Source: Hanleya hanleyi | Taxonomy: Eukaryota; Mollusca; Polyplacophora; Lepidopleurida; Hanleyidae | Direction of reading: 5' to 3' | Assembly (NCBI GenBank): GCA_036873755.1 | Contig: JAVTVY010018994.1 | Location: 1-64,000 of the forward strand | Length of the DNA: 64,000 nucleotides | In this document: positions 1 to 64,000 of the stretch, piece after piece | Position numbering within the stretch: position 1 is the stretch's first letter | How the letters are laid out: every line of letters starts with the position of its first letter | The notes under the pieces: generated by a model | The model's database searches: none | What the model was told of the DNA's origin: nothing | Seen by the model: only the letters and a program-made list of their open reading frames with translations | Made by a program: the position numbers and the translations under genes

Positions 1-366
1 CGTATGAACCCATGTACTTAAAGATCCTCATGGTACTCATATGAACAGTCACAATCAAAGCGTGACTGAGATACATCTTTTTTTTAGATGACGACTCTAT
101 AACGAATATTATGGATTAAGAATAATGATCAGCGATACGGATTTGATATTTTTGGAACATCATGATGTCTTGCCGGCATCATTGAAAACTGTTCACCGCT
201 TCTCTCTTGCAGGAAACAAGCCTATGTTTATGTATACTATGATTGTCTTTTTGAATTTGGTGCTAATACTGTTATATGGAATATGGAATAGGTCTGGATT
301 ATGGACGCGGATATTCTCTAATGGACGACGGCTGGATTATGAATGACGGACTAGACGCTTGTAATT
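1..366 (+). mobile_element. 3' end of a Penelope-like retroelement, family A (copy a)
   Basis: This is the 3' untranslated tail of the reverse-transcriptase element seen best at 59,650-61,140. It ends in CTAGACGCTTGTAATT, the same terminus as the copies at 34,819 and 59,650. The copy enters from the left edge of the window, so its 5' extent is unknown. A 73-residue reading frame at 125-346 lies inside the tail and is partly kept in the minus-strand copy at 34.8-35.0 kb. That may reflect recent common descent rather than coding. Assignment to the Penelope-like group comes from the RT in other copies. Confidence 0.75.
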
Positions 367-2200
367 CGAAGTGGAACTTATACTTTCTAGGTATATGGTC
401 CCGCCTGGGATTTTTTTTTACTTTAATTTAATAAATGGTATGTTCTGATGCATTTTGATGGAATATTTTGTCATCAAAGAAATTTTACTGAGTGATATAT
501 GTGAAGATACTCCAGCGGAAATCACTTTCATTTTCCTATTGTGTTCAGGGTATTTTTTTAAATCTAGATGTAAAATTGTGCTTTCTGGTGCATTTTGACA
601 GTATATTGTCAAAAAGTCAAAAATGTTCGATCCAGAAGTCAGACCCGACTCTCATGTTTTGGATCGATTGCATGGGCCTGTCCATTTTACAAGATTAGAA
701 TCAAGACTCTTTCAACAGTCCTTTTTTAAAGAAGTTCATACGATTTATGCCGACGACACTCACAGAAAATGGTCGCAAAAAGCAGTGTTCTAGTGCATTC
801 GTATAGCAGGATTATGGCATAACATTTTTCATTCTCTCCAAAACCCATTGAAACTATAGTATAGTGTTGTGTTTTTCTGCTTAAATTTTTGGGGGACTTC
901 AAACATCAGGATAGCATTTCAATTGAATTTAATGTTTAAAGTTTTCAGCGGGCTTCCACAGTGTTTGTGTGATCCTTCTCAAAACTTCTACCAAGGTGTA
1001 TAACTTGAAAAATCGAATTTAAGTCAATCCTGTAGGACAGTATTGCTCAGTCATTTGGAATAGAGGGATACGCTAGATCGAAGTATACCTAAGTGAGAAC
1101 TGAACAAAATCATTGCCTTTGCAGGTTGACACTTTTATCATAAACTGTTGATTGACATATTTATTGCTATTTATTTTTCCTTTCTTTCTTTCCTCATATC
1201 ATACACTGGTTATGTGGACAACATTCAAAGTCAACTTGATTGTCGGAAATTATAATCTTTAAATTGAACATAAATTTTGCTAGTTTGTCATATACATGTC
1301 TAAATAAGAATCACATAGTTTCAAAATAGAAACTGAATTATATATGAATTGTATTTTTGAATGTTTGCATTATTTTATCTAGCTTGGATACTATTATAGT
1401 TTCAATATGGCATTTAATTCAATTCAATTGTTTATTGTACGACTCAATACAGGATATGAGTATGGCAAAATACAAGTTAACAAACTAATCTAAGAACATG
1501 TAGTAATAAGAACTGGTTATTACTGGTGAATTACATGTACATTTTCTGAGTTTTAAAAGTGAAATTTGTAGCATCAGTGTTCCAAATTATCAACCAAGAT
1601 ACCGGTACTCTATTTAAAAGGAAATTGAATATCATTATGGCATACTTGTATTTATTGTCTAATCAATTTAGTCAAAACAATATAAACCTACGAAGCTCAA
1701 AAGTGGCTCTTAAGTTTACTTTAAATTGTATATAAACAACGTGCATGCAAGTTTGCAGACCTGAATATTGCTACCTCTTCACATGTCTGTACTCCCATCT
1801 TCAACATGATCAATGTTTATCCTGTTAATAGGATTTATATGCCTGTTGATATTCTAGGCAGAAATGTTGTCATATAGCCTTCGTAAAGTTCAAATATCTT
1901 AACATTAATTAACATATCACAGGAAACAAACGATTATTAAAAATACTTAAATAGCAAAATGATTGTCACTTGACAACTTACATTTAGCATGGGCTGTCTT
2001 GAAATGCAGACCAACATGAGTCTTAGTGTTGAGCAGTATTTAACAGGTTTGAAGGCAGACTCAGGATATGGCTCAAGTTTTATGTTAACCAGGTCCTGTA
2101 TCTCTATGATGGCCTAGATAACAATCTTGACCAGGTCAAGTAAATCACCACAGGGCTGCACCAGCTGACCTGCATAGCTGGTGTGAAATGTATTGGGTCT
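367..2200. other. AT-rich non-coding stretch, nothing recognised
   Basis: No long reading frame, tRNA-like fold or terminal inverted repeat was found. It is AT-rich with scattered homopolymers. Confidence 0.5.
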
Positions 2201-2219
2201 GTACAATTTGGAGATATAT

Positions 2220-3620
2220 ACTCCGACAGTATTTCACCATACTGCCTCCCAGCTATTACTGTAACCATGCTGCAAATGCATGCTGGTGTTATACTGGATT
2301 AACTCAGACATAATCTATCCATGCTGCAATCATGCTGGAACCACTTAGATAAAATAATAGTCATACTGCGTTGCCAGCATATGCTGCAACCATGCTGCTG
2401 TATGGCTGACCTACATGTCCATGTAGCTTTCACATGATATGAATGAACTATTGCCCTGGTTATTCTGTACCAATCAGAAATCAGGCCAGCTCACAAGTTT
2501 AGAGCCAGAATTCAAATCAGAATAACTACTAACCAGTACTTTGAACATGGTTGCAGGAAAAACATGGCTTGTAAGATTCTAGGATGTGCCAAAGTACACA
2601 GACAAGAGCTATTTGCATTGTATTATCTTTAAATTCTTACTTGGAAACTTGAAGGTGAGTGCAGTTACAGTTCCCTGCATTTTCATAAACTTCATATTTG
2701 TCTGGAATATATATCCCTTTGTTCCAATGGTCCATCTTGAAGTATTTATTGATGTCTGGATATGTGAAACATGAGATCAAGTACATGGATAGGAAAAAAT
2801 ATATTACACCCCAACATATTTACAAAATATGCCAGAAAACTAAAGTTAGCATTATTATTTGTGCAGACAAATTCAATGGCTTCCACCACCTGTGTCCATG
2901 CAGTGAAGCTATAACATTGTACATGTATCCCATGTTTGTAGGTTATAGTTACCATGCTGGCACCATGCTGCAAAATCCCAGCATGGCTGCAGCATGCATG
3001 CCTCTGTATAGGTTATAGCTACCATACTGGAACCATGCTGTGAAATCCCAGCATGGAAGCAGCATGCCCCCTGCCAGGCTTTAGCTACCATGCTGGAACC
3101 ATGCTGCAGAATTCCAGCATGAATGCAGCATGCCCCTGTGCAATGGCCATACCTACCATACTGCAACCATGCTGTGAAATCGCCCAGCATGGTTGCAGCA
3201 TGCCCCTTATCAGGCTTTAGTTACCATGCTGCAGAATTCCAGCATGAATGCAGCATGCCCCTGTCCAATGGCCATACCTACCATACTGCAACCATGCTGT
3301 GAAATCTCCCAGCATGGTTGCAGCATGACCCTTATCGGGCTTTAGTTACCATGCTGGAACCATGCTGCAGAATTCCAGCATGAATGCAGCATGCCCCTGT
3401 GCAATGGCCATACCTACCACACTGCAACCATGCTGTGAAATCTCCCAGCATGGTTGCAGCATAATTTAAATAATTGAAACATGCTGCAAGCATGCTGCAG
3501 CCAGGTTGAGCTTAGTGGGGTATTCTCCAGCATGGCTGCAGCATGTACTGTGACCATGCTGGCACCATGCTGATAATTCATGCTGGGAACATACTGGAAC
3601 CATGCTGGAAATGCGCTGCA
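2220..3620. repeat. GCATGCTG-rich tandem array
   Basis: The words CATGCTGCAACCATGCTG and CCAGCATGGTTGCAGCATG recur many times. From about 2,940 they form a regular array. The landmark AATTCCAGCATGAATGCAGC starts near 3,111, 3,235 and 3,371, giving periods of about 124 and 136 bp, each made of two similar halves of about 65 bp. The 2.2-2.45 kb part is looser. Each half contains inverted words (CAGCATG and CATGCTG), so single strands could fold into stem-loops. Short reading frames here are by-products of the repeat. Confidence 0.85.
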
Positions 3621-3639
3621 AATCTGTAAGGGGGATACA

Positions 3640-3800
3640 GCCTTCCAAGATTATAGCAACAAATTCGGTAAGTTCTCTTCCCAAGTTCCAAGTTCCAGCT
3701 CCGTAGTTCCAAGCTCCAGTTCCCCCAAGCTTCCCTTTTGAAGTTTCAAGCTCCAGTTTCCCCAAAAGCTACAGTTCAAAAGCTTCCAGACTCAAGTACT
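3640..3800. repeat. low-complexity AGTTCCAAG block, inverted partner at 6,775-6,935
   Basis: Built from short words such as AAGTTCCAAGTTCCAGCTCC. The reverse-complement style (GGAGCTTGGAA, GGAACTTGGGAC) appears at 6,775-6,935, so the two blocks form a loose inverted pair about 3 kb apart. Whether this bounds an old element cannot be told by eye. Confidence 0.6.
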
Positions 3801-3809
3801 CCCAGATAA

Positions 3810-5200
3810 AAAGGTTTGAGGGGTAATAAATGACCAGCTCCATGGTTTTAGGAAGATCGCTACCGGTACTATTCAACATCTAGTACTAAACCTCTCGTAA
3901 TACAGGGCATTTCTCCTAATAATATTTCAGTACAATATTTGTATATGTTTCGGTAAATTTTTAGCATCGACGAATCTTTTTTTTTGTACCGGTGATTACC
4001 GTTCGGCGGTAAGTGTGCATAGAAATTGAGGCAAGCAGAACATTTTGATCTATCATATACAATTGGCAATATTTGATGCTGACAGTCCACAATGTAAACT
4101 CGAAGAAAAATAAGATGGATTAAAACAGTTATTAAACCTCACACACATTTCTTTGTAAACGTCGCATATCCGCTGAAAGTTGACATGATCATTTGCCCCT
4201 GAAAACTTAAAATGACTCGAATATAAATTTTTCAGCTCTCAATGCTGGTATACAGAAATGATAATTAAATCATACAAACCTGGAGTCGGAATCCATCTCT
4301 TATGTTTCCTCTTGTTAGCCTTTGCTATACCCTTCATACATCTGCAACATCCCTGGTGTTCAGTTCCAGTGTAATTTCAGAAAATGAAGCCTTTTGATGA
4401 TTCACGGATAATCAAACTACTGCACCTTTCCCTGGATTCAGTCAGAAATCAGCCTTATCCTGTTTATAAGCAATTTTATTACATCCCTATCTCCAGTCCA
4501 TTCTGATGAGTCAAATTCCATTATTTGATTTAGATAATTCCTGTCCAGAGTCTACCTCTCAGGGATTCCCCACCTGCACTGTCATATATCCGTCACTATT
4601 ACGCAATCAAAGTTGTGTTGTGTCTATATTCTGGATTATCACTTTGTTTCATGTGCAGCGATTTAGATACCTGGCAGTCTTTGACTTATCTTATGTACAT
4701 ATTCTCACTAGGTCGCCCACAACGTGTGTAAACACGGTAATCTGCTCAAGGAATATAATCAGTTTATTGTAAATGTGTGAAATTCTGATAATACAGGGGC
4801 TCCAATTGTGTGTGTGTTGGGAATGGGGGGGAGGGACGTCAACTTCACGCCTGCCAGAACTACATGGCGTGTTTGTAATCATCACATCAGCCACAAACGG
4901 TAATTAACTATTATGTAATTTTAATGATGCAGTTCGGTTTCACAGAAAGCCATAATCAACGGTTGCAACCACCGATAGGTGGACGTCCATGGCTCTGTAT
5001 AAAACAATTCAAGTTTTCAAAAGTTGACAAATAGAAATACGAAGCTGCGCATCTGAAAACCCCTCGGCACTGGGCGCCAGCCATTCATAATTTATTCAAT
5101 TTGAACCAAGGTGTCAGGAACACCAAGCTGGCAAGTGACAAATATACTGATTATCAAAAATGTTGCAATTAGAAATGACCCCTAAGGTTTCCATCCAATC
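3810..5200. other. non-coding, nothing recognised
   Basis: No supported gene. The short frames have no recognisable motif and show no conservation within the window. Confidence 0.45.
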
Positions 5201-5640
5201 AGAGAAACTAGTATTCATTACATAAGTCTCTTGATGCATCGATGATGTATACCAAGTTTTACTTCGAGCATTTGAACGGTATCAGAGATAAACAGCATTA
5301 ATGATGTCGCATAAATTAAAGATGGCCGTCCATCCTTCTCGCAACTCAGAGGGACTGATATGATTATTCATTCATGCAAGTCTCTTCATACATCGATGCT
5401 GTATACCAAGTTATGTATAGAACACTTAAAATTAAATTGTATCAGAGATATACATCATTGAAGATTTTGCATAAATTAAAGATGGCCACCAAGATTTCCA
5501 CGCATTCAGAGAAACCAGATCTGTCGAGTCATCGCAAGTCGCTTGATGCATCGATAATGTATAACAAATTTTACATTGAGCAGTTGAACGGTATCAGAGA
5601 TAGAGATCATTACTGATTTCGCATAGATTAAAGATGCCCG
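5200..5640. repeat. about 156-bp tandem repeat, three copies
   Basis: The landmark AAGTC(T/G)CTTGATGCATCGAT recurs near 5,224, 5,379 and 5,536. Each time it is followed by GTATACCAAG-like sequence, GTATCAGAGAT, and CATAAATTAAAGATG. The period is therefore about 156 bp. The copies are clearly diverged, so the duplication is old. Confidence 0.75.
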
Positions 5641-6770
5641 CCAGATTCAATAGGGCTCTGGTTCACGAGCATATGGGTGTGCACTGCAAATTTGGTGTGC
5701 CTAGGGTAAGCCGTTCTAAAGATATCTGGGTAACGAGAAAGGTGTGATGGACTGACGGACGGACGTATACATGTATGACGACAATGCAATTTGGCCGAGG
5801 GGTAAAAACTCGAAACAATGCTGACGATTTTATGAATTACATAACTGAGAAATCTTTGAAATGAAACTAACTGCCGTCTTTTCATACATACCTCTAATTT
5901 TGGCTGCTGATGTGCAAGTGAATCGCGGTAATTCGATATATATAGGGTACCTGTATCTAGTGATCAAGGGGGTCAATGCGACAGTCCGAATCATAAGGGG
6001 AACAAGACTGGTATATGATGAATACAAGAAATTTGATGACCGGTCGCATTGTCATGTTTGGAAAAGAAAGTTTAGTCGCGTTATCATCGGCTTATTGCCG
6101 ATGTGTTGACCGAATAGCCCCAGTCAAATCATACCACGATACTACATTTGTTACTGCACACATAGCTCGAAAAGTTCTGTTTCAACAGAATATTTAGCAA
6201 ATCATCCAATTATTTCTGCATAAAGGCATGGTAATGTTCCCCCTCTACTCCTTACTTATTTTCCCTGATCCCCCAGCTATCCTGACGCGTATTCACGGTC
6301 TTCCGACCTCCAAAATTGTAATAAGATGGGCATTTGAATTTGAGAGAGAAGGATGGTCACTTTCTGTGACCTCCTAGCTATCCCGGCGAAGTTTCACAAC
6401 AAAAGAAACAGATCGATTGTAAAATTATAAGACGGAAGTGTGTAATCTAAGTTCCTTTACAGAGGATGGACAGGGCTTTCTTCCATTTAAAGTTATTTTC
6501 CATGGGCGATCTGTGCTATCCTGCAGGATGTTTTCCTTAAAATCTTCTAATTAGAACTTCTAATCTTCAAACTTCTAATCCCCCCCCCCAAAAAAATATT
6601 GATTCCAGTAGGTGTTAGATGCGGCTTATTTTAATCTGTAATCTATAATCAGTAAGCTCCACAACAATTCAAAACATGTGTTGAACAGGCTAGACAGTAA
6701 CATTATAATAAGTAACATTATAAGATTGACAATGGCATATGTGTTATGCCTCTTAAACAACCATATGTGT
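5640..6770. other. non-coding; one weak small ORF
   Basis: A frame of 82 codons on the plus strand (5,861-6,109) begins with a hydrophobic stretch that could pass for a signal peptide. It has no family motif and no partner elsewhere in the window. I do not call it a gene. The rest shows no structure except a short C-run near 6,582. Confidence 0.4.
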
Positions 6771-6774
6771 ATCA

Positions 6775-6935
6775 TATCTGGGAGCTTTGGGTCTGGGAGC
6801 TTTTGAACTGTAGCTTTTGAACTTTGGAGGTGGGGCTTGGGGGAGCTGGAGCTTGGAATTACCGAGCTGGAACTTGGGACTTGGGAACTTGGAACTAGGG
6901 AACTTAGGAAACTTGAAACTTGAACTAGGGTGTCC
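6775..6935. repeat. low-complexity GGAACTTGG block, inverted partner of 3,640-3,800
   Basis: Short direct words (GGGAGCTT, GGAACTTGG, GAACTTGAAACTTG) are repeated with small changes. This is the inverted counterpart of the 3.64-3.80 kb block. Confidence 0.6.
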
Positions 6936-8380
6936 CCTGGTTTAGACCAGTACTGAGGGAGATAATTTAAGTATGGGAGAAATCAGGAGCAAAACTCTTA
7001 TCTATGGGGGATTTAGAACGCTGAATTTGTTTGCGGTGTTATCGTCAAATTTCTTATCTTATCTTCCTTGTTTATTTTCTCGAACTCGTTTTTCACCCGG
7101 GACAATAATTTGCCAGGCTTTTCAATTTTCAGAGAGACTTTCAAGAAATTCGGGTAACATGACGTAGAATCTTGAAAGGTGACAGCTCTTAAAATATCCT
7201 AACGTTAAATGATATCACTTTGATACAGTATCCACTAGCTTTGCTGTATTATATTCTGATTTCATATCGAACCAACTTTCAAATTCACCACTAACAGTAA
7301 CCAGTAGTGAATGAAGAGATGGATGTACCGGTACCTCGGCACTCCATCGTACTGTGAGTATAATAGGCTGATATCACTCGTGCAGCATTCATATATGATT
7401 TTCTGCAAGGCTATGGGAATTATAAACCTCAAGTGTCAATTAAGGTTATTAGTCAGTGCTGCTGCTTTTGACGCCTAATATGTCATCGTCTGGAAAAGAA
7501 AATGAATTGTTGACACACAAAATGAGGTATGGGCAGAGGGAACAATTGCCAGTGTCTCATATGGTAATGACTATTATTACCCATCACAAAAATGAATGGT
7601 GGTTCTAAACTTGGTTCAGAGAGTTTGATTTATATGTGTCATGTTTCTAAATTTATACCTTCATTTCGGTTGATTGTAGTTACCGTACCTAATTTTTAGC
7701 TGATTAACCCCGCTCTTCCATGCTAGTTTGTTCACTATGATTGAAACTGTTTTTCACACAGAATCCAGATTTCATATCTCCGGGGTACAAATGTATCTTC
7801 CCTTTCAAAATAATAATCTGCGTGCTGGATTCTTAACTGCATTGATTTTCAAATATATGTGTACATGAACCAAGCCAGCTGACCCCGCACTGGGAGAGTG
7901 AAACTCATTTGACCAGTGTTTGGCTATAGGTCACCCTGGACAGACAGCTAGGATGTGGTCAGCAAACAACTTGACCTATATCATAAGTCTGCCTGTGAAG
8001 TTTAAATACACTGGTCTGTATTTGAAAGCAGTCCAAACATTAAGTAAGTTGTGTTTCTTAAATGGCTCATGGCAGATCTGTAAATCTAATAATCTTCTCA
8101 ACCTTCTGGGTTCAAAAGTCTCAGCCAAGGCTGAAAACAGGTATAGAAAACTGATATGTTGTGAACTTCAATCTCAATACAATTCCGTGTATACTATTTG
8201 TATAAAATAGATTATGTTCCTTGATAACTTTTCATCTCTCTGCCCATAATAAGCTATGAATAATAACGCAATTGTTGTGTTGAGCTTTCTAACAAACATG
8301 CGCTATTAAAATATATACATGTAAATATAGATATATTATGCATAACTGTCAGATGAGATCGATTAACCAAATTATTCCTG
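6936..8380. other. non-coding, nothing recognised
   Basis: No gene is supported. Two short frames (6,973-7,167 and 7,920-8,210, both plus) have no recognisable domain. Confidence 0.4.
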
Positions 8381-8815
8381 CGAAGTAGGCTCTCATAATT
8401 TTGCAGATTGTCCGGTAATGAGTCAGTCCATCCGAATCCTTTCGTCGGCAAAATAAGAAGAACCGTAGACATTGGAACCTTGATTTTTGGCATGAACGTG
8501 CATTAGGGGTCTGTTACCAGCAATTTTTTAGCTGACGAAGCCTACTTATGTGACCTATAAACCACAAAATTTTGAGAGGATTTCAGGTTATTTCTAGATA
8601 GAGGACCCCCAAGTCATCTCTCGACCGTCTGTATTTCTGGACAGAGGGCTCCGAAGTCATCTCTCGACCGTCTACCATATTCCTACGAACCGTTGACATT
8701 ATAACCTTGATTTTTGACATGAACGTGCATTAGGGACTGTTACCAGCAGGTTCTGAGCTGATATACTTTTGATGAAAATTTGACCTACTTAGGTGACCTA
8801 TAAACCCCAAAATTG
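8380..8815 (-). repeat. partial, diverged copies of repeat X
   Basis: The segments around 8,380-8,540 and 8,640-8,815 match, in reverse orientation, the right half of repeat X (13,860-14,080). Shared words include TTGGCATGAACGTGCATTAG and a GAATCCTTTCGTC/GACGAAAGGATTC stretch. The two pieces are similar to each other, so this is an internally duplicated or nested fragment. Confidence 0.65.
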
Positions 8816-9603
8816 ACAGAAACATGTCTTAGGTCAAGGTACACTGCCAAAAATAGGGTACTTATTAAAGTTTATGAAACTTATTTCAAGATATTTTTTC
8901 TTAAAACTAGAAAATTTTAAGAAAACTTATCTCAATAATTGTCAGTGATTGAAAATTTTCTTATTTTTTTCTTATTTTAAGAAAAATTAACTCATTTGAG
9001 ATATTATTGAGCAAATTGTGCCTTGTTCCAAGAAATAATATCTTATATAAGATTTCCTTTATCAGGTTTTATCTTATTATAAGATTTTTTTACTTTAATA
9101 AGTGTTTTGTCAGACAATTTTTCTTAAATAAGTTTATTGGTAGACCATGTTGAGATAATAGTTTCTTAGCTTAGTATTAAAATATTTATTTCAAGTAATA
9201 TTTTCTTAAACAAAACTATGTCTGTGGTCTGCATGCATGTTTGAAAAGCCAAGCATATATCCATCCAAGAATGATTTCATGCATGGCATATAATATGTCC
9301 ATGCCTTAAAAGACTGAAAGATGGTACACCGGGTCCAAATGAAAAGTTGTTTGGGTAACATGACTGGCCCACCATAAAACCCTATTATGCTCATATATCC
9401 AAAACTTTGTTGTTACCTTCCCAAATATAATGATAGTCATGTGCAATACAGCTTTCTTTATCATGTTGGAGAAAAGCTCTCTCTAGAAATGGAGGTAAAA
9501 AAGATAGTTTTTGTTTAATCTTCTGATTGATTCTTCATAGAATTCCAAAACTTCTACATATCCGCATTGGACTGTGTCAATTAAAACAAGCAAATTGTTG
9601 TCA

Positions 9604-9830
9604 GCCAAAAATAGGGTACTTAAATAAGTTTTTTTCACCTCAATTCTAGATAAATTACATTAAAACAAGAAAATTTCAATAAATATTTTCTTTGTTTGTT
9701 CCATTTTGTCAGATTTATCTTATTTTAAGAAAAATGATCTCAAATATGATTGCATTTTACTAGATATATCTTGTTATAAGAAAAATTATCTTGACTAATA
9801 TGTTTTTTTGTGATTTGTCTCCTTAAAATG
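9604..9830 (+). repeat. internal terminal-like block of the TA element
   Basis: GCCAAAAATAGGGTACTTAAATAAG and the following AAGAAAA-rich bases resemble the left end at 8,848. This suggests an end duplication or a smaller nested relative whose CACTG tip is lost. Confidence 0.6.
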
Positions 9831-10253
9831 TAAGATCGTGAATTGAGCGGAAACGGATCGCTACACTAATAGTATGAACCTGTGGTTTCCTGACAGAAAT
9901 TAATCATTATCAATTTGTAAGAGTTACTGTTACAATTTGCCTAAGATATACTTGAAATTATATCTTCTACTTGAGTGAGGAACATATATTTGTAATTTAG
10001 TAAGTCCACCTCCATGTGCGGTTATGGTTTTCATATGGGTTCAGGGATTTGATTCTGCCATTTTCAACTGAAAATTTCATGTTGTTGCACAGTTGGTATC
10101 CAGGTACTTTATTGAGGAAACTCAACTGCATGCGCCTCTCATTGGATCATTCTACAGGTGGATGAGAGTAGTGTGTTGTTCAATGTGTTCAATGAACTGA
10201 GCGAAAACGTCAAAAATGAGATTTGCTTTCTTTGGGAGTGAATTTACAGATAT

Positions 10254-10255
<2 letters not shown>

Positions 10256-10287
<32 letters not shown>
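10256..10287. repeat. (ACA)n microsatellite
   Basis: About ten perfect ACA/AAC triplets. The minus-strand frame across it encodes a poly-cysteine run and is an artefact. Confidence 0.95.
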
Positions 10288-11094
10288 ACTGGGAAACATA
10301 AACTAACTTCTGCTGGTGAAAGTGTGGATCTGCAGATCTGTTTTTTCATTTTTGTCTACCTGAACACAGTCAATTAGAAAGTAAGTTTAAGACTGTTACA
10401 TTGATTTCGAAGCAAACGCGAAAAAATATATGTATAAAAAGCAAAGATACAAACTCGACCTCCCATGTGCACAGCAAGTATTTTGGTGTTGAATATTCGT
10501 TATACCTGTCAGCTAGGCATGCAAATCAAAGTCATTGCATCAAGCCAGTGACTGCAGTCTATTCAGGAAACATGTTTTTGAAATGTAAATTAGTGGCAGG
10601 TTGCCTCTGACAATCTTGACTGGCAGGAACTTTTGGGGCTTTGAGTATTCGCATAAAATTTGGGATCTGGATTCTACATGGTTTGCAGTGAATTGATTCC
10701 TCCATTCCCTGGTTCTTTGCTTCAGCTTTGGAAGAATATTTTTATATGAACTTGGTTGTATGCTTTAGCTTGCAAGACCTTGCAACCCTGTCTGTGACTA
10801 AACATTGGGACTTTCTCCACCACAAGCATTTTCTAACTTTTGAGAATTATCCATCATATCTTTGGTGTTCGGCCGTTTTACATGGTTTCAATTATATCAG
10901 TCTCTTATCATATTATACAACTTCGACATGGGCGAGAAATTTTATGCAAATATATTCTAGTATTACTGCTATAAATGGAAAGAAATACTTGTCGAGGTGA
11001 GGTTTTAAGGATGCATGCCAGAACAAAGGCCTTAAAATATTTGAAATAAGTTTTTTATTTATCTGTTTTACATATATGACTTTTGCCCTTCAAT

Positions 11095-11155
11095 TGCATG
11101 ATGATGGGTTGAAAGTGACATTAAATTCTATTCACTCAGTCACACTTCAATTGCA
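11095..11155 (+). repeat. SINE 3' tail fragment
   Basis: GGGTTGAAAGTGACATTAAAT followed by ATTCACTCAGTCACAC matches the 3' tail of the 5S-derived SINE seen at 52.1 kb. The head is missing. Confidence 0.5.
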
Positions 11156-11304
11156 TGACATTATTTTGATAATGTTTTTATATGCTAACTGTAACAAGCA
11201 TATATTCATGTTCAGTTTTTGGCAGTAATTTGATATAAAAAAAACATTAGTTAAAAACGTTAATTGATCATATTTTTGCTACAAAAGAAAGTATCTGTGG
11301 AAAA

Positions 11305-11440
11305 GAGTATATAACTAGAGCCTTAGGCACTGAAACGGGGCTATTTAAATGTAAAATAGGCTGTTGGAATATTTCCACTAACTCTTTGATGTTCAGTTCC
11401 ATGGTGAAAAGCCATACAATTTGTAGTCTCACATATTTCT
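11305..11440. repeat. dispersed repeat, inverted partner at 54,745-54,860
   Basis: AGAGCCTTAGGCACTGAAAC and TGTTGGAATATTTCCACTAA reappear in reverse complement at 54.75-54.86 kb. Nature unknown. Confidence 0.6.
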
Positions 11441-13364
11441 CTCAATAAAGATCTACATGTATAGTGCATTAGTGTAATTGTACACATACATGTACATATA
11501 TTTAAAAAAATAACTTGTGACTGATGGGACAGACATTTATTATGAAACCAACCTGATGAAATGATAGATAATGTCTTCTCTGCATGTCACCGACATTTTT
11601 AAAATATTTTTACTTTTTTCAGATTATAGAAAGCATATCCTTCAGCATTAAATGACAAAAGATGAATATTTAGATACAATGTAAAATCCTCAGGATTAGA
11701 TGGACTGGATCTATGCTGGGATGTATCCCATCATGGCATATTATATACATGTACCTCCACCTGCCAGTTCACTCCTAGTGTGGAAGGTGATAAATTATTA
11801 CAATGGTTGTATGCAGACTTGTACATGTAGCTTACTGGTATCTAAACAGAATGACTTGGACTTTGACCCTATCAATTGACCCTATCAGCTAAGTGAATCA
11901 AGCCATTGACCTGGGTCATGCAGTGTCACGCATGTGTCTTTGTTCTAAAAGCTATAGAGGGTCTGGTGGAGGGATGTTTGTGTATTAGCCCTATTAAGTT
12001 ACATACCCTGTATACAATTTCTGCAAGAATGGAAGCCTAGAAAATTAGAATTTCTTGCCAACATGGCAAACATATGATAAGTCTGCCTTAAACTATTTTC
12101 TTCTGTATATGTTAAGTGATCTAATAAAGTTTTTTATCAACCAGCAATTTATGACATCCTTTCAGAAAAACACTCTAAGTCAACCTCTGAATAGTATCCA
12201 TTTTGTATTCATGCTCTAAAGCAGGAAATCTCTGTGAAAATGACATATGAACATATATAAGAATAGCAGAAAATATTTAACTTCACTAATATAGACCAGG
12301 TGAAACAAAATCTAGCCAAAATAGTTGATCAAGCTATCTGCAGTAGCTGAATAACTTGAGGACTTTTTTCTTCTGCTCTTCCTCTCAAAGCCTAAAGCAG
12401 TTAAATAAACAACCAGTCACCCTGGCAACGGTACCAAATTTTCTCAATTTTCCTGACTACAATACAGGACCATTAGTCCCTACGGGACATAGCCCCGTAA
12501 AAAGGTTTGGTACTTTTCAGGACATTGCATATAAGTGAAAAATCAACCCTACTAGCGCAACCCATACCAACTGCCTATGTAAACGCAAAAACATGACCTT
12601 TGATTGTATATTTTTTAAATAAGATAATCGAATAACTGCAATGTTCTTGTGCAAGTTCTGTTTTCTTATTTTTTTATATTTTTTATTCTAGTTAATTTTA
12701 TCTGATTATTTTTCTTATGCAAGTTAATTTATCTAGGAGTTCTGTGTCGTTGTTTTTCTTATATAAGTTTACCTATCTATAGTGTAATTCTTAGCCAAGT
12801 AAATTTATCTGGATAAGTTTCCTTAAGTAAGTAAATTTATCTGGTTAACTTTTCTCAAGTAAGTAATTTATTCTTAGGCAAGACATCTTTTCTTACCACA
12901 CTCTAAAAAAATCTTAATTAAGATTTTGTTAACAAGAAAAATTAACTTGCATAAGATTTTTTTTCTTGAACTAGATAAATTTTCTTGAACAAAATAAAAA
13001 CAAATCATCAGAAGAATTATCTTAATTAAGATAATTGAACAAGATTTTTTATCTTGACTAAGATAAAAAACTTAGATTATTTTTCTTAGTTAAGAATTTA
13101 CACCCAGATATTTTTTCTTACCACACTCCAAGATATTTTTTACTTATTTTAAGTAAATTTCTACTTAAAACAAGTTTTTTTTCTTGTTTTAAGTACGCTA
13201 TTTTTGGCAGTGTACACTCTCTTACGTTAGTCACGCTGCCATGTATATAAGAGATCATATGAATTAATAGAGAATTCGCCAATTCTACTCTTTACCAAAG
13301 CTCTGAATTTCGCCTTTAAAAACATTGTTCACAGCAAAGACAAATTTGAATAGAATCCAACGTC

Positions 13365-13430
13365 GTGATATGCCTGAAATAGTGTTGAAAGCGACATTAA
13401 ATCATATTCGCTCACTCACTCCTTGAATTT
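13365..13430 (+). repeat. SINE 3' tail fragment
   Basis: CGTCGTGATATG, then TGTTGAAAGCGACATTAAAT, then a CACTCACTC end: the plus-strand 3' tail of the 5S-derived SINE, without its head. Confidence 0.55.
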
Positions 13431-13447
13431 GTATAGATACTGGTTAA

Positions 13448-14080
13448 CATGGCAGTGTGACTAACGTCACAGGACCTACGAAGTAGGGTTTGATATGATT
13501 TAATTGTGTACTCGAGAGATGGCTTGGGGGCCCTATGTACTACCGTGAGAGAATTTATATAGCAGTCTCTAATTGATAGTGAGTACTGTTAACTTTCCCA
13601 GATGTCACCGCTAGTGAGTCATTAGCGTAGCAACTATTATCGCCCTCAGTTCCTATTACCCTGGACACATCCGCCCAGCAGTACAGCACGAGGTCACCCA
13701 TCCAAGTCTTGACCGGGCACAAAGTCGCTTACCTTCGGTGATTTTACGAGAACCGGTGTGTCTAACGTGATTCAAAAGTCACAGTGAAACATACAGCCAA
13801 GGATTCCCGATGGGCATGACAGTGCACTCGGTGAGCCATCAATAAATAATAAAAAATATAATTATAATAAATCAAATTTTCATCAGAATTCGGTCAGCTC
13901 AAAACTTGCTGGTAACAATGCCCTAATGCACGTTCATGCCAAACGTCAAGGTTCTAATGTCAGCGGTTCTCCTTCTTTTGCTGACGAAAGGATTCGGATG
14001 GACTGACTGACTGACTCACTCACTCGCTCACTCATTACCGGACAATTTGCAAATGGTAGCCTAATTCGTAGGAATAATAA
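13448..14080 (+). repeat. repeat X, uninterrupted copy (contains a 5S-like segment)
   Basis: Starts at GCAGTGTGACTAACGTCACAGG and ends near AATTTGCAAATGGTAGCCT. The left half contains a reverse-oriented 5S rRNA-like segment (ACCCATCCAAGTCTTGACCG at about 13,700, ending GAGAACCGGTGTG). The right half contains AATGCCCTAATGCACGTTCATG and a GACTGACTCACTCACTC tract. The same repeat is present at 23,150-23,510 plus 32,859-33,145, where a 9.35-kb foldback element splits it. This copy therefore shows the empty target site (GGGCATGACAGTG). Confidence 0.8.
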
Positions 14081-14335
14081 TTATGAATTGTATTCATATA
14101 GAGGATCCTGAAACTCCAAAAGAGACCACTTATCTGAGTTGATTGTACACGACTCTGAATAATAGAAATTATCAAAATATTGAGGAGGATATATTGACTA
14201 TTGGGTACGAATACTGCATGTATATGATAAGGCAGAATTGGAAAATTATGTAGTGATTGAGGCCGTGAGATTGCACTTGCTGAAACTGGAAGGTTCAGAT
14301 AGACTATTATTCCAATTTATCTCAAAGGACTCTTT

Positions 14336-14664
14336 CAGAGAGTAACGTTACTCCCAGCTGTTCTAACAAGCATCAGATCTCACAAAGGATAAGGTAATAG
14401 GAAGGCAAGACGTGTAGGCTTTCCAAATCAAGCCCTGAGTAACGTTACTCTCAACACTTTTAAAAGTGGCACAAGTTCTATATATCAGAAAAATGAGAGT
14501 AGCGCTACTCATCTTGCAGAGCCAATATCACTGTTATTCCCTCTGTGAGAGTAACGTTACTCGCAACAGTTTTACCAGTGGCTCAAGGTTTGAAAACGGG
14601 GAGTATCATTACTCATCATGGAGGCCATTATTGTGATTATTCTCTGTGAGAGTAACGTTACTCT
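14336..14664. repeat. array of six spaced palindromes (GAGTAACGTTACTC type)
   Basis: GAGTAACGTTACTC or close variants are centred at about 14,347, 14,444, 14,504, 14,556, 14,608 and 14,657. Four carry AACGTT in the middle. The third carries AGCGCT and the fifth ATCATT. Spacing is 97, 60, 52, 52 and 49 bp. The symmetric sites are kept while the spacers are not obviously alike. Confidence 0.85.
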
Positions 14665-14814
14665 CTCAATTTCAGAGAAACCAAGTTATTCAACCCCACT
14701 TTTCAAAAAATGATGGATTCAAATAGCAATATATAGTCAAATGGACTTCAATTTGCTGAAAATAAGCCAAAAAAGGGAATTTTGGATTTTCCCTTTTTGA
14801 AATGGATTCTGTTC

Positions 14815-14986
14815 GCCGGTGCTAGAGGCCGTGTGGTCATGTCATCCAAGTTGCCACATGAACAGGCACAATAAAAGCGTACCTGAGATTCTTTAGAATA
14901 GGTTAACCGGAAGACTATACTGTGAAGTCACGTGACTCTGTCAGTATGTCGGCACTTCTTCCCACTTCCCTTATATGCGTTGTAAT
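14815..14986 (+). mobile_element. 3' tail of a Penelope-like element, family B (copy g)
   Basis: GCCGGTGCTAGAGGCCGTGTG through CTTATATGCGTTGTAAT is the same tail as the minus-strand copy at 62,191-62,567. It is laid out like family A (CTAGGGGCCGTATG ... CAATCAAAGCGT ... TTGTAATT) but is well diverged. Only the 3' end is present, consistent with 5' truncation on insertion. Confidence 0.65.
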
Positions 14987-14999
14987 GATTACAGTTCCA

Positions 15000-16020
15000 T
15001 AGGATTTATTTCTCTAAATAATAATTTACTTTGGTAAGAAACCAATTTTGATCCCATTTCCTCGGTTAAAAATTAGGGTTGCACACTTTTTCCATCGGAG
15101 CTATATTGAAAAAAACGCAAAACTTATGGTTTTGTATATCTCAATGAACAATTTTGAAACTTTCAGGGCAGACGAAGGAAGCCTTTACAGAAAACTCGAG
15201 GGAGTACATTTTTCGTGATGTGTACACGCATCATTCACTATTTATATGAGAAAATTTGAAGCATGAGGTTGACCATGACGTCGGGGAGAGCTCAAAGTCA
15301 GGAAAGGTTTTCTTGAAGTTATCAGAGCTGTGTTACCAAGGCCCATGCAATAATCAATGGTTAGGCAATCTAACATGGAGAAAAATGTTGTGCCGGTTTC
15401 TGTCGTTTCAATTGTTGTTATCAATGACAGTAATTTATCCAAGTAACTTATTGACGTCCCAATTTACGGAAATCGCCGTTCACTAAAAAAATAATTTATG
15501 CACACCACTTTCTTTGTTATGCGATGATGCACAAAGGCCGACCGGTAACCGGTAAAGGAACAGCGAGAACTCGTTCGTCGAACTACTAAGATGGAAATCA
15601 GTTATCTGGGCATGAGATTAACTGTTCGGAGAAGGCGACATTTATTCGTATCCGTGTTAAGAGTGTAAATAACCACGCTATCTTGCAAGTTACAGATCGC
15701 ATGCAGTTATAATTGGTAACAGTGTCTCTCTGGTGAGGCTAAACAACGTCAAGTGTTTTGCGAAATGTGTACTTGAACATTCATCGTCTAACCGGTAAAA
15801 CTGCGATTCAGAACTCAAGCCCAGTGGAGACGGCCATCCTTGTTTCTCAATAGAGCAAAGTACACCACAAATGGATTCTCAATGAAGTAAAATATTTGCA
15901 ACTGACGAAAACTGTCATTTGTTATGTAGGTTCGTCAAAATTCCGTTCCCTTTAATACACTAAGTTATTGCTTGAGATATCAAAGTTGAAAGGGAACCCT
16001 TGTGCATTTAGTAAAAGTAG
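15000..16020. repeat. 1-kb direct duplication, copy 1
   Basis: CCATAGGATTTATTTCTC through GGGAACCCTTGTGCATTTAG is repeated in the same orientation at 16,915-17,935, an offset of about 1.9 kb. The copies match closely with many small substitutions and indels. No protein-coding conservation is apparent: the short frames in the two copies do not correspond over their length. Confidence 0.8.
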
Positions 16021-16914
16021 TGAATATCTATCCATACCAAACATATATGGTTATAATTCTACCCCATTAGTCACGTTCTGCGTTCGACATTTTAACTGTA
16101 GTAGGTACAATTGAAGCCATTGTCGAGTTGGCGTCGCGTCATGTGAGAACTGTCTCTGAACATCATTGGAGATGTGAATGCATATGTGTAACTCAGGCGC
16201 ATAGCTAATGAAGGCCGGCGGATGAAATATATTTAAACTTCCTGCATGTGTAAACAAATTACTTTTTGCCTAACCTCGACATACTCTCACATTGACATGA
16301 CATCGGCATGTTGAACCAGATCTCGCTTATGAAAAAGACGTTCGCGTCGTCGAGTTTGTTAGGATATACGTGTATTGTGGACAGAATAGCTACCCAAAAT
16401 GTAACTCTGATGTGACAGTATCTAGTTGTGCCAGGTGAAAAAAAAGTCACTGTCATCCCCTTGAACGAGATAGATAACGCCCGGACGGCGAGGTGCTTTG
16501 GAAAGAGAGATATTTCCATATTTTTATCTTGGCCACCCCGATAAAACTTTATCTGATAAGGAATGACTGCGTCATGTAGCATTAACGGCGAAAACCACTT
16601 CCGTCATCGGGCAGCAAGCAATCTCATACCTGGGGCTATCCGTTTGCCGCCAGGTTTTTATGTCAATGCATGATCATCCCGGAGCAGTACCTTATTTAGA
16701 CGAAACTGATATACATGTATAATGTACTGACCGGGTCGTTGGTTGGATAGATGATGACCAGTACACCATTCCAGTCCCTGGGATCCCAGACAAATTTTAA
16801 CCTTGTTTCATATTTTCGTGTATTTCGTCCATCTGCACGATATTTTTTATGCTGCTGTTTTGCAGCTAGATCTGTGTAGAAATCCTCAAGTCTGAAATGG
16901 TTATACATGTAGTT
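16021..16914. other. spacer between the 1-kb duplicates
   Basis: About 0.9 kb present once. A 107-codon minus-strand frame (16,259-16,582) has no recognisable motif and is not called as a gene. Confidence 0.4.
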
Positions 16915-17935
16915 CCATAGGATTTCTTTCTCTAAATAATAATTTACTTTGATAGAAACCAATTTTGATCCAATGTCTTAGGTGAAAAGCTATGGCGGCA
17001 TCCTGTTTTCATCTGAGCTATATTGAAAAACAAAACGCAAAACGTAAGGTTTTGTATATCCTAATGAACAATTTTGAAACTTTCAGGGCAGATGAAGGAA
17101 TCCTTTGCAGAAAATACGAGGGGGCACGTTTTTTCGTGATGTGTACAGGCATCATTCACTAATTTTATGAGAAAATTTGAAGCAAGAGGTTAGCCTCAAC
17201 GCCGGGGAGAAATCAAAGTCAGGAAAGGTTTGTTTGAAGTTATCAGCCCTGTGTTACCAAGGCCCATGCAATTATCAATGGTTAAGCAATCTAAGACACG
17301 GGTAATCACCGGGGGAAAAATGTTGTGCCGTTGCTGTCGTTTCAATTGTTGTTATCAATGACAGCAATTTACTCGAGTAACGTAATGACGTCCCAATTTA
17401 CAGATTCGTCGTTCACTATTTATTTTTATCTGTTATGTGATGATGCACTTCCACAAATGAACAGCGAGAAATCGTTCATCGAACTACCAAGATGGAAATC
17501 AGTTATCTGGGCTCTTATTCAGAGAAGGCGACATTCATTCACATCCGTTTTAAGAGTGTAAATAACCACGCTATCTTGCAAGTTACATATCACATGCAGT
17601 TTATATTGGTAACAGTTTCTCTCTGATGAGGTTAAAGAACGTCAGGTATTTTACGCAATATACACTTGAGCATTCATCCTGTAGCCGGTAAAACGGCGAT
17701 TCAGAACGTAGTCCCAGTCGAGACAGCCATCCGATAAATGAAAGTACACCACAAATGGATTCTCAATGAGGAAAAATAATTGCAACTGAAGAAAACTATC
17801 ATTTGTTATGTATGCTCGTCAATATTCCGTTCCCTTACACTAAGTTATTGTTTGAGATATCAAAGTTGAAAGGGCACTCTTGAGCATTTAGTAAATGTTG
17901 CTCCGATGAATATCTATCCATACCAAGCCTTGGTT
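16915..17935. repeat. 1-kb direct duplication, copy 2
   Basis: Same orientation and order of landmarks as 15,000-16,020 (for example TTTTGTATAT, ATGAACAATTTTGAAACTTTC, CTATCTTGCAAGTTACA, CACCACAAATGGATTCTCAATG). Confidence 0.8.
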
Positions 17936-18021
17936 TGGTAGACACGCATGTGTGTTAATGTTCTCGATCTTGATTCAATTTGCCAGAGCCAAATATAATC
18001 ACATCACAGCACAGATCAATA

Positions 18022-18670
18022 TTAACGTTATCTGGTTAGGGCGATTTGGGGGTCATCGCAGTCGGGGGTGGGGGGAGGGGCTGATCCTACCCCATTATTT
18101 CGCTATTCCTGAATTAGAGCGTTCCATATACCGTTCGTTGAGTGGTTTAGATCGCCGGCATACAGTGCTGACGATTAGGTGCCTGACACTGGGGTCGCTG
18201 GTTCGAATCTCGCACGGGACTCAACCAATTTTTCAGCACTAGAATTTGTGCTATTCTAAGATAGTGTAATCCCAAAATAACGAAAATGCTGTTATTTATG
18301 GACCGATTTTTTCGACCGATTTTTATTTTATTTTTCATTTATGCAGTTTTCAAACGCTACTTGATAAATTAATAAATAATCGTCATGTGAAAAAAATAGT
18401 CTTTGTCCACATTCAACCACATGAAGAAAGTTAATAAAAAAATACAAAACATCAATTTTGTGGTACCCAACATGACCGTCATTTTAAATTTACCCGTGCT
18501 CAGGGAATTATCCAAATAGATCCAATTGACCTCAACAGGGTGAGCTACAAGGCCACAAAGCTACAGCTCTCAATTATTCTCTTTTTCGGAACAAAAAAGA
18601 AAAGCTCACTAAAAGGGGTCGCGGAAATCGACCTCACCACCCCACCAGGACAGATATGGTTAGCATTCCT
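18022..18670. mobile_element. old TTAA-type MITE interrupted by a SINE
   Basis: The left end TTATCTGGTTAGGGCGATTTGGGG and the right end GGACAGATATGGTTAG are diverged versions of the CCCTATCTGGCCTGGG ends at 29,780 and 40,261. Internal words such as TGATAAATTAATAAATAAT also match. About 165 bp (roughly 18,118-18,285) are foreign and tRNA-like. Confidence 0.6.
18118..18285 (+). repeat. tRNA-derived SINE-like insertion
   Basis: GAGTGGTTTAGATCGCCGG resembles an internal promoter A box and GGTTCGAATCTC is a good B box, about 65 bp apart. The cloverleaf stems do not pair well, so this is not a functional tRNA gene. It sits inside the MITE homology, which marks it as an insertion. Confidence 0.55.
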
Positions 18671-18689
18671 GCAAAAAAATATTTCTGCT

Positions 18690-19240
18690 GAAGCAAATGC
18701 GTTACCATCCACTGAAGAAACGGTATCCACACATGTCCACTGTTGCTTTAGATGAAAGGTCTACGACTGAGACCGGATTGTAGTAGTGAGAAATTGAGCG
18801 AATTTCTTGAGCAGCATAACACCTCACTAGAAGTTAGCCAATTCCCTTAACCTTTGCGATTATACCTCTGATCGCTGGTGCAAAGTAAGTACAAACCATT
18901 AAAGATAAATTACTTTATTGCCTGTTTAGGATGCCTTCTCTCGTGACTATGCGCACTCAGAGGCTAACGGGCTCCAGCAGAAAGAAAATTAAATTAGCGG
19001 AAGTGCCTTATCGTGATGCCACAATAGTCATTGGAGGATGTAGTGGTTCAGCCGCGAGTCTTCTTCCGCTCCTGAGACATATCCTTAATGGCTAATGAAT
19101 CCGTTGACTTCCCTAGCTTCCAGGGACATGCCGTATTCATATGTGTCACCCGACTTCGTTCAGTATTGTTATTTTGGTCGGTATATACGGGTACGCATTT
19201 GCAGAGGCTCTAGTGTGGTTATGGTTACAGAAATAATATG
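18690..19240. other. non-coding, nothing recognised
   Basis: No gene or repeat structure found. Confidence 0.4.
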
Positions 19241-19261
19241 GAAATAATACTTCTGGGAAAA

Positions 19262-19350
19262 ATAATTTAGCTGTCCGTGGAAATCGAACTCCCGACCCGT
19301 CCAATCTGTAGAGATGCTCTTACCCTTTGAGCTAAGCCGGTCGTTACGTA
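19262..19350 (-). repeat. tRNA-like SINE head or tRNA relic
   Basis: On the minus strand, GGCTTAGCTCAAAGGGTAAG (A-box region) is followed by GGGAGTTCGATTTCC (B box). The acceptor ends do not pair cleanly and the anticodon stem is poor, so a relic or SINE head is more likely than an active tRNA gene. Confidence 0.55.
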
Positions 19351-20640
19351 ATACTCCCGTGACATAATATATAATTTTCGTTTGTTTCTTGAGAAAGAAA
19401 CCCTCTCTCTCCTTCTCTCTACAGCACATCAAATTTAATAGCATGATCATCGTATTATACCATTAGAGTCTGTTAGACAACACCGGTTGAATTATCTCTG
19501 TAATCGGCTTTCGCCAGGCGCGACATGCTATAGTTGAGTTACATGAACAGGCCGGGAATCATTTTCTCTGTTGAGAGGAAGAATCTATTAACCTAGGGTC
19601 GTGTACCGAAGAAATGTCGATATTCTGCGATCAACTTTGATCAACTTTGACAAGTCAAAGTCAAAAATAGTACTATATTTATAGACGCTTTTAACCTTGA
19701 TCTAAGGATAACCAAATACGTAGCCCAGAAACTGGTGTATCGATGTATGTGATCACATAACAAAGAGATCTACATCCTAGCATCGATAATGAGTCTTTAT
19801 TGTCGTTTCTACTGTCATTTCAGCAAGCAACCTGGATAACGTATAGCCTTCCTGGAACTGTATTTCTTGGATTACCTTTGTCCATTGATTTGAACGGAAT
19901 GAAGTCGCAATGGTTCCAAGAAAAGAATATGGTGGTACTATATAAGCATATACAGGCTCGCTAACTCATATGAAAGCAGTGCACTCGGACATTCTGATGG
20001 TTTCTTAAGACAACTGATTTAATTCAACCGAGAAAACACTCGTTAACTTGGCAAGGATGTACTATTCAATGATACTTACTGGTGGAATTCCCATCCAAAA
20101 CACGTTTTGGTCAAATGAGTCCACACAGTCTATTCACGAGAATGCTTAGATGGCTTAGTTTTCGGTTTCGTCGTCTACCCCTGCTAACAAATTGGACCAG
20201 TGATACATTGAGAAATCCGATAATGCCTGATGCCATTTTCAACTTTCAATATACATGTATGACCTAAATATACAAGCGTTGTTCGTGTTTCTACCTCAGA
20301 GGTGATAAAGGTGTTTACGGGAAGCAAAATAGCCAAATGTGTCCTAATTCGTCATGAGTGATGATTTTTTAGAAGTGATATAAGCAAAAATCTGACAAGC
20401 TTACTAATATCGGCTATATCGTTATAAACTCCTACGATATTTTACTGTAATACTAAAATACACCGTCAAGTAATATATTTCTGGATCTCAACGTACCATA
20501 TGACCTCAACAATGTATATTTTTGCCCATGTACCGGATGCTATGCTAAAGAAAAATATTGCCGGAATCATGATTCGAGAAACTTCCAGTCCCTGATTTCA
20601 AATATCACTTATACATCACCTTAGGTGATATTTGCAAGGT
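19351..20640. other. non-coding, nothing recognised
   Basis: No supported gene; only short frames without motifs. Confidence 0.4.
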
Positions 20641-20644
20641 TCAC

Positions 20645-20862
20645 GGACGAGTGAGTGAGTAGGATTCAGCGTCACTTTCAGCAATTTTTCAGTCATATCA
20701 GGACGGTGCCTACATACGCTAGGACTCGAACGCGCCCACAGTTTCTATTATCCTGGACACTCAGCCCACGCAGTAAAGCACCCCGTCAGCCATCCAAGTT
20801 CTGATCGGGCTTAACTTTAGTGATCTGACGAGAACCGGTGTGCCAAACGTGATACGCCTTAC
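20645..20862 (-). repeat. 5S-derived SINE copy
   Basis: In minus orientation it starts with a 5S-like head (AGATCACTAAAGTTAAGCCC, then CAGAACTTGGATGGCTGACG) and ends GGATTCAGCGTC.../GAGTGAGTGAG on the plus strand. This is the same composition as the clean copy at 52,114-52,325. Target duplications are not clear. Confidence 0.7.
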
Positions 20863-20989
20863 TGGTTAAAATACTATAGCAGTAGCAGTGCTTCGATAGG
20901 TCCTGGGAAAATGCAAATTTAATCGCTATACCCGGCATTCATGGAGCACCCGTGGCCCAGTTCCATGTTTACACATTGATAATCGCAAG

Positions 20990-21435
20990 CGCAATGTATG
21001 TATTTATGAATGATTAGCGAGAAATTCCTCAGTGTAGGTCTGGAATAGCTCTGTTTTATACGTTTCTGCAGAAATGCTTTGTGATGATGATTAAAATTGT
21101 CACATTCCACTCGGAATCTAGCAAACGCTACTAGGCGTGATATATAAACGCGAAATGCAGGTCCTACTGAAATATTACCTTCCAGAGGAGATAGTTTACG
21201 ATGTCGAAATTGTAATCACCTCTCTTGTCGTGAAGTTTACGAGAGAGAAGGCCCGCTTCATTTGTTTTAAAAATACACTTAAAATTCAGTGTAGGTGGCT
21301 ATATATCCGTCACTTCTTCATATATATAACGATTATCCAAAGCGAGAAGATCGTCTACATCGGTTTAGTGAATGAGAAGGAACAGGATTTGAAATCATGG
21401 TTTTTGAAGGCGTCTGTATGTATCATACTTCTTGC
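20990..21435 (-). pseudogene. degenerate Penelope-like RT fragment (copy h)
   Basis: On the minus strand this matches the C-terminal part of the RT at 60.05-60.53 kb: the stretch leading into the catalytic YxDD box, then the segment containing KRDD-like and YGVYISRL-like sequence. It is well diverged, with stops and shifts, so it cannot encode an enzyme. The catalytic box itself is damaged. The long plus-strand frame across it (21,137-21,451) is an antisense shadow. Confidence 0.7.
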
Positions 21436-23145
21436 TCAAATGGTTTCATGAACACAGTAATTTCAGGTTTTGTGATTATCAAGAAAAGCGTTTGGGGAAG
21501 CTGATGAATCACTAGGGTATTCTTACCCTGATTATTTAAAAATTTTGCATAATCATTTGCATATTAATGCAGGCTTTGTGGGATACTGCGGAGACGGCCG
21601 CCAATGAAAGATAAGGATACCCCTTAAGCACATGTGTCACTGTTAAGGCCATTTCGGCAAACCATAATTTTAATGTTATAGTTTTTCTGCGACTGTTCAG
21701 CATTTTCCAAGGAACGATCTCATGCTAACTTGAAATCCTGCATGCGTACAACCTTTGAATGGCAGGAGTATAATAAAGAGTGCAATACTTTCTTGGTTTC
21801 TATTTCTTTTATTTTATACCACCTTTTGCTTCGCGGAGTGATTAACTTGTTACAGAAACTTTAGAGAAATATATTGTGACATGAAAATACATGGTTCATG
21901 GCTTCTGACTTTCAGATGTATATTATTATTAGTGATCGAGTGTGTAGTGATAAGGATATGTAGCTGATCGTATTTTTAGTTAAATCAGACGCCTTTCTCT
22001 GGTCTTAATATGCCATTTTATATTCTAGGTCACCCAAACGATAGACGATTGAGTGATATTCCCTACGAGCCGATCACTGTACAAGATACTGTCATAGAGA
22101 AAATTAATTTCCTGATCCTAACGGTTTCGTTAATAGCGACTCTAACCTAACCAAATACCAACAGCGACGACTATGCATTTAGCACAAAAGCCAGATTTAA
22201 TTGCAATTGCCGAGCTTCGAAACGAGTTGACGTCCACTTAAGTCCCTGCTCAAGACAAATGGAACCAAAGAAAAGAAATTGCTTGGTCCACTAAATCCAA
22301 TACAGAGCATGACTCTAGAATTGGGTGGGAGAAACGATTTAACTTCTCTGAATCCAGGTTACTCCCATATTGATCGCCCGATCTCACGAATCACATGGTT
22401 ATAAATATGTCGTGTGATCATTCTTAAACATGTATAAGAATACAATGAAACGGCTATGTTTGACATTGAAAGCATTTAATATGCTTAGCAACCAGCCATC
22501 GCAATCCTGTCTTTCTTTCTCCATAAACACATATAGCATTTCGATATTGACATGAAAGTCGGTATGGCTTAAAATTAAATTCAGCTTATTTAAGCTCGTG
22601 TTTTGTGGTCAGGCCATTAGCAGTTGGATTCAAGGCGTGGCTGCGGTACAACACCATACCATCCGAGAATCAGTTATTCATTGGGATGTGTCGAACACAA
22701 TACAGTCAGAATGTCGGTCATTGGAGGTTATCCTTTATGTGGGTTACTATTGTTTGGATGACTAACGAAAGTGTGACACTAACCCATTACCCTTCGATAG
22801 AAATACCGCGAGATCCTGTCAGCGGAATGAAACTTCTCGTACCGCCTAGTTAATTAACCTGGCAATGTTAATCTGGTATGCTGCTCTTAGCAAAAACTAT
22901 TTCTTTCCTGTTTAATGTCGACCATTTCCCAAGCTCCGCCAATATGCCTTAAGGAAGCATCCAAACAAAGATGAACATACTTCAAAGCAGCTTTGAAGTG
23001 AAAGTTATATACACATTAGATACCACATTTAGTCCAAATTTGTTTTAGCACTGAATTCCCCCGAAGGGTAATTCGGCATAATTCAAAGCATACCCTGAAT
23101 ATCTTGGATTTCAAAGCTGCAAATTAACAAAGGGGATTTGTCTAC
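21436..23145. other. non-coding, nothing recognised
   Basis: About 1.7 kb without a supported gene. An 82-codon plus frame (22,605-22,853) has no recognisable motif. Confidence 0.4.
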
Positions 23146-23149
23146 TTGG

Positions 23150-23510
23150 CAGTGTGACTAACGTCACAGGACCGACGAAGTAGGGTTTGATATGATTTAA
23201 GTGTGTACTCGAAAGATGACTTGGGGGCGCTATGTGCTACCGTGAGAGAATTTATAGAGCAGTCTCTAATTGACAGTGGGTACTATTAACCTTCCCAGAT
23301 GTCACCGCCGGTGAGTCATTAGCGTAGCAACTATTATCGCCCTCAGTTCCTATTACCCTGGACACTTATCAGCCCAGCAGTGCAGCACGAGATCACCCAT
23401 TCCAGTCTTGACCGGGCTCAAAGTCGCTTAAATTCGGTGATTTTACGAGTATCAGGGAACCTTCAAAAGTCACTGTGAGACATAGAACCAAGGGTTCCCA
23501 ATGGGCATGA
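23150..23510 (+). repeat. repeat X, second copy, left half
   Basis: Matches 13,448-13,805 (GCAGTGTGACTAACGTCACAGG onward) and stops exactly at GGGCATGA, where the foldback element begins. The right half resumes at 32,859. Confidence 0.85.
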
Positions 23511-24735
23511 GTAGTATGGAAAGGTGAAAAGAGGTCATATTCACCTCTTTGCACTTAAACTTGAGGTGTTGGCGCTGGTGATTGGAAAGTGACCTCTGCC
23601 AGAGTTTGGCCGCCATCTTGAATTTGGTAGAAAACTTGACCAATGTGGCAGCGGCTTATTCTCTTGAACTCTGATACAAGGTCACGTGACCTTTGTATTC
23701 CTCCGTCGTGATGCGGTCATATCTGGCGGTGATGTGGTCTGCCTCCGCGGAGAAAAAGTAGTCCCCAGACCTCAAATACGCTGTATGGTCCGATTGGGTC
23801 GAGTCAGGTACCAAAGTGAAGCATTCGTGAAGGGGCATCTGATGGGCTGGGTGTGGGGTTGAAATATCGTCATTCTGCGCATGCGTCGCGGACAAAGGGT
23901 ATGGAAATAGACGTTTTGGGATCTAGGGAAGCCACTAATGGTCCGATGGAGTTGAGTGAGGTATCAATGTGAAGCCTATGTGAGGGAGCATCCACCTGGA
24001 CTAGTATCTCGGGCGTTGTCAACATTCTGCGCATGCGCAAACAGGAAATTGTGGGAAAAGGGTATGGAAATAGACGTTTTAGAGTCTAGGTGGACCACTA
24101 ATGGTCCAATGGAGTTGAGTGAGGTATCAATGTAAAGCAGTCGTGAGGCAGCATCCGCCTGGACTAGTGTGTCGTCCGTGTTCGACATTCTGCGCATACG
24201 CAGATGGAAATAGACGTTTTGTAGACGAGGTGAGCCCCTAGTGAGCCGTTGGAGTCTTATGAGGTATCGTTGTGAAGCATTCGTGAAGGAGCATCCGTCT
24301 GGATAAGTGTGTCGTTCGTCGTTCTGCGCATGCGTAGGCAGGCCGTAGTATGGAAATAGACATTTTGAGGCCGATATGGACCACTATTGGTCCGAATGTG
24401 TCTAGGGAAGTGTTATTTTGTAGCACTCGGGGTGTAGACCACGACTTTAAGGGATATCCACGTCACCTGTGACGCCACTGGTGACGTCATCAGTGGGAGT
24501 AGTAGCGAAAGCGAGAGTTTCGGAGGTGCAATGGCGTGCGTTTGGAGTAGATAACGGCCTATTTTTCCATCCAGCTACCTGATAGAGTTACCTGTGAGTG
24601 TATTCGCCCGTGTGTGTGAGTGAGTGAGTGAGTGAGTGAGTGAGTGAGTGAGCGAGTGAGTGAGTGAGGCGTGCCCAACGCCCGTCTTAACGCATGGACG
24701 CACTAACGACGGTGAGGGAGTGAGTGAGGTAGTGA
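23511..24735. repeat. left outer arm of the foldback element
   Basis: Inverted counterpart of 30,700-32,858. It carries four to five monomers with TGCGCATGCGCA-type sites (about 23,876, 24,028, 24,191 and 24,323), while the right arm has about ten, so the array copy number differs between arms. It also carries GTGACGTCATC (CRE-like) near 24,482-24,492. Confidence 0.85.
23656..23895 (-). CDS. 79-codon arm ORF of unknown status (left copy)
   Basis: An uninterrupted frame of 79 codons in the left arm has a same-length counterpart in the right arm (32,474-32,713, plus). About ten residues differ between them. It runs from a monomer across the AGGTCACGTGACCT palindrome into the terminal unique part of the arm. 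I recognise no domain. Because the arms are homologous, shared length alone does not show coding; the replacements I see are mixed conservative and not. Treat it as a candidate only. Confidence 0.2.
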   Translation of the reverse strand: MSATHAQNDDISTPHPAHQMPLHECFTLVPDSTQSDHTAYLRSGDYFFSAEADHITARYDRITTEEYKGHVTLYQSSRE

Positions 24736-25000
24736 GTGAGTGAGTGAGTGAGTGAGTGAGTGAGTGAGTGAGTGAGTGAGTGAGTGAGTGAGTGAGTGAG
24801 GCATGCGCATTGCCCGTCTTAACGCATGGACGCACTATCGACGGTGAGTGAGTGAGTGAGGGAGGGAGGGAGTGAGTGAGGTAGTGAGTGAGTGAGTGAG
24901 GTAGAGAGTGAGTGAGGGAGTGACTGAGGTAGTGAGTGAGGGAGGGAGTGAGTGAGTGAGTGAGTGAGTGAGTTAGGTAGTGAGTGAGTGAGTGAGTGAT
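24620..25000. repeat. (TGAG)n tract
   Basis: About 380 bp of GTGA/TGAG tetranucleotide with interspersed CGCCCGTCTTAACGCATGGA segments. The inverted version is at 27,285-27,318 and 30,677-30,840. A 168-codon minus frame reading (THSL)n here is an artefact of the repeat. Confidence 0.95.
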
Positions 25001-25981
25001 TGTAGCAACGCCCGCTAACGCCAATCTCAACTTTTCAACTCCCTGGTGAATTAGCCCAAAAGCTCTCATTTTTCTAGACACTAAATCATTGGAAATGCAG
25101 TGACCCCCGTCAATGACCGTCGTTACGCCCTAGTATAACGCCTTGACGCCATGATATAGACCGGAGAGAGAACAACAACAACAACAAAGATGACAGAAGT
25201 GAGAACAACAACAACAACAACGTGTTTTCATATAGTTTATTCTCCACTCTATCATAACATACCCACGCTGGGGGAGCCGCGTTGGGTATGTTTACAATAC
25301 AAGTAGCCACTTGTCCAATCAGAGGCCACCATTTGGTCCTGTCATACTCGTTCTTTCCCGTTAGATGTACTCTCAGCTGCTCTTGTCCAATCAGAAGTCG
25401 CCATTTCAGAAAGTTCTATCTTCGGCTATGTTCGCTCTGAACCGTTTGTTTCTAATCGTCATGGGGCAGGCCAGGATTCCGCTGAGGCAACATATCCTCA
25501 GATACCTGTTTGCGCATTCTGAGTATCTATCAGTGCATGGGTGAATACATTCATCCAATGGGAAGATTCCGTAATTTGGTCACGAAGAACGTAACATTGG
25601 TGACTCTCTCCACTATTCACTTGGTGTTGGGGCGCTGTTGTTGGGCCCATTCCAAGACATCCAATTGGTCCACTTGGTCCAGCATCGTCTTTAGCGACGC
25701 CCGGTTAATGATGGTAAACGGTTGGTCGTACACTTGGTTGTTACTGCTCGGGTAAAAGTATCGGACTTGGTCTGTCGCCTTATGCTGCAGCACATAACCA
25801 AACGCCAGATTTAATTTGAAGGACGTAGCTTGGTCATTGAAGATGGCTTCCACGTAGTTGCGTAGGTGGGCGAGGTCGGTCAGTCGGAAATTGTAGATAT
25901 CTTGAATAGGGCGATGACGGTGGAAACAGTGCCGTATCATGGACCGATGGCGCCGATAGATGTCACTCACTGGATGGTCTT
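25000..25981. repeat. left arm of the inner palindrome
   Basis: It reads as the reverse complement of 26,309-27,290 almost throughout: GTAGCAACGCCCGCTAACGC at the outer end, (AAC)n runs, TACCCACGCTGGGGGAGCCG, CCAATCAGA boxes and GATGGTCTTC at the inner end. The spacer between the arms is 327 bp. At about 980 bp per arm and very high similarity, it should extrude or clone poorly as a cruciform. Confidence 0.9.
25579..25970 (-). pseudogene. C-terminal domain of the foldback zinc-finger gene (left copy)
   Basis: The minus strand encodes 117 codons, starting at a SDIYRRH motif and running through FHRHRPIQDIYNFRL, FKLNLAFGYVL, RYFYPSSNN and LDVLEWAQQQRPNTK. It then meets a stop where the right-arm copy has tryptophan, a single G-to-A change. 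Homologous sequence continues for about 13 codons past the stop to the end LPIG. I have an unverified impression that similar sequences occur as uncharacterised, repeat-associated proteins in other invertebrates. No enzymatic motif is visible. Compared with the right copy it keeps 14 bases that the right copy lost, so each arm carries one different lesion. Confidence 0.6.
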
Positions 25982-25999
25982 CGTGACGTCACATCCGAG

Positions 26000-26730
26000 C
26001 TCTGAGCTCCAACTCTTTAAACGACCCAGTCAGTTAAGACGGCATCAGCGTTTGATTCATGGTCCGTCACCACGGTATGAGCGACAACTTCCCACTAAAG
26101 GGGCACCCAGCAGGGTCAGACCTAGTGAAGGTGAGCCCGGGGAGACGAATGCCACTGGTGATGCGATCACGGAGAGCCCGCCTATAGCCACAGTTCAGAA
26201 GAGCCTAGATATCCAGCCGGTCCCTAGCATTACTGTTTCGAGTCATACGCTTGACAACAACGAACATTTTCTGGAAGATGCGGTGAATGTTCCTAGCGAT
26301 CTGATATACGAAGACCATCCAGTGAGTGACATCTATCGGCGCCATTGCTCCATGATACGGCACTGTTTCCACCGTCATCGCCCTATTCAAGATATCTACA
26401 ATTTCCGACTGACCGACCTCGCCCGTCTACGCAGCCAACTTCAATGACCAAGCTACGTCCTTCAAATTAAATCTGGCGTTTGGTTATGTGCTGCAGCATA
26501 AGGCGACAGACCAAGTCCGATACTTTTACCCGAGCAGTAACAACCAAGTGTACGACCAACCGTTTACCATCATTAACCGAGCGTCGCTAAAGACGATGCT
26601 GGACCAAGTGGACCAGTTGGATGTCTTGGAATGGGCCCAACAACAGCGCCCCAACACCAAGTGGATAGTGGAGAGGGTCACCAATGTTACGTTCTTCGTG
26701 ACCAAATTACGGAATCTTCCCATCGGGTGA
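26000..26730 (+). pseudogene. foldback-borne C2H2-finger gene (right copy, broken)
   Basis: The plus frame contains the second half of a C2H2 finger (LFKRPSQLRRHQRLIH; the two cysteines are missing because the palindrome junction lies just upstream). A roughly 90-residue linker rich in P, S, T, D and E follows, then the DIYNFRL/LEWAQQQRPNTKW domain, ending LPIG at 26,730. Near 26,430-26,445 a 14-base deletion relative to the left arm shifts the frame. A related finger with all four ligands is at 34,252-34,317. The architecture suggests one DNA-binding finger plus a conserved C-terminal domain of unknown role. A short AT-rich stretch with AATAAA follows at about 27,039 and could be a polyadenylation signal (inference). 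Confidence 0.6.
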
Positions 26731-27290
26731 ATGTATTCACCCATGCACTGATAGATACTCAGAATGCGCAAACAGGTATCTGAGGATATGTTGCCTCAGC
26801 GGAATCCTGGCCTGCCCGATGACGATTAGAACAAACGGTTCAGAGCGAACATGGCCGAAGATAGAACTTTCTGAAGTGGCGACTTCTGATTGGACAAGAG
26901 CAGCTGAGAGTACATCTAACAGGCAAGAACGAGTATGACAGGACCAAATGGTGGCCTCTGATTGGACAAGCGGCTATTTGTATTGTAAACATACCCAACG
27001 CGGCTCCCCCAGCGTGGGTATGTTATGATAGAGTGGAGAATAAACTATATGAAAACACTTATTGTTGTTGTTGTTCTCTCTTCTGTCATCTTTGTTGTTG
27101 TTGTTGCTCTCTCTCCGGTCTATATCATGGCGTCAAGGCGTTATGATAGGGCGTAACGACGGTCATTGACGGGGGGCACTGCATTTCCAATGATTTAGTG
27201 TCTAGAAAAATGAGAGCTTTTGGGCTAATTCACCAGGGAGTTGAAAAGTTGAGATTGGCGTTAGCGGGCGTTGCTACACTCACCCACTCA
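26309..27290. repeat. right arm of the inner palindrome
   Basis: Inverted counterpart of 25,000-25,981. It includes the CCAAT-type boxes (TGATTGGACAAGAG), TACCCAACGCGGCTCCCCCAG, AATAAA and (GTT)n tracts. Confidence 0.9.
26731..26830 (+). pseudogene. 3' remnant of a second foldback ORF (ends PGLPDDD)
   Basis: Directly after the zinc-finger frame, a short stretch reads LRMRKQ...EDMLPQRNPGLPDDD then stop. The matching stretch at 34,727-34,790 reads MRKQLF...DMLPLQYPGLPYDD then stop. The retained wording across two separate elements suggests the tail of a second small protein, most of which is deleted here. Function unknown. Confidence 0.4.
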
Positions 27291-28590
27291 GTCCCTCACT
27301 CACTCACTCCCTCACTCCTAGTCCGGGAGCCAAACCCCAGTTTGAGCCTTGACGTGGAAATGGAGTCCACCTAACGTTTTTTGATGGATTATATATCTCC
27401 TGTGTGTGCAGATTCAGAATCCGAATGATGCCAGCCTGGCAACCTTGGGGAAATGAAAATATCCAAGATGGCCGCCAGCACATTCAACATGACCGCTGTA
27501 TATCGCTTAGATTGATCGCTATATGGAATTGAGCTATATATTTTTGGTCTACGAGTGCTCAGGAAATGGTGTATAGATTTATTAGTACTTCATACCACTT
27601 ATAATACTATCTCCAGCTTATCTCAACAGTAGTGGGGTGGAACTGACGTCATTCTGCGCATGCGCAGTAGAAAAAGAGTATTTTAATGGACGTTTTGGGT
27701 CGAGACGGACCCATATTGGGTGTACTGGGCTGTGGTAGGTATCATCGTGAAGCTCTCGTGGAGGAGCGTCCGACTGGGCTAATGTGTCGTGCGTTTTCAA
27801 CATTCTGCGCATGCGCAGACAGGGAATGCTGGGAAAATGGGCACTGGGAGGAACGCTTTGGGGTCGAGGTGGACCAATAGTGGTCCGATTGGGCCGTATT
27901 AGTTATCAGTTTGAGCGTCCATTCAATTGGATGGGTTGTAAGGTGGAACTGACTTCATTCTGCCCATGCGCAGAAAAAACGGTTATTCGAATAGACGTTT
28001 TGGGGTCGCGACGGACCAAGAGGTGTCATCGTGAAGCTCTCCTGGGGAACCATCCGACCGGGTTACTGTGTCGTCCGGTTTCAATATTCTACGCATGCGT
28101 AGTCTGGCCGTAGTATAGAAAGCAGCCATTTTTGGGTTCGTGGGGGTCTGTTGTGTGATTGTGGGACCATCCCTAGTCTTAATAGGCCGAGTAGGGTGTC
28201 AGCTTGAAGCTCTCGTGGTGTAGAGCACGACTCGAGGGATGTTCACGTCATCTGTGACGTCATTGGTGATGTCATCAGTTAGAGTGGTAGCGAGAGCGGC
28301 CATTCTGATGGGAGTGAAGGTAGGGGCTTGGGGTGGAGAAGGACTATCCGTGGTCCAAATGGCCAGTAACGAGTGCCCAACGCCGGGTGGTGGTGGTAGT
28401 GTCTGTACATACAGGGATTTACACGTGTCCCTCATCAGTTCGGGATGACCAATGGCATGGTTTTTGTTGGCAGTCATGGCGGAGCGTCCATTGTGAGTGC
28501 GTGTGTGTGTGTACTGTGTGTGAACATTAAGCTTAGTTACCCGTCTCTCTTTTGGAAGACGTTCTTTTCTGTTGCTGTAAGACAGAACTA

Positions 28591-28917
28591 TCATTGCCAC
28601 TGCATCAGGGTCAACAGGGCAAAGACCATTGTGAGGACAATGAGCCGTCGCTGGTTCCAGCATGAGCGCTCGTGGTTCATAGCCCGGGCATCAAGAATGG
28701 CTCTCATAGTCCAGTAGTAGAGGGTGATAGCATACCTCTCCATCGAGCCGACCCTGTCGATGACCGCTTCTGTGAGCTCTTCCAGGATCTGGCATCGCCC
28801 CTCGTTGTCGTCGCCATCTCCAAACATGGACCGAACCACTGCTCGGTAACCCGTGAGTGAATTAACCACGATCGCATGCTGTAAAATGCTAGTCGCATAG
28901 GAATGGGTCTCCGTCAT
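28591..28917 (-). CDS. 108-codon hypothetical protein with C-terminal hydrophobic segment
   Basis: Opens with ATG in a fair context and has no internal repeats. The middle reads ILEELTEAVIDRVGSMERY, helix-like and acidic. The end (RRLIVLTMVFALLTLMQW) is a hydrophobic run of about 16 residues that could be a membrane anchor. It lies in the centre of the nested inverted-repeat element, where a carried gene would be expected. I recognise no family and see no second copy in this window, so there is no conservation support. Confidence 0.3.
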   Translation of the reverse strand: MTETHSYATSILQHAIVVNSLTGYRAVVRSMFGDGDDNEGRCQILEELTEAVIDRVGSMERYAITLYYWTMRAILDARAMNHERSCWNQRRLIVLTMVFALLTLMQWQ

Positions 28918-29039
28918 GGCTCTGCAACAGTAGGAATGGGGGTGTGGGGTCCAGAGGGACGTGCTTTATAGACGATGTCACACATGCGCAGGTCGGGAAT
29001 TGTGGGAAAAGGGCTCTTGGGTGAACTTAACGCTCTAGC

Positions 29040-29075
29040 ATAACGCATTGACGCCATGATGTAGACAGATGAGAG

Positions 29076-29107
<32 letters not shown>

Positions 29108-29480
29108 GGATGACAGGTCAATCATGTTATTATCCCCACCAGCACATCATACCCACGCTGGGGGAGCCGCGTTGGGTATGTTTACAATTCTCGTAAGCTC
29201 TTGTCCAATCAGAAGCCGTCGTTTGAGAAAGTTCAATCTTCGGTCAGGGTCGCTCTTGGCCTAAGCGTCTTCGAGCAGTCCAGGATACCGTTGAGGCAGC
29301 ATGTTTTGAAACAGTTGTTTGCGCATTCTGCTTATTTTCCAGGGCCTTGGTGGGTAGTAACCCCATATCCTCTTTCAAGTGACGTTTTATGCTAGAGCGT
29401 TAAGGTCACCCAAGAGCTTGGTCTTCATGATGGACCTGTGCGATCGCCTTTCATTTCAAGCGGCATCAGTCTATACCGAT
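29040..29480 (-). repeat. diverged copy of the palindrome-arm block
   Basis: Contains CATAACGCATTGACGCCATGATGTAGAC, (AAC)n, TACCCACGCTGGGGGAGCCG and CCAATCAGAAG in the same order as 25,130-25,400. It then has GGCAGCATG/GTTTGCGCATTCTG and a segment (about 29,340-29,480) matching 34,600-34,700, the second-ORF region. Stops break any frame. Confidence 0.6.
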
Positions 29481-29779
29481 AGATGGCCATGTCTATTTTC
29501 CTGATGTTAGAACGCATTTGGATGTACGCATGAATGGGTTGAGAGCTTGGAGCTCGGAGCTCTTGAAGTCTGAGCTCGGCGCTCTTGGAGCTGGGAGCTC
29601 GAAAGTGACGCCATCGTACGCATGCGCACACACCTGTGATGCACCCGCACCCTGGTATACTCTATGCTCTACGGACATTGGGAAATATGTCATATATGTC
29701 AGCATTTTGAAAGCCATGGGTGATTGAGGTAACCAATAAATTCAACGCTTTATATTTCAGAGAGACGGGCATATTTTAA

Positions 29780-30341
29780 CCCTATCTGGCCTGGGCGATT
29801 TGGGGTGTACCGCAGCCTGGGGGGGGGGGAGTACCCCCCTATATATTTTCGTTATCGCTAAGGCTAGGGGGCTAAAATTTACCACACTATATCATTGGGT
29901 CAAGCTCTACAAGAAAATGTAAAAAAATCCAAGATGGCCGCCTTGACGTCACTCATTTTCAAAAAGAGCATTTTTGGACCATTTTTTGGTCAGAATTTTC
30001 GAATTTTTTATTTTTGCTTTTTCTTCGCAAAAGCTGCATGATAAATTAGTAAATAATAATCTGATATGAAATAAAATAGATTTTACCCACTTTTCCATAC
30101 AGAAAAGCAAAAATTTTGAAGAAATATGACGAAAACATCACTTTTCTGGTACCCCACATGGCCGCCATTTTGAATTTACCCATGATCCCCTGCTCGGGGG
30201 GTCATGCAAATAGGCTAAAAATGACCCCAATATGATAATCTAAAAAGTCAAGAAGTTTCAGCTCTCAATTTTTTGTCGTTCCGTAGATAGGAGCAAAAAA
30301 CCAACAGGGGGCGGAAAGTGCCCCCCCCAGGCCAGGTAGGG
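29780..30341. mobile_element. TTAA-flanked MITE, copy 1
   Basis: Ends CCCTATCTGGCCTGGG and CCCAGGCCAGGTAGGG are inverted repeats, flanked on both sides by TTAA (29,776-29,779 and 30,342-30,345). TTAA duplication is typical of piggyBac-type elements. At 562 bp with no frame it is non-autonomous. Both ends carry long G or C runs. The interior has AAGATGGCCGCC and the inverse CATGGCCGCCATTTTG. Confidence 0.85.
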
Positions 30342-31079
30342 TTAAAGGGTCAACGCCAGCCATCTTGAATAATTTTTCCTGTTATTCTTGTTTGTTTTCG
30401 CCAAATTGTTGTGTGACGTATGTACTGATTGAATTTATCCCAAATTTATAGTCAAATATATCACAATCAGTGATCGAGATCATCCATGCGACAATTCAGC
30501 ATGACATAATAACCAGATAAATGCCTCATGGCGGCCATCTTGGATATTTCGATTTCCCCAAGGATGCCAAGGTGGCATCATCCGGTTTCGTGATCAGCGC
30601 ATCGAAAAGATATAGAAACCATCAAAAAACATTAGGTGGACTGTATTTCCAGGTTTTTCGACCTGCTCCCGGACTATCCCTACCTCAGTCCCTCACTCAC
30701 TCACTACCTCAATCACTCACTCCCTCACTCACTCACTCGCCGTCGTTAGTGCGTCCATGTGTTAAGACGGGCGTTGGGCACGCCTCACACACTCATTCAC
30801 TCACACTCACTCACACACACGCCCACATACACTCACACTCACAGGTAACTCTACCAGGTAGCTGGATGAAAAAATAGGCCGTTATCTACTCCAAACGCAC
30901 GCCATTGCACCTCCGAAACGCTCGATTTCGCTACTACTCCCACTGATCACGTCACCAGTGACGTCACGGGTGACGTGGACATCCCTTCAAGTCGTGGTCT
31001 ACACCCCGAGTGCTACAAAATAACACTTCCCTAGACACATTCGGACCAATAGTGGTCCATATCGGCCTCATAATGTCTA

Positions 31080-32560
31080 TTTCCATACTACGGCCTGCCT
31101 GCGCATGCGCAGAATGACGATATTCCTAACACCCATCCATCCAGGCGGATGCGCCCTCACGTATGCATCACATTGATACCTCATTCGACTCCATCAGACC
31201 ATTAGTGGCCCACCTAGACCCCAAAACGTTCCTTCCAATGCACTTTTCCCGCAATTCCCTGTCTGCACATGCGCAGACTGTTGAACACGAACGACACACT
31301 TGTCCAGGCGGATGCTCCTTCACGAATGCTTCACAACGATACCTCATAAGACTCCAACGGATCACTAGGGGCTCACCTCGACCCCAAAACGTATATTTCC
31401 ATACCCTTTTCCCACAATTCCGTCTGCGCATGCGCCGAATGTCGAACACGGACGACAGACTAGTCCAGGCGGATGCTGCCTCACGACTGCTTTACATTGA
31501 TACCTCACTCAACTCCATTGGACCATTAGTGGTCCTCTTAGACCCCAAAACGTCTATTTCCATACACTTTGTCTACTGCGCATGCGCAGAATGACGTCAG
31601 TTTCCACGTCATAGTAGTCCATGCGGATGCCCCCTCACCTATCCTTCACAACGATACCTCACTCGACTCCATCGGACGACTAGGGGCCCACCTCGACGCA
31701 AAATGTCTATTTCCATGCCCCTTTCCCACAATTCCCTGTCTGCGCATCCGCAGAAAATATGCTTCACATTGATACCTCATACGACTCCATAGGACCACTA
31801 GTGGCCCACCCAGACCCCGAAACGTCTATTTCCATACCCTTTTCCCACAATTCCCTGTCTGCGCATGCGCCGAATGTCGAACACGGACGACAGACTAGTC
31901 CAGGCGGATGCTGCCTCACGATTGGTTTACATTGATATCTCACTCAACTCCATTGGACCATTAGTGGTCCACCTAGACCCCAAAACGTCTATTTCCATAC
32001 ACGTTGTCTACTGCGCATGCGCAGAATGACGTCAGCTTCCACGTCATACCAGCCCATGCGGATGCCCCCTCACCTATCCTTCACAACGATACCTCATTCG
32101 CCCCCATCGGACGACTAGGGGTCCACCTGGACCGCAAAATGTCTATTTCCATGCCCCTTTCCCACAATTCCCTGTCTGCGCATGCGCAGAATGTTGACAA
32201 CGTCCGAGACACTAGTCCAGGCGGATGCTCCCTCACATAGGCTTCACAGTGATACCTCATTCGACTCCATCGGCCCATTAGGGGCTCCCCTAGATCCCAA
32301 AACGTCTATTTCCATAGCCTTGGTCTACCGTGCATGCGCAGAATGACGATATTCCAACCCCACACCCACCCCATCGGATGCTCCTTCACATAGGCTCCAC
32401 ATTGACATCGCACTCAACTCCACAGGACCATTAGTGGCTTCCCTAGTTCCCAAAACATCTATTTCCATACCCTTTGTCCACCACGCATGCGCAGAATGAC
32501 GATATTTCAACCCCACACCCAGCCCATCAGATGCCCCTTCACGAATGCTTCACTTTGATA
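31080..32560. repeat. 152/164-bp tandem monomers with TGCGCATGCGCA-type palindromes
   Basis: Palindromes start at 31,100, 31,264, 31,425, 31,577, 31,741, 31,860, 32,012, 32,177, 32,329 and 32,482. Spacings are 164, 161, 152, 164, 119, 152, 165, 152 and 153, so two length classes alternate and one unit is shortened. Shared words: AAAACGTCTATTTCCATA just before the palindrome, AATGACG just after, and CTCACTCGACTCCATCGGACC in the spacer. The frames read through this array are repeat artefacts. Confidence 0.9.
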
Positions 32561-32713
32561 CCTCACCCGACCCAATCGGACCATACAGCGTATTTGAAGT
32601 CTGGGGACTACTTTTTCTCCGTGGAGGCAGACCACATCGCCGCCAGACATAACCGCATCACCGCGGAGGAATACAAAGGTCACGTGACCTTGTATCAGAG
32701 TTCAAGAGAATAA
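32474..32713 (+). CDS. 79-codon arm ORF of unknown status (right copy)
   Basis: Counterpart of the 79-codon frame at 23,656-23,895. Same start, length and end (SSRE, then stop), with about ten differing residues. See that entry; arm homology is a sufficient explanation. Confidence 0.2.
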   Translation: MSTTHAQNDDISTPHPAHQMPLHECFTLIPHPTQSDHTAYLKSGDYFFSVEADHIAARHNRITAEEYKGHVTLYQSSRE

Positions 32714-32858
32714 GCCACTGCCACATTGGTCAAGTTTTTTACCAAATTCAAGATGGCGGCCAAACTCTGGCAGAGGTCACTTTCCAATCTCCAGCGCCAA
32801 CACCTCAAGTTTAAGTGCAAAGAGGTGAATATGACCTCTTTTCACCTTTCCATACTAC

Positions 32859-33145
32859 TGGCATGACAATGCACTGGCTGGGCCATCAATATATAATACA
32901 AAAATAATTATAAATCAAATTTTCATCAGAATTCGGTCAGCTCAGAAGTTGCTGGCAACAATGCCCTAATGCACGTTCATGCCAAAAATCAAGGTTCTAA
33001 TGTCAACGGTTCTCCTTATTTTGCCGACGAAAGGATTCGGATGGACTGACTGACTGAGTGACTGATTGACTGACTGACTGACTGACTGACTCACTCACTC
33101 ATTACCGGACAATTTGCAAATGGTAGCCTGCTCCGTAGGAATATT
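32859..33145 (+). repeat. repeat X, second copy, right half
   Basis: Resumes with TGGCATGACAATGCACTGG and matches 13,818-14,075, including AATGCCCTAATGCACGTTCATG and the GACTGACTGACTCACTC tract. Confidence 0.85.
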
Positions 33146-33934
33146 TACTTCAGTAATCTGATGATATGGCTGGTATATGTTAATCATTTCGGCACTACAG
33201 ATCATACCAATTATAATGGGGCGGATAACCAGTATAACACTTCAAATGGTGATACAAGCATGAAACTTGGCATAAATATCCCCATTGGATAACTATTCAA
33301 GAAAATTAATTGAGCCATCAGAAAATCTAAGATGGCGGCCATTTTCAAGATGGTCGCCAATGTTAACCATTTAAATACACATACTTTATTATTATGGTGG
33401 TTTTTCGACCTGGATTAAGCTAGCAAATCTATGGCTGGGGTTCTTCCAGATGATTCCATGAATCCAATATTTTACCACTCCACTGGAACACTCTCATGCA
33501 TCAGTTACCTGGAAATCCAATATGGCGGCCATTTGCTTGTGTGGGTGCCGAATGCGCCACAAATAACAATTTTAAAACTTATCTCACAGATTGTTACCCA
33601 GAATACTTGATAATACATGCGTGCGTATGGGCTTGTATAATTTAACCAAAAATACCCGAAAAGTAGCCCGCCCATTCCCTAGACATATAACTTAGTCAGA
33701 ACTCAGTTATACACTGGTCCGGTAAGCCACATCCACAGTTTAATGGCGTAAACTCGGACTGATTGTTTCCTACTACAGTAGTAGGAAGAGGTGAATTTTT
33801 GTCACACTCTGCCGCGCCCAGAGTTATCTGCCCCTGAATAGGTGGCGTCACGTGGAGCTGAGTCACATCCGGTGACGTCATTTCCGGGTTAAAGCTCACA
33901 TGTGCTATAGGGTACAGGTGTACCACACATGCTC

Positions 33935-34085
33935 TAAGGCGTTAGAGCTCGTTACTATAGGGCGTTGAGGCATTAAGCTAGGGCGTTGAGGCATTAAGAT
34001 AGGGCGTTAAGGCGTTGAGACAGCTGTTAAGGCGTAACGACGGGCGTTAAGATGAGGGCGTTAAGGCGTAACGACAACCGTTGAT
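33935..34085 (+). repeat. GGGCGTTAAGGCGTTGAG short tandem repeat
   Basis: Repeated AGGGCGTTGAGGCATTAAG and GGGCGTTAAGGCGTAACGAC units of about 20-24 bp. A shorter stretch of the same words is at 35,765-35,835. Confidence 0.8.
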
Positions 34086-34171
34086 GGGCATCACTGCATT
34101 TCGATGAATTAGTGTCAATTCCATGGAATATCTAGAACAATCAGAGCTTCCGAGCTATTTCACCAGGGCGT

Positions 34172-34479
34172 TGAAGCGTTAATCTGAACGTTGGCAAGCG
34201 TATCTCAAAAACCTGCACAGTCGACGTTCAACCGTCAACCTGGATTATACATGCTCTGAGTGCGAACGCACATTCATCAGACATTACGATATGATGCGAC
34301 ACCAGAAGAATATACATGGGATTAAAGACACCGAGGAGCCCACTGAAGCAGATACTGAGAATATGCCAACTGATTCTGAGAGTCCACCGACTGATACCGA
34401 AACAGAGATTGTTGAGAGTCTATCTACTGATATACAGATTTTGACCTCAGGTAGTCGGGCTTACATCCCAGGGAAGTGA
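34172..34479 (+). CDS. C2H2 zinc-finger module of a foldback-borne gene
   Basis: An open stretch begins after a stop at about 34,171 and ends at TGA 34,479. It contains one textbook C2H2 finger: cysteines at 34,252 and 34,261, histidines at 34,300 and 34,315, spacing C-x2-C-x12-H-x4-H, read as CSECERTFIRHYDMMRH then QKNIH. An acidic T/E/D/S-P linker of about 45 residues follows. It parallels the 26.0-26.4 kb gene (finger, then linker), but the conserved DIYNFRL domain does not follow here, so the gene is truncated. The finger is likely nucleic-acid binding (family knowledge). The ATG within the finger cannot be the true start; an upstream exon or lost start is needed. Confidence 0.5.
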
Positions 34480-34544
34480 GGAAGACCCTACCTTCTGGGA
34501 TTGTATTGTGACAGTAGCTATTAATACTCACGCGGCAACGATCG

Positions 34545-34800
34545 AGGGCGACGGGCAACAGACGCACATCCAAACGCCCCTGCATCAGGAAAACAGCCAT
34601 GGCGATCTATATCCAGTATACCGGTCCCTGTTACAGCTTGAAATGAAAGGCGACCCCACACACGCGTCACTTGGAAGAGAATATTAGGCTACCACCCACC
34701 AAGGCCCTGCAAAATGCGATCAAGATGCGTAAACAGCTGTTCTAGGACATGTTGCCCTTACAGTATCCTGGCCTGCCCTACGACGATTAGAACAAACGGA
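34545..34800 (+). pseudogene. remnant of the second foldback ORF
   Basis: Reads MAIYIQYTGP...LEENIRLPPTKALQNAIKMRKQLF, then a stop, then DMLPLQYPGLPYDD and stop. Parallels at 26,750-26,830 and, on the minus strand, 29,340-29,500 (MAIYRYRLMPLEMKGD) indicate a real ancestral small protein. All three copies are broken. Function unknown. Confidence 0.45.
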
Positions 34801-34818
34801 TCAGAGCGAATATGGTCG

Positions 34819-35515
34819 AATTACAAGCGTCTAGTCCGTCATTCATAATCCAGCCGTCGTCCATTAGAGAATATCCGCGTCCATAATCCAAAGACTTATT
34901 CCATTTTCCATTCAAAAAGACAATCATAGTATACATAAACATAGGCTTGTTTCCTGCAAGAGAGAAGCGGTCAACAGTTTTCAATGATGCCGGCAAGACA
35001 TCATGATGTTCCAAAAATATCAAATCCGTATCGCTGATCAGTATTCTTAATCCATAATATTCGTTATAGAGTCGTCATCTAAAAAAAGAAGATGTATCTC
35101 AGTCACGCTTTGATTGTGACTGTTCATATGAGTACCATGAGGATCTTGAAGTACATGGGTTCATACGGCCCCTAGCCCCGGGTTAAGCGGAATTAGACAC
35201 AAGTTACGAAACGTAGCGCCATAGATCTTGCACGCTACGTTCGTATTTTGCTATCAGCATGCGATATGTATCGCCAAATTTGAGAAACTTTGAGTGGAGG
35301 CGCTTGGTGGAATAGCCCTGTTTTATAAGTTTCTGCAACAATGTTTTGTGACGTTGATTAAAATCATCACATTTAACACAGGATCTAGCAAATGCTACTA
35401 AGCGAGATATGTATACGCCATATGCAGGTCCCACTGGAATATTACTATCCAGAAAGGGATAGTTTACGATGTCGAAATTGTAATCATCTCTTTTGTCATA
35501 AAGTCGACGAGAGAG
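34819..35515 (-). mobile_element. 5'-truncated Penelope-like element (copy b)
   Basis: On the minus strand it contains the C-terminal RT segment (RLYDKRDDYNFDIVNYPFLD ... YGVYISRLVAF ... RHKTLLQKLIKQGYSTKRLH, stop at about 35,204), then the 3' tail ending CTAGACGCTTGTAATT at 34,819. The flanks rejoin as the foldback-arm sequence AACATGG(C/T)CGA / AGAACTTTCTGAAATGG, so the insertion site inside the older element is visible. Only about 0.7 kb of the 3' part is present. Confidence 0.8.
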
Positions 35516-36049
35516 AACTTTCTGAAATGGCGACTTCTGATTGGACAGGAGCAGCATCTAACAGGCAAGAGCGAATATGACAGATGCAGCGCCAAATGGT
35601 GGCTTCTGAGTGGACAAGAACATACCTGAGTTGTAAACATATCCAAGGCGGCTCCCCCAGCTTGGGTATGATGCAACATTGGGGAGAAAATCTATATGAA
35701 AACTTGTGAACGAGTTGATCTTTCTTTCTTTCATCTGTCTGTGTCATGGCATCAAAATGTTATGCTAGGGCGTTAAGGCGTTGAAATAAAGCATTAACGT
35801 GCGTTAAGATAGGAGTTAAGGCGTTGAGCGGGATTCCCCTTCTTTCGCTGCAAGTACTGCTATGCATATAACCTTGAAGTGCCTGGGGCATATCATCACC
35901 TCCGAAACTCCCTTATCTCTACTACTCCCCATTGCGCTTGCACATGTGTGTCACCACCAGGCTGGCTCTACCAGATACGAGCTTCAATGGGATTCCACTC
36001 ATGTTTGAATACAGCCTGAGGCTAATGGTTTACAAACGATCTTATATGA

Positions 36050-36780
36050 CCACTCACTCACTCACTCTCACTCACTCACCATCGTTAGTGCGTCGATGCG
36101 TTAAGATGGGCGTTGGGCACGCCTCACTCACTCACTCACTCATTCACCTCCTTTCTTCCTCTTATTCCGCTTCCTCCTGCTACTCATCCTCCCCCACACA
36201 CAACTAAACAGATACGCGGAGTTAAATCTACCATGTAGCCAGATCGAACATGTCCACCTCTCCCCAAATGCGCTACTTTACCCTTCTGAATCTCCCCGAG
36301 TGCCCAGGCGCATATCGCTCCCAGCCTGACTGTACTCCACGAGTGCTTGATTAGTATACCTCACACGACCCATTCGGACCAATATTGGACCATCTCGACA
36401 CCAAAACATCCATTCCAATGCCCTTTTTCCACTGCGCATGTGCAGATGGACGGTATTTCCACTACACACCCGTCCGGTTGGATTCTCCTCTAAGAATGCT
36501 TCAACATGACGCACGACCCATTCGGACCAATATTGTTCCATCTCTACCCCAAAACGTCAATTCCAATGTCCTTTTCCCACAATTGCCTGCCTGCGCATGT
36601 GCATGCGCACCATATCCCTATACTTTCACTCCACACCAGTCCAGTCCACGAGTACTTCAAACTGATACCTCACATGACCCCATCGGATCAATAGTGGTCC
36701 ACCACAAACCCAAAACGTCGACCCCGATCTGCCTATGCATATGACGCATGCGCATTCAGAACTTGCGAAAATCACCCGGT
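36050..36780. repeat. CTCA repeat plus degenerate monomers
   Basis: CTCACTCACTC with CATCGTTAGTGCGTCGATG, then diverged monomers with TGCGCATGTGCA-type sites near 36,436, 36,592 and 36,742. Same order as the right arm at 30.7-31.3 kb. Confidence 0.7.
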
Positions 36781-37444
36781 GGCCACGAGACCCTACCATC
36801 GTGTTCTACATGGTAAGACGGAGAATACAAGGTGCCACAACCCATAGCAAAATCCAAAAGAAAAAAAATGACCACCCCAATACTCCTACCCCAAACATAC
36901 ATTTCCTGGAGATTAACATTGAAGTAGCTGGGATCTTATTTAGGAGCAGATAACTCTTGCTGGACCGTCACGTAACCTTTGACCCGGAAATGACCTTTGA
37001 CTCAGATGTGACCTCTGACCCGGAAGTGACGTCGGCTCCATTTGACTCCACATATTCAGGGGCAGATAACTCTGTGCGCGCAAAAATGTGATCAAATTTC
37101 AACTCTTCCTACTACTAATATGGGAATTTTGAATTTTTAAATTGCACGCTTGGTTTCAGCATGTTCAGAAAATTATCAATTATAACCGACATAACCTAAA
37201 ATCGAATAACGATACCATTGTATGTGTTGAAAGTGAAAATTAACAGAAGAAAAAGGCGGCCATCTTGAAAATGGCGGCCATCTTGAATTTTCAAGTGGCT
37301 CAATTGCTTTTCTTGAAATATAACCTGATCAGAATGGTAGTGCCAAGTTTCATACTTGTATCACCATTTGAAGTATTGACCCCTAAAATGGCACTTATCC
37401 GCCCCACTATTAGTCCTTCCATCTTAATATGCTGGTATTTATAG

Positions 37445-38655
37445 AGATTTTTATTCATTTGTGGATTTTAAACTAGCGGTACCCATGGCGGAACCGGAAT
37501 ACTGAAAATGTGCATCTGTAAATATACTAACGCCTGTTATCCATATGGTGTGTCGTATAATTGCAATTGAATCCTCTACCCCCCAACCCCAACCCCAACC
37601 CTTCTGCAAAATGCGTGCTTCCTATTGAAGTTGTTACATCAGACGATTGTATCTTTAAAAAATACATCTCGGTCCAACTTAGTTTGACAATCAATACTCC
37701 ATTGCAATTACAGGCTAATAAACTGAATTCAAATGACGATCACCAACCTAAAATCAAATGGAAGCGAACGATGTCTGAGTCTAGAACTTACACATAACGA
37801 TTTTCCAGTTGTTGTTAAGAATAACATGCTAATCTTTTCTTTTTAAGGTTTCTGTAAAGCGGATATATTTTTGATCGAATGAATGTTGCCACTGCATGTA
37901 TTTTAGGCAGCCATGTTTAGGTCTAAATCATGAACAATCGTTTCCATCTTAGTTTTAGATATCGGCCTGAGAATAGGTCTTGATTCAAAAGGAAGGGATC
38001 GATGGATCGTCTGGTCAAGCCAATTAAGTTACAGAGATACAGAAATAAAACAATTCAAGAAATGATCCTTTAGATGACTTTGGCTACAGTGCCGTTAGGA
38101 TATTGGTCGCTGAAGTAATGTGACTTCTTCTCAGCTCCGCGGTTATATGTTCCCACCGACTCTGGATGTTATCGCTTATATGTCTTTATATTGTTCGAGT
38201 TCTCCACGAATTCATAAAATTAACCGACTGTCTTCAGACAGAATATTGTCGAGTTCCTGTCAGAGAAATAGAACCCTCTAGCAAAAACCATCACAGATTA
38301 TTTGATCTGATAATGCTCTCGAAACTATTTTTAACTTTATGAATATGGCACTTTGTGAATATTTCCTCCCATCCTAAATTGGTCATTATCCAACTTCCGC
38401 CAATGGTCGGGGTATCTCTTCATTCATACAAAGAGGGTCGCCGCTCTGAGACTACTTCAGCGGTGTGCAAGTTAAAAGAGAGAGCTATGGTAATTTACAG
38501 TATTTAATTTTTGAGTAATGTGTTTTTTGTACTCTTTAGTAAGTGTAATATGGGGATATAGACAGCATTAAGCATTAATTTGTTCTATTTGATAGCCCAG
38601 AAAACATAGAGAATAGCCCTCATTCTGAAGCGTATTCATGAAAATACATATAAAT
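37445..38655. other. non-coding, nothing recognised
   Basis: About 1.2 kb without a supported gene; a short CCAACCCCAACCCCAACCC run at 37,584. Confidence 0.4.
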
Positions 38656-38667
38656 AATATTTATATA

Positions 38668-38970
38668 AAGCGTGACTGAGATACATCATACTCTGGATAA
38701 CGACTTCACAACGTATATCATATGGATTAAGAATACTGATCAGAGATACGGATTTGATATTTTTGGAACATCGTGATGTCTTGCTGGCATCATTGAAAAC
38801 TGTTGCCCGCTTCTGTCTTTCAGGAAATTAGCCTAGTTTTATGCATATTTTGATTTATCCTTTTAATTTGGTGCTTAGTTTATTATACGAATTAGGTCTT
38901 TGGATTCTGAACGTGGAAATTCTTTAATGAACGACATCTGAATATTGAATGATGGACTAGACGCTTGTAT
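38668..38970 (+). mobile_element. degenerate 3' tail of Penelope-like family A (copy c1)
   Basis: AAAGCGTGACTGAGATACATC through GACTAGACGCTTGTA, diverged from copies a, b and e by many substitutions. Confidence 0.7.
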
Positions 38971-39407
38971 TTTGTCTTATATACTACTTGAAGATAATAA
39001 CAATGTCTATCAACAGTTATCAAGTTGAATGGATGTTTCTACGCAAAATTCTCTAATAGAAGACTTTTAAAGGCAATCTCCATCTCGTAACCAAGGAAAG
39101 GGATATAGCTTTCCAGCAAAAATAAAAAGAGGCAAAAACATGAAAAAAACACCTTGAATACTATCTCATGTGAAATTTGGCAACACAATATATCAATAGC
39201 ATACAGGTATCCCCATGGATACTAATTGTGCGGCCCTTTTGGCTGACATATATCTGTTCTGTTGTAAATGCGATTATATGCATGCGCGTCCAAAAATCGA
39301 TCAATTCAAAGCCCGTTCCTTCTCATTTACTACAAATTATATAGAAGAGCTTCTCTCTGTGGAGAATGGCTATATATGACGCAGTGTAGAATATATATCG
39401 ACCTTAA

Positions 39408-39961
39408 CCCTATCTGGCATGGTGGGGCATCTCCCAGTTGGTTTTTGCTCATAGCCCCAGAACGACAAAATCTTGAGAGTTGATACTTTGTAGATTATCC
39501 TATTGGGGTCATTTTGAGCCTATTTGCGTGACCTCCCGAGCAAAGAATCGCAGGTAAATTCAAAATGGCGTTCATGTGGGGTACCAGAAAGGTGATATTT
39601 TCGTCAGATATCTCCGAAATTTGTGCTTTTTTGCTTGGAAAAGTGGGTAAAACCTATTTTATTTCATATCAGATTATTATTTACTAATTTATCATGTAGT
39701 TTTTGCGAAGAAAACGCGTAATTAAAAAAAATCGAAAAATCTGACAGAAAAATCGTCCAAAAAATGTCTTCTTTGAAAATGACGCCACTGTGAAGTCAAC
39801 ATGGCGTTCATCTTGGTTTCTTTACAAATTCTGATAGAGCTTGACCCAAAGATATAATGTGAGAAGTTTCAGTCCTCTAGCCTTATAGCGAAAATATATA
39901 GGGGGCACTTTCCGCCTCCCCCCGGCTGCGGTACACTCGAAATTGCCCAGGCCAGATAGGG
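39408..39961. mobile_element. TTAA-flanked MITE, copy 2
   Basis: Ends CCCTATCTGGCATGG and CCAGGCCAGATAGGG, TTAA at 39,404-39,407 and 39,962-39,965. Related to copy 1 along its length but read in the opposite internal orientation. It splits RT copy c2. Confidence 0.85.
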
Positions 39962-40260
39962 TTAACTGGATTTGTAGAAACTACAGATAGCCCTAACGGC
40001 ACATCGTATATAGACCAAAATCTGATAAAAATGAAGCGGACCTTCTCTCTCGTCGAGTGTGCAAAGAAAGGATTACCATATTAACATCGTAAACTATCTC
40101 TTTCTGGAATGCAATATTCCAGCCGGATCTGCGTATGACGTATACGTATCTCGACTAGTAGCACTACAGCCTATGCTCATGTATACTATGATGTTTTGAT
40201 TTGGTTCTGATGCTATTATATGGAATATGTCTTTGGATTGTGGATGCGGCGACTCTTTAA

Positions 40261-40814
40261 CCCTATCTGGCCTGGGCTTTTTCGGACCTATCCTGGCGGG
40301 GTGGGGGGGGGGGGCGAAATAGCCCCCCCAATTATTTTTCTTACCCATTCAGCTAGGCGGCTGAAACTTACCACATGATACACTTGGGTCAAGCTCTACC
40401 AGAAAATGTGAAAGAGTCCAAGATGGTAGCTTTGATGACGGCACAGTGACGTCATTTTCAAAAACGGCATTTTTGGTCGGATTTTCCAATTGTTTTATTT
40501 ATGCAATTTCTCCGCAAAATCTACATGATAAATTATTAAATATTAATGTAATGTGAAATAAAATAGTTTTGTCCATTTTTGTATTGCGGAAAAGAAGAAA
40601 TATGACAAAAACATCACTTTTCTGATACCCCACGTGGCCGCCATCTTGAATTTACCCATGATCCTCGGCTAGATGGGGGTTATGCAAATAGGCTCAAAAT
40701 GATCCCTACATGATAAAATAAAAAGTGAAAGAGTTTCAGCCTGCTTTTGTTTGTCGTTCCGGAGATAGCGCAGCAAGTTTGGTAGGGCGGGGGGCCTCCC
40801 CAGTCCAGGCAGGG
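40261..40814. mobile_element. TTAA-flanked MITE, copy 3
   Basis: Left end CCCTATCTGGCCTGGG, right end CCAGTCCAGGCAGGG, TTAA at 40,257-40,260 and 40,815-40,818. Removing it and one TTAA restores the tail sequence CTCTTTAATGAACGACC, so the pre-insertion site is clear. Confidence 0.85.
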
Positions 40815-40945
40815 TTAATGAACGACCGCTGAATAATGAATGACGGACCAGAAGCTTGTAATTGTTTAACATTAACTCCTTTAAAGAGAGATGTGGTCGA
40901 TCGTTCAAAATACAAGTAGTTTTGCTTGCGTCATATTTTTAGTAT

Positions 40946-42883
40946 TGTAATATATGCGTGTTTGTGTCCGTCTCCAATTATGGGATGAATAGATTGAACT
41001 CCGGTATAACATGTAAATGATGACTTAGTATCATGCCAGTATGAGAAGACCCAAAACTCGGTAACAGAATAGGCTCCAGTTGGTAGGTAACGACTCCATG
41101 TCAGAATATTATCAACGCTAGGATATATCGAATCTGTACGTGTATATCAATGACGACTCAGTATGGGGAAACGATCACATCTATGTATAACGATTCAGTA
41201 CCAGTTCATGATCACATCTCCACGAGAGTGGTCAAAAGCACGAACGAATCAACTCTGTATTTCCGTCATATGTAGGATGTTCCTTATTAAGGATGTAGAT
41301 ATATATTGAATAAACATATGGTATACACATTTCCTCAGCTTCAGACTCTCACAGGTTATGCCTAGCAGTTGTAATGACGACCTATGCTGCCCACTGCCCT
41401 AATGATGGAACCCAGTAGCACTGCTTCATATACTACTAACATGCACACACATTCACTATATTCATGAGACTGTAAACTTCAAGGCTGTGTATGACATTTC
41501 CAATTAACTCTGGAAGTCGTATATCCAATCACAATTGAAGACAGATAAGAAGCATACGTGTGATGGGAGATAGCTGCTGTATCACAGATTAGCACAAATT
41601 ATGTATATCCAAGATGTAATTTCCAGAAGTAATTCCCAATATTATTTGAATATGAAGTAATATTCCACAGTATAAATATCAAAGGTATTCCTTTGAGGCT
41701 TATTGGATGATACGTACACGGCTGTAGCCAGCCAGCTATCTGCCATTACTGGGTTCTTGCTCCACTCCGGTTGGATTATCATGTGATATGATTAGCCAAT
41801 CAGAATGACGGAAATGGTCCTATCTTGAAAGGCTGGGCAAAAATAGAAACAGTGATAACAAATTATAACTGTAAATTTAGTTAACCAACATTTGCACATA
41901 CGATTTCCTTAGCTAATAGTATATAAGGAATTTATTAAATTGGTTATAACTGCTCTAGTTTACTAGAAACGATCTTTTAATTTTGTCACAAAAACTAGTC
42001 CAGGCATGACATTTACGATCCTCACGCCACAGATTTCGGGGGTCACTGCACATGGCAAAATTCCTATAGCTCACACGATAATCCAGCAAGTGCCAGTAAC
42101 CATGAACAACTGCAGACGTATTTAAAAAGCATGTAAATAACGCTTTTGATAACAGATTGTCAACTCACAGTCAAAATTGTCCGGAACCAAAGTCAAATTT
42201 ACCACGGGCAAAAACTACAGCAATCCGGTTACCAATGGTGTTGGCGAAGCCAAAGTTCATTACGCAAAATAGTTCCAAGTGAAACTTTTGTCCACGGGTG
42301 AATAACCACACAATATAACGTAATTATTTTCAGAACACTTAATTGAGAATACAAGAATAACTAATTTCCATCGAATTCCTCAGGATGGCATGAATTTATG
42401 AATGTCAGTTTGACCCAGTTTCCTTCGCCAAACACAACATGGCCGCCCCGGGTGGCGGGCCAGAAAAACACAGTTCTGACACCTCGCTAATGTCGTGTCA
42501 GACGATTATAATACACAATGGATTTACGCTATGGTGATATATAAAATGCAGACAATGTCCGGGAACTCCAGTCTCTGTCCCAGGTAAGTATATCCCGACG
42601 AAAGTACCTCAACACAAGCTTATACAGGGTTGTCAGACACGTTGGGCACTCCCGGTATGGGATGCCCTGACACAAAACATTTCGGCTCCTAAATTCCATT
42701 TATTCAGCGAACTCATTGTAAGATATAAAACAACACGTAGGCTCCTCCCTGTATGGGACGCCTAGTCCATATGGTAAATCCTGAATCACAGTGAAATAAC
42801 TGGGACAACGATCGGTAAACTTTGTACCAGTGAAAATATTTACACACAAAAAAATAAAGGCATATAGGTCCACGTATATCACA
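40946..42883 (-). repeat. 3' LTR (left, 1,938 bp)
   Basis: Begins TGTAATATATGCG and ends GTATATCACA on the plus strand. It lacks the TTTTATAGACTC-type insertion seen in the other LTR near 50,595 and has a shorter form near 42,780. An antisense TATATAAAATG and a CAGGTAAGTAT donor-like site lie at 42,537-42,591. Confidence 0.95.
42537..42591 (+). promoter_or_regulatory. antisense TATA box and splice-donor-like site in the LTR
   Basis: GATATATAAAATGCAG is followed about 40 bp later by CCCAG|GTAAGTAT, a perfect-looking 5' splice site, on the strand opposite to gag-pol. The same pair is at 51,379-51,429 in the other LTR. A promoter and donor is inference from the two motifs and their spacing. Confidence 0.3.
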
Positions 42884-42896
42884 CTCTCCCCACCTT
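42884..42896 (-). other. polypurine tract
   Basis: On the minus strand AAGGTGGGGAGAG directly abuts the 3' LTR tip TGTGATATACG. It is the expected plus-strand primer. Confidence 0.9.
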
Positions 42897-43052
42897 ATTA
42901 AAGGAAATTCTCCGAATTCTCACTGGGAGCATCTGCCTCAAGCCTGAGAGGTACACCTGCCTTGCCTATCAATTCACACAGGTAATCCGTTGACGTAGAT
43001 CGACGCTTATAACGATCCTCGTACATCTCCAATAGTTCCTCAGAAGTGTCCC

Positions 43053-44734
43053 CTATGCTGCCCAAAAATAACTGCGCCAGTTCCTGGTACTCGTAATATC
43101 TGTGTTTGGCTTGATTGGTCCCATTTCCTTAGAGCCCGCCCTTATCCCAGGGGTCTTACCGCCTGGAAGGGCCAACATATTATAATTGTCCAGGCGGTAG
43201 AAACGGTCACCTCGCTTGGATCCAGTAGCTGCCTCCAGCTGAATTGCCGTATATTCGAAGCTGTCATGCTTCTCAGCTGCGTTCCAAAGCTTCCAGTTCT
43301 TTGGTGGCCATTTGATGTCACCTAATGGGGAGGGGATACAAACCACTTCCTCCTTATCCCATGCTCTCTTCCCGGGGGGTATGTAGGGCATGAAACCAGT
43401 TCGCAGGATATGGGTTGCTCTCTGGTGGAGTCCCTGCACTGGTCGCTTGAAGATGCACCGTTGGGCGTTGATAGTGTTGGAACCCTCAGCATTGGCACCG
43501 CCATTCGCAACAACTGCAGACACAATTTGGGCATCGGATGTTTCTGGTATTGAGGACTGTGACGGGGGTCTGAGGTCCAGAGCTAATGGAGCTGAATGAC
43601 TGTTCACCTGCGCGTCTGTGTTTTGTACTGTGTCGGTCACCACTAGTTCTACTTGTTTTCTTTTAACAGATAGATCCACAGGGGCATCACCATCAACAAA
43701 CTGCTCTACCTGTCCATACATCACCAGATCTACACTGACCGCTACACCTGCTGACCTTTCCGGTGTGCTCCCAGGAGTTATGTCCTCAGTGATAGGCATG
43801 GCATGTCGAGCCGAGGCGGCGTTATTTTCCGGAGGGTCTGGACTATCAAAGGTTGGTGTGTTCCATCTCACAACCGACATTATAAATTTCCTGTCCAGAC
43901 CGAGAATCGAAGCGATGGAATCAACAGGTGATGGGCTTTTATAGGTGACGTCTGTTCCCACACCAGCTGGCCTGGAGATTGCTTTCTGTGGGTCCAGTGC
44001 GGCCAGCTTCCTCTTGAGGGACTGTAAGCTTCGAGGTTCTTGGTGAACATACCTAGATATTTCGGCCAGGTATTTAGGCTTTCCCTCTTCAGTCGGACAC
44101 TGTAACATAGCCTGCACTTCACTGGGGTCCAGCTTTAGGGACAGGAGCTCCAGGTTACCAATGGGAGAAGATTTCGCAAGATCATTCGGGCAAAAGATGG
44201 CACACTCCGGTTCATAGAGGTCCTCTAGAGGGGATGCCTGGCGGGTTTCCAGAGATGATGCGGGGGCGACCAGTCGACGAGTCTTGGGAGCCGGTTCACC
44301 CACTTCCATAGTGGATTCCCTCTCTCGGGGCTCAGGGTGGAGGGGAGACCGTGCCAGATTCCATCCATCCTCCCACTCTGTCATAGACCTGGAAGGTTTT
44401 CGGCACCTCCTCATCCAGCGCCGTATGGCAGACCTAGCCTCCACTGATGCTGCTGACCGCCAATTCGGAATGGATTTGTTGCCATTTAGCCGCAGGTAAC
44501 CTTCTGGGTTCAAGGTAAACCAAAAGGTGGACTGGTCATCAAAGAATCCCCTAGGGACATCCCTTAACTGACGGTGATGCTTTACCTCCACATGATTGCC
44601 CAGGTGACCTCACTGGAACAGAAAGGGCAGACCACCTGTATCCTTCTATGTACAGATGATGAAAGGTGAGTTCTGAGGGCACTCCAAGTGGGCAGCTTCT
44701 CAAAGCATAGCCAGCAATCGAATCGTGACGACAT
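43053..44734 (-). CDS. extra 3' ORF of the Gypsy element: two C2H2-like fingers and a PxDLS motif
   Basis: The main frame is 512 codons (44,591 down to 43,053), sited where some Gypsy elements carry env. It has no signal peptide, transmembrane helix or cleavage site. Its nominal first codon is GTG, so the start is probably upstream. An ATG at 44,734 opens another frame encoding CWLCFEKLPTWSALRTH then LSSSVH, a C-x2-C-x12-H-x5-H finger. This is followed by CPFCSSEVTW, whose matching histidines (H-VEVK-H) sit at the start of the 512-codon frame. A one-base shift near 44,600 thus splits the second finger. Further on are a basic stretch (RRWMRRCRKPSR), a low-complexity middle with PVDLSVKRK at residues 304-312 (the PxDLS form bound by the corepressor CtBP), and a tryptophan-rich end (WPPKNWKLWNAAEKHD). 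It could be a regulatory or nucleic-acid-binding accessory protein; this is inference. Confidence 0.65.
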
Positions 44735-45228
44735 GCTGAAAAACACAATGGTCTTCGTTAGATTAGCAAACAGGGGAATCTTCAGCAGTAACAGTAGACA
44801 TTATAGCAAGGCTACCAGGTTCCATCATTGGGTAACAATTGGAATAGGTCGACTGCATGGGCAACCCATTCTATCTGGAAACCATGGATTGCGAAACCAT
44901 GGAAGCTGGTTGATATTTCTGCTACCACCTGCACTCCTCAGCCTATACGCCTACTGAGCGTTGGGTACCACCGCCAGAAATCTCACAACTGCAGTTGTGT
45001 ATTTCCACATGAAGCTAGTTTCCAGGGTTGGTCAATCCCTACCTAACTTCATTCCTCTACCATGGCCATGGAATTCCTCCACAGGGCTGCTACACTTGCA
45101 AGCATATCGGTACCCTACCACAGGTGTAACTCGGAAATCGCAACCTCCACGTTGCCAAACCTCTTTCCTTGCTACATCTACCTTGCTGTACTCCTGGATG
45201 CCTCGCCAACACCTGGTCATGATCGGCT
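44735..45228. other. spacer between pol and the extra ORF
   Basis: About 0.5 kb with only short frames in several readings. Nothing recognised. Confidence 0.4.
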
Positions 45229-48200
45229 TTTACTGTGATGAGTTACGCCCTGGAGTGCCTTGGGCCTTCAGAGAGTACCACCTGGGTGGGTGGGGGCCCT
45301 TGTAGATCATCAGTCTGTCTATGTATATAGCTTTAGGTTCCTTTCTGGCAGATTGTTTCACTAGATATGTTTCACTCACTTAGCAGTGAGCTTGGACATA
45401 CTCCGGGTTTTCGAGAAGGGTTGTATAACCAGACTGCTTGCCCTGCCTGCAGTGAACTATTCTTTGCTTTCAAGGCGTACTGTCTCTTTTGGTAGACTAC
45501 ACTCTGTATTAGTTGCTTTCTGGCCATTTCATGTACATTTACGAGTCTGTCCTGCAAGTCTGTTACATATCCATCTGGGTCCACTTCACTATATGTCATA
45601 GCTGGTGTCCCTATAACAGCTTGCATAGGCATCACATTCTCTCTACCAAGGACCATGAGATTGGGTGTCTTTTTCGTGCTAGACTATTTGAAAGCTCTGT
45701 ATGCCATCATTTCTAGGGGCAGGTATTCATCCCAAGATCGCTGAGCCTTGTCACAATACACGGTCAGCATCGTCGCAAGAGTACGGTTGTATCTCTCGAC
45801 ATTGGTTCTCCGATCAAATAGACCTTCATTGGGGCTTTATTTTGCCCCTTGGCTGTCTTTCTGGCTGTACACAAGTCGCAGTTTCTACAGTATGCTTCAA
45901 CGTCACTTTTCATACCAGGCCAATACAACGACTGTTTTATTCTCTCCAGGGTTTGTTCGGTGCCCAAGTGACCAGCTGTTGGCAAGTCATGATAGAATGT
46001 GAAGACATCAGCTCTAAGACTCCCAGGAACGACGAGTTGACTGAAAGATCGGCCACCCTCGAACCATTTACGATGAAGCATGCCCTCCAGTAATTCCAGC
46101 CTATCCCAGTGTCGCCATAGAGTTTTCACTTTGAAAGATAAATGTGAAATGTTCTCCCATACTGGTCTTCCAGATCCATCCTCGAGAGCTGCCTTGATCG
46201 GTCCTATATCTCCATCTTTCATTTGCTGCAGCTTGTTTTCATCTGAACTCCACCGTCAAGCAGAACGCTTTTCAGAGTGCCAGGGGGTGACCCTTTGCTT
46301 CTGGTTGTGACCCTCACAGCCTCAGTTGAACCATCCTTCGGTGCATCATTAATCTTCTCCTCTTCATTGTTCTGCTGCTGATGACTGCACACTTTACATG
46401 GGTGTCTCGATAGAGCATCTGCGTCTGCATGGCTACGCCCTGCCCTATGAACAACTTCCAAATGGTACGTCCCTAGTTTCTGCAACCAGCGAGCCACTTG
46501 TCCTGTGGGGTTCTTCAGGCTTCTTAACCAGCTGACTGCTGCATTATCAGTACGCACTGTGACCTTTTGCCCATAGAGATAAGAGTGGAAATGCCTCAAT
46601 GCTAGAACTACGGCCAGGAGTTCCTTTCGTGTAGTGCAGTACGAGCACTCGTGCTTGTTGAGAGACTTGCTCATGTATGCGAGAACTTTTTCTCCACCAT
46701 TCTGTACTTGTGAGAGGACTGCGCCTACTGCCTTATCACTAGCATCGGTGTCGAGGATAAACTGCATTCCGGGTAGAGGATAGCTCAGAATAGGAGGGGA
46801 GGATAGTGCCCTCTTCAGCTCTTCGAATGCTGCCTGACGTTCTTCAGTCCACTGGAATTTCACACCTTTCTCTGGCAGTTTATGTAATGGCCTGGCAATT
46901 GCTGCAAATCCCTTCACGTAACGACGATAGTAGGAACATAATCCAATGAAACTTCCCTTACAAGTTGTGGTGCTGGCCCGTCCTGTATAGCAGATACCTT
47001 TTCTGGGTCTGTCCGCACCCCGGATTCTTCCACTGTATGTCCTAAGAATTTCACCTGCTGTTGGCAAAATATACATTTAGACGGTTTCAGTTTCAGGTTA
47101 GCTTCTCAAAGTATATCGAAGACATGTTCAAGTCTCTTTAAACACTAAATGAACGTGGACGCTGGCACAATGATATCGTCAATGTACAGCAAGCACTCCT
47201 CCCACTGGAGACCCCTCAAGACGTCCTCCATGAGCTGTTCGAAGGTCGACGGGGCATTAAGCCCAAATGGAAAAAATTGTAAATTGATATAGGCCAAAAC
47301 TGGTGGCAAAGGCTGTTTTTCCTTGTCTTCTTCAGCAACCGCAATTTGCCAAAACCCGGAATTCAGGTCCATACAATTAAACCAACGTGCACCTGCAAGA
47401 GCATCCAGACAGTCATCTACCCGAGGAATTGGATAGGCGTTTTTCTCTGTAACATCATTCAGCTTTCGATAGACCAAACAAAATCGTGTGGACCCATCTT
47501 TCTTCTTGCATAACACAATAGGTGATGCCCAGGCGCTGCTTGATGGTTCAATGACACCCATCTCCAACATGCGCTTTATTTCCTCCCGCTCCGTCTCCCT
47601 TTTCGCTATAGGTTGACGTCTCGGATGTTGCTTGATAGGTACAGCAGACCCCGTGTTTATTCGATGTGCAGTTCTGTCAGTCCTCCCCAAATCATAAGAT
47701 CATTTAGCAAAAACCCCTTGATATCGAATCAGTAGTTCGGCCAATGATTCACTTTCATCCTCACTGAGATGTGCTATACTCGGAGTCCACAAGTCTTTTA
47801 TGTGTTCTGGCAATTCTTTTGACACAAGCTGCTTCTTTGCATTGCATTCAGCCGCCCGAATCTCTGAAGAATCCTCTACATCATAGAAGGACTGACACGT
47901 CACAAGCCTCATGCCAGAAGTCAGTGTCACTTGCACATTACTGTGGTTGACAACCTTAACAACCTGCTCCTTTCCCCTACAGTCGATAACTCCATTCACA
48001 AGACGTATCATCTTGTCCTTAAAGAGAGCTGGAGATGGCTCTAGTAATCCAGAACTTGATGCAATGGTATATCCACCCCTACCCAGGTTACACAGTGAGG
48101 AAGTATTGTTACTGTTTCACACACTTGTACCTGACACACCATCTCGGCATCATCCCCAATGCGACACTGTATATCCCCTTGTTCTGTTTCGAGTTTAAGG

Positions 48201-48655
48201 CACTTAGAGTCAATTGTAAAAACGTTTTTCAGGAGAAAGTCTTGGCCAATAATTCCCTTGGTGGTTATCTCACATACTATCATGGGCAGCTTATACCAGG
48301 TACCACCAAGCAACACAGAAAATTCAGCAGATCCCAGTATGGTTAACTTTTCCCCATTGACCCCTTGAATTGCGTAGGTTAATGACTGCAGCGGAGGTCT
48401 GGCATTTGGGTCTATTTCTTCAAATACACTGATGGATAATAAAGTTTTTGTTGGGCCACTGTCCACCAGAAAATCAACATCGATGTCACATCCTCTCAGA
48501 TGCCCAGATGTAAACAGTCCATTATCCCATTTACCTATTTTCTGCTCTGGCTGGCCGGTGCGGACTGTACCCTCTCGACCGTGGCCATAGGATGGGTATT
48601 CACTGGCACAGATAACCCCGCCAACCCCTGGCCTACTGGGCTGGCGGGTGTCCAT
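45229..48655 (-). pseudogene. pol: Gypsy pol (protease, RT, RNase H, integrase; broken)
   Basis: Protease at 48,655-48,041 has the FLVDSGPTKTLL active-site box and a later IIGQDFL. A stop (TGA at about 47,700) separates the linker from RT (47,690-47,145). The RT has WASPIVLCKKKDGSTRFC, FNCMDLNSGFWQI and YIDDII boxes, two stops just after, and shifts around motif B (residues missing near FPFGLNAPSTF). RNase H (about 46,850-46,400) has DTDASDKAVGAVLSQ, KELLAVV, RTDNAAVSWL and HADADALSR. The integrase zinc domain (about 46,010-45,850) has the HHCC pattern: H-x-GHLGTEQTLERI, then YCRNCDLC. The catalytic core between IGEP and the helix VERYNRTL is gone (junction near 45,802). The integrase C-terminus resumes, reading YLPLEMMAYR, then VWLYNPSRKPG and AIYIDRLMIYKGP, and ends near 45,229. 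Confidence 0.9.
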
Positions 48656-48659
48656 TTCC

Positions 48660-49591
48660 CTGTCGCTCAGTCCTAGCTTGACGCTGACATCTGTTGTAAA
48701 GTGGACACTCTCTAAAAAAAATGGTTTTGTGCATTGCAGATAAAACAGGATCTATCTCTCCTAGGACCCTCAGTTGATCTCTGTGTTTGCTGCCTATTAC
48801 CTTTTTCAAGTTGGTCCAGTCGACTGAGAATTGCTTTAAGAATTTCCGAGCTGTCCATCGGGATAGCTCTCATTCCACCAACTACTGGCCCTACTTGTCG
48901 GGACGCAGCTTTCTTTTTCTCTCCCAGAAGAGCCTCAAATCTTTCCACCACATCAACTGCTTCCATGATAGTCACACAGTCTCGATCGAAGCATCTCGTC
49001 TTCATGTCCACGGAAAGACATTTGTAGAATTGGTTAAGTGCCAGTACATCTTGTGCTTGATTATCCAATCTGGGATAAGCCTTAAGTGACATCTGGCGAA
49101 GACAGTCGCCCAATTCCGCAATGGCCTCAACTGGTTCACGACGTCGTGCCTCAAACATAGATAGCCATTTGTTCTGTTGCCGACCACTACCAACCCTTAC
49201 CCTTAGTCTTGTAGACAGTTTGTAGAAAGATCGCTTCTCTTCTACGAGGAAGATCTGATCCTTTCAAGTTTGTAGCCAACATCAATGCCTTTACCCTTAA
49301 AGTCCACTGGCCCAGTTCAGCGCAGTCTTCAAAATAAGCATAGTATTCTTCCCAATCTCCTCGTCCATCGTAGGGATCTGGCTTGACCCTTAGACCACGC
49401 AATCCCGTTCGTGTAAGCTGCTCACCCACAACTTCCTGGTCACTATCATTGTCATTTTCCTACACACCTCTTCTGTTTCGCCTAGGATCTGGAGAATTGG
49501 CATCTCCCCTACCATCATAACGTCGTGACTGGTCTTTATTCCCCAAATGACTCTGTTCTATTTCACTGTCAGAACTATCATGAATTTTCAT
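48660..49591 (-). pseudogene. gag: Gypsy gag with zinc knuckle (broken)
   Basis: A plausible start is the ATG at 49,591. The frame holds the sequence YDGRGD twice (about 49,515 and 49,365), with a TAG at 49,462-49,460 between them. A shift near 49,245 separates the capsid-like start (DWEEYYAYFEDCAELGQW) from the rest (MFEARRREPVEAIAELGD, CLRQMSLKAYP). The end has CFICNAQNHFF, where a T run of eight bases disrupts the knuckle: with two fewer T it would read as a standard C-x2-C-x4-H-x4-C. Gag forms the virus-like particle core and the knuckle binds RNA (family knowledge). Confidence 0.85.
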
Positions 49592-49759
49592 GTTGATGGC
49601 CTCAGGTGGTAATCTGAGCCTTACTTCTGGATCAGGGCTCTTCTCTGCTATAGTAATTTAGTCCTGGGAAACGTTCTGGTAATCCAACAGACAAGTAAAT
49701 AACCGTCACACGTGTGCTAGTCACAGGTTCGTATCACTGGATGCTATGAAATGTTAAGC

Positions 49760-49777
49760 ATCCCACTTCTGACACCA
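49760..49777 (-). other. primer binding site, tRNA-Leu type
   Basis: One base inside the 5' LTR, the minus strand reads TGGTGTCAGAAGTGGGAT. The plus strand, ATCCCACTTCTGACACCA, is the 3' end expected of a eukaryotic tRNA-Leu with a GTCAG acceptor stem plus CCA. Confidence 0.9.
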
Positions 49778-49778
49778 G

Positions 49779-51734
49779 TGTAATATATGCGCGTTTGTGT
49801 CCGTCTCCAATTATGGGATGAATAGATTGAACTCAGGTATAACATGTAAATGATGACTTAGTATCATGCCAGTATGAGAAGACCCAAAACTCGGTAACAG
49901 AATAGGCTCCAGTTGGTAGGTAACGGCTCCATGTCAGAATATTATCAACGCTAGGATATATCGAATCTGTACGTGTATATCAATGACGACTCAGTATGGG
50001 GAAACGATCACATCTATGTATAGCGATTCAGTACCAGTTCATGATCACATCTCCACGAGAGTGATCAAAAGCACGAACGAATCAACTCTGTATTTCCGTC
50101 ATATGTAGGATGTTCTTTATTGAGGATGTAGATATATATTGAATACACATATGGTATACACATTTCCTCAGCTTCAGACTCTCACAGGTTATGCCTAGCA
50201 GTTGTAATGACGACCTATGCTGCCCACTGCCCTAATGATGGAACCCAGTAGCACTGCTTCATATACTACTAACATACACACACATTCACTATATTCATGA
50301 GACTGTAAACTTCAAGGCTGTGTATGACATTTCCAATTAACTCTGGAAGTCGTATATCCAATCACAATTGAAGACAGATAAGAAGCATATGTGTGATGGG
50401 AGATAGCTGCTGTATCACAGATTAGCACAAATTATGTATATCCAAGATGTAATTTCCAGAAGTAATTCCCAATATTATTTGAATATGAAGTAATATTCCA
50501 CAGTATAAATATCCCAGGTATTCCTTTGAGGCTTATTGGATGATACGTACACGGCTGTAGCCAGCCAGCTATCTGCCATTACTGGGTTCTCGCTCTACTT
50601 TTATAGACTCCGGTTGGATTATCGTGTGATATGATTAGCCAATCAGAATGACGGAAATGGCTCTATCTCGAAAGGCTGGGCAAAAATAGAAACAGTGATA
50701 ACAAATTATAGCTGTAAATTTAGTTAACCAACATTTGTACATACGATTTCCTTAGCTAATAGTATATAAGGAATTTATTAAATTGGTTATAACTGCTCTA
50801 GTTTACTAGAAACGATCTTTTAATTTTGTCACAAAAACTAGTCCAGGCATGACATTTACGATCCTCACGCCACAGATTTCGGAGGTCACTTCACATGGCA
50901 AAATTCCTATAGCTCACACGATAATCCAGCAAGTGCCAGTAACCATGAACAACTGCAGACGTATTTAAAAAGCATGTAAATAATGTTTTTGATAACAGAT
51001 TGTCAACTCACAGTCAGAATTGTCCGGAACCAAAGTCAAATTTACCACGGGCAAAAACTACAGCAATCGGGTTACCAATGGTGTTGGCGAAGCCAAAGTT
51101 CATTACGCAAAATAGTTCCAAGTGAAACTTTTGTCCACGAGTGAATAACCACACAATATAACGTAATTATTTTCAGAACACTTAATTGAGAATACAAGAA
51201 TAACTAATTTCCATCGAATTCCTTAGGATGGCATGAATTTATGAATGTCAGTTTGACCCAGTTTCCTTCGCCAAACACAACATGGCCGCCCCGAGTGGCG
51301 GGCCAGAAAAACACAGTTCTGACACCTCGCTAATGTTGTGTCAGACGATTATAATACACAATGGATTTACGCTATGGTGATATATAAAATGCAGACAATG
51401 TCCGGGAACTCCAGTCTCTGTCCCAGGTAAGTATATCCCGACGAAAGTACCTCAACACAAGCTTATACAGGGTTGTCAGACACGTTGGCCACTCCCGGTA
51501 TGGGATGCCCTGACACAAAACATTTCGGCTCCTAAATTCCATTTATTCAGCGAACTCATTGTAAGATATAAAACAACACGTAGGCCCCTCCCTGTATGGG
51601 ACGCCTAGTCCATATGGTAAATCCCAAACCCAGAATCACAGTGAAATAACTGGGACAACGATCGGTAAACTTTGTACCAGTGAAAATATTTACACACAAA
51701 AAAGATCAAGGCATATAGGTCCACGTATATCACA
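49779..51734 (-). repeat. 5' LTR (right, 1,956 bp)
   Basis: Same ends and content as 40,946-42,883. Differences noted by eye include CGCG for CGTG near the tip, AGCGATTC for AACGATTC, an added TTTTATAGACTC-like stretch near 50,595, and a longer AAATCCCAAACCCAGAATC near 51,625. Confidence 0.95.
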
Positions 51735-51987
51735 GTATAATAACCCTACATGTATGATTATCATCTATGCAATCATTTCGATACCATACAATACTGTAGT
51801 TAGTGCTTCTCTTGCTGGTTCTGGTGTTTTGACAACCTGATTAAAACCAGACCTAAAAATAACTCTCCCCATCTGACATATCGCTGATTTAGATTTGAGT
51901 CCAACACTGCGGTTTCTGTGTTCGCTGACCTAGCTATCGACAGATCTGGGTCACATGATTATCATACCTCTTGTTGCGGAGGGGGGC

Positions 51988-52641
51988 ATTACAAGCGTCT
52001 GGTCCATCATTCATATTTCAGCCGTCGTTCATTAGAGGAATATCCGCGTCCATAATCCAAAGGCCTATTGCATATTCCATATAACAGTATTAGCACCAAA
52101 TTCAAAAAGACAAGGTGAGTGAGTGAGTAGGATTTAACGTCGTTTTCAACATTGTTTCAGTCATATCACGACGGTGCCTACATGTGCCAGAACACGAGAG
52201 TGTCCACAGTTCCTATTATTCTGGACACTGATCAGCCCAGCCAGTACAGCACCCGGTCACCCATCCAAGTATTGACCGAGCTCAACGCTGCTTAACTTTG
52301 GTGATCTGACGAGAACCGGTGTGCCAAAAAGACAATCATAGTATACATAAACATAGACTTGTTTCCTGCAAGAGAGAAGCGGTCAACAGTTTTCAATGAT
52401 ATTCTTAATCCATAATATTCGTTGTAAAGTCATCATCTAACGGATGATGTATCTCAGTCACGCTTTGATTGTGACTGTTCATATGAGTACCACGAGGATC
52501 TTGAAATACATGGGTTCATACGGCCCGTAGCCCCGGGTTAAGCGGAATAAGTTACGAAACGTAACGCCATAGATCTTGCACGCGACGCTCGTATTTTGCT
52601 ATCAGCATGCGATATGTATCGCCAAATTTGAAAAACTTTGG
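51988..52641 (-). mobile_element. Penelope-like 3' tail (copy d), split by a SINE
   Basis: ATTACAAGCGTCTGGTCC (end of tail) to CGCCAAATTTGAAAAACTTTG (last RT codons), minus strand. The clean SINE at 52,114-52,325 splits it. About 40 bases including the CATCATGATGTTCC part are missing near 52,400. Confidence 0.8.
52114..52325 (-). mobile_element. 5S rRNA-derived SINE with 10-bp target duplication
   Basis: Flanked by AAAAAGACAA at 52,104-52,113 and 52,326-52,335. Read on the minus strand, the head CAGATCACCAAAGTTAAGCA ... CAATACTTGGATGGGTGACC resembles the 5S gene internal promoter region. The tail ends GACGTTAAATCC then ACTCACTCACTC. Length is 212 bp. Confidence 0.85.
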
Positions 52642-53110
52642 CCTACGATAAAGAAAGTAAAACTTTTTTCCATATATTTTAGCTTGTTTCGTCAGATCAA
52701 TATATTATTCTCTTGAAACGAGGATGATGTTCGATTAACATATATATAATCTAGATATATCAAGAGACATTTCATAATGAATGTAACGTATCATAAATCA
52801 CAAAGCCCACCTGCCTCCCCCGATGCAGCTGGGGTCCGAGCTTGCGGTTTAGGCCCGTCTCATGTTGTGGATTGGGGGCGACAGGCGTACGATATGGAAT
52901 GTAAAACTCCTCTTCTCAAATATTTAGCTTGTTTCATCAGAGGAATATGTCATTCTCTATTAGATATGATGATGTTCGATTAACATAATAAAATTTAGAT
53001 ATATCGATCAATTGGAAAAGACATTGTTCTGTGCATAAAATCACGAGGGCAACCTATCTCCCCCGCATCAGCTGTGGTCTGAGCTTGACGTTTCAAAAAT
53101 ACACCCCACG
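52642..53110. repeat. 241-bp diverged tandem duplication
   Basis: TTAGCTTGTTTC(G/A)TCAGA, then GATGATGTTCGATTAACAT, then CCCCCG(A)TGCAGCTGGGGTC(C/T)GAGCTTG, recurs with an offset of about 241 bp (for example 52,818 and 53,060). Confidence 0.7.
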
Positions 53111-54740
53111 GTGGAGGAGAAGATATGTGATTGGTCAGCACTCAGAACAGGGAAATAAGTGTAATTCATTTTAGAAAACAATGGGATATTTCACTTTATC
53201 TGAATTCATTTACATATGTGTGTTGAGTTACAGTTTGGAATTTTCGCCATTTGAGCTTACCCCTCAAGACCCTCACCATTATCTTTTTATGGTAATCTTC
53301 TAAAATCCAGTGGTGGTCAAATCATTTACATAATAATTTTCCTGTATTCAGAAATGTTTTCTTTCCATTCTGCTTCTGAAATATTCTTGGAATGTTGCAA
53401 GCATTTCCCTAATCTACACAAAGAGCTCTACATGTTACATGCACTCAACGTCTTTCTGCTGGAAAGGTGACAGGGGAAATAACCACCACCATAACGACAA
53501 TATACATTCTCCATACAGTAGGTGGTATTGATTTGTAATGGCAAGTTATATGCAGAAGGATCGTAACTGTTAAGAAGAGTTAACCTCGTTCCCACAGCCG
53601 CGAACAGAAGTTCTTCCTGCAGCAATAGGATATATAGTGGCTATATTTAGGAAAGCGTGAAGTCCCCAGGAACCAGGTTTGCCACAAACCTGTTCTGTTT
53701 CTGTTTAGAAAAAGTCCGCCATTTTAAAAGCCATAAGGTGAAAGAATAGCAGACGACCCATTTGCAGTGATTCACGTAAATTAAATCTTCATTTTCTGTC
53801 GTACACTTGTCTACAGGATTATCTATCAATTCAGCCAGCTGTCAATGTCATCGCTGATAATTCGTCGGTCCGCCAATACATAGGATGCTTCCCGAAAGAA
53901 ATATGTGATTCGTCTGCAGCTTATATGCTGGCTATACACGAAGTACTCTTAAAGTTAATGGTCAGAGACTGACCCCCGACGAGCGCCTACTTTTGACAGG
54001 GGGGATTACTCTTATGATACAAATCGAGGAATCTCCATAAATCTTACCCTACAATAGGTATGAAGTTGATCAATCACCAGATCGATCAGTGTTTGATCAG
54101 CATTCTAGGCACAGCATTTGTATTGCATCAAGGAATAGCAGTCCTGCAGAGGATAGGGAGGAAAATGATCATACCCCTCCTCTGGATCTGCATTATTTTG
54201 ATAAACTAGCTTTGGTTTATCACTATAATTATGACATCGAGAAACCACCTCCAGACGCAGGAGACTAATGCCAAACTCGGCAAAAGCAATTAAGCCTAAG
54301 AAGTATTACACCATGCTTCCAGCTTCAGATGCTATAATAGGCTGATAATTATCTTTGAATGTTTGTGACATTTTGTGACCTCTTGCTGCTGTTGTTGCTG
54401 CTGTAGAAACGAGGTCCAATGGAGGTAACTTTGTTATACCAAATAATCAAGTTGAAAAAAGCTCGATCTCCTGCAAACAATACCATGGGCTTGGAATCGA
54501 TTTTTTTTAGCTCTGTTTATTTTTTTCTACAAATTCCAGTGGACTAGATTCTTTTCTATCACACAATGTTTTTAATTTTTCCAAATTTACTCTCTCCAGT
54601 ACATTTCTCAAGTTAAACATTAACCAACAGAAAACTTTTTAAAATTTTATTTCACTATTTGATTATAAATATCTATGATATGTAATAACTAAATAAAACA
54701 CGTTACCAGCTTCACCTGAATGTACTCGTTAAGAGGAATG
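53111..54740. other. non-coding, nothing recognised
   Basis: No supported gene. Short minus frames at 53,428-53,625 and 53,647-53,829 have no motif. Confidence 0.4.
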
Positions 54741-54744
54741 TGTG

Positions 54745-54860
54745 ATACTACAAGTATGGCTCTTCGCCATGGGACGGAACTTCAAAGAGTTAGTGGAATT
54801 ATTCCAACAGCCAATTTTACATTTAAATAGCCGCGTTTCAGTGCCTAAGGCTCTAGTTAA
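54745..54860. repeat. dispersed repeat, inverted partner at 11,305-11,440
   Basis: TTAGTGGAATTATTCCAACAG and GTTTCAGTGCCTAAGGCTCT are the reverse complement of words at 11.3-11.4 kb. Confidence 0.6.
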
Positions 54861-54869
54861 GATCTGGTT

Positions 54870-55800
54870 TTAATCAGATTGGGCTCAACACTACATGTAA
54901 AAATGTAGAGCATGGAATGAAATGGTAGTTATGCCGTTTTGGCGGATTATTTATACAAACAACACTTTTGAATGAGGTTTTGAACGGCTCTATTCACATT
55001 ATTTGCGTCTTTGTTCGTTTCTGTGTCTTTCCTGATTACAGTATGCTATCTCCTTCCTCACTATTCTGATCTGAGTCACTACATGAAAAACACAAGTTTC
55101 CCGTTCCAGAAACCGACCCATCATTATTTCAGGTCGAGTTTCTAAATATCGTCATCTTTCGCGTCAGGACATTCGCAACATTGGAACTTTTCTGAACATG
55201 TTGAGGATGAATCGTCTCGTAGTCGTGATATGATTGTTTGCCAGATAAGAACGATTTTTGGTAAATGGGTAGGCCTGAATATACAGACTGAATGCCTTGA
55301 CGGTTCAAATGTATTGCTCTTTTTCATTGAAACTATTCACGAAGAGAGTCCTGGATGTTAAACTGGTGGCGAATCATAGCAATAAAATCGATAATAATTA
55401 TGCACATGTATGGTTAGTATTGCAACAAAACTGGTATCTTGTATGAATTTCAATTAAACAGAATCTATGTTCTCGTAATGGACATCGGCCCGATGGCGGG
55501 CCAATGAGGGGTCTCGGGCTGATACCAGGTCCGATATGGAAATGGCTAAACAATATGTTTTTAATTATTGCAGCCCAAACTGTGTCCCGGAGGCTATTGT
55601 AACTGGAGCAGTATGTATCGCTCGATTATTTATGGATGCCATAAATGAGCTGAAATTTTCAGACGTTCCTCGAATCGTATGGGCATAATACTTGAATCCT
55701 AGGTGCAAAAGATCATGTGCAAAAGTTTAAAATGACGGCTATGAAGTGTCCTCGGAAAGTCCCGCTTTTTCTCTCCATGTTTTCTCATCTTTCTTGCCTG
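54870..55800. other. non-coding, nothing recognised
   Basis: No gene or clear repeat seen. Confidence 0.4.
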
Positions 55801-55859
55801 AAAGGACATAAAAGTAATTCTATTGCCAAAAATAATCAATCATTATCATATTAATTAGA

Positions 55860-56124
55860 ATTCGAGCGAAAGATCGAAAAATACAAAAGTGAAATATCAG
55901 TCCAAAGGTGGGTGAAAGAATGACTTCCTGGAAGATGAAGTCACTGTGACGTCACCATGGCAGTCATCTTGGATAGATACTTGTAGAGATTGATGTTCTG
56001 GTAGAGATTTAATCAACTACATAGTGGAACGTTTCAACTCACTAGTCGAGGGGTAACAAAAATAAATTGGGAGAATGGGCTGAAATGCCTGGGACATGCT
56101 CGAAATCACCCAGGCATGAAAGGG
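55860..56124. mobile_element. right half of an old TTAA-type MITE (copy 5)
   Basis: Matches the right half of copy 2 (GACGTCACCATGG, TTCTGGTAGAGATTT, then CCCAGGCATGAAAGGG at the tip), followed by TTAA at 56,125-56,128. The left half was not found. Confidence 0.6.
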
Positions 56125-56129
56125 TTAAG

Positions 56130-57765
56130 ATGATAAATGCAGCACAATGCTATAAACGATCGTATAAACGCCAACAAGTTTGCGATATTGTATATTGTAG
56201 CGACAAGAACCAAAAAACGTTGCCTTTGGCCTATTGACTCAATCCTGGAAAGAAGTCCATCAAATAAGAATAGAACGATTACATCGCCATGGGCGATACA
56301 CAGACCCGTACAGAAACTACGCAAAATCTGAATCGTAATGTTTGAAGAAAAACATCATCTTTTCAGATTTTTTTTAGATATGCTCGCCGTTTTATTCACG
56401 ACAAAGTGTATATCAATAAAGAAAATGTGAAGAATCGTGATTTAAGAAACAGCTATCTATTGGAACGCGTTTATTGTTCCCTTTGTAATTGATATTCTCA
56501 GTGAAGATATAAAATAAATACAAATTGGCAATTTAAGATACGCATCAGTCAGCAGGGTCACCGTACAACATTTCCAAGTCTATAATCTCAAGATTTTGTT
56601 TCAAAACTCCCGACAACGAAATCCATATCTGGTCAAACTAAGCATACATAAAAACGGCATCGGGACGCATATGATATAACATATTTGTAATAATCAACAT
56701 AGCATTATATACATTCGGATGTATATTTAAGTAAGAACTAGTATTTGACATATTTATTTCGTTCTGTAGAGGGCCAATATCGAACCACAGTAAAGAGTCG
56801 TTGATCGCATTTGTTACCGCTATCAGTGGGCAGCTTATTGCCCGCATTATACTTGCGTGAGAGCTCATATACTACACGTATGATAGGTTATATCAGCCTC
56901 TCCGATGGAGGAATACACCTTGTCTCACTTTATAACTTGATCAATTCGGCGAGGCCCGAATAAGAGCAAATTGTTCTATAGGTTACAAGGAACTGAATAT
57001 TCCTCCTATCTCCATGCGGGTTAAATACCCATATTCCAACCCAGAGGAGCAACTTTGCTTTGACTTCGTGTCAGCTGTGAATCCATATCATAGTTAAACC
57101 CCGACTCTGTGTCATAGCATGCATGAAATGGAACGATACTGTTGACCAGCAAATACTTAAGAAATGAAAAATCTCAATGGGCGCGACCATCTTTAAACAA
57201 TCCCGCACAAAATGATAATCGCAAAAGGGCTTGGAGAAATATCAACAGAACTTTGAAAATAGAAACTTTAGGTTTATGTCATTTTTTAAAATATCATTTA
57301 CGAAATTATATCCAGTTTCCAATCTAGCAGGCTGGTCTCAATTAATCCCGAACCAACTTTTATCCTAATATCTCTGTTGATAACATTTGCACTTGCCAAA
57401 AGTATTCACAAAATATATTACACAAAAATCAAGGCTGAGATCAGCTGAAATCCGCAGAATTGGACAAATTTCTCGGAGCGAAGTCGCGAATTGTTCAAAC
57501 TCTATGATGAATTGTTTTCCAGAAATAAACGTATTGAAATATAAAACTGTAGGAATCAAGTTATGGAATTTAAGCTACGAAGATAGTAAGGGATATTATC
57601 TGATAATGATGACCCCTGCAGTGTTTGTGTAAGACAAGTGTGATTTGCCAACTTAGAGGGTCTCTACTTAATTAGGCGAAACTTTTTCCACGCACAAAAC
57701 GAATGAATATGTATTCAGCAAAATAATTTCCACTGGAGAAAAAATCGATATAGTACTAAATTAAA
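56130..57765. other. non-coding, nothing recognised
   Basis: Several frames of 60-80 codons on both strands lack any motif. No repeat partner noticed. Confidence 0.4.
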
Positions 57766-57769
57766 TTAA

Positions 57770-58110
57770 CCCTACCAAGCCTGGGGGTGGGGGATTTTAT
57801 AACTTATCATATTGAGGTTATTTTGAGCCTATTTGCATAATCCCCGACCAAAGGATCATGAAACATTCCAGATTGCAGTCAAGTGAGATACCAGAAAGTT
57901 GATGTTTTTGTCATTTTCTTCAAAATTTCTGCTGTTCCGCGAGGAAGAGTTGAAAAAAATTACTTTATTTCACATCAAATTAATATTTGCTAATCCGTCA
58001 TGCTGTTTTTGCGGAGAAATTACCAAAAATTGTTTTTGAAAATGACGTCACTGCGACGTCATCAAAGCGGCAATCCTGGATTTTCCCCATTTTCCGGTAG
58101 AGCTTGATCC
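57770..58110. mobile_element. truncated TTAA-type MITE (copy 4)
   Basis: Starts after TTAA (57,766-57,769) with CCCTACCAAGCCTGGGGGTGGGGG and keeps internal words TTTTGAGCCTATTTGCATAA and GTAGAGCTTGAT. It is cut off where the 58,108 palindrome begins. Confidence 0.65.
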
Positions 58111-59333
58111 ACATATGCAGTCAGTCCGGATATTTTCCCAGCAACTTGACAAGGAACACGGAATGGGACACCGTACATTTGTTCTACGTTACACATTCCC
58201 GCTACATCATGAAATATCCGTACACCATCTCTATCTCTCTTACCCGTACGTCTCAATTTATCTCAAACTGTTCACAATACATTCTAGAATAATATAATGC
58301 ACGAATTTAAGAGTTTTGTGTAACAAAATGGCGTCTAGGGTGACAATTGGCACCATTCAAACCATAGCGCCATCTGAACATTATGACGCAAGGGAGACAA
58401 CTCGGACTAGGCCAAGCCTCTCGTAGGTCCTTATTCGCACATTTCCATCTATTTTGCTAGAAGTAAGGTGGTCATTTTTTGTGGGTTTTACTATGGGCTG
58501 TGAGGTTGTAGAATACGCTGGGGAAAAGCTATGAAATTTGTTCCGGGTAGGTCTGTATATACATCCAGTGTTCAGTGCATAGGTGCATACTCGGTGGACA
58601 TTTTCAGGTCTAGGTGAGCCCCTAGTGAACCGATGATGTCGGTTGAGGTTCTATTTTGAAGCTCTCGTGGAGTAGCATCCCACTGGACTAATGGTTCGTC
58701 CGTGTTCAATAGTCTGCGCATGCGCAGCCTGGCCGTAGTAGAGAAAGCAGACATTTTGGGGGTATGTGGGTGTGTGTTTGGGGTAGAGATGCACCGCTAT
58801 GGGTCCGAATGGGTCGTGGGGGGTGTCAAAGTGAAGCATGTGCGGGGTAGAGTCAGAATGGTGTGTTTTTAAGTGGAAGTCAGGTCAATCTGCGCATGCG
58901 CAGTTGGTTGTAGTATGTAAAGTGGCCATTTTGGGGCAGTGAAGGAAGGTATTTGGGGTCGAGATGGACCATCCTTGGTCCGAATGCGTCCTGGGAGGTG
59001 TCATCTTGTAGTTCTCGGGGTGTACATTCCGATTTGAGGGATGTTCCCGTCATCTGTGACGTCATCGATGACGTCATCAGTAGGAGTAATAGCCAAAGTG
59101 TGCATTTTGGGGCAGTACAGGAAGGTATTTGGTGTAGAGATGGACCATCCCTGGTCCGATTGTGTCGTGGGAGGTGTCATCTTGTAGACTTCGGGGTGTA
59201 GACCCCGATTGGAGGGATGTTCGCGTCATCTGTGACGTCATTGGTGACGAAATCAGTACAAGTAGTAGCGAAAGTGAGCATTTTGAGGCAGTGCAGGAAG
59301 GTATTTGGTGTAGAGATAGACCATCCATATCTG

Positions 59334-59650
59334 TCATGCATTATACCAAATCTGTGCTGTATTATACCATATCTGTCCTGAATTATACCATATCTGTGCT
59401 GTATTATACCATATCTGTATAATACAAGACAGATTTGGTATAATACAGGACATATATGGTATAATAGAGGGCAAATATTGTATAATACAGAACATATATT
59501 GTAAAATACAGGACATATGGTACAATACAGTATAGATATGCTATAATACAGCACAGATTTGGTATAATAAAGGACAGATACTGTATAATACAGGACAGAT
59601 TTGGTATAATACAGGACATATATGGTATAATAGAGGACAAATATTGTACA
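59334..59650. repeat. 21-bp satellite (GGTATAATACAGGACAGATAT)
   Basis: About four units in one orientation (59,334-59,418), then about eleven in the opposite orientation. The continuation is at 61,141-61,293. The period of 21 keeps frames open on both strands (YTKSVLY-type heptads), so the long frames here are artefacts. Confidence 0.9.
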
Positions 59651-61140
59651 ATTACAAGCGTCTAGTCCGTCATTCATAATCCAGCCGTCGTCCATTAGAG
59701 AATATCCGCGTCCATAATCCAAAGACCTATTCCATTTCCATATAACAGTATTAGCACCAACTTCAAAAAGACAAAAGTATACATAAACATAGGCTTGTTT
59801 CCTGCAAGAGAGAAGCGGTCAACAATTTCCAATGATGCCGGCAAGACATCATGATGTTCCAAAATATCAAATCCGTATCGCTGATCAGTATTCTTAATCC
59901 ATAATATTCGTTATAGAGTCGTCATCTAAAAATGATGTACCTCAGCCACGCTTTGATTGTGACTGTTCATATGAGTACCATGAGGATCTTGAAGCACATG
60001 GACTCATACGGCTCCTAGCCCCGGGTTAAGCGGAATTAGACACATGTTACGAAACGTAGCGCCATAGATCTTGCACGCTACGTTCGTATTTTGCTATCAG
60101 CATGCGATATGTATCGCCAAATTTGAGAAACTTTGAGTGGAGGCGCTTGGTGGAATAGCCCTGTTTTATAACTTTCTGCAACAATGTTTTGTGACGTTGG
60201 TTAAAATCATCACATTTAACACAGGATCTAACAAATGCTACTAAGCGAGATATGTATACGCCATATGCAGGTCCCACTGGAATATTACTATCCAAAAAGG
60301 GATAGTTGACAATGTCGAAATTATAATCATCTCTTTTGTCATAAAGTCGACGAGAGAGAATGCCCGCTTCATTTTTATAGAGATAGAGATCTAAATAAGA
60401 TGTGCCTGTAGGGCTATATGTAGTTTCCTTCAAATCCAGTGAAGGTGGATATATCCTTCACTGCGTCATTTATATAGCGATTATCCACAGCGAGAAGATC
60501 GTCTATATAGCGTTTGGTGAATGAGAAGGAACGGGCTTTGAGTGGATCGGTTTTTGAAAGCGCCAGCATATAGTCATATTCATAAGAGAACAGATACAGG
60601 TCAGCCAACAGGGGTGCACAATTAGTACCCATTGGAATACCTTTATGCTGCTGATATATTGTGCTGCCAAATTTCACATAGATATTTTTAATGAGAAATT
60701 CAAGCAACTCTATAAACAAAGAAACATCCCAGGAATGATATCTCTTGTATGTAGTCGAGCTAAAGAATGCTTTATGGCTTCCGACATTAATATATCTACG
60801 ATCAGTTTTCTTGAACACAGATACTATTAATGAACTTAGACGGTCAATAAGGTCCTGATGAGGGATTGTAGTATAGAGAGTCGAGAAATCCCATGTGGAT
60901 ACATGTCTGTACGGTATGTGACCTTTAGCATCAAGGTCTTCCGTAAGACATTTTGAGTTTTTCAATATCCACATACATTCAACGCCAGAGTTCTTGAAAA
61001 TAGTGGCGCAATACCTTTCCCAAAATGCTTTTACCTCCTGAAGGGCCCTCGTCAATAGGGTTGAAAGAAGCTTGGTGGTGCAGCTTCTAGAACCAGCTAT
61101 GAATCTAGCTTTGTATGGTGATTTATGCATTTTGGGACCA
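59650..61140 (-). mobile_element. Penelope-like retroelement family A, best copy (e), 5'-truncated
   Basis: Begins inside the RT reading frame next to 21-bp satellite (61,140) and runs on the minus strand through RT, stop at about 60,047, and a 400-bp tail ending CTAGACGCTTGTAATT at 59,650. The satellite on both sides shows it inserted into that array. Confidence 0.85.
60047..61140 (-). pseudogene. Penelope-like reverse transcriptase, frameshifted
   Basis: The minus strand encodes RT core motifs in order: PKMHKSPYKARFI, WDFSTLYTTIPHQDL (motif A), QHKGIPMGTNCAPLLADLY (motif B), FTKRYIDDLLAVDN (motif C with the YIDD catalytic pair). A frame change near 60,425 leads to the C-terminal part, with LSRRLYDKRDDYNFDIV, YGVYISRLVAF and HKTLLQKVIKQGYS, ending at 60,047. 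The residue pattern fits RTs of Penelope-like elements in invertebrates; no GIY-YIG endonuclease is present in this truncated copy. One shift and the missing 5' part make it inactive, although the catalytic residues remain. Confidence 0.8.
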
Positions 61141-62190
61141 GATTTGGTATAATGCATATACAGACTTGGTATAATACAGACAGATATTGTATAACACAGG
61201 ACAGATATGGTATAATACAGCACAGATATGGTATAATTCAGGACAGATATGGTATAATACAGCACAGATTTGGTATAATGCATGACAGATATGGATGGTC
61301 TATCTCTACACCAAATACCTTCCTGCACTGCCCCAAAATGCTAACTTTCGCTACTACTTGTACTGATTTCGTCACCAATGACGTCACCGATGACGCGAAC
61401 ATCCCTCAAATCGGGGTCTACACCCCGAAGGCTACAAGATGACACCTCCCACGACACAATCGGACCAGGGATGGTCCATCTCTACACCAAATACCTTCCT
61501 GTACTGCCCCAAAATGCACACTTTGGCTACTACTCCTACTGATGACGTCATCGATGACGTCACAGATGACGGGAACATCCCCCAAATCGGAATGTACACC
61601 CCGAGAACTACAAGATGACACCACCCAGGACGCATTCGGACCAAGGATGGTCCATCTCGACCCCAAATACCTTCCTTCACTGCCCCAAAATGGCCACTTT
61701 ACATACTACAACCAACTGCGCATGCGCAGATTGACGCGACTTGCACTTAAAAACACACCATTCTGACTCTACCCTGCACAAGCTTCACTTTGACACCTCT
61801 CACGACCCATTCGGGCCCATAGCGGTGCATCTCTACCCCAAACACACACCCACATACCCCCAAAAATGTCTGCTTTCTCTACTACGGCCAGGCTGCGCAT
61901 GCGCAGACTATTGAACACGGACGAACCATTAGTCCAGTGGGATGCTACTCCACGAGAGCTTCAAAATAAGACCTCAACCGACATCATCGGTTCACTAGGG
62001 GCTCACCTAGACCTGAAAATGTCCACCGAGTATGCACCTATGCACTGAACACTGGATGTATATACAGACCTACCCGGAACAAATTTCATAGCTTTTCCCC
62101 AGCGTATTCTACAACCTCACAGCCCATAGTAAAACCCACCAAAAATGACCACCCCTACTTCTAGCAAAATAGATGGAAATGTGCGAATAA

Positions 62191-62567
62191 ATTACAACAC
62201 ATATAAGGGAAGTGGGAAGAGGTGCCGATATACTGACTGCGTCACATGACTTCACAGAATAGTCCTCTGGTTAACCTATTCTAAAGCACATACCAAGAAT
62301 CTAGCAATTCGTGATATGTGTTGTATCTCAGGTACGCTTTTATTGGACCTGTTCATGTGGCAACTTGGATGATATGACCACACGGCCCCTAGCACCGGCA
62401 TAAGCGGTATTAGATACAAATCTAGAGAGCTATGATGGAAATGCTCTGACAACTCGTATACTGGTAATTGGTGGGCTGTTTCGCTGTGACAACTCGTACA
62501 TTGGAGATTGGTGAGCTGTATCGTCGTCAGATGTAAATGACGGCATTTAACACAAAAGGCTAGTCTG
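62191..62567 (-). mobile_element. Penelope-like family B 3' fragment (copy f)
   Basis: On the minus strand it ends CTTATATGTGTTGTAATT. It interrupts GTGCGAATAA|GGACCTACGAG of the right arm; the left arm at about 58,425-58,440 is the uninterrupted site. A TAA on each side may be a short target duplication. Confidence 0.8.
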
Positions 62568-62920
62568 TAAGGACCTACGAGAGGCTTGGCCTAGTCCGAG
62601 TTGTCTCCCTTGCGTTATAATGTTCAGATGGCGCTATGGTTTGAAAGGTGCGATTATCCGGGGGAATGGTGCCAATTGTCACCCTAGACGCCATTTTGTT
62701 ACACAAAACTCTTAAATTCGTGCATTATATTATTCTAGAATGTACTGTGAACAGTTTGAGAGAAATTGAGACGTACGGGTAAGAGAGATAGAGATGGTGT
62801 ACGGATATTTCATGATGTAGCGGGAATGTGTAACGTAGAACAAATGTACGGTGTCCCATTCCGTGTTCCTTGTCAAGTTGCTGGGAAAATATCCGGACTG
62901 ACTGCATATGTGGAGAATTA

Positions 62921-63168
62921 TTTTCCAACATGACCGACTAAAACGCCGCCATTTTCCAACATGGCCGACTAGAATGCCGCCATTTTCCAACATGGCGGAC
63001 TAAAATGCCGCCATTTTCCAACATGGCCGACTAAAACGCCGCCATTTTCCAACATGGCCGATTAGAATGCCGCCATTTTCCAACATGGCGGACTAAAATG
63101 CCGCCATTTTCCAACATGGCGGACTAAAATGCCGCCATCTTCCAACATGGCGGACTAAAATGCCGCCA
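62921..63168. repeat. 31-bp x 8 tandem array rich in GCCGCCATTTT
   Basis: Eight exact-length 31-bp units of the form TTTTCCAACATGG(C/A), then CGACTAAAA(C/T)GCCGCCA. They vary at a few positions: GGCCGACT or GGCGGACT, AAAAC, AGAAT or AAAAT. It abuts the palindrome's right end. Reverse strand AAAATGGCGGC matches the YY1 consensus. Confidence 0.95.
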
Positions 63169-63209
63169 TGTTAACCTTAGCCGCCATGTTGACCGCCAGC
63201 AATTAATTT

Positions 63210-63232
63210 ATTTATTTATTTATTTATAGGGC
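63210..63232. repeat. (TTTA)n microsatellite
   Basis: AATTTATTTATTTATTTATTTA, about five units. Confidence 0.9.
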
Positions 63233-63299
63233 CGCCATGTTGTACCAAAATATTGTGTACAAGATGGCGGATGTGTACAAGATGGCGGATCCCTGACTG

Positions 63300-63670
63300 G
63301 ATGCCCCTTCACATAGGCTTCACATTGATACCTCACTCAACTCCATTGGACCATTAGGGACTCCCTAGCTCCCAACACGGCTATTTTCATACCCTTGGGC
63401 CAACGCGCATGCGCAGAATGCCGATAGTTCAACCCCACACCCAACCCATCTGATGCCCCCTCACATAGGCTTCACTTTGATACCTCACTCGACCCCATTG
63501 GACCATTAGTGGCTCCCCTACATCCCAAAACGTCTATTTCCATACCCTTGGGCCACCGCGCATGCGCAGAATGCCGATAGTTCAACCCCACACCCAGTCC
63601 ATTAGATGCCCCTTCACGAATGCTTCACTTTGATACCTCACTCGACCCAATCGGACCATTTTATCTAGGG
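63300..63670. repeat. 152/153-bp monomers, third array
   Basis: GATGCCCC landmarks at 63,300, 63,452 and 63,605. CGCGCATGCGCA sites near 63,404 and 63,556. Same monomer and orientation as the right foldback arm, so another arm probably lies here. Confidence 0.85.
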
Positions 63671-64000
63671 ACTACTTTTTCTCCGCGGATGAATACATTC
63701 TGAATACATCCACTCCAACAATTGGAACTCTCCTGTGTTGGAGGTAGCTTTTGGTGCTTCTGCCGGAACTATACTGCACTTGACCTCTGTGACCACCCCG
63801 TGACCTCCCCTGCATCCAAAGTGTACAGATGGCGCCACCATAGGAAGTTGTGACGTCATTTTTACATCCGGGGAGAATAATACCCGAAAGGATTGTTATA
63901 TACTACTGCCATGGAAACGAGAAAAGAGTCTACAATTCTCGCAGACTGGTTGGCCTTGCCAAAGACAAGGATGTCGATACAAACCACCACATCGACGGAA
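63671..64000. other. unassigned end of window
   Basis: After GGGACTACTTTTTCTCCGCGG, which matches the outer arm at 32,604, the sequence departs from the known arm. Nothing further recognised. Confidence 0.4.

Follow-up and report, generated by a model that had tools for sequence, protein, structure and literature searches.

An accessory gene in the env position of a molluscan Gypsy-type retrotransposon lineage encodes two C2H2 fingers and a putative CtBP-docking motif

A Gypsy-type LTR retrotransposon in the genome of the mollusc Hanleya hanleyi carries an additional gene, ORF3, between its integrase and its 3′ LTR, the position of env. ORF3 begins with two C2H2 zinc fingers, has a PxDLS-type motif of the kind docked by the corepressor CtBP in its middle, and ends in a conserved domain. 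The element was found in a stretch of 64,000 nucleotides (contig JAVTVY010018994.1, positions 1 to 64,000), hereafter called the window, for which a first-pass annotation had proposed that the extra frame resembles a transcriptional regulator, an interpretation supported by the sequence comparisons described below. The frame itself is real, and the case for it is stronger than the first-pass annotation could see. We consider it slightly better than an even bet that ORF3 is an accessory gene proper, under selection in a diverse lineage of Gypsy-type elements, and that its product would serve as a nuclear adaptor, which binds DNA through its fingers, docks CtBP and thereby sets the transcription of its own element.

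Results

Architecture of the element

The element occupies positions 40946 to 51734 and, like all of its parts given here, lies on the minus strand. Self-alignment of the window and reading of the ends delimited a 5′ LTR (49779–51734) and a 3′ LTR (40946–42883) of about 1.95 kb each, which are 97.3% identical across 1956 aligned positions, start with TGTGATATAC, end with TATTACA, and are flanked by an ATAC target duplication (51738–51735 and 40945–40942). A putative primer binding site (49760–49777), so called from its position, adjoins the 5′ LTR. Position likewise suggests a gag role for an open frame at 49187–49459, which had no Pfam match above cut-off, and it is followed by a SCAN-like gag piece at 48712–49263 (PF02023, E 8.6e-4, 19.5 bits, below the cut-off of 27). 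The pol pieces are an aspartyl protease (48041–48751; PF13650, E 1.1e-5, above cut-off), a reverse transcriptase (47145–47699; PF00078, E 1.8e-13), an RNase H (46219–47076; PF17919, E 1.4e-35, and PF17917, E 4.8e-32), the N-terminal zinc-binding part of an integrase (45764–46255; PF17921, E 1.9e-22) and its C-terminal part (45372–45683), the last of which had no Pfam match and aligns to integrase-like frames upstream of ORF3 in related loci. The polypurine tract GGTGGGGAGAG (42884–42894) stands immediately past the stop codons of ORF3 and before the 3′ LTR. Paired LTRs with TG...CA ends and a short target duplication, as read in the window copy, together with the order protease, reverse transcriptase, RNase H and integrase given by the coordinates of the pieces, identify a Ty3/Gypsy (Metaviridae-type) element. 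Since the gag and pol pieces are spread over several frames, the window copy is broken in these genes, as it also is in ORF3. The Troyka superfamily was considered and rejected, because its termini are CG...CG and its duplications 3 bp long in the available part of its description, whereas the present element has TG...CA termini and a 4-bp duplication.

About 600 nt between the integrase frames and ORF3 (44756–45371) contain no long minus-strand frame, and splice or export signals could conceivably lie there. Elsewhere in the window, inverted repeat arms of about 1 kb were observed at 58431–59418 and 61201–62190 (97.8% identity, 1.8 kb apart), with a similar inverted pair at 24962–25984 and 26308–27317 (95.6% identity); both pairs are possibly palindromic mobile elements. 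A family of diverged tandem-like repeats was present on both strands at 23785–24513, 27632–28356, 30913–32584, 58597–59326, 61293–62022 and 63299–63689. Rfam matched nothing in the window.

ORF3 in the window copy and in its sister copies

From ATG to stop, ORF3 extends over 42898–44734. Its ATG (44734–44732) coincides with the end coordinate that the first-pass annotation had given for the region, and its stop (42900–42898) comes directly before the polypurine tract. The reading frame is broken in finger 2 and near position 43155. Its longest open part has 518 codons (43053–44609), in agreement with the earlier description of a frame exceeding 500 codons in the env position, and in 300 trials of shuffling the same 1557 bases the longest frame in any of the six frames did not exceed 252 aa. 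Finger 1 (44648–44716; C-x2-C-x12-H-x5-H) lies in a frame different from that of the long frame, and finger 2 (44577–44629) is divided between two frames, as had been noted when two C2H2-like fingers, the second split, were described at the gene start. The motif PVDLSVKRK, a CtBP-type box followed by basic residues, was located at 43656–43682, with PVDLS at 43682–43668. The start of the C-terminal domain (43155–43427; WDKEE...WPPxxWK...YNMLALPG) shows 55% and 44% identity to two related proteins, P0001 and P0002, introduced below. The last 53 or so codons of ORF3 are frameshifted in the window copy and had been overlooked; they form a tail in another frame (42901–43059; ...GVPLRLEAD...), which recurs in P0001 and is of RLE type in 11 subfamilies.

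The window's own assembly (GCA_036873755.1; 2.48 Gb in 52,793 contigs) was searched with the long frame as DNA, giving 46 match rows, 44 of which are represented by the 38 stretches that were fetched, two short rows being omitted. The frame is present in these sister copies and reads for at least 577 aa from the conserved ATG in 14 of the 38. Both fingers were in one frame in 31 of the 34 copies covering the finger region, the window copy being among the three without, and finger 2 was in one frame in 32. Among the 32 copies that cover the box, PVDLS occurred in 28 (in any frame), SVDLS in 3 and neither in 1. Frame, fingers and box are thus kept among the sister copies, and open versions of ORF3 exist.

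Relatives of ORF3 and its subfamilies in the genome

A protein search with the window frame returned one match, P0001 (534 aa, on a 2783-base contig; E 2.6e-52), with 31% identity over 93% of the window frame. P0001 shares the C-terminal domain of ORF3, and its two fingers lie together in a single frame. Used as a query, P0001 gave one further match, P0002, a hypothetical C2H2 protein of the mussel Sinanodonta woodiana (E 1.3e-39), which carries PLDLS and lacks the middle of its second finger, perhaps by a fault of the gene model. The mussel sequence may belong to a copy of the element or to a host gene that descends from such a copy. No additional proteins were found with a profile built from the three sequences; in this search and in that with the window frame, scoring was confined to the approximately 8000 candidates with the most shared words, so that some relatives may have escaped detection. 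No ORF3 relatives were found in the viral-contig and genome-contig collections scanned. Pfam, NCBIfam and PHROGs (six proteins each for the latter two) gave no family beyond C2H2, a single DUF match being discarded as chance level. With respect to a known gag, env or captured gene that might explain the frame, no homology was found beyond C2H2 matches, most of them weak.

In the same genome, P0001 gave at least 118 match rows (39–60% identity) and P0002 at least 121 (28–44% identity), many of them in open frames of about 580–700 aa, with some places common to both queries. Rows were fetched by score and frame length before their middles were read, and represent a selection of all rows. We retained frames of 560 aa or longer whose start satisfied our rule; this excluded shorter frames and four loci with no start codon fitting the rule, and the 38 distinct frames that remained formed 11 in-genome clusters at 65% identity. 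The genome contains at least 11 ORF3 subfamilies, the ten others having open frames of 569–669 aa. One sequence from each cluster was aligned with P0001 and P0002, giving 13 representatives that are 28–45% identical to that of the window family; in three of them the start rule took a later Met, which shifts the start of the middle region by some residues and leaves the boxes in place.

ORF3 is under purifying selection. Mean dN/dS among open copies was 0.247, 0.270, 0.247, 0.227 and 0.266 in the five clusters with at least two members, values that may be biased slightly downward by the choice of open copies. In the four largest clusters pN/pS was 0.11–0.20 for the first 125 residues, 0.26–0.46 for the middle and 0.14–0.30 for the C-terminal part, and the first 125 residues were the most constrained region in three of these four. 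The broken state of the window copy is what would be expected of a chance frame or of a recently captured host exon without function; however, such an origin is made very improbable by a dN/dS of about 0.25, by the number of diverged subfamilies (11 or more in this genome) and by the occurrence of relatives in other sources of sequence. An ancient capture of host fingers is a possible source of the gene.

Two conserved C2H2 fingers

Over the 13 aligned sequences, C7, C10, H23, H29, C36, C39 and H59 are invariant and H54 is nearly so. Both fingers are present in all 11 subfamilies, with paired Cys and His ligands at C2H2 spacing: finger 1 reads C-x2-C-x12-H-x5-H in 10 of them, the eleventh having two extra residues before the last His, and finger 2 reads C-x2-C-x11 to 15-H-x4-H in all 11. 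Ten sequences were scanned against the Pfam finger families, and zf-C2H2 was above cut-off in L054 (27.6 vs 25.2) and zf-C2H2_4 in L099 (27.7 vs 27), while six had matches below cut-off and two (L087 and L097) had none at E 0.05. The best matches of the family profile were to CTCF (E 1.5e-4) and Tramtrack (E 3.1e-3), in both cases to tandem fingers that bind DNA.

The main alternative that needs no CtBP is a CERV- or Rev-like accessory protein, whose fingers would bind the element's RNA and aid its export or packaging, the box being secondary. CERV of the Caenorhabditis elegans element Cer1 occupies the same position, is made from a spliced mRNA, is nuclear and is required for export of the genomic RNA, and it may contain a C4-type, RNA-binding zinc finger, according to the available text of PMC10309623. 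Additionally, finger 1 of one ORF3 subfamily resembles the dsRNA-binding JAZ finger, a weak match below cut-off (E 0.004). Against an RNA role, the best matches of the family profile are DNA-binding fingers, and the recurrent box would be left unexplained; we judge this role unlikely. Under the reading that we prefer, the two N-terminal fingers would hold ORF3 on DNA.

A recurrent CtBP-type box in a variable middle region

The middle region, flanked by the N-terminal block on one side and the C-terminal domain on the other, contains P[LVIMA]DL[ST] in 9 of the 13 representatives, against an expectation of 0.4–1.5% for each from shuffled middles. Literal PxDLS also occurs in 9 of 13 (0.205 expected), a count that includes PGDLS in P0001, while L091 has PLDLT instead. 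The strict form is missing from three in-genome subfamilies and P0001, which have PLNLA and PLNLC (P0001), VLDLS and AFDLT (L087), PLDLC (L094) and ALDLS (L099). A wider core, [PAV][LVIMAF][DN]L[STAC], is found in all 13 representatives (0.57 expected; maximum 4 in 2000 shuffles), a figure that is partly after the fact since the core was set after these four exceptions had been seen. ALDLS and VLDLS are CtBP sites of EBNA3A according to the accessible part of PMC2883600. In a scan of all three-residue patterns over the 13 representatives, LDL was found in 12 (1.18 expected), DLS in 11 (1.77) and P.DL in 11 (1.78), and many of the patterns ranking beside or above these derived from a W..GW block that is conserved at the margin of this region. 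An earlier motif test on three sequences, with an ELM-like pattern, was weak (chance of a match 0.14 and 0.12 in two of them, and 0.0095 for the two matches of the third), and the case rests on the 13 representatives.

Within subfamilies the box evolves no more slowly than much of its surroundings, its pN being matched or beaten by 23–92% of five-residue windows of the middle in a test of low power, so that the support for the box lies in its recurrence between subfamilies. In short, the surrounding sequence turns over, whereas the box itself is retained or built anew. As far as structure is concerned, AlphaFold models were of low confidence (mean pLDDT 32.8 and 59.3) and gave no regular secondary structure for P0001 residues 181–360; the putative disorder of the middle, in which these PxDLS-class motifs lie, thus rests on composition and on the lack of predicted structure at very low confidence. 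From the motif we infer that ORF3 binds CtBP, and one PxDLS-type motif is enough for docking in the part of PMC11187106 available to us.

The host appears to have the partner, with CtBP-like exons in its genome. Among 24 places with a dehydrogenase domain, one contig (C23641) has two exon-like pieces whose best PDB matches are CtBP1 and CtBP2 chains (E 3.2e-17 and 3.6e-22), while six pieces at other such places did not resemble CtBP, as judged by eye. CtBP complexes contain HDACs, methyltransferases and LSD1, as described in the available portion of PMC4056533.

Binding of CtBP might also serve to inactivate it, ORF3 acting as a decoy that captures CtBP, either by itself or by using repeated motifs to cross-link it. 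Host silencing would thereby be relieved, to the direct benefit of the element. Several representatives have two or three boxes, whose starts are 13–36 residues apart where measured, and the host protein RAI2, in which a linker of 21 residues joins two ALDLS motifs, causes CtBP to polymerise and inactivates it (PMC11187106, in part). Similarly, E1A disrupts the CtBP-CtIP interaction and EBNA3C can interfere with CtBP repression, according to the available text of PMC11209466. However, even when the wider pattern is applied, 6 of the 11 representatives from the genome show just one box, and a pure decoy has no need of two strongly conserved fingers. We therefore regard the decoy as rather unlikely, and prefer recruitment of CtBP to DNA.

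The C-terminal domain

The conserved C-terminal domain is marked by WDKEE, WPPxxWK, LDKYNMLALPG and LRLE (e.g. residues 445–606 or so in L023), and had no Pfam match and, in a profile search, no PDB sequence match at E 1. It may have a role as important as that of the fingers, and would provide another contact, perhaps for self-association or with a component of the element. ORF3 might also be an integration tether, attaching the integration complex to chromatin that bears either CtBP or the target of the fingers. Element-encoded parts that guide integration are found in other Gypsy lineages, where they are chromodomains, and the C-terminal domain could conceivably contact element proteins. 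ORF3 is, however, a separate and probably spliced gene, not a part of the integrase, and we consider a tether improbable.

Genomic context and expression

Integrase was found upstream of ORF3 in all six subfamilies examined, namely the window family and five others, four by alignment to the window integrase pieces and two by reading the upstream frame. By locus, 42 of 64 matched the window integrase pieces, some of the 64 being the same place twice. Of the 22 unmatched loci, 16 had at most about 250 bases upstream and 3 were at a contig end, leaving L070, L074 and L085, whose upstream flank was present with no integrase match at E 1e-5. Downstream, a purine tract and TG were found within 75 bases past the stop in L023, L064, L094 and L098, and were not seen within that distance in the remaining subfamilies.

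A splice-acceptor-like sequence (44736–44755), a signal read from the letters only, ends one base before the ATG in the window, its AG ranking 7th of 186 AG sites by a crude score. TTTTTCAGCATG, which joins the acceptor-like end to the start codon, is present in 32 of the 38 family copies. In the 11 subfamilies an AG lies 1 nt (10) or 4 nt (1) before the ATG, preceded by a pyrimidine-rich stretch (10–13 of 16 bases), and an in-frame stop occurs 21–111 nt upstream of the ATG in every one. A search for a splice donor gave two weak candidates and no convincing one. Given the upstream stop and the acceptor-like AG, ORF3 does not simply carry on from pol, and its message is most naturally read as spliced; as with env, the most likely template for expression is a spliced subgenomic RNA.

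The position and the env-like acceptor could also be taken to indicate an envelope or entry protein, as could the hydrophobic N-terminus of the P0001 gene model (KD 1.71). However, no 19-residue window exceeds a Kyte-Doolittle value of 1.2 in the window frame, in P0001 from the aligned Met or in P0002, and in all 11 subfamilies the in-frame stop lies upstream of the ATG. Hydropathy of these three sequences showed no signal peptide, transmembrane anchor or fusion domain, and no Pfam env family was matched. The first-pass annotation had likewise seen no envelope traits, and an envelope function can practically be dismissed.

Discussion

We propose that ORF3 is located in the nucleus, where its two fingers would hold it on DNA and its putatively disordered middle, with one to three PxDLS-type motifs, would dock the host CtBP. 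Its most likely action would be to deliver CtBP complexes to selected DNA sites, of which the LTR of its own element is the simplest candidate, and thereby to set the timing of element transcription. The element might in this way repress itself or be protected, or CtBP might be drawn away from host silencing, the last of which is permitted by the subfamilies with several boxes. Self-limiting elements are expected to be out-competed, as argued in the portion of PMC5408684 at hand, which speaks against plain self-repression by ORF3.

Accessory ORF3s in LTR elements and viral hijacking of CtBP are already known separately. CERV of Cer1, a Gypsy/Ty3 element, is like ORF3 in being a large nuclear protein unlike env, encoded in the env position by a spliced mRNA whose acceptor reads TTTCAG. 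It differs in its lack of obvious homology outside Caenorhabditis, its role in RNA export and a possible finger that is not C2H2, and the words CtBP, PxDLS and C2H2 are absent from the main text describing it (PMC10309623, available in part). ORF3s of bdelloid rotifers are also family-specific, unlike env, located between pol and the 3′ LTR and expressed from spliced messages. They encode GDSL esterases, DEDDy nucleases and transmembrane or coiled-coil proteins, however, with no mention of zinc fingers in the main text, and showed no significant departure from neutrality, in contrast to the present ORF3 (PMC5408684, in part). Plant elements may have an extra sense ORF between pol and the 3′ LTR, with splicing reported for Bagy2, but the sense ORFs are described as env-like, and the main text of PMC7264820 uses neither the term zinc finger nor the term transcription factor, as far as that source was available.

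With respect to CtBP, adenovirus E1A, EBNA3A and EBNA3C of EBV and Meq of Marek's virus dock it through PLDLS, ALDLS or VLDLS (accessible parts of PMC2883600 and PMC11209466). These proteins belong to DNA viruses and are likened to ORF3 by the motif. To our knowledge, none of them has a double C2H2 domain like that of ORF3. Among host proteins, KLF3 and other repressors combine zinc fingers with recruitment of CtBP, and KLF3 silences an LTR family (PMC4056533, in part), whereas RAI2 shares with ORF3 disorder and tandem CtBP motifs but is a host protein without a folded domain that inactivates CtBP (PMC11187106, in part). KLF3 is a host gene directed against an element, whereas in the present case the factor is encoded by the element. 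The VANDALs of Arabidopsis are DNA transposons. Their protein VANC resembles ORF3 as proposed here in that the element encodes a regulator acting on its own chromatin in a sequence-specific manner, and differs in that VANC counteracts silencing through loss of DNA methylation and acts in a plant, the abstract making no mention of CtBP (PMC5735166, in part).

The combination of an ORF3 with a CtBP box was not described among the best matches listed from the open-access literature, where PxDLS together with retrotransposon led only to the host protein Wiz, and the words env and ORF3 are absent from the main text of a survey of mollusc LTR elements (PMC6238403). The present gene thus adds a kind of accessory ORF3 for which the open-access literature searched gave no description. 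That an ancient, diverse and probably animal Gypsy lineage encodes its own E1A-like or KLF3-like regulator, with a double C2H2 domain, an env-like spliced RNA and a quickly rebuilt PxDLS box through which CtBP would be engaged either to set the chromatin of the LTR or to disarm host silencing, is in our estimation somewhat likelier true than false.

Unexplained ORFs in the env position are common in LTR elements, and the parts of this one point to a testable mechanism, pairing fingers of DNA-binding type with a probable site for docking a corepressor that is widespread in animals. If this is true, hijacking of CtBP would extend from DNA viruses to LTR retroelements, and the many diverged versions of ORF3 in one genome would represent a natural experiment in how an element tunes or evades chromatin silencing.
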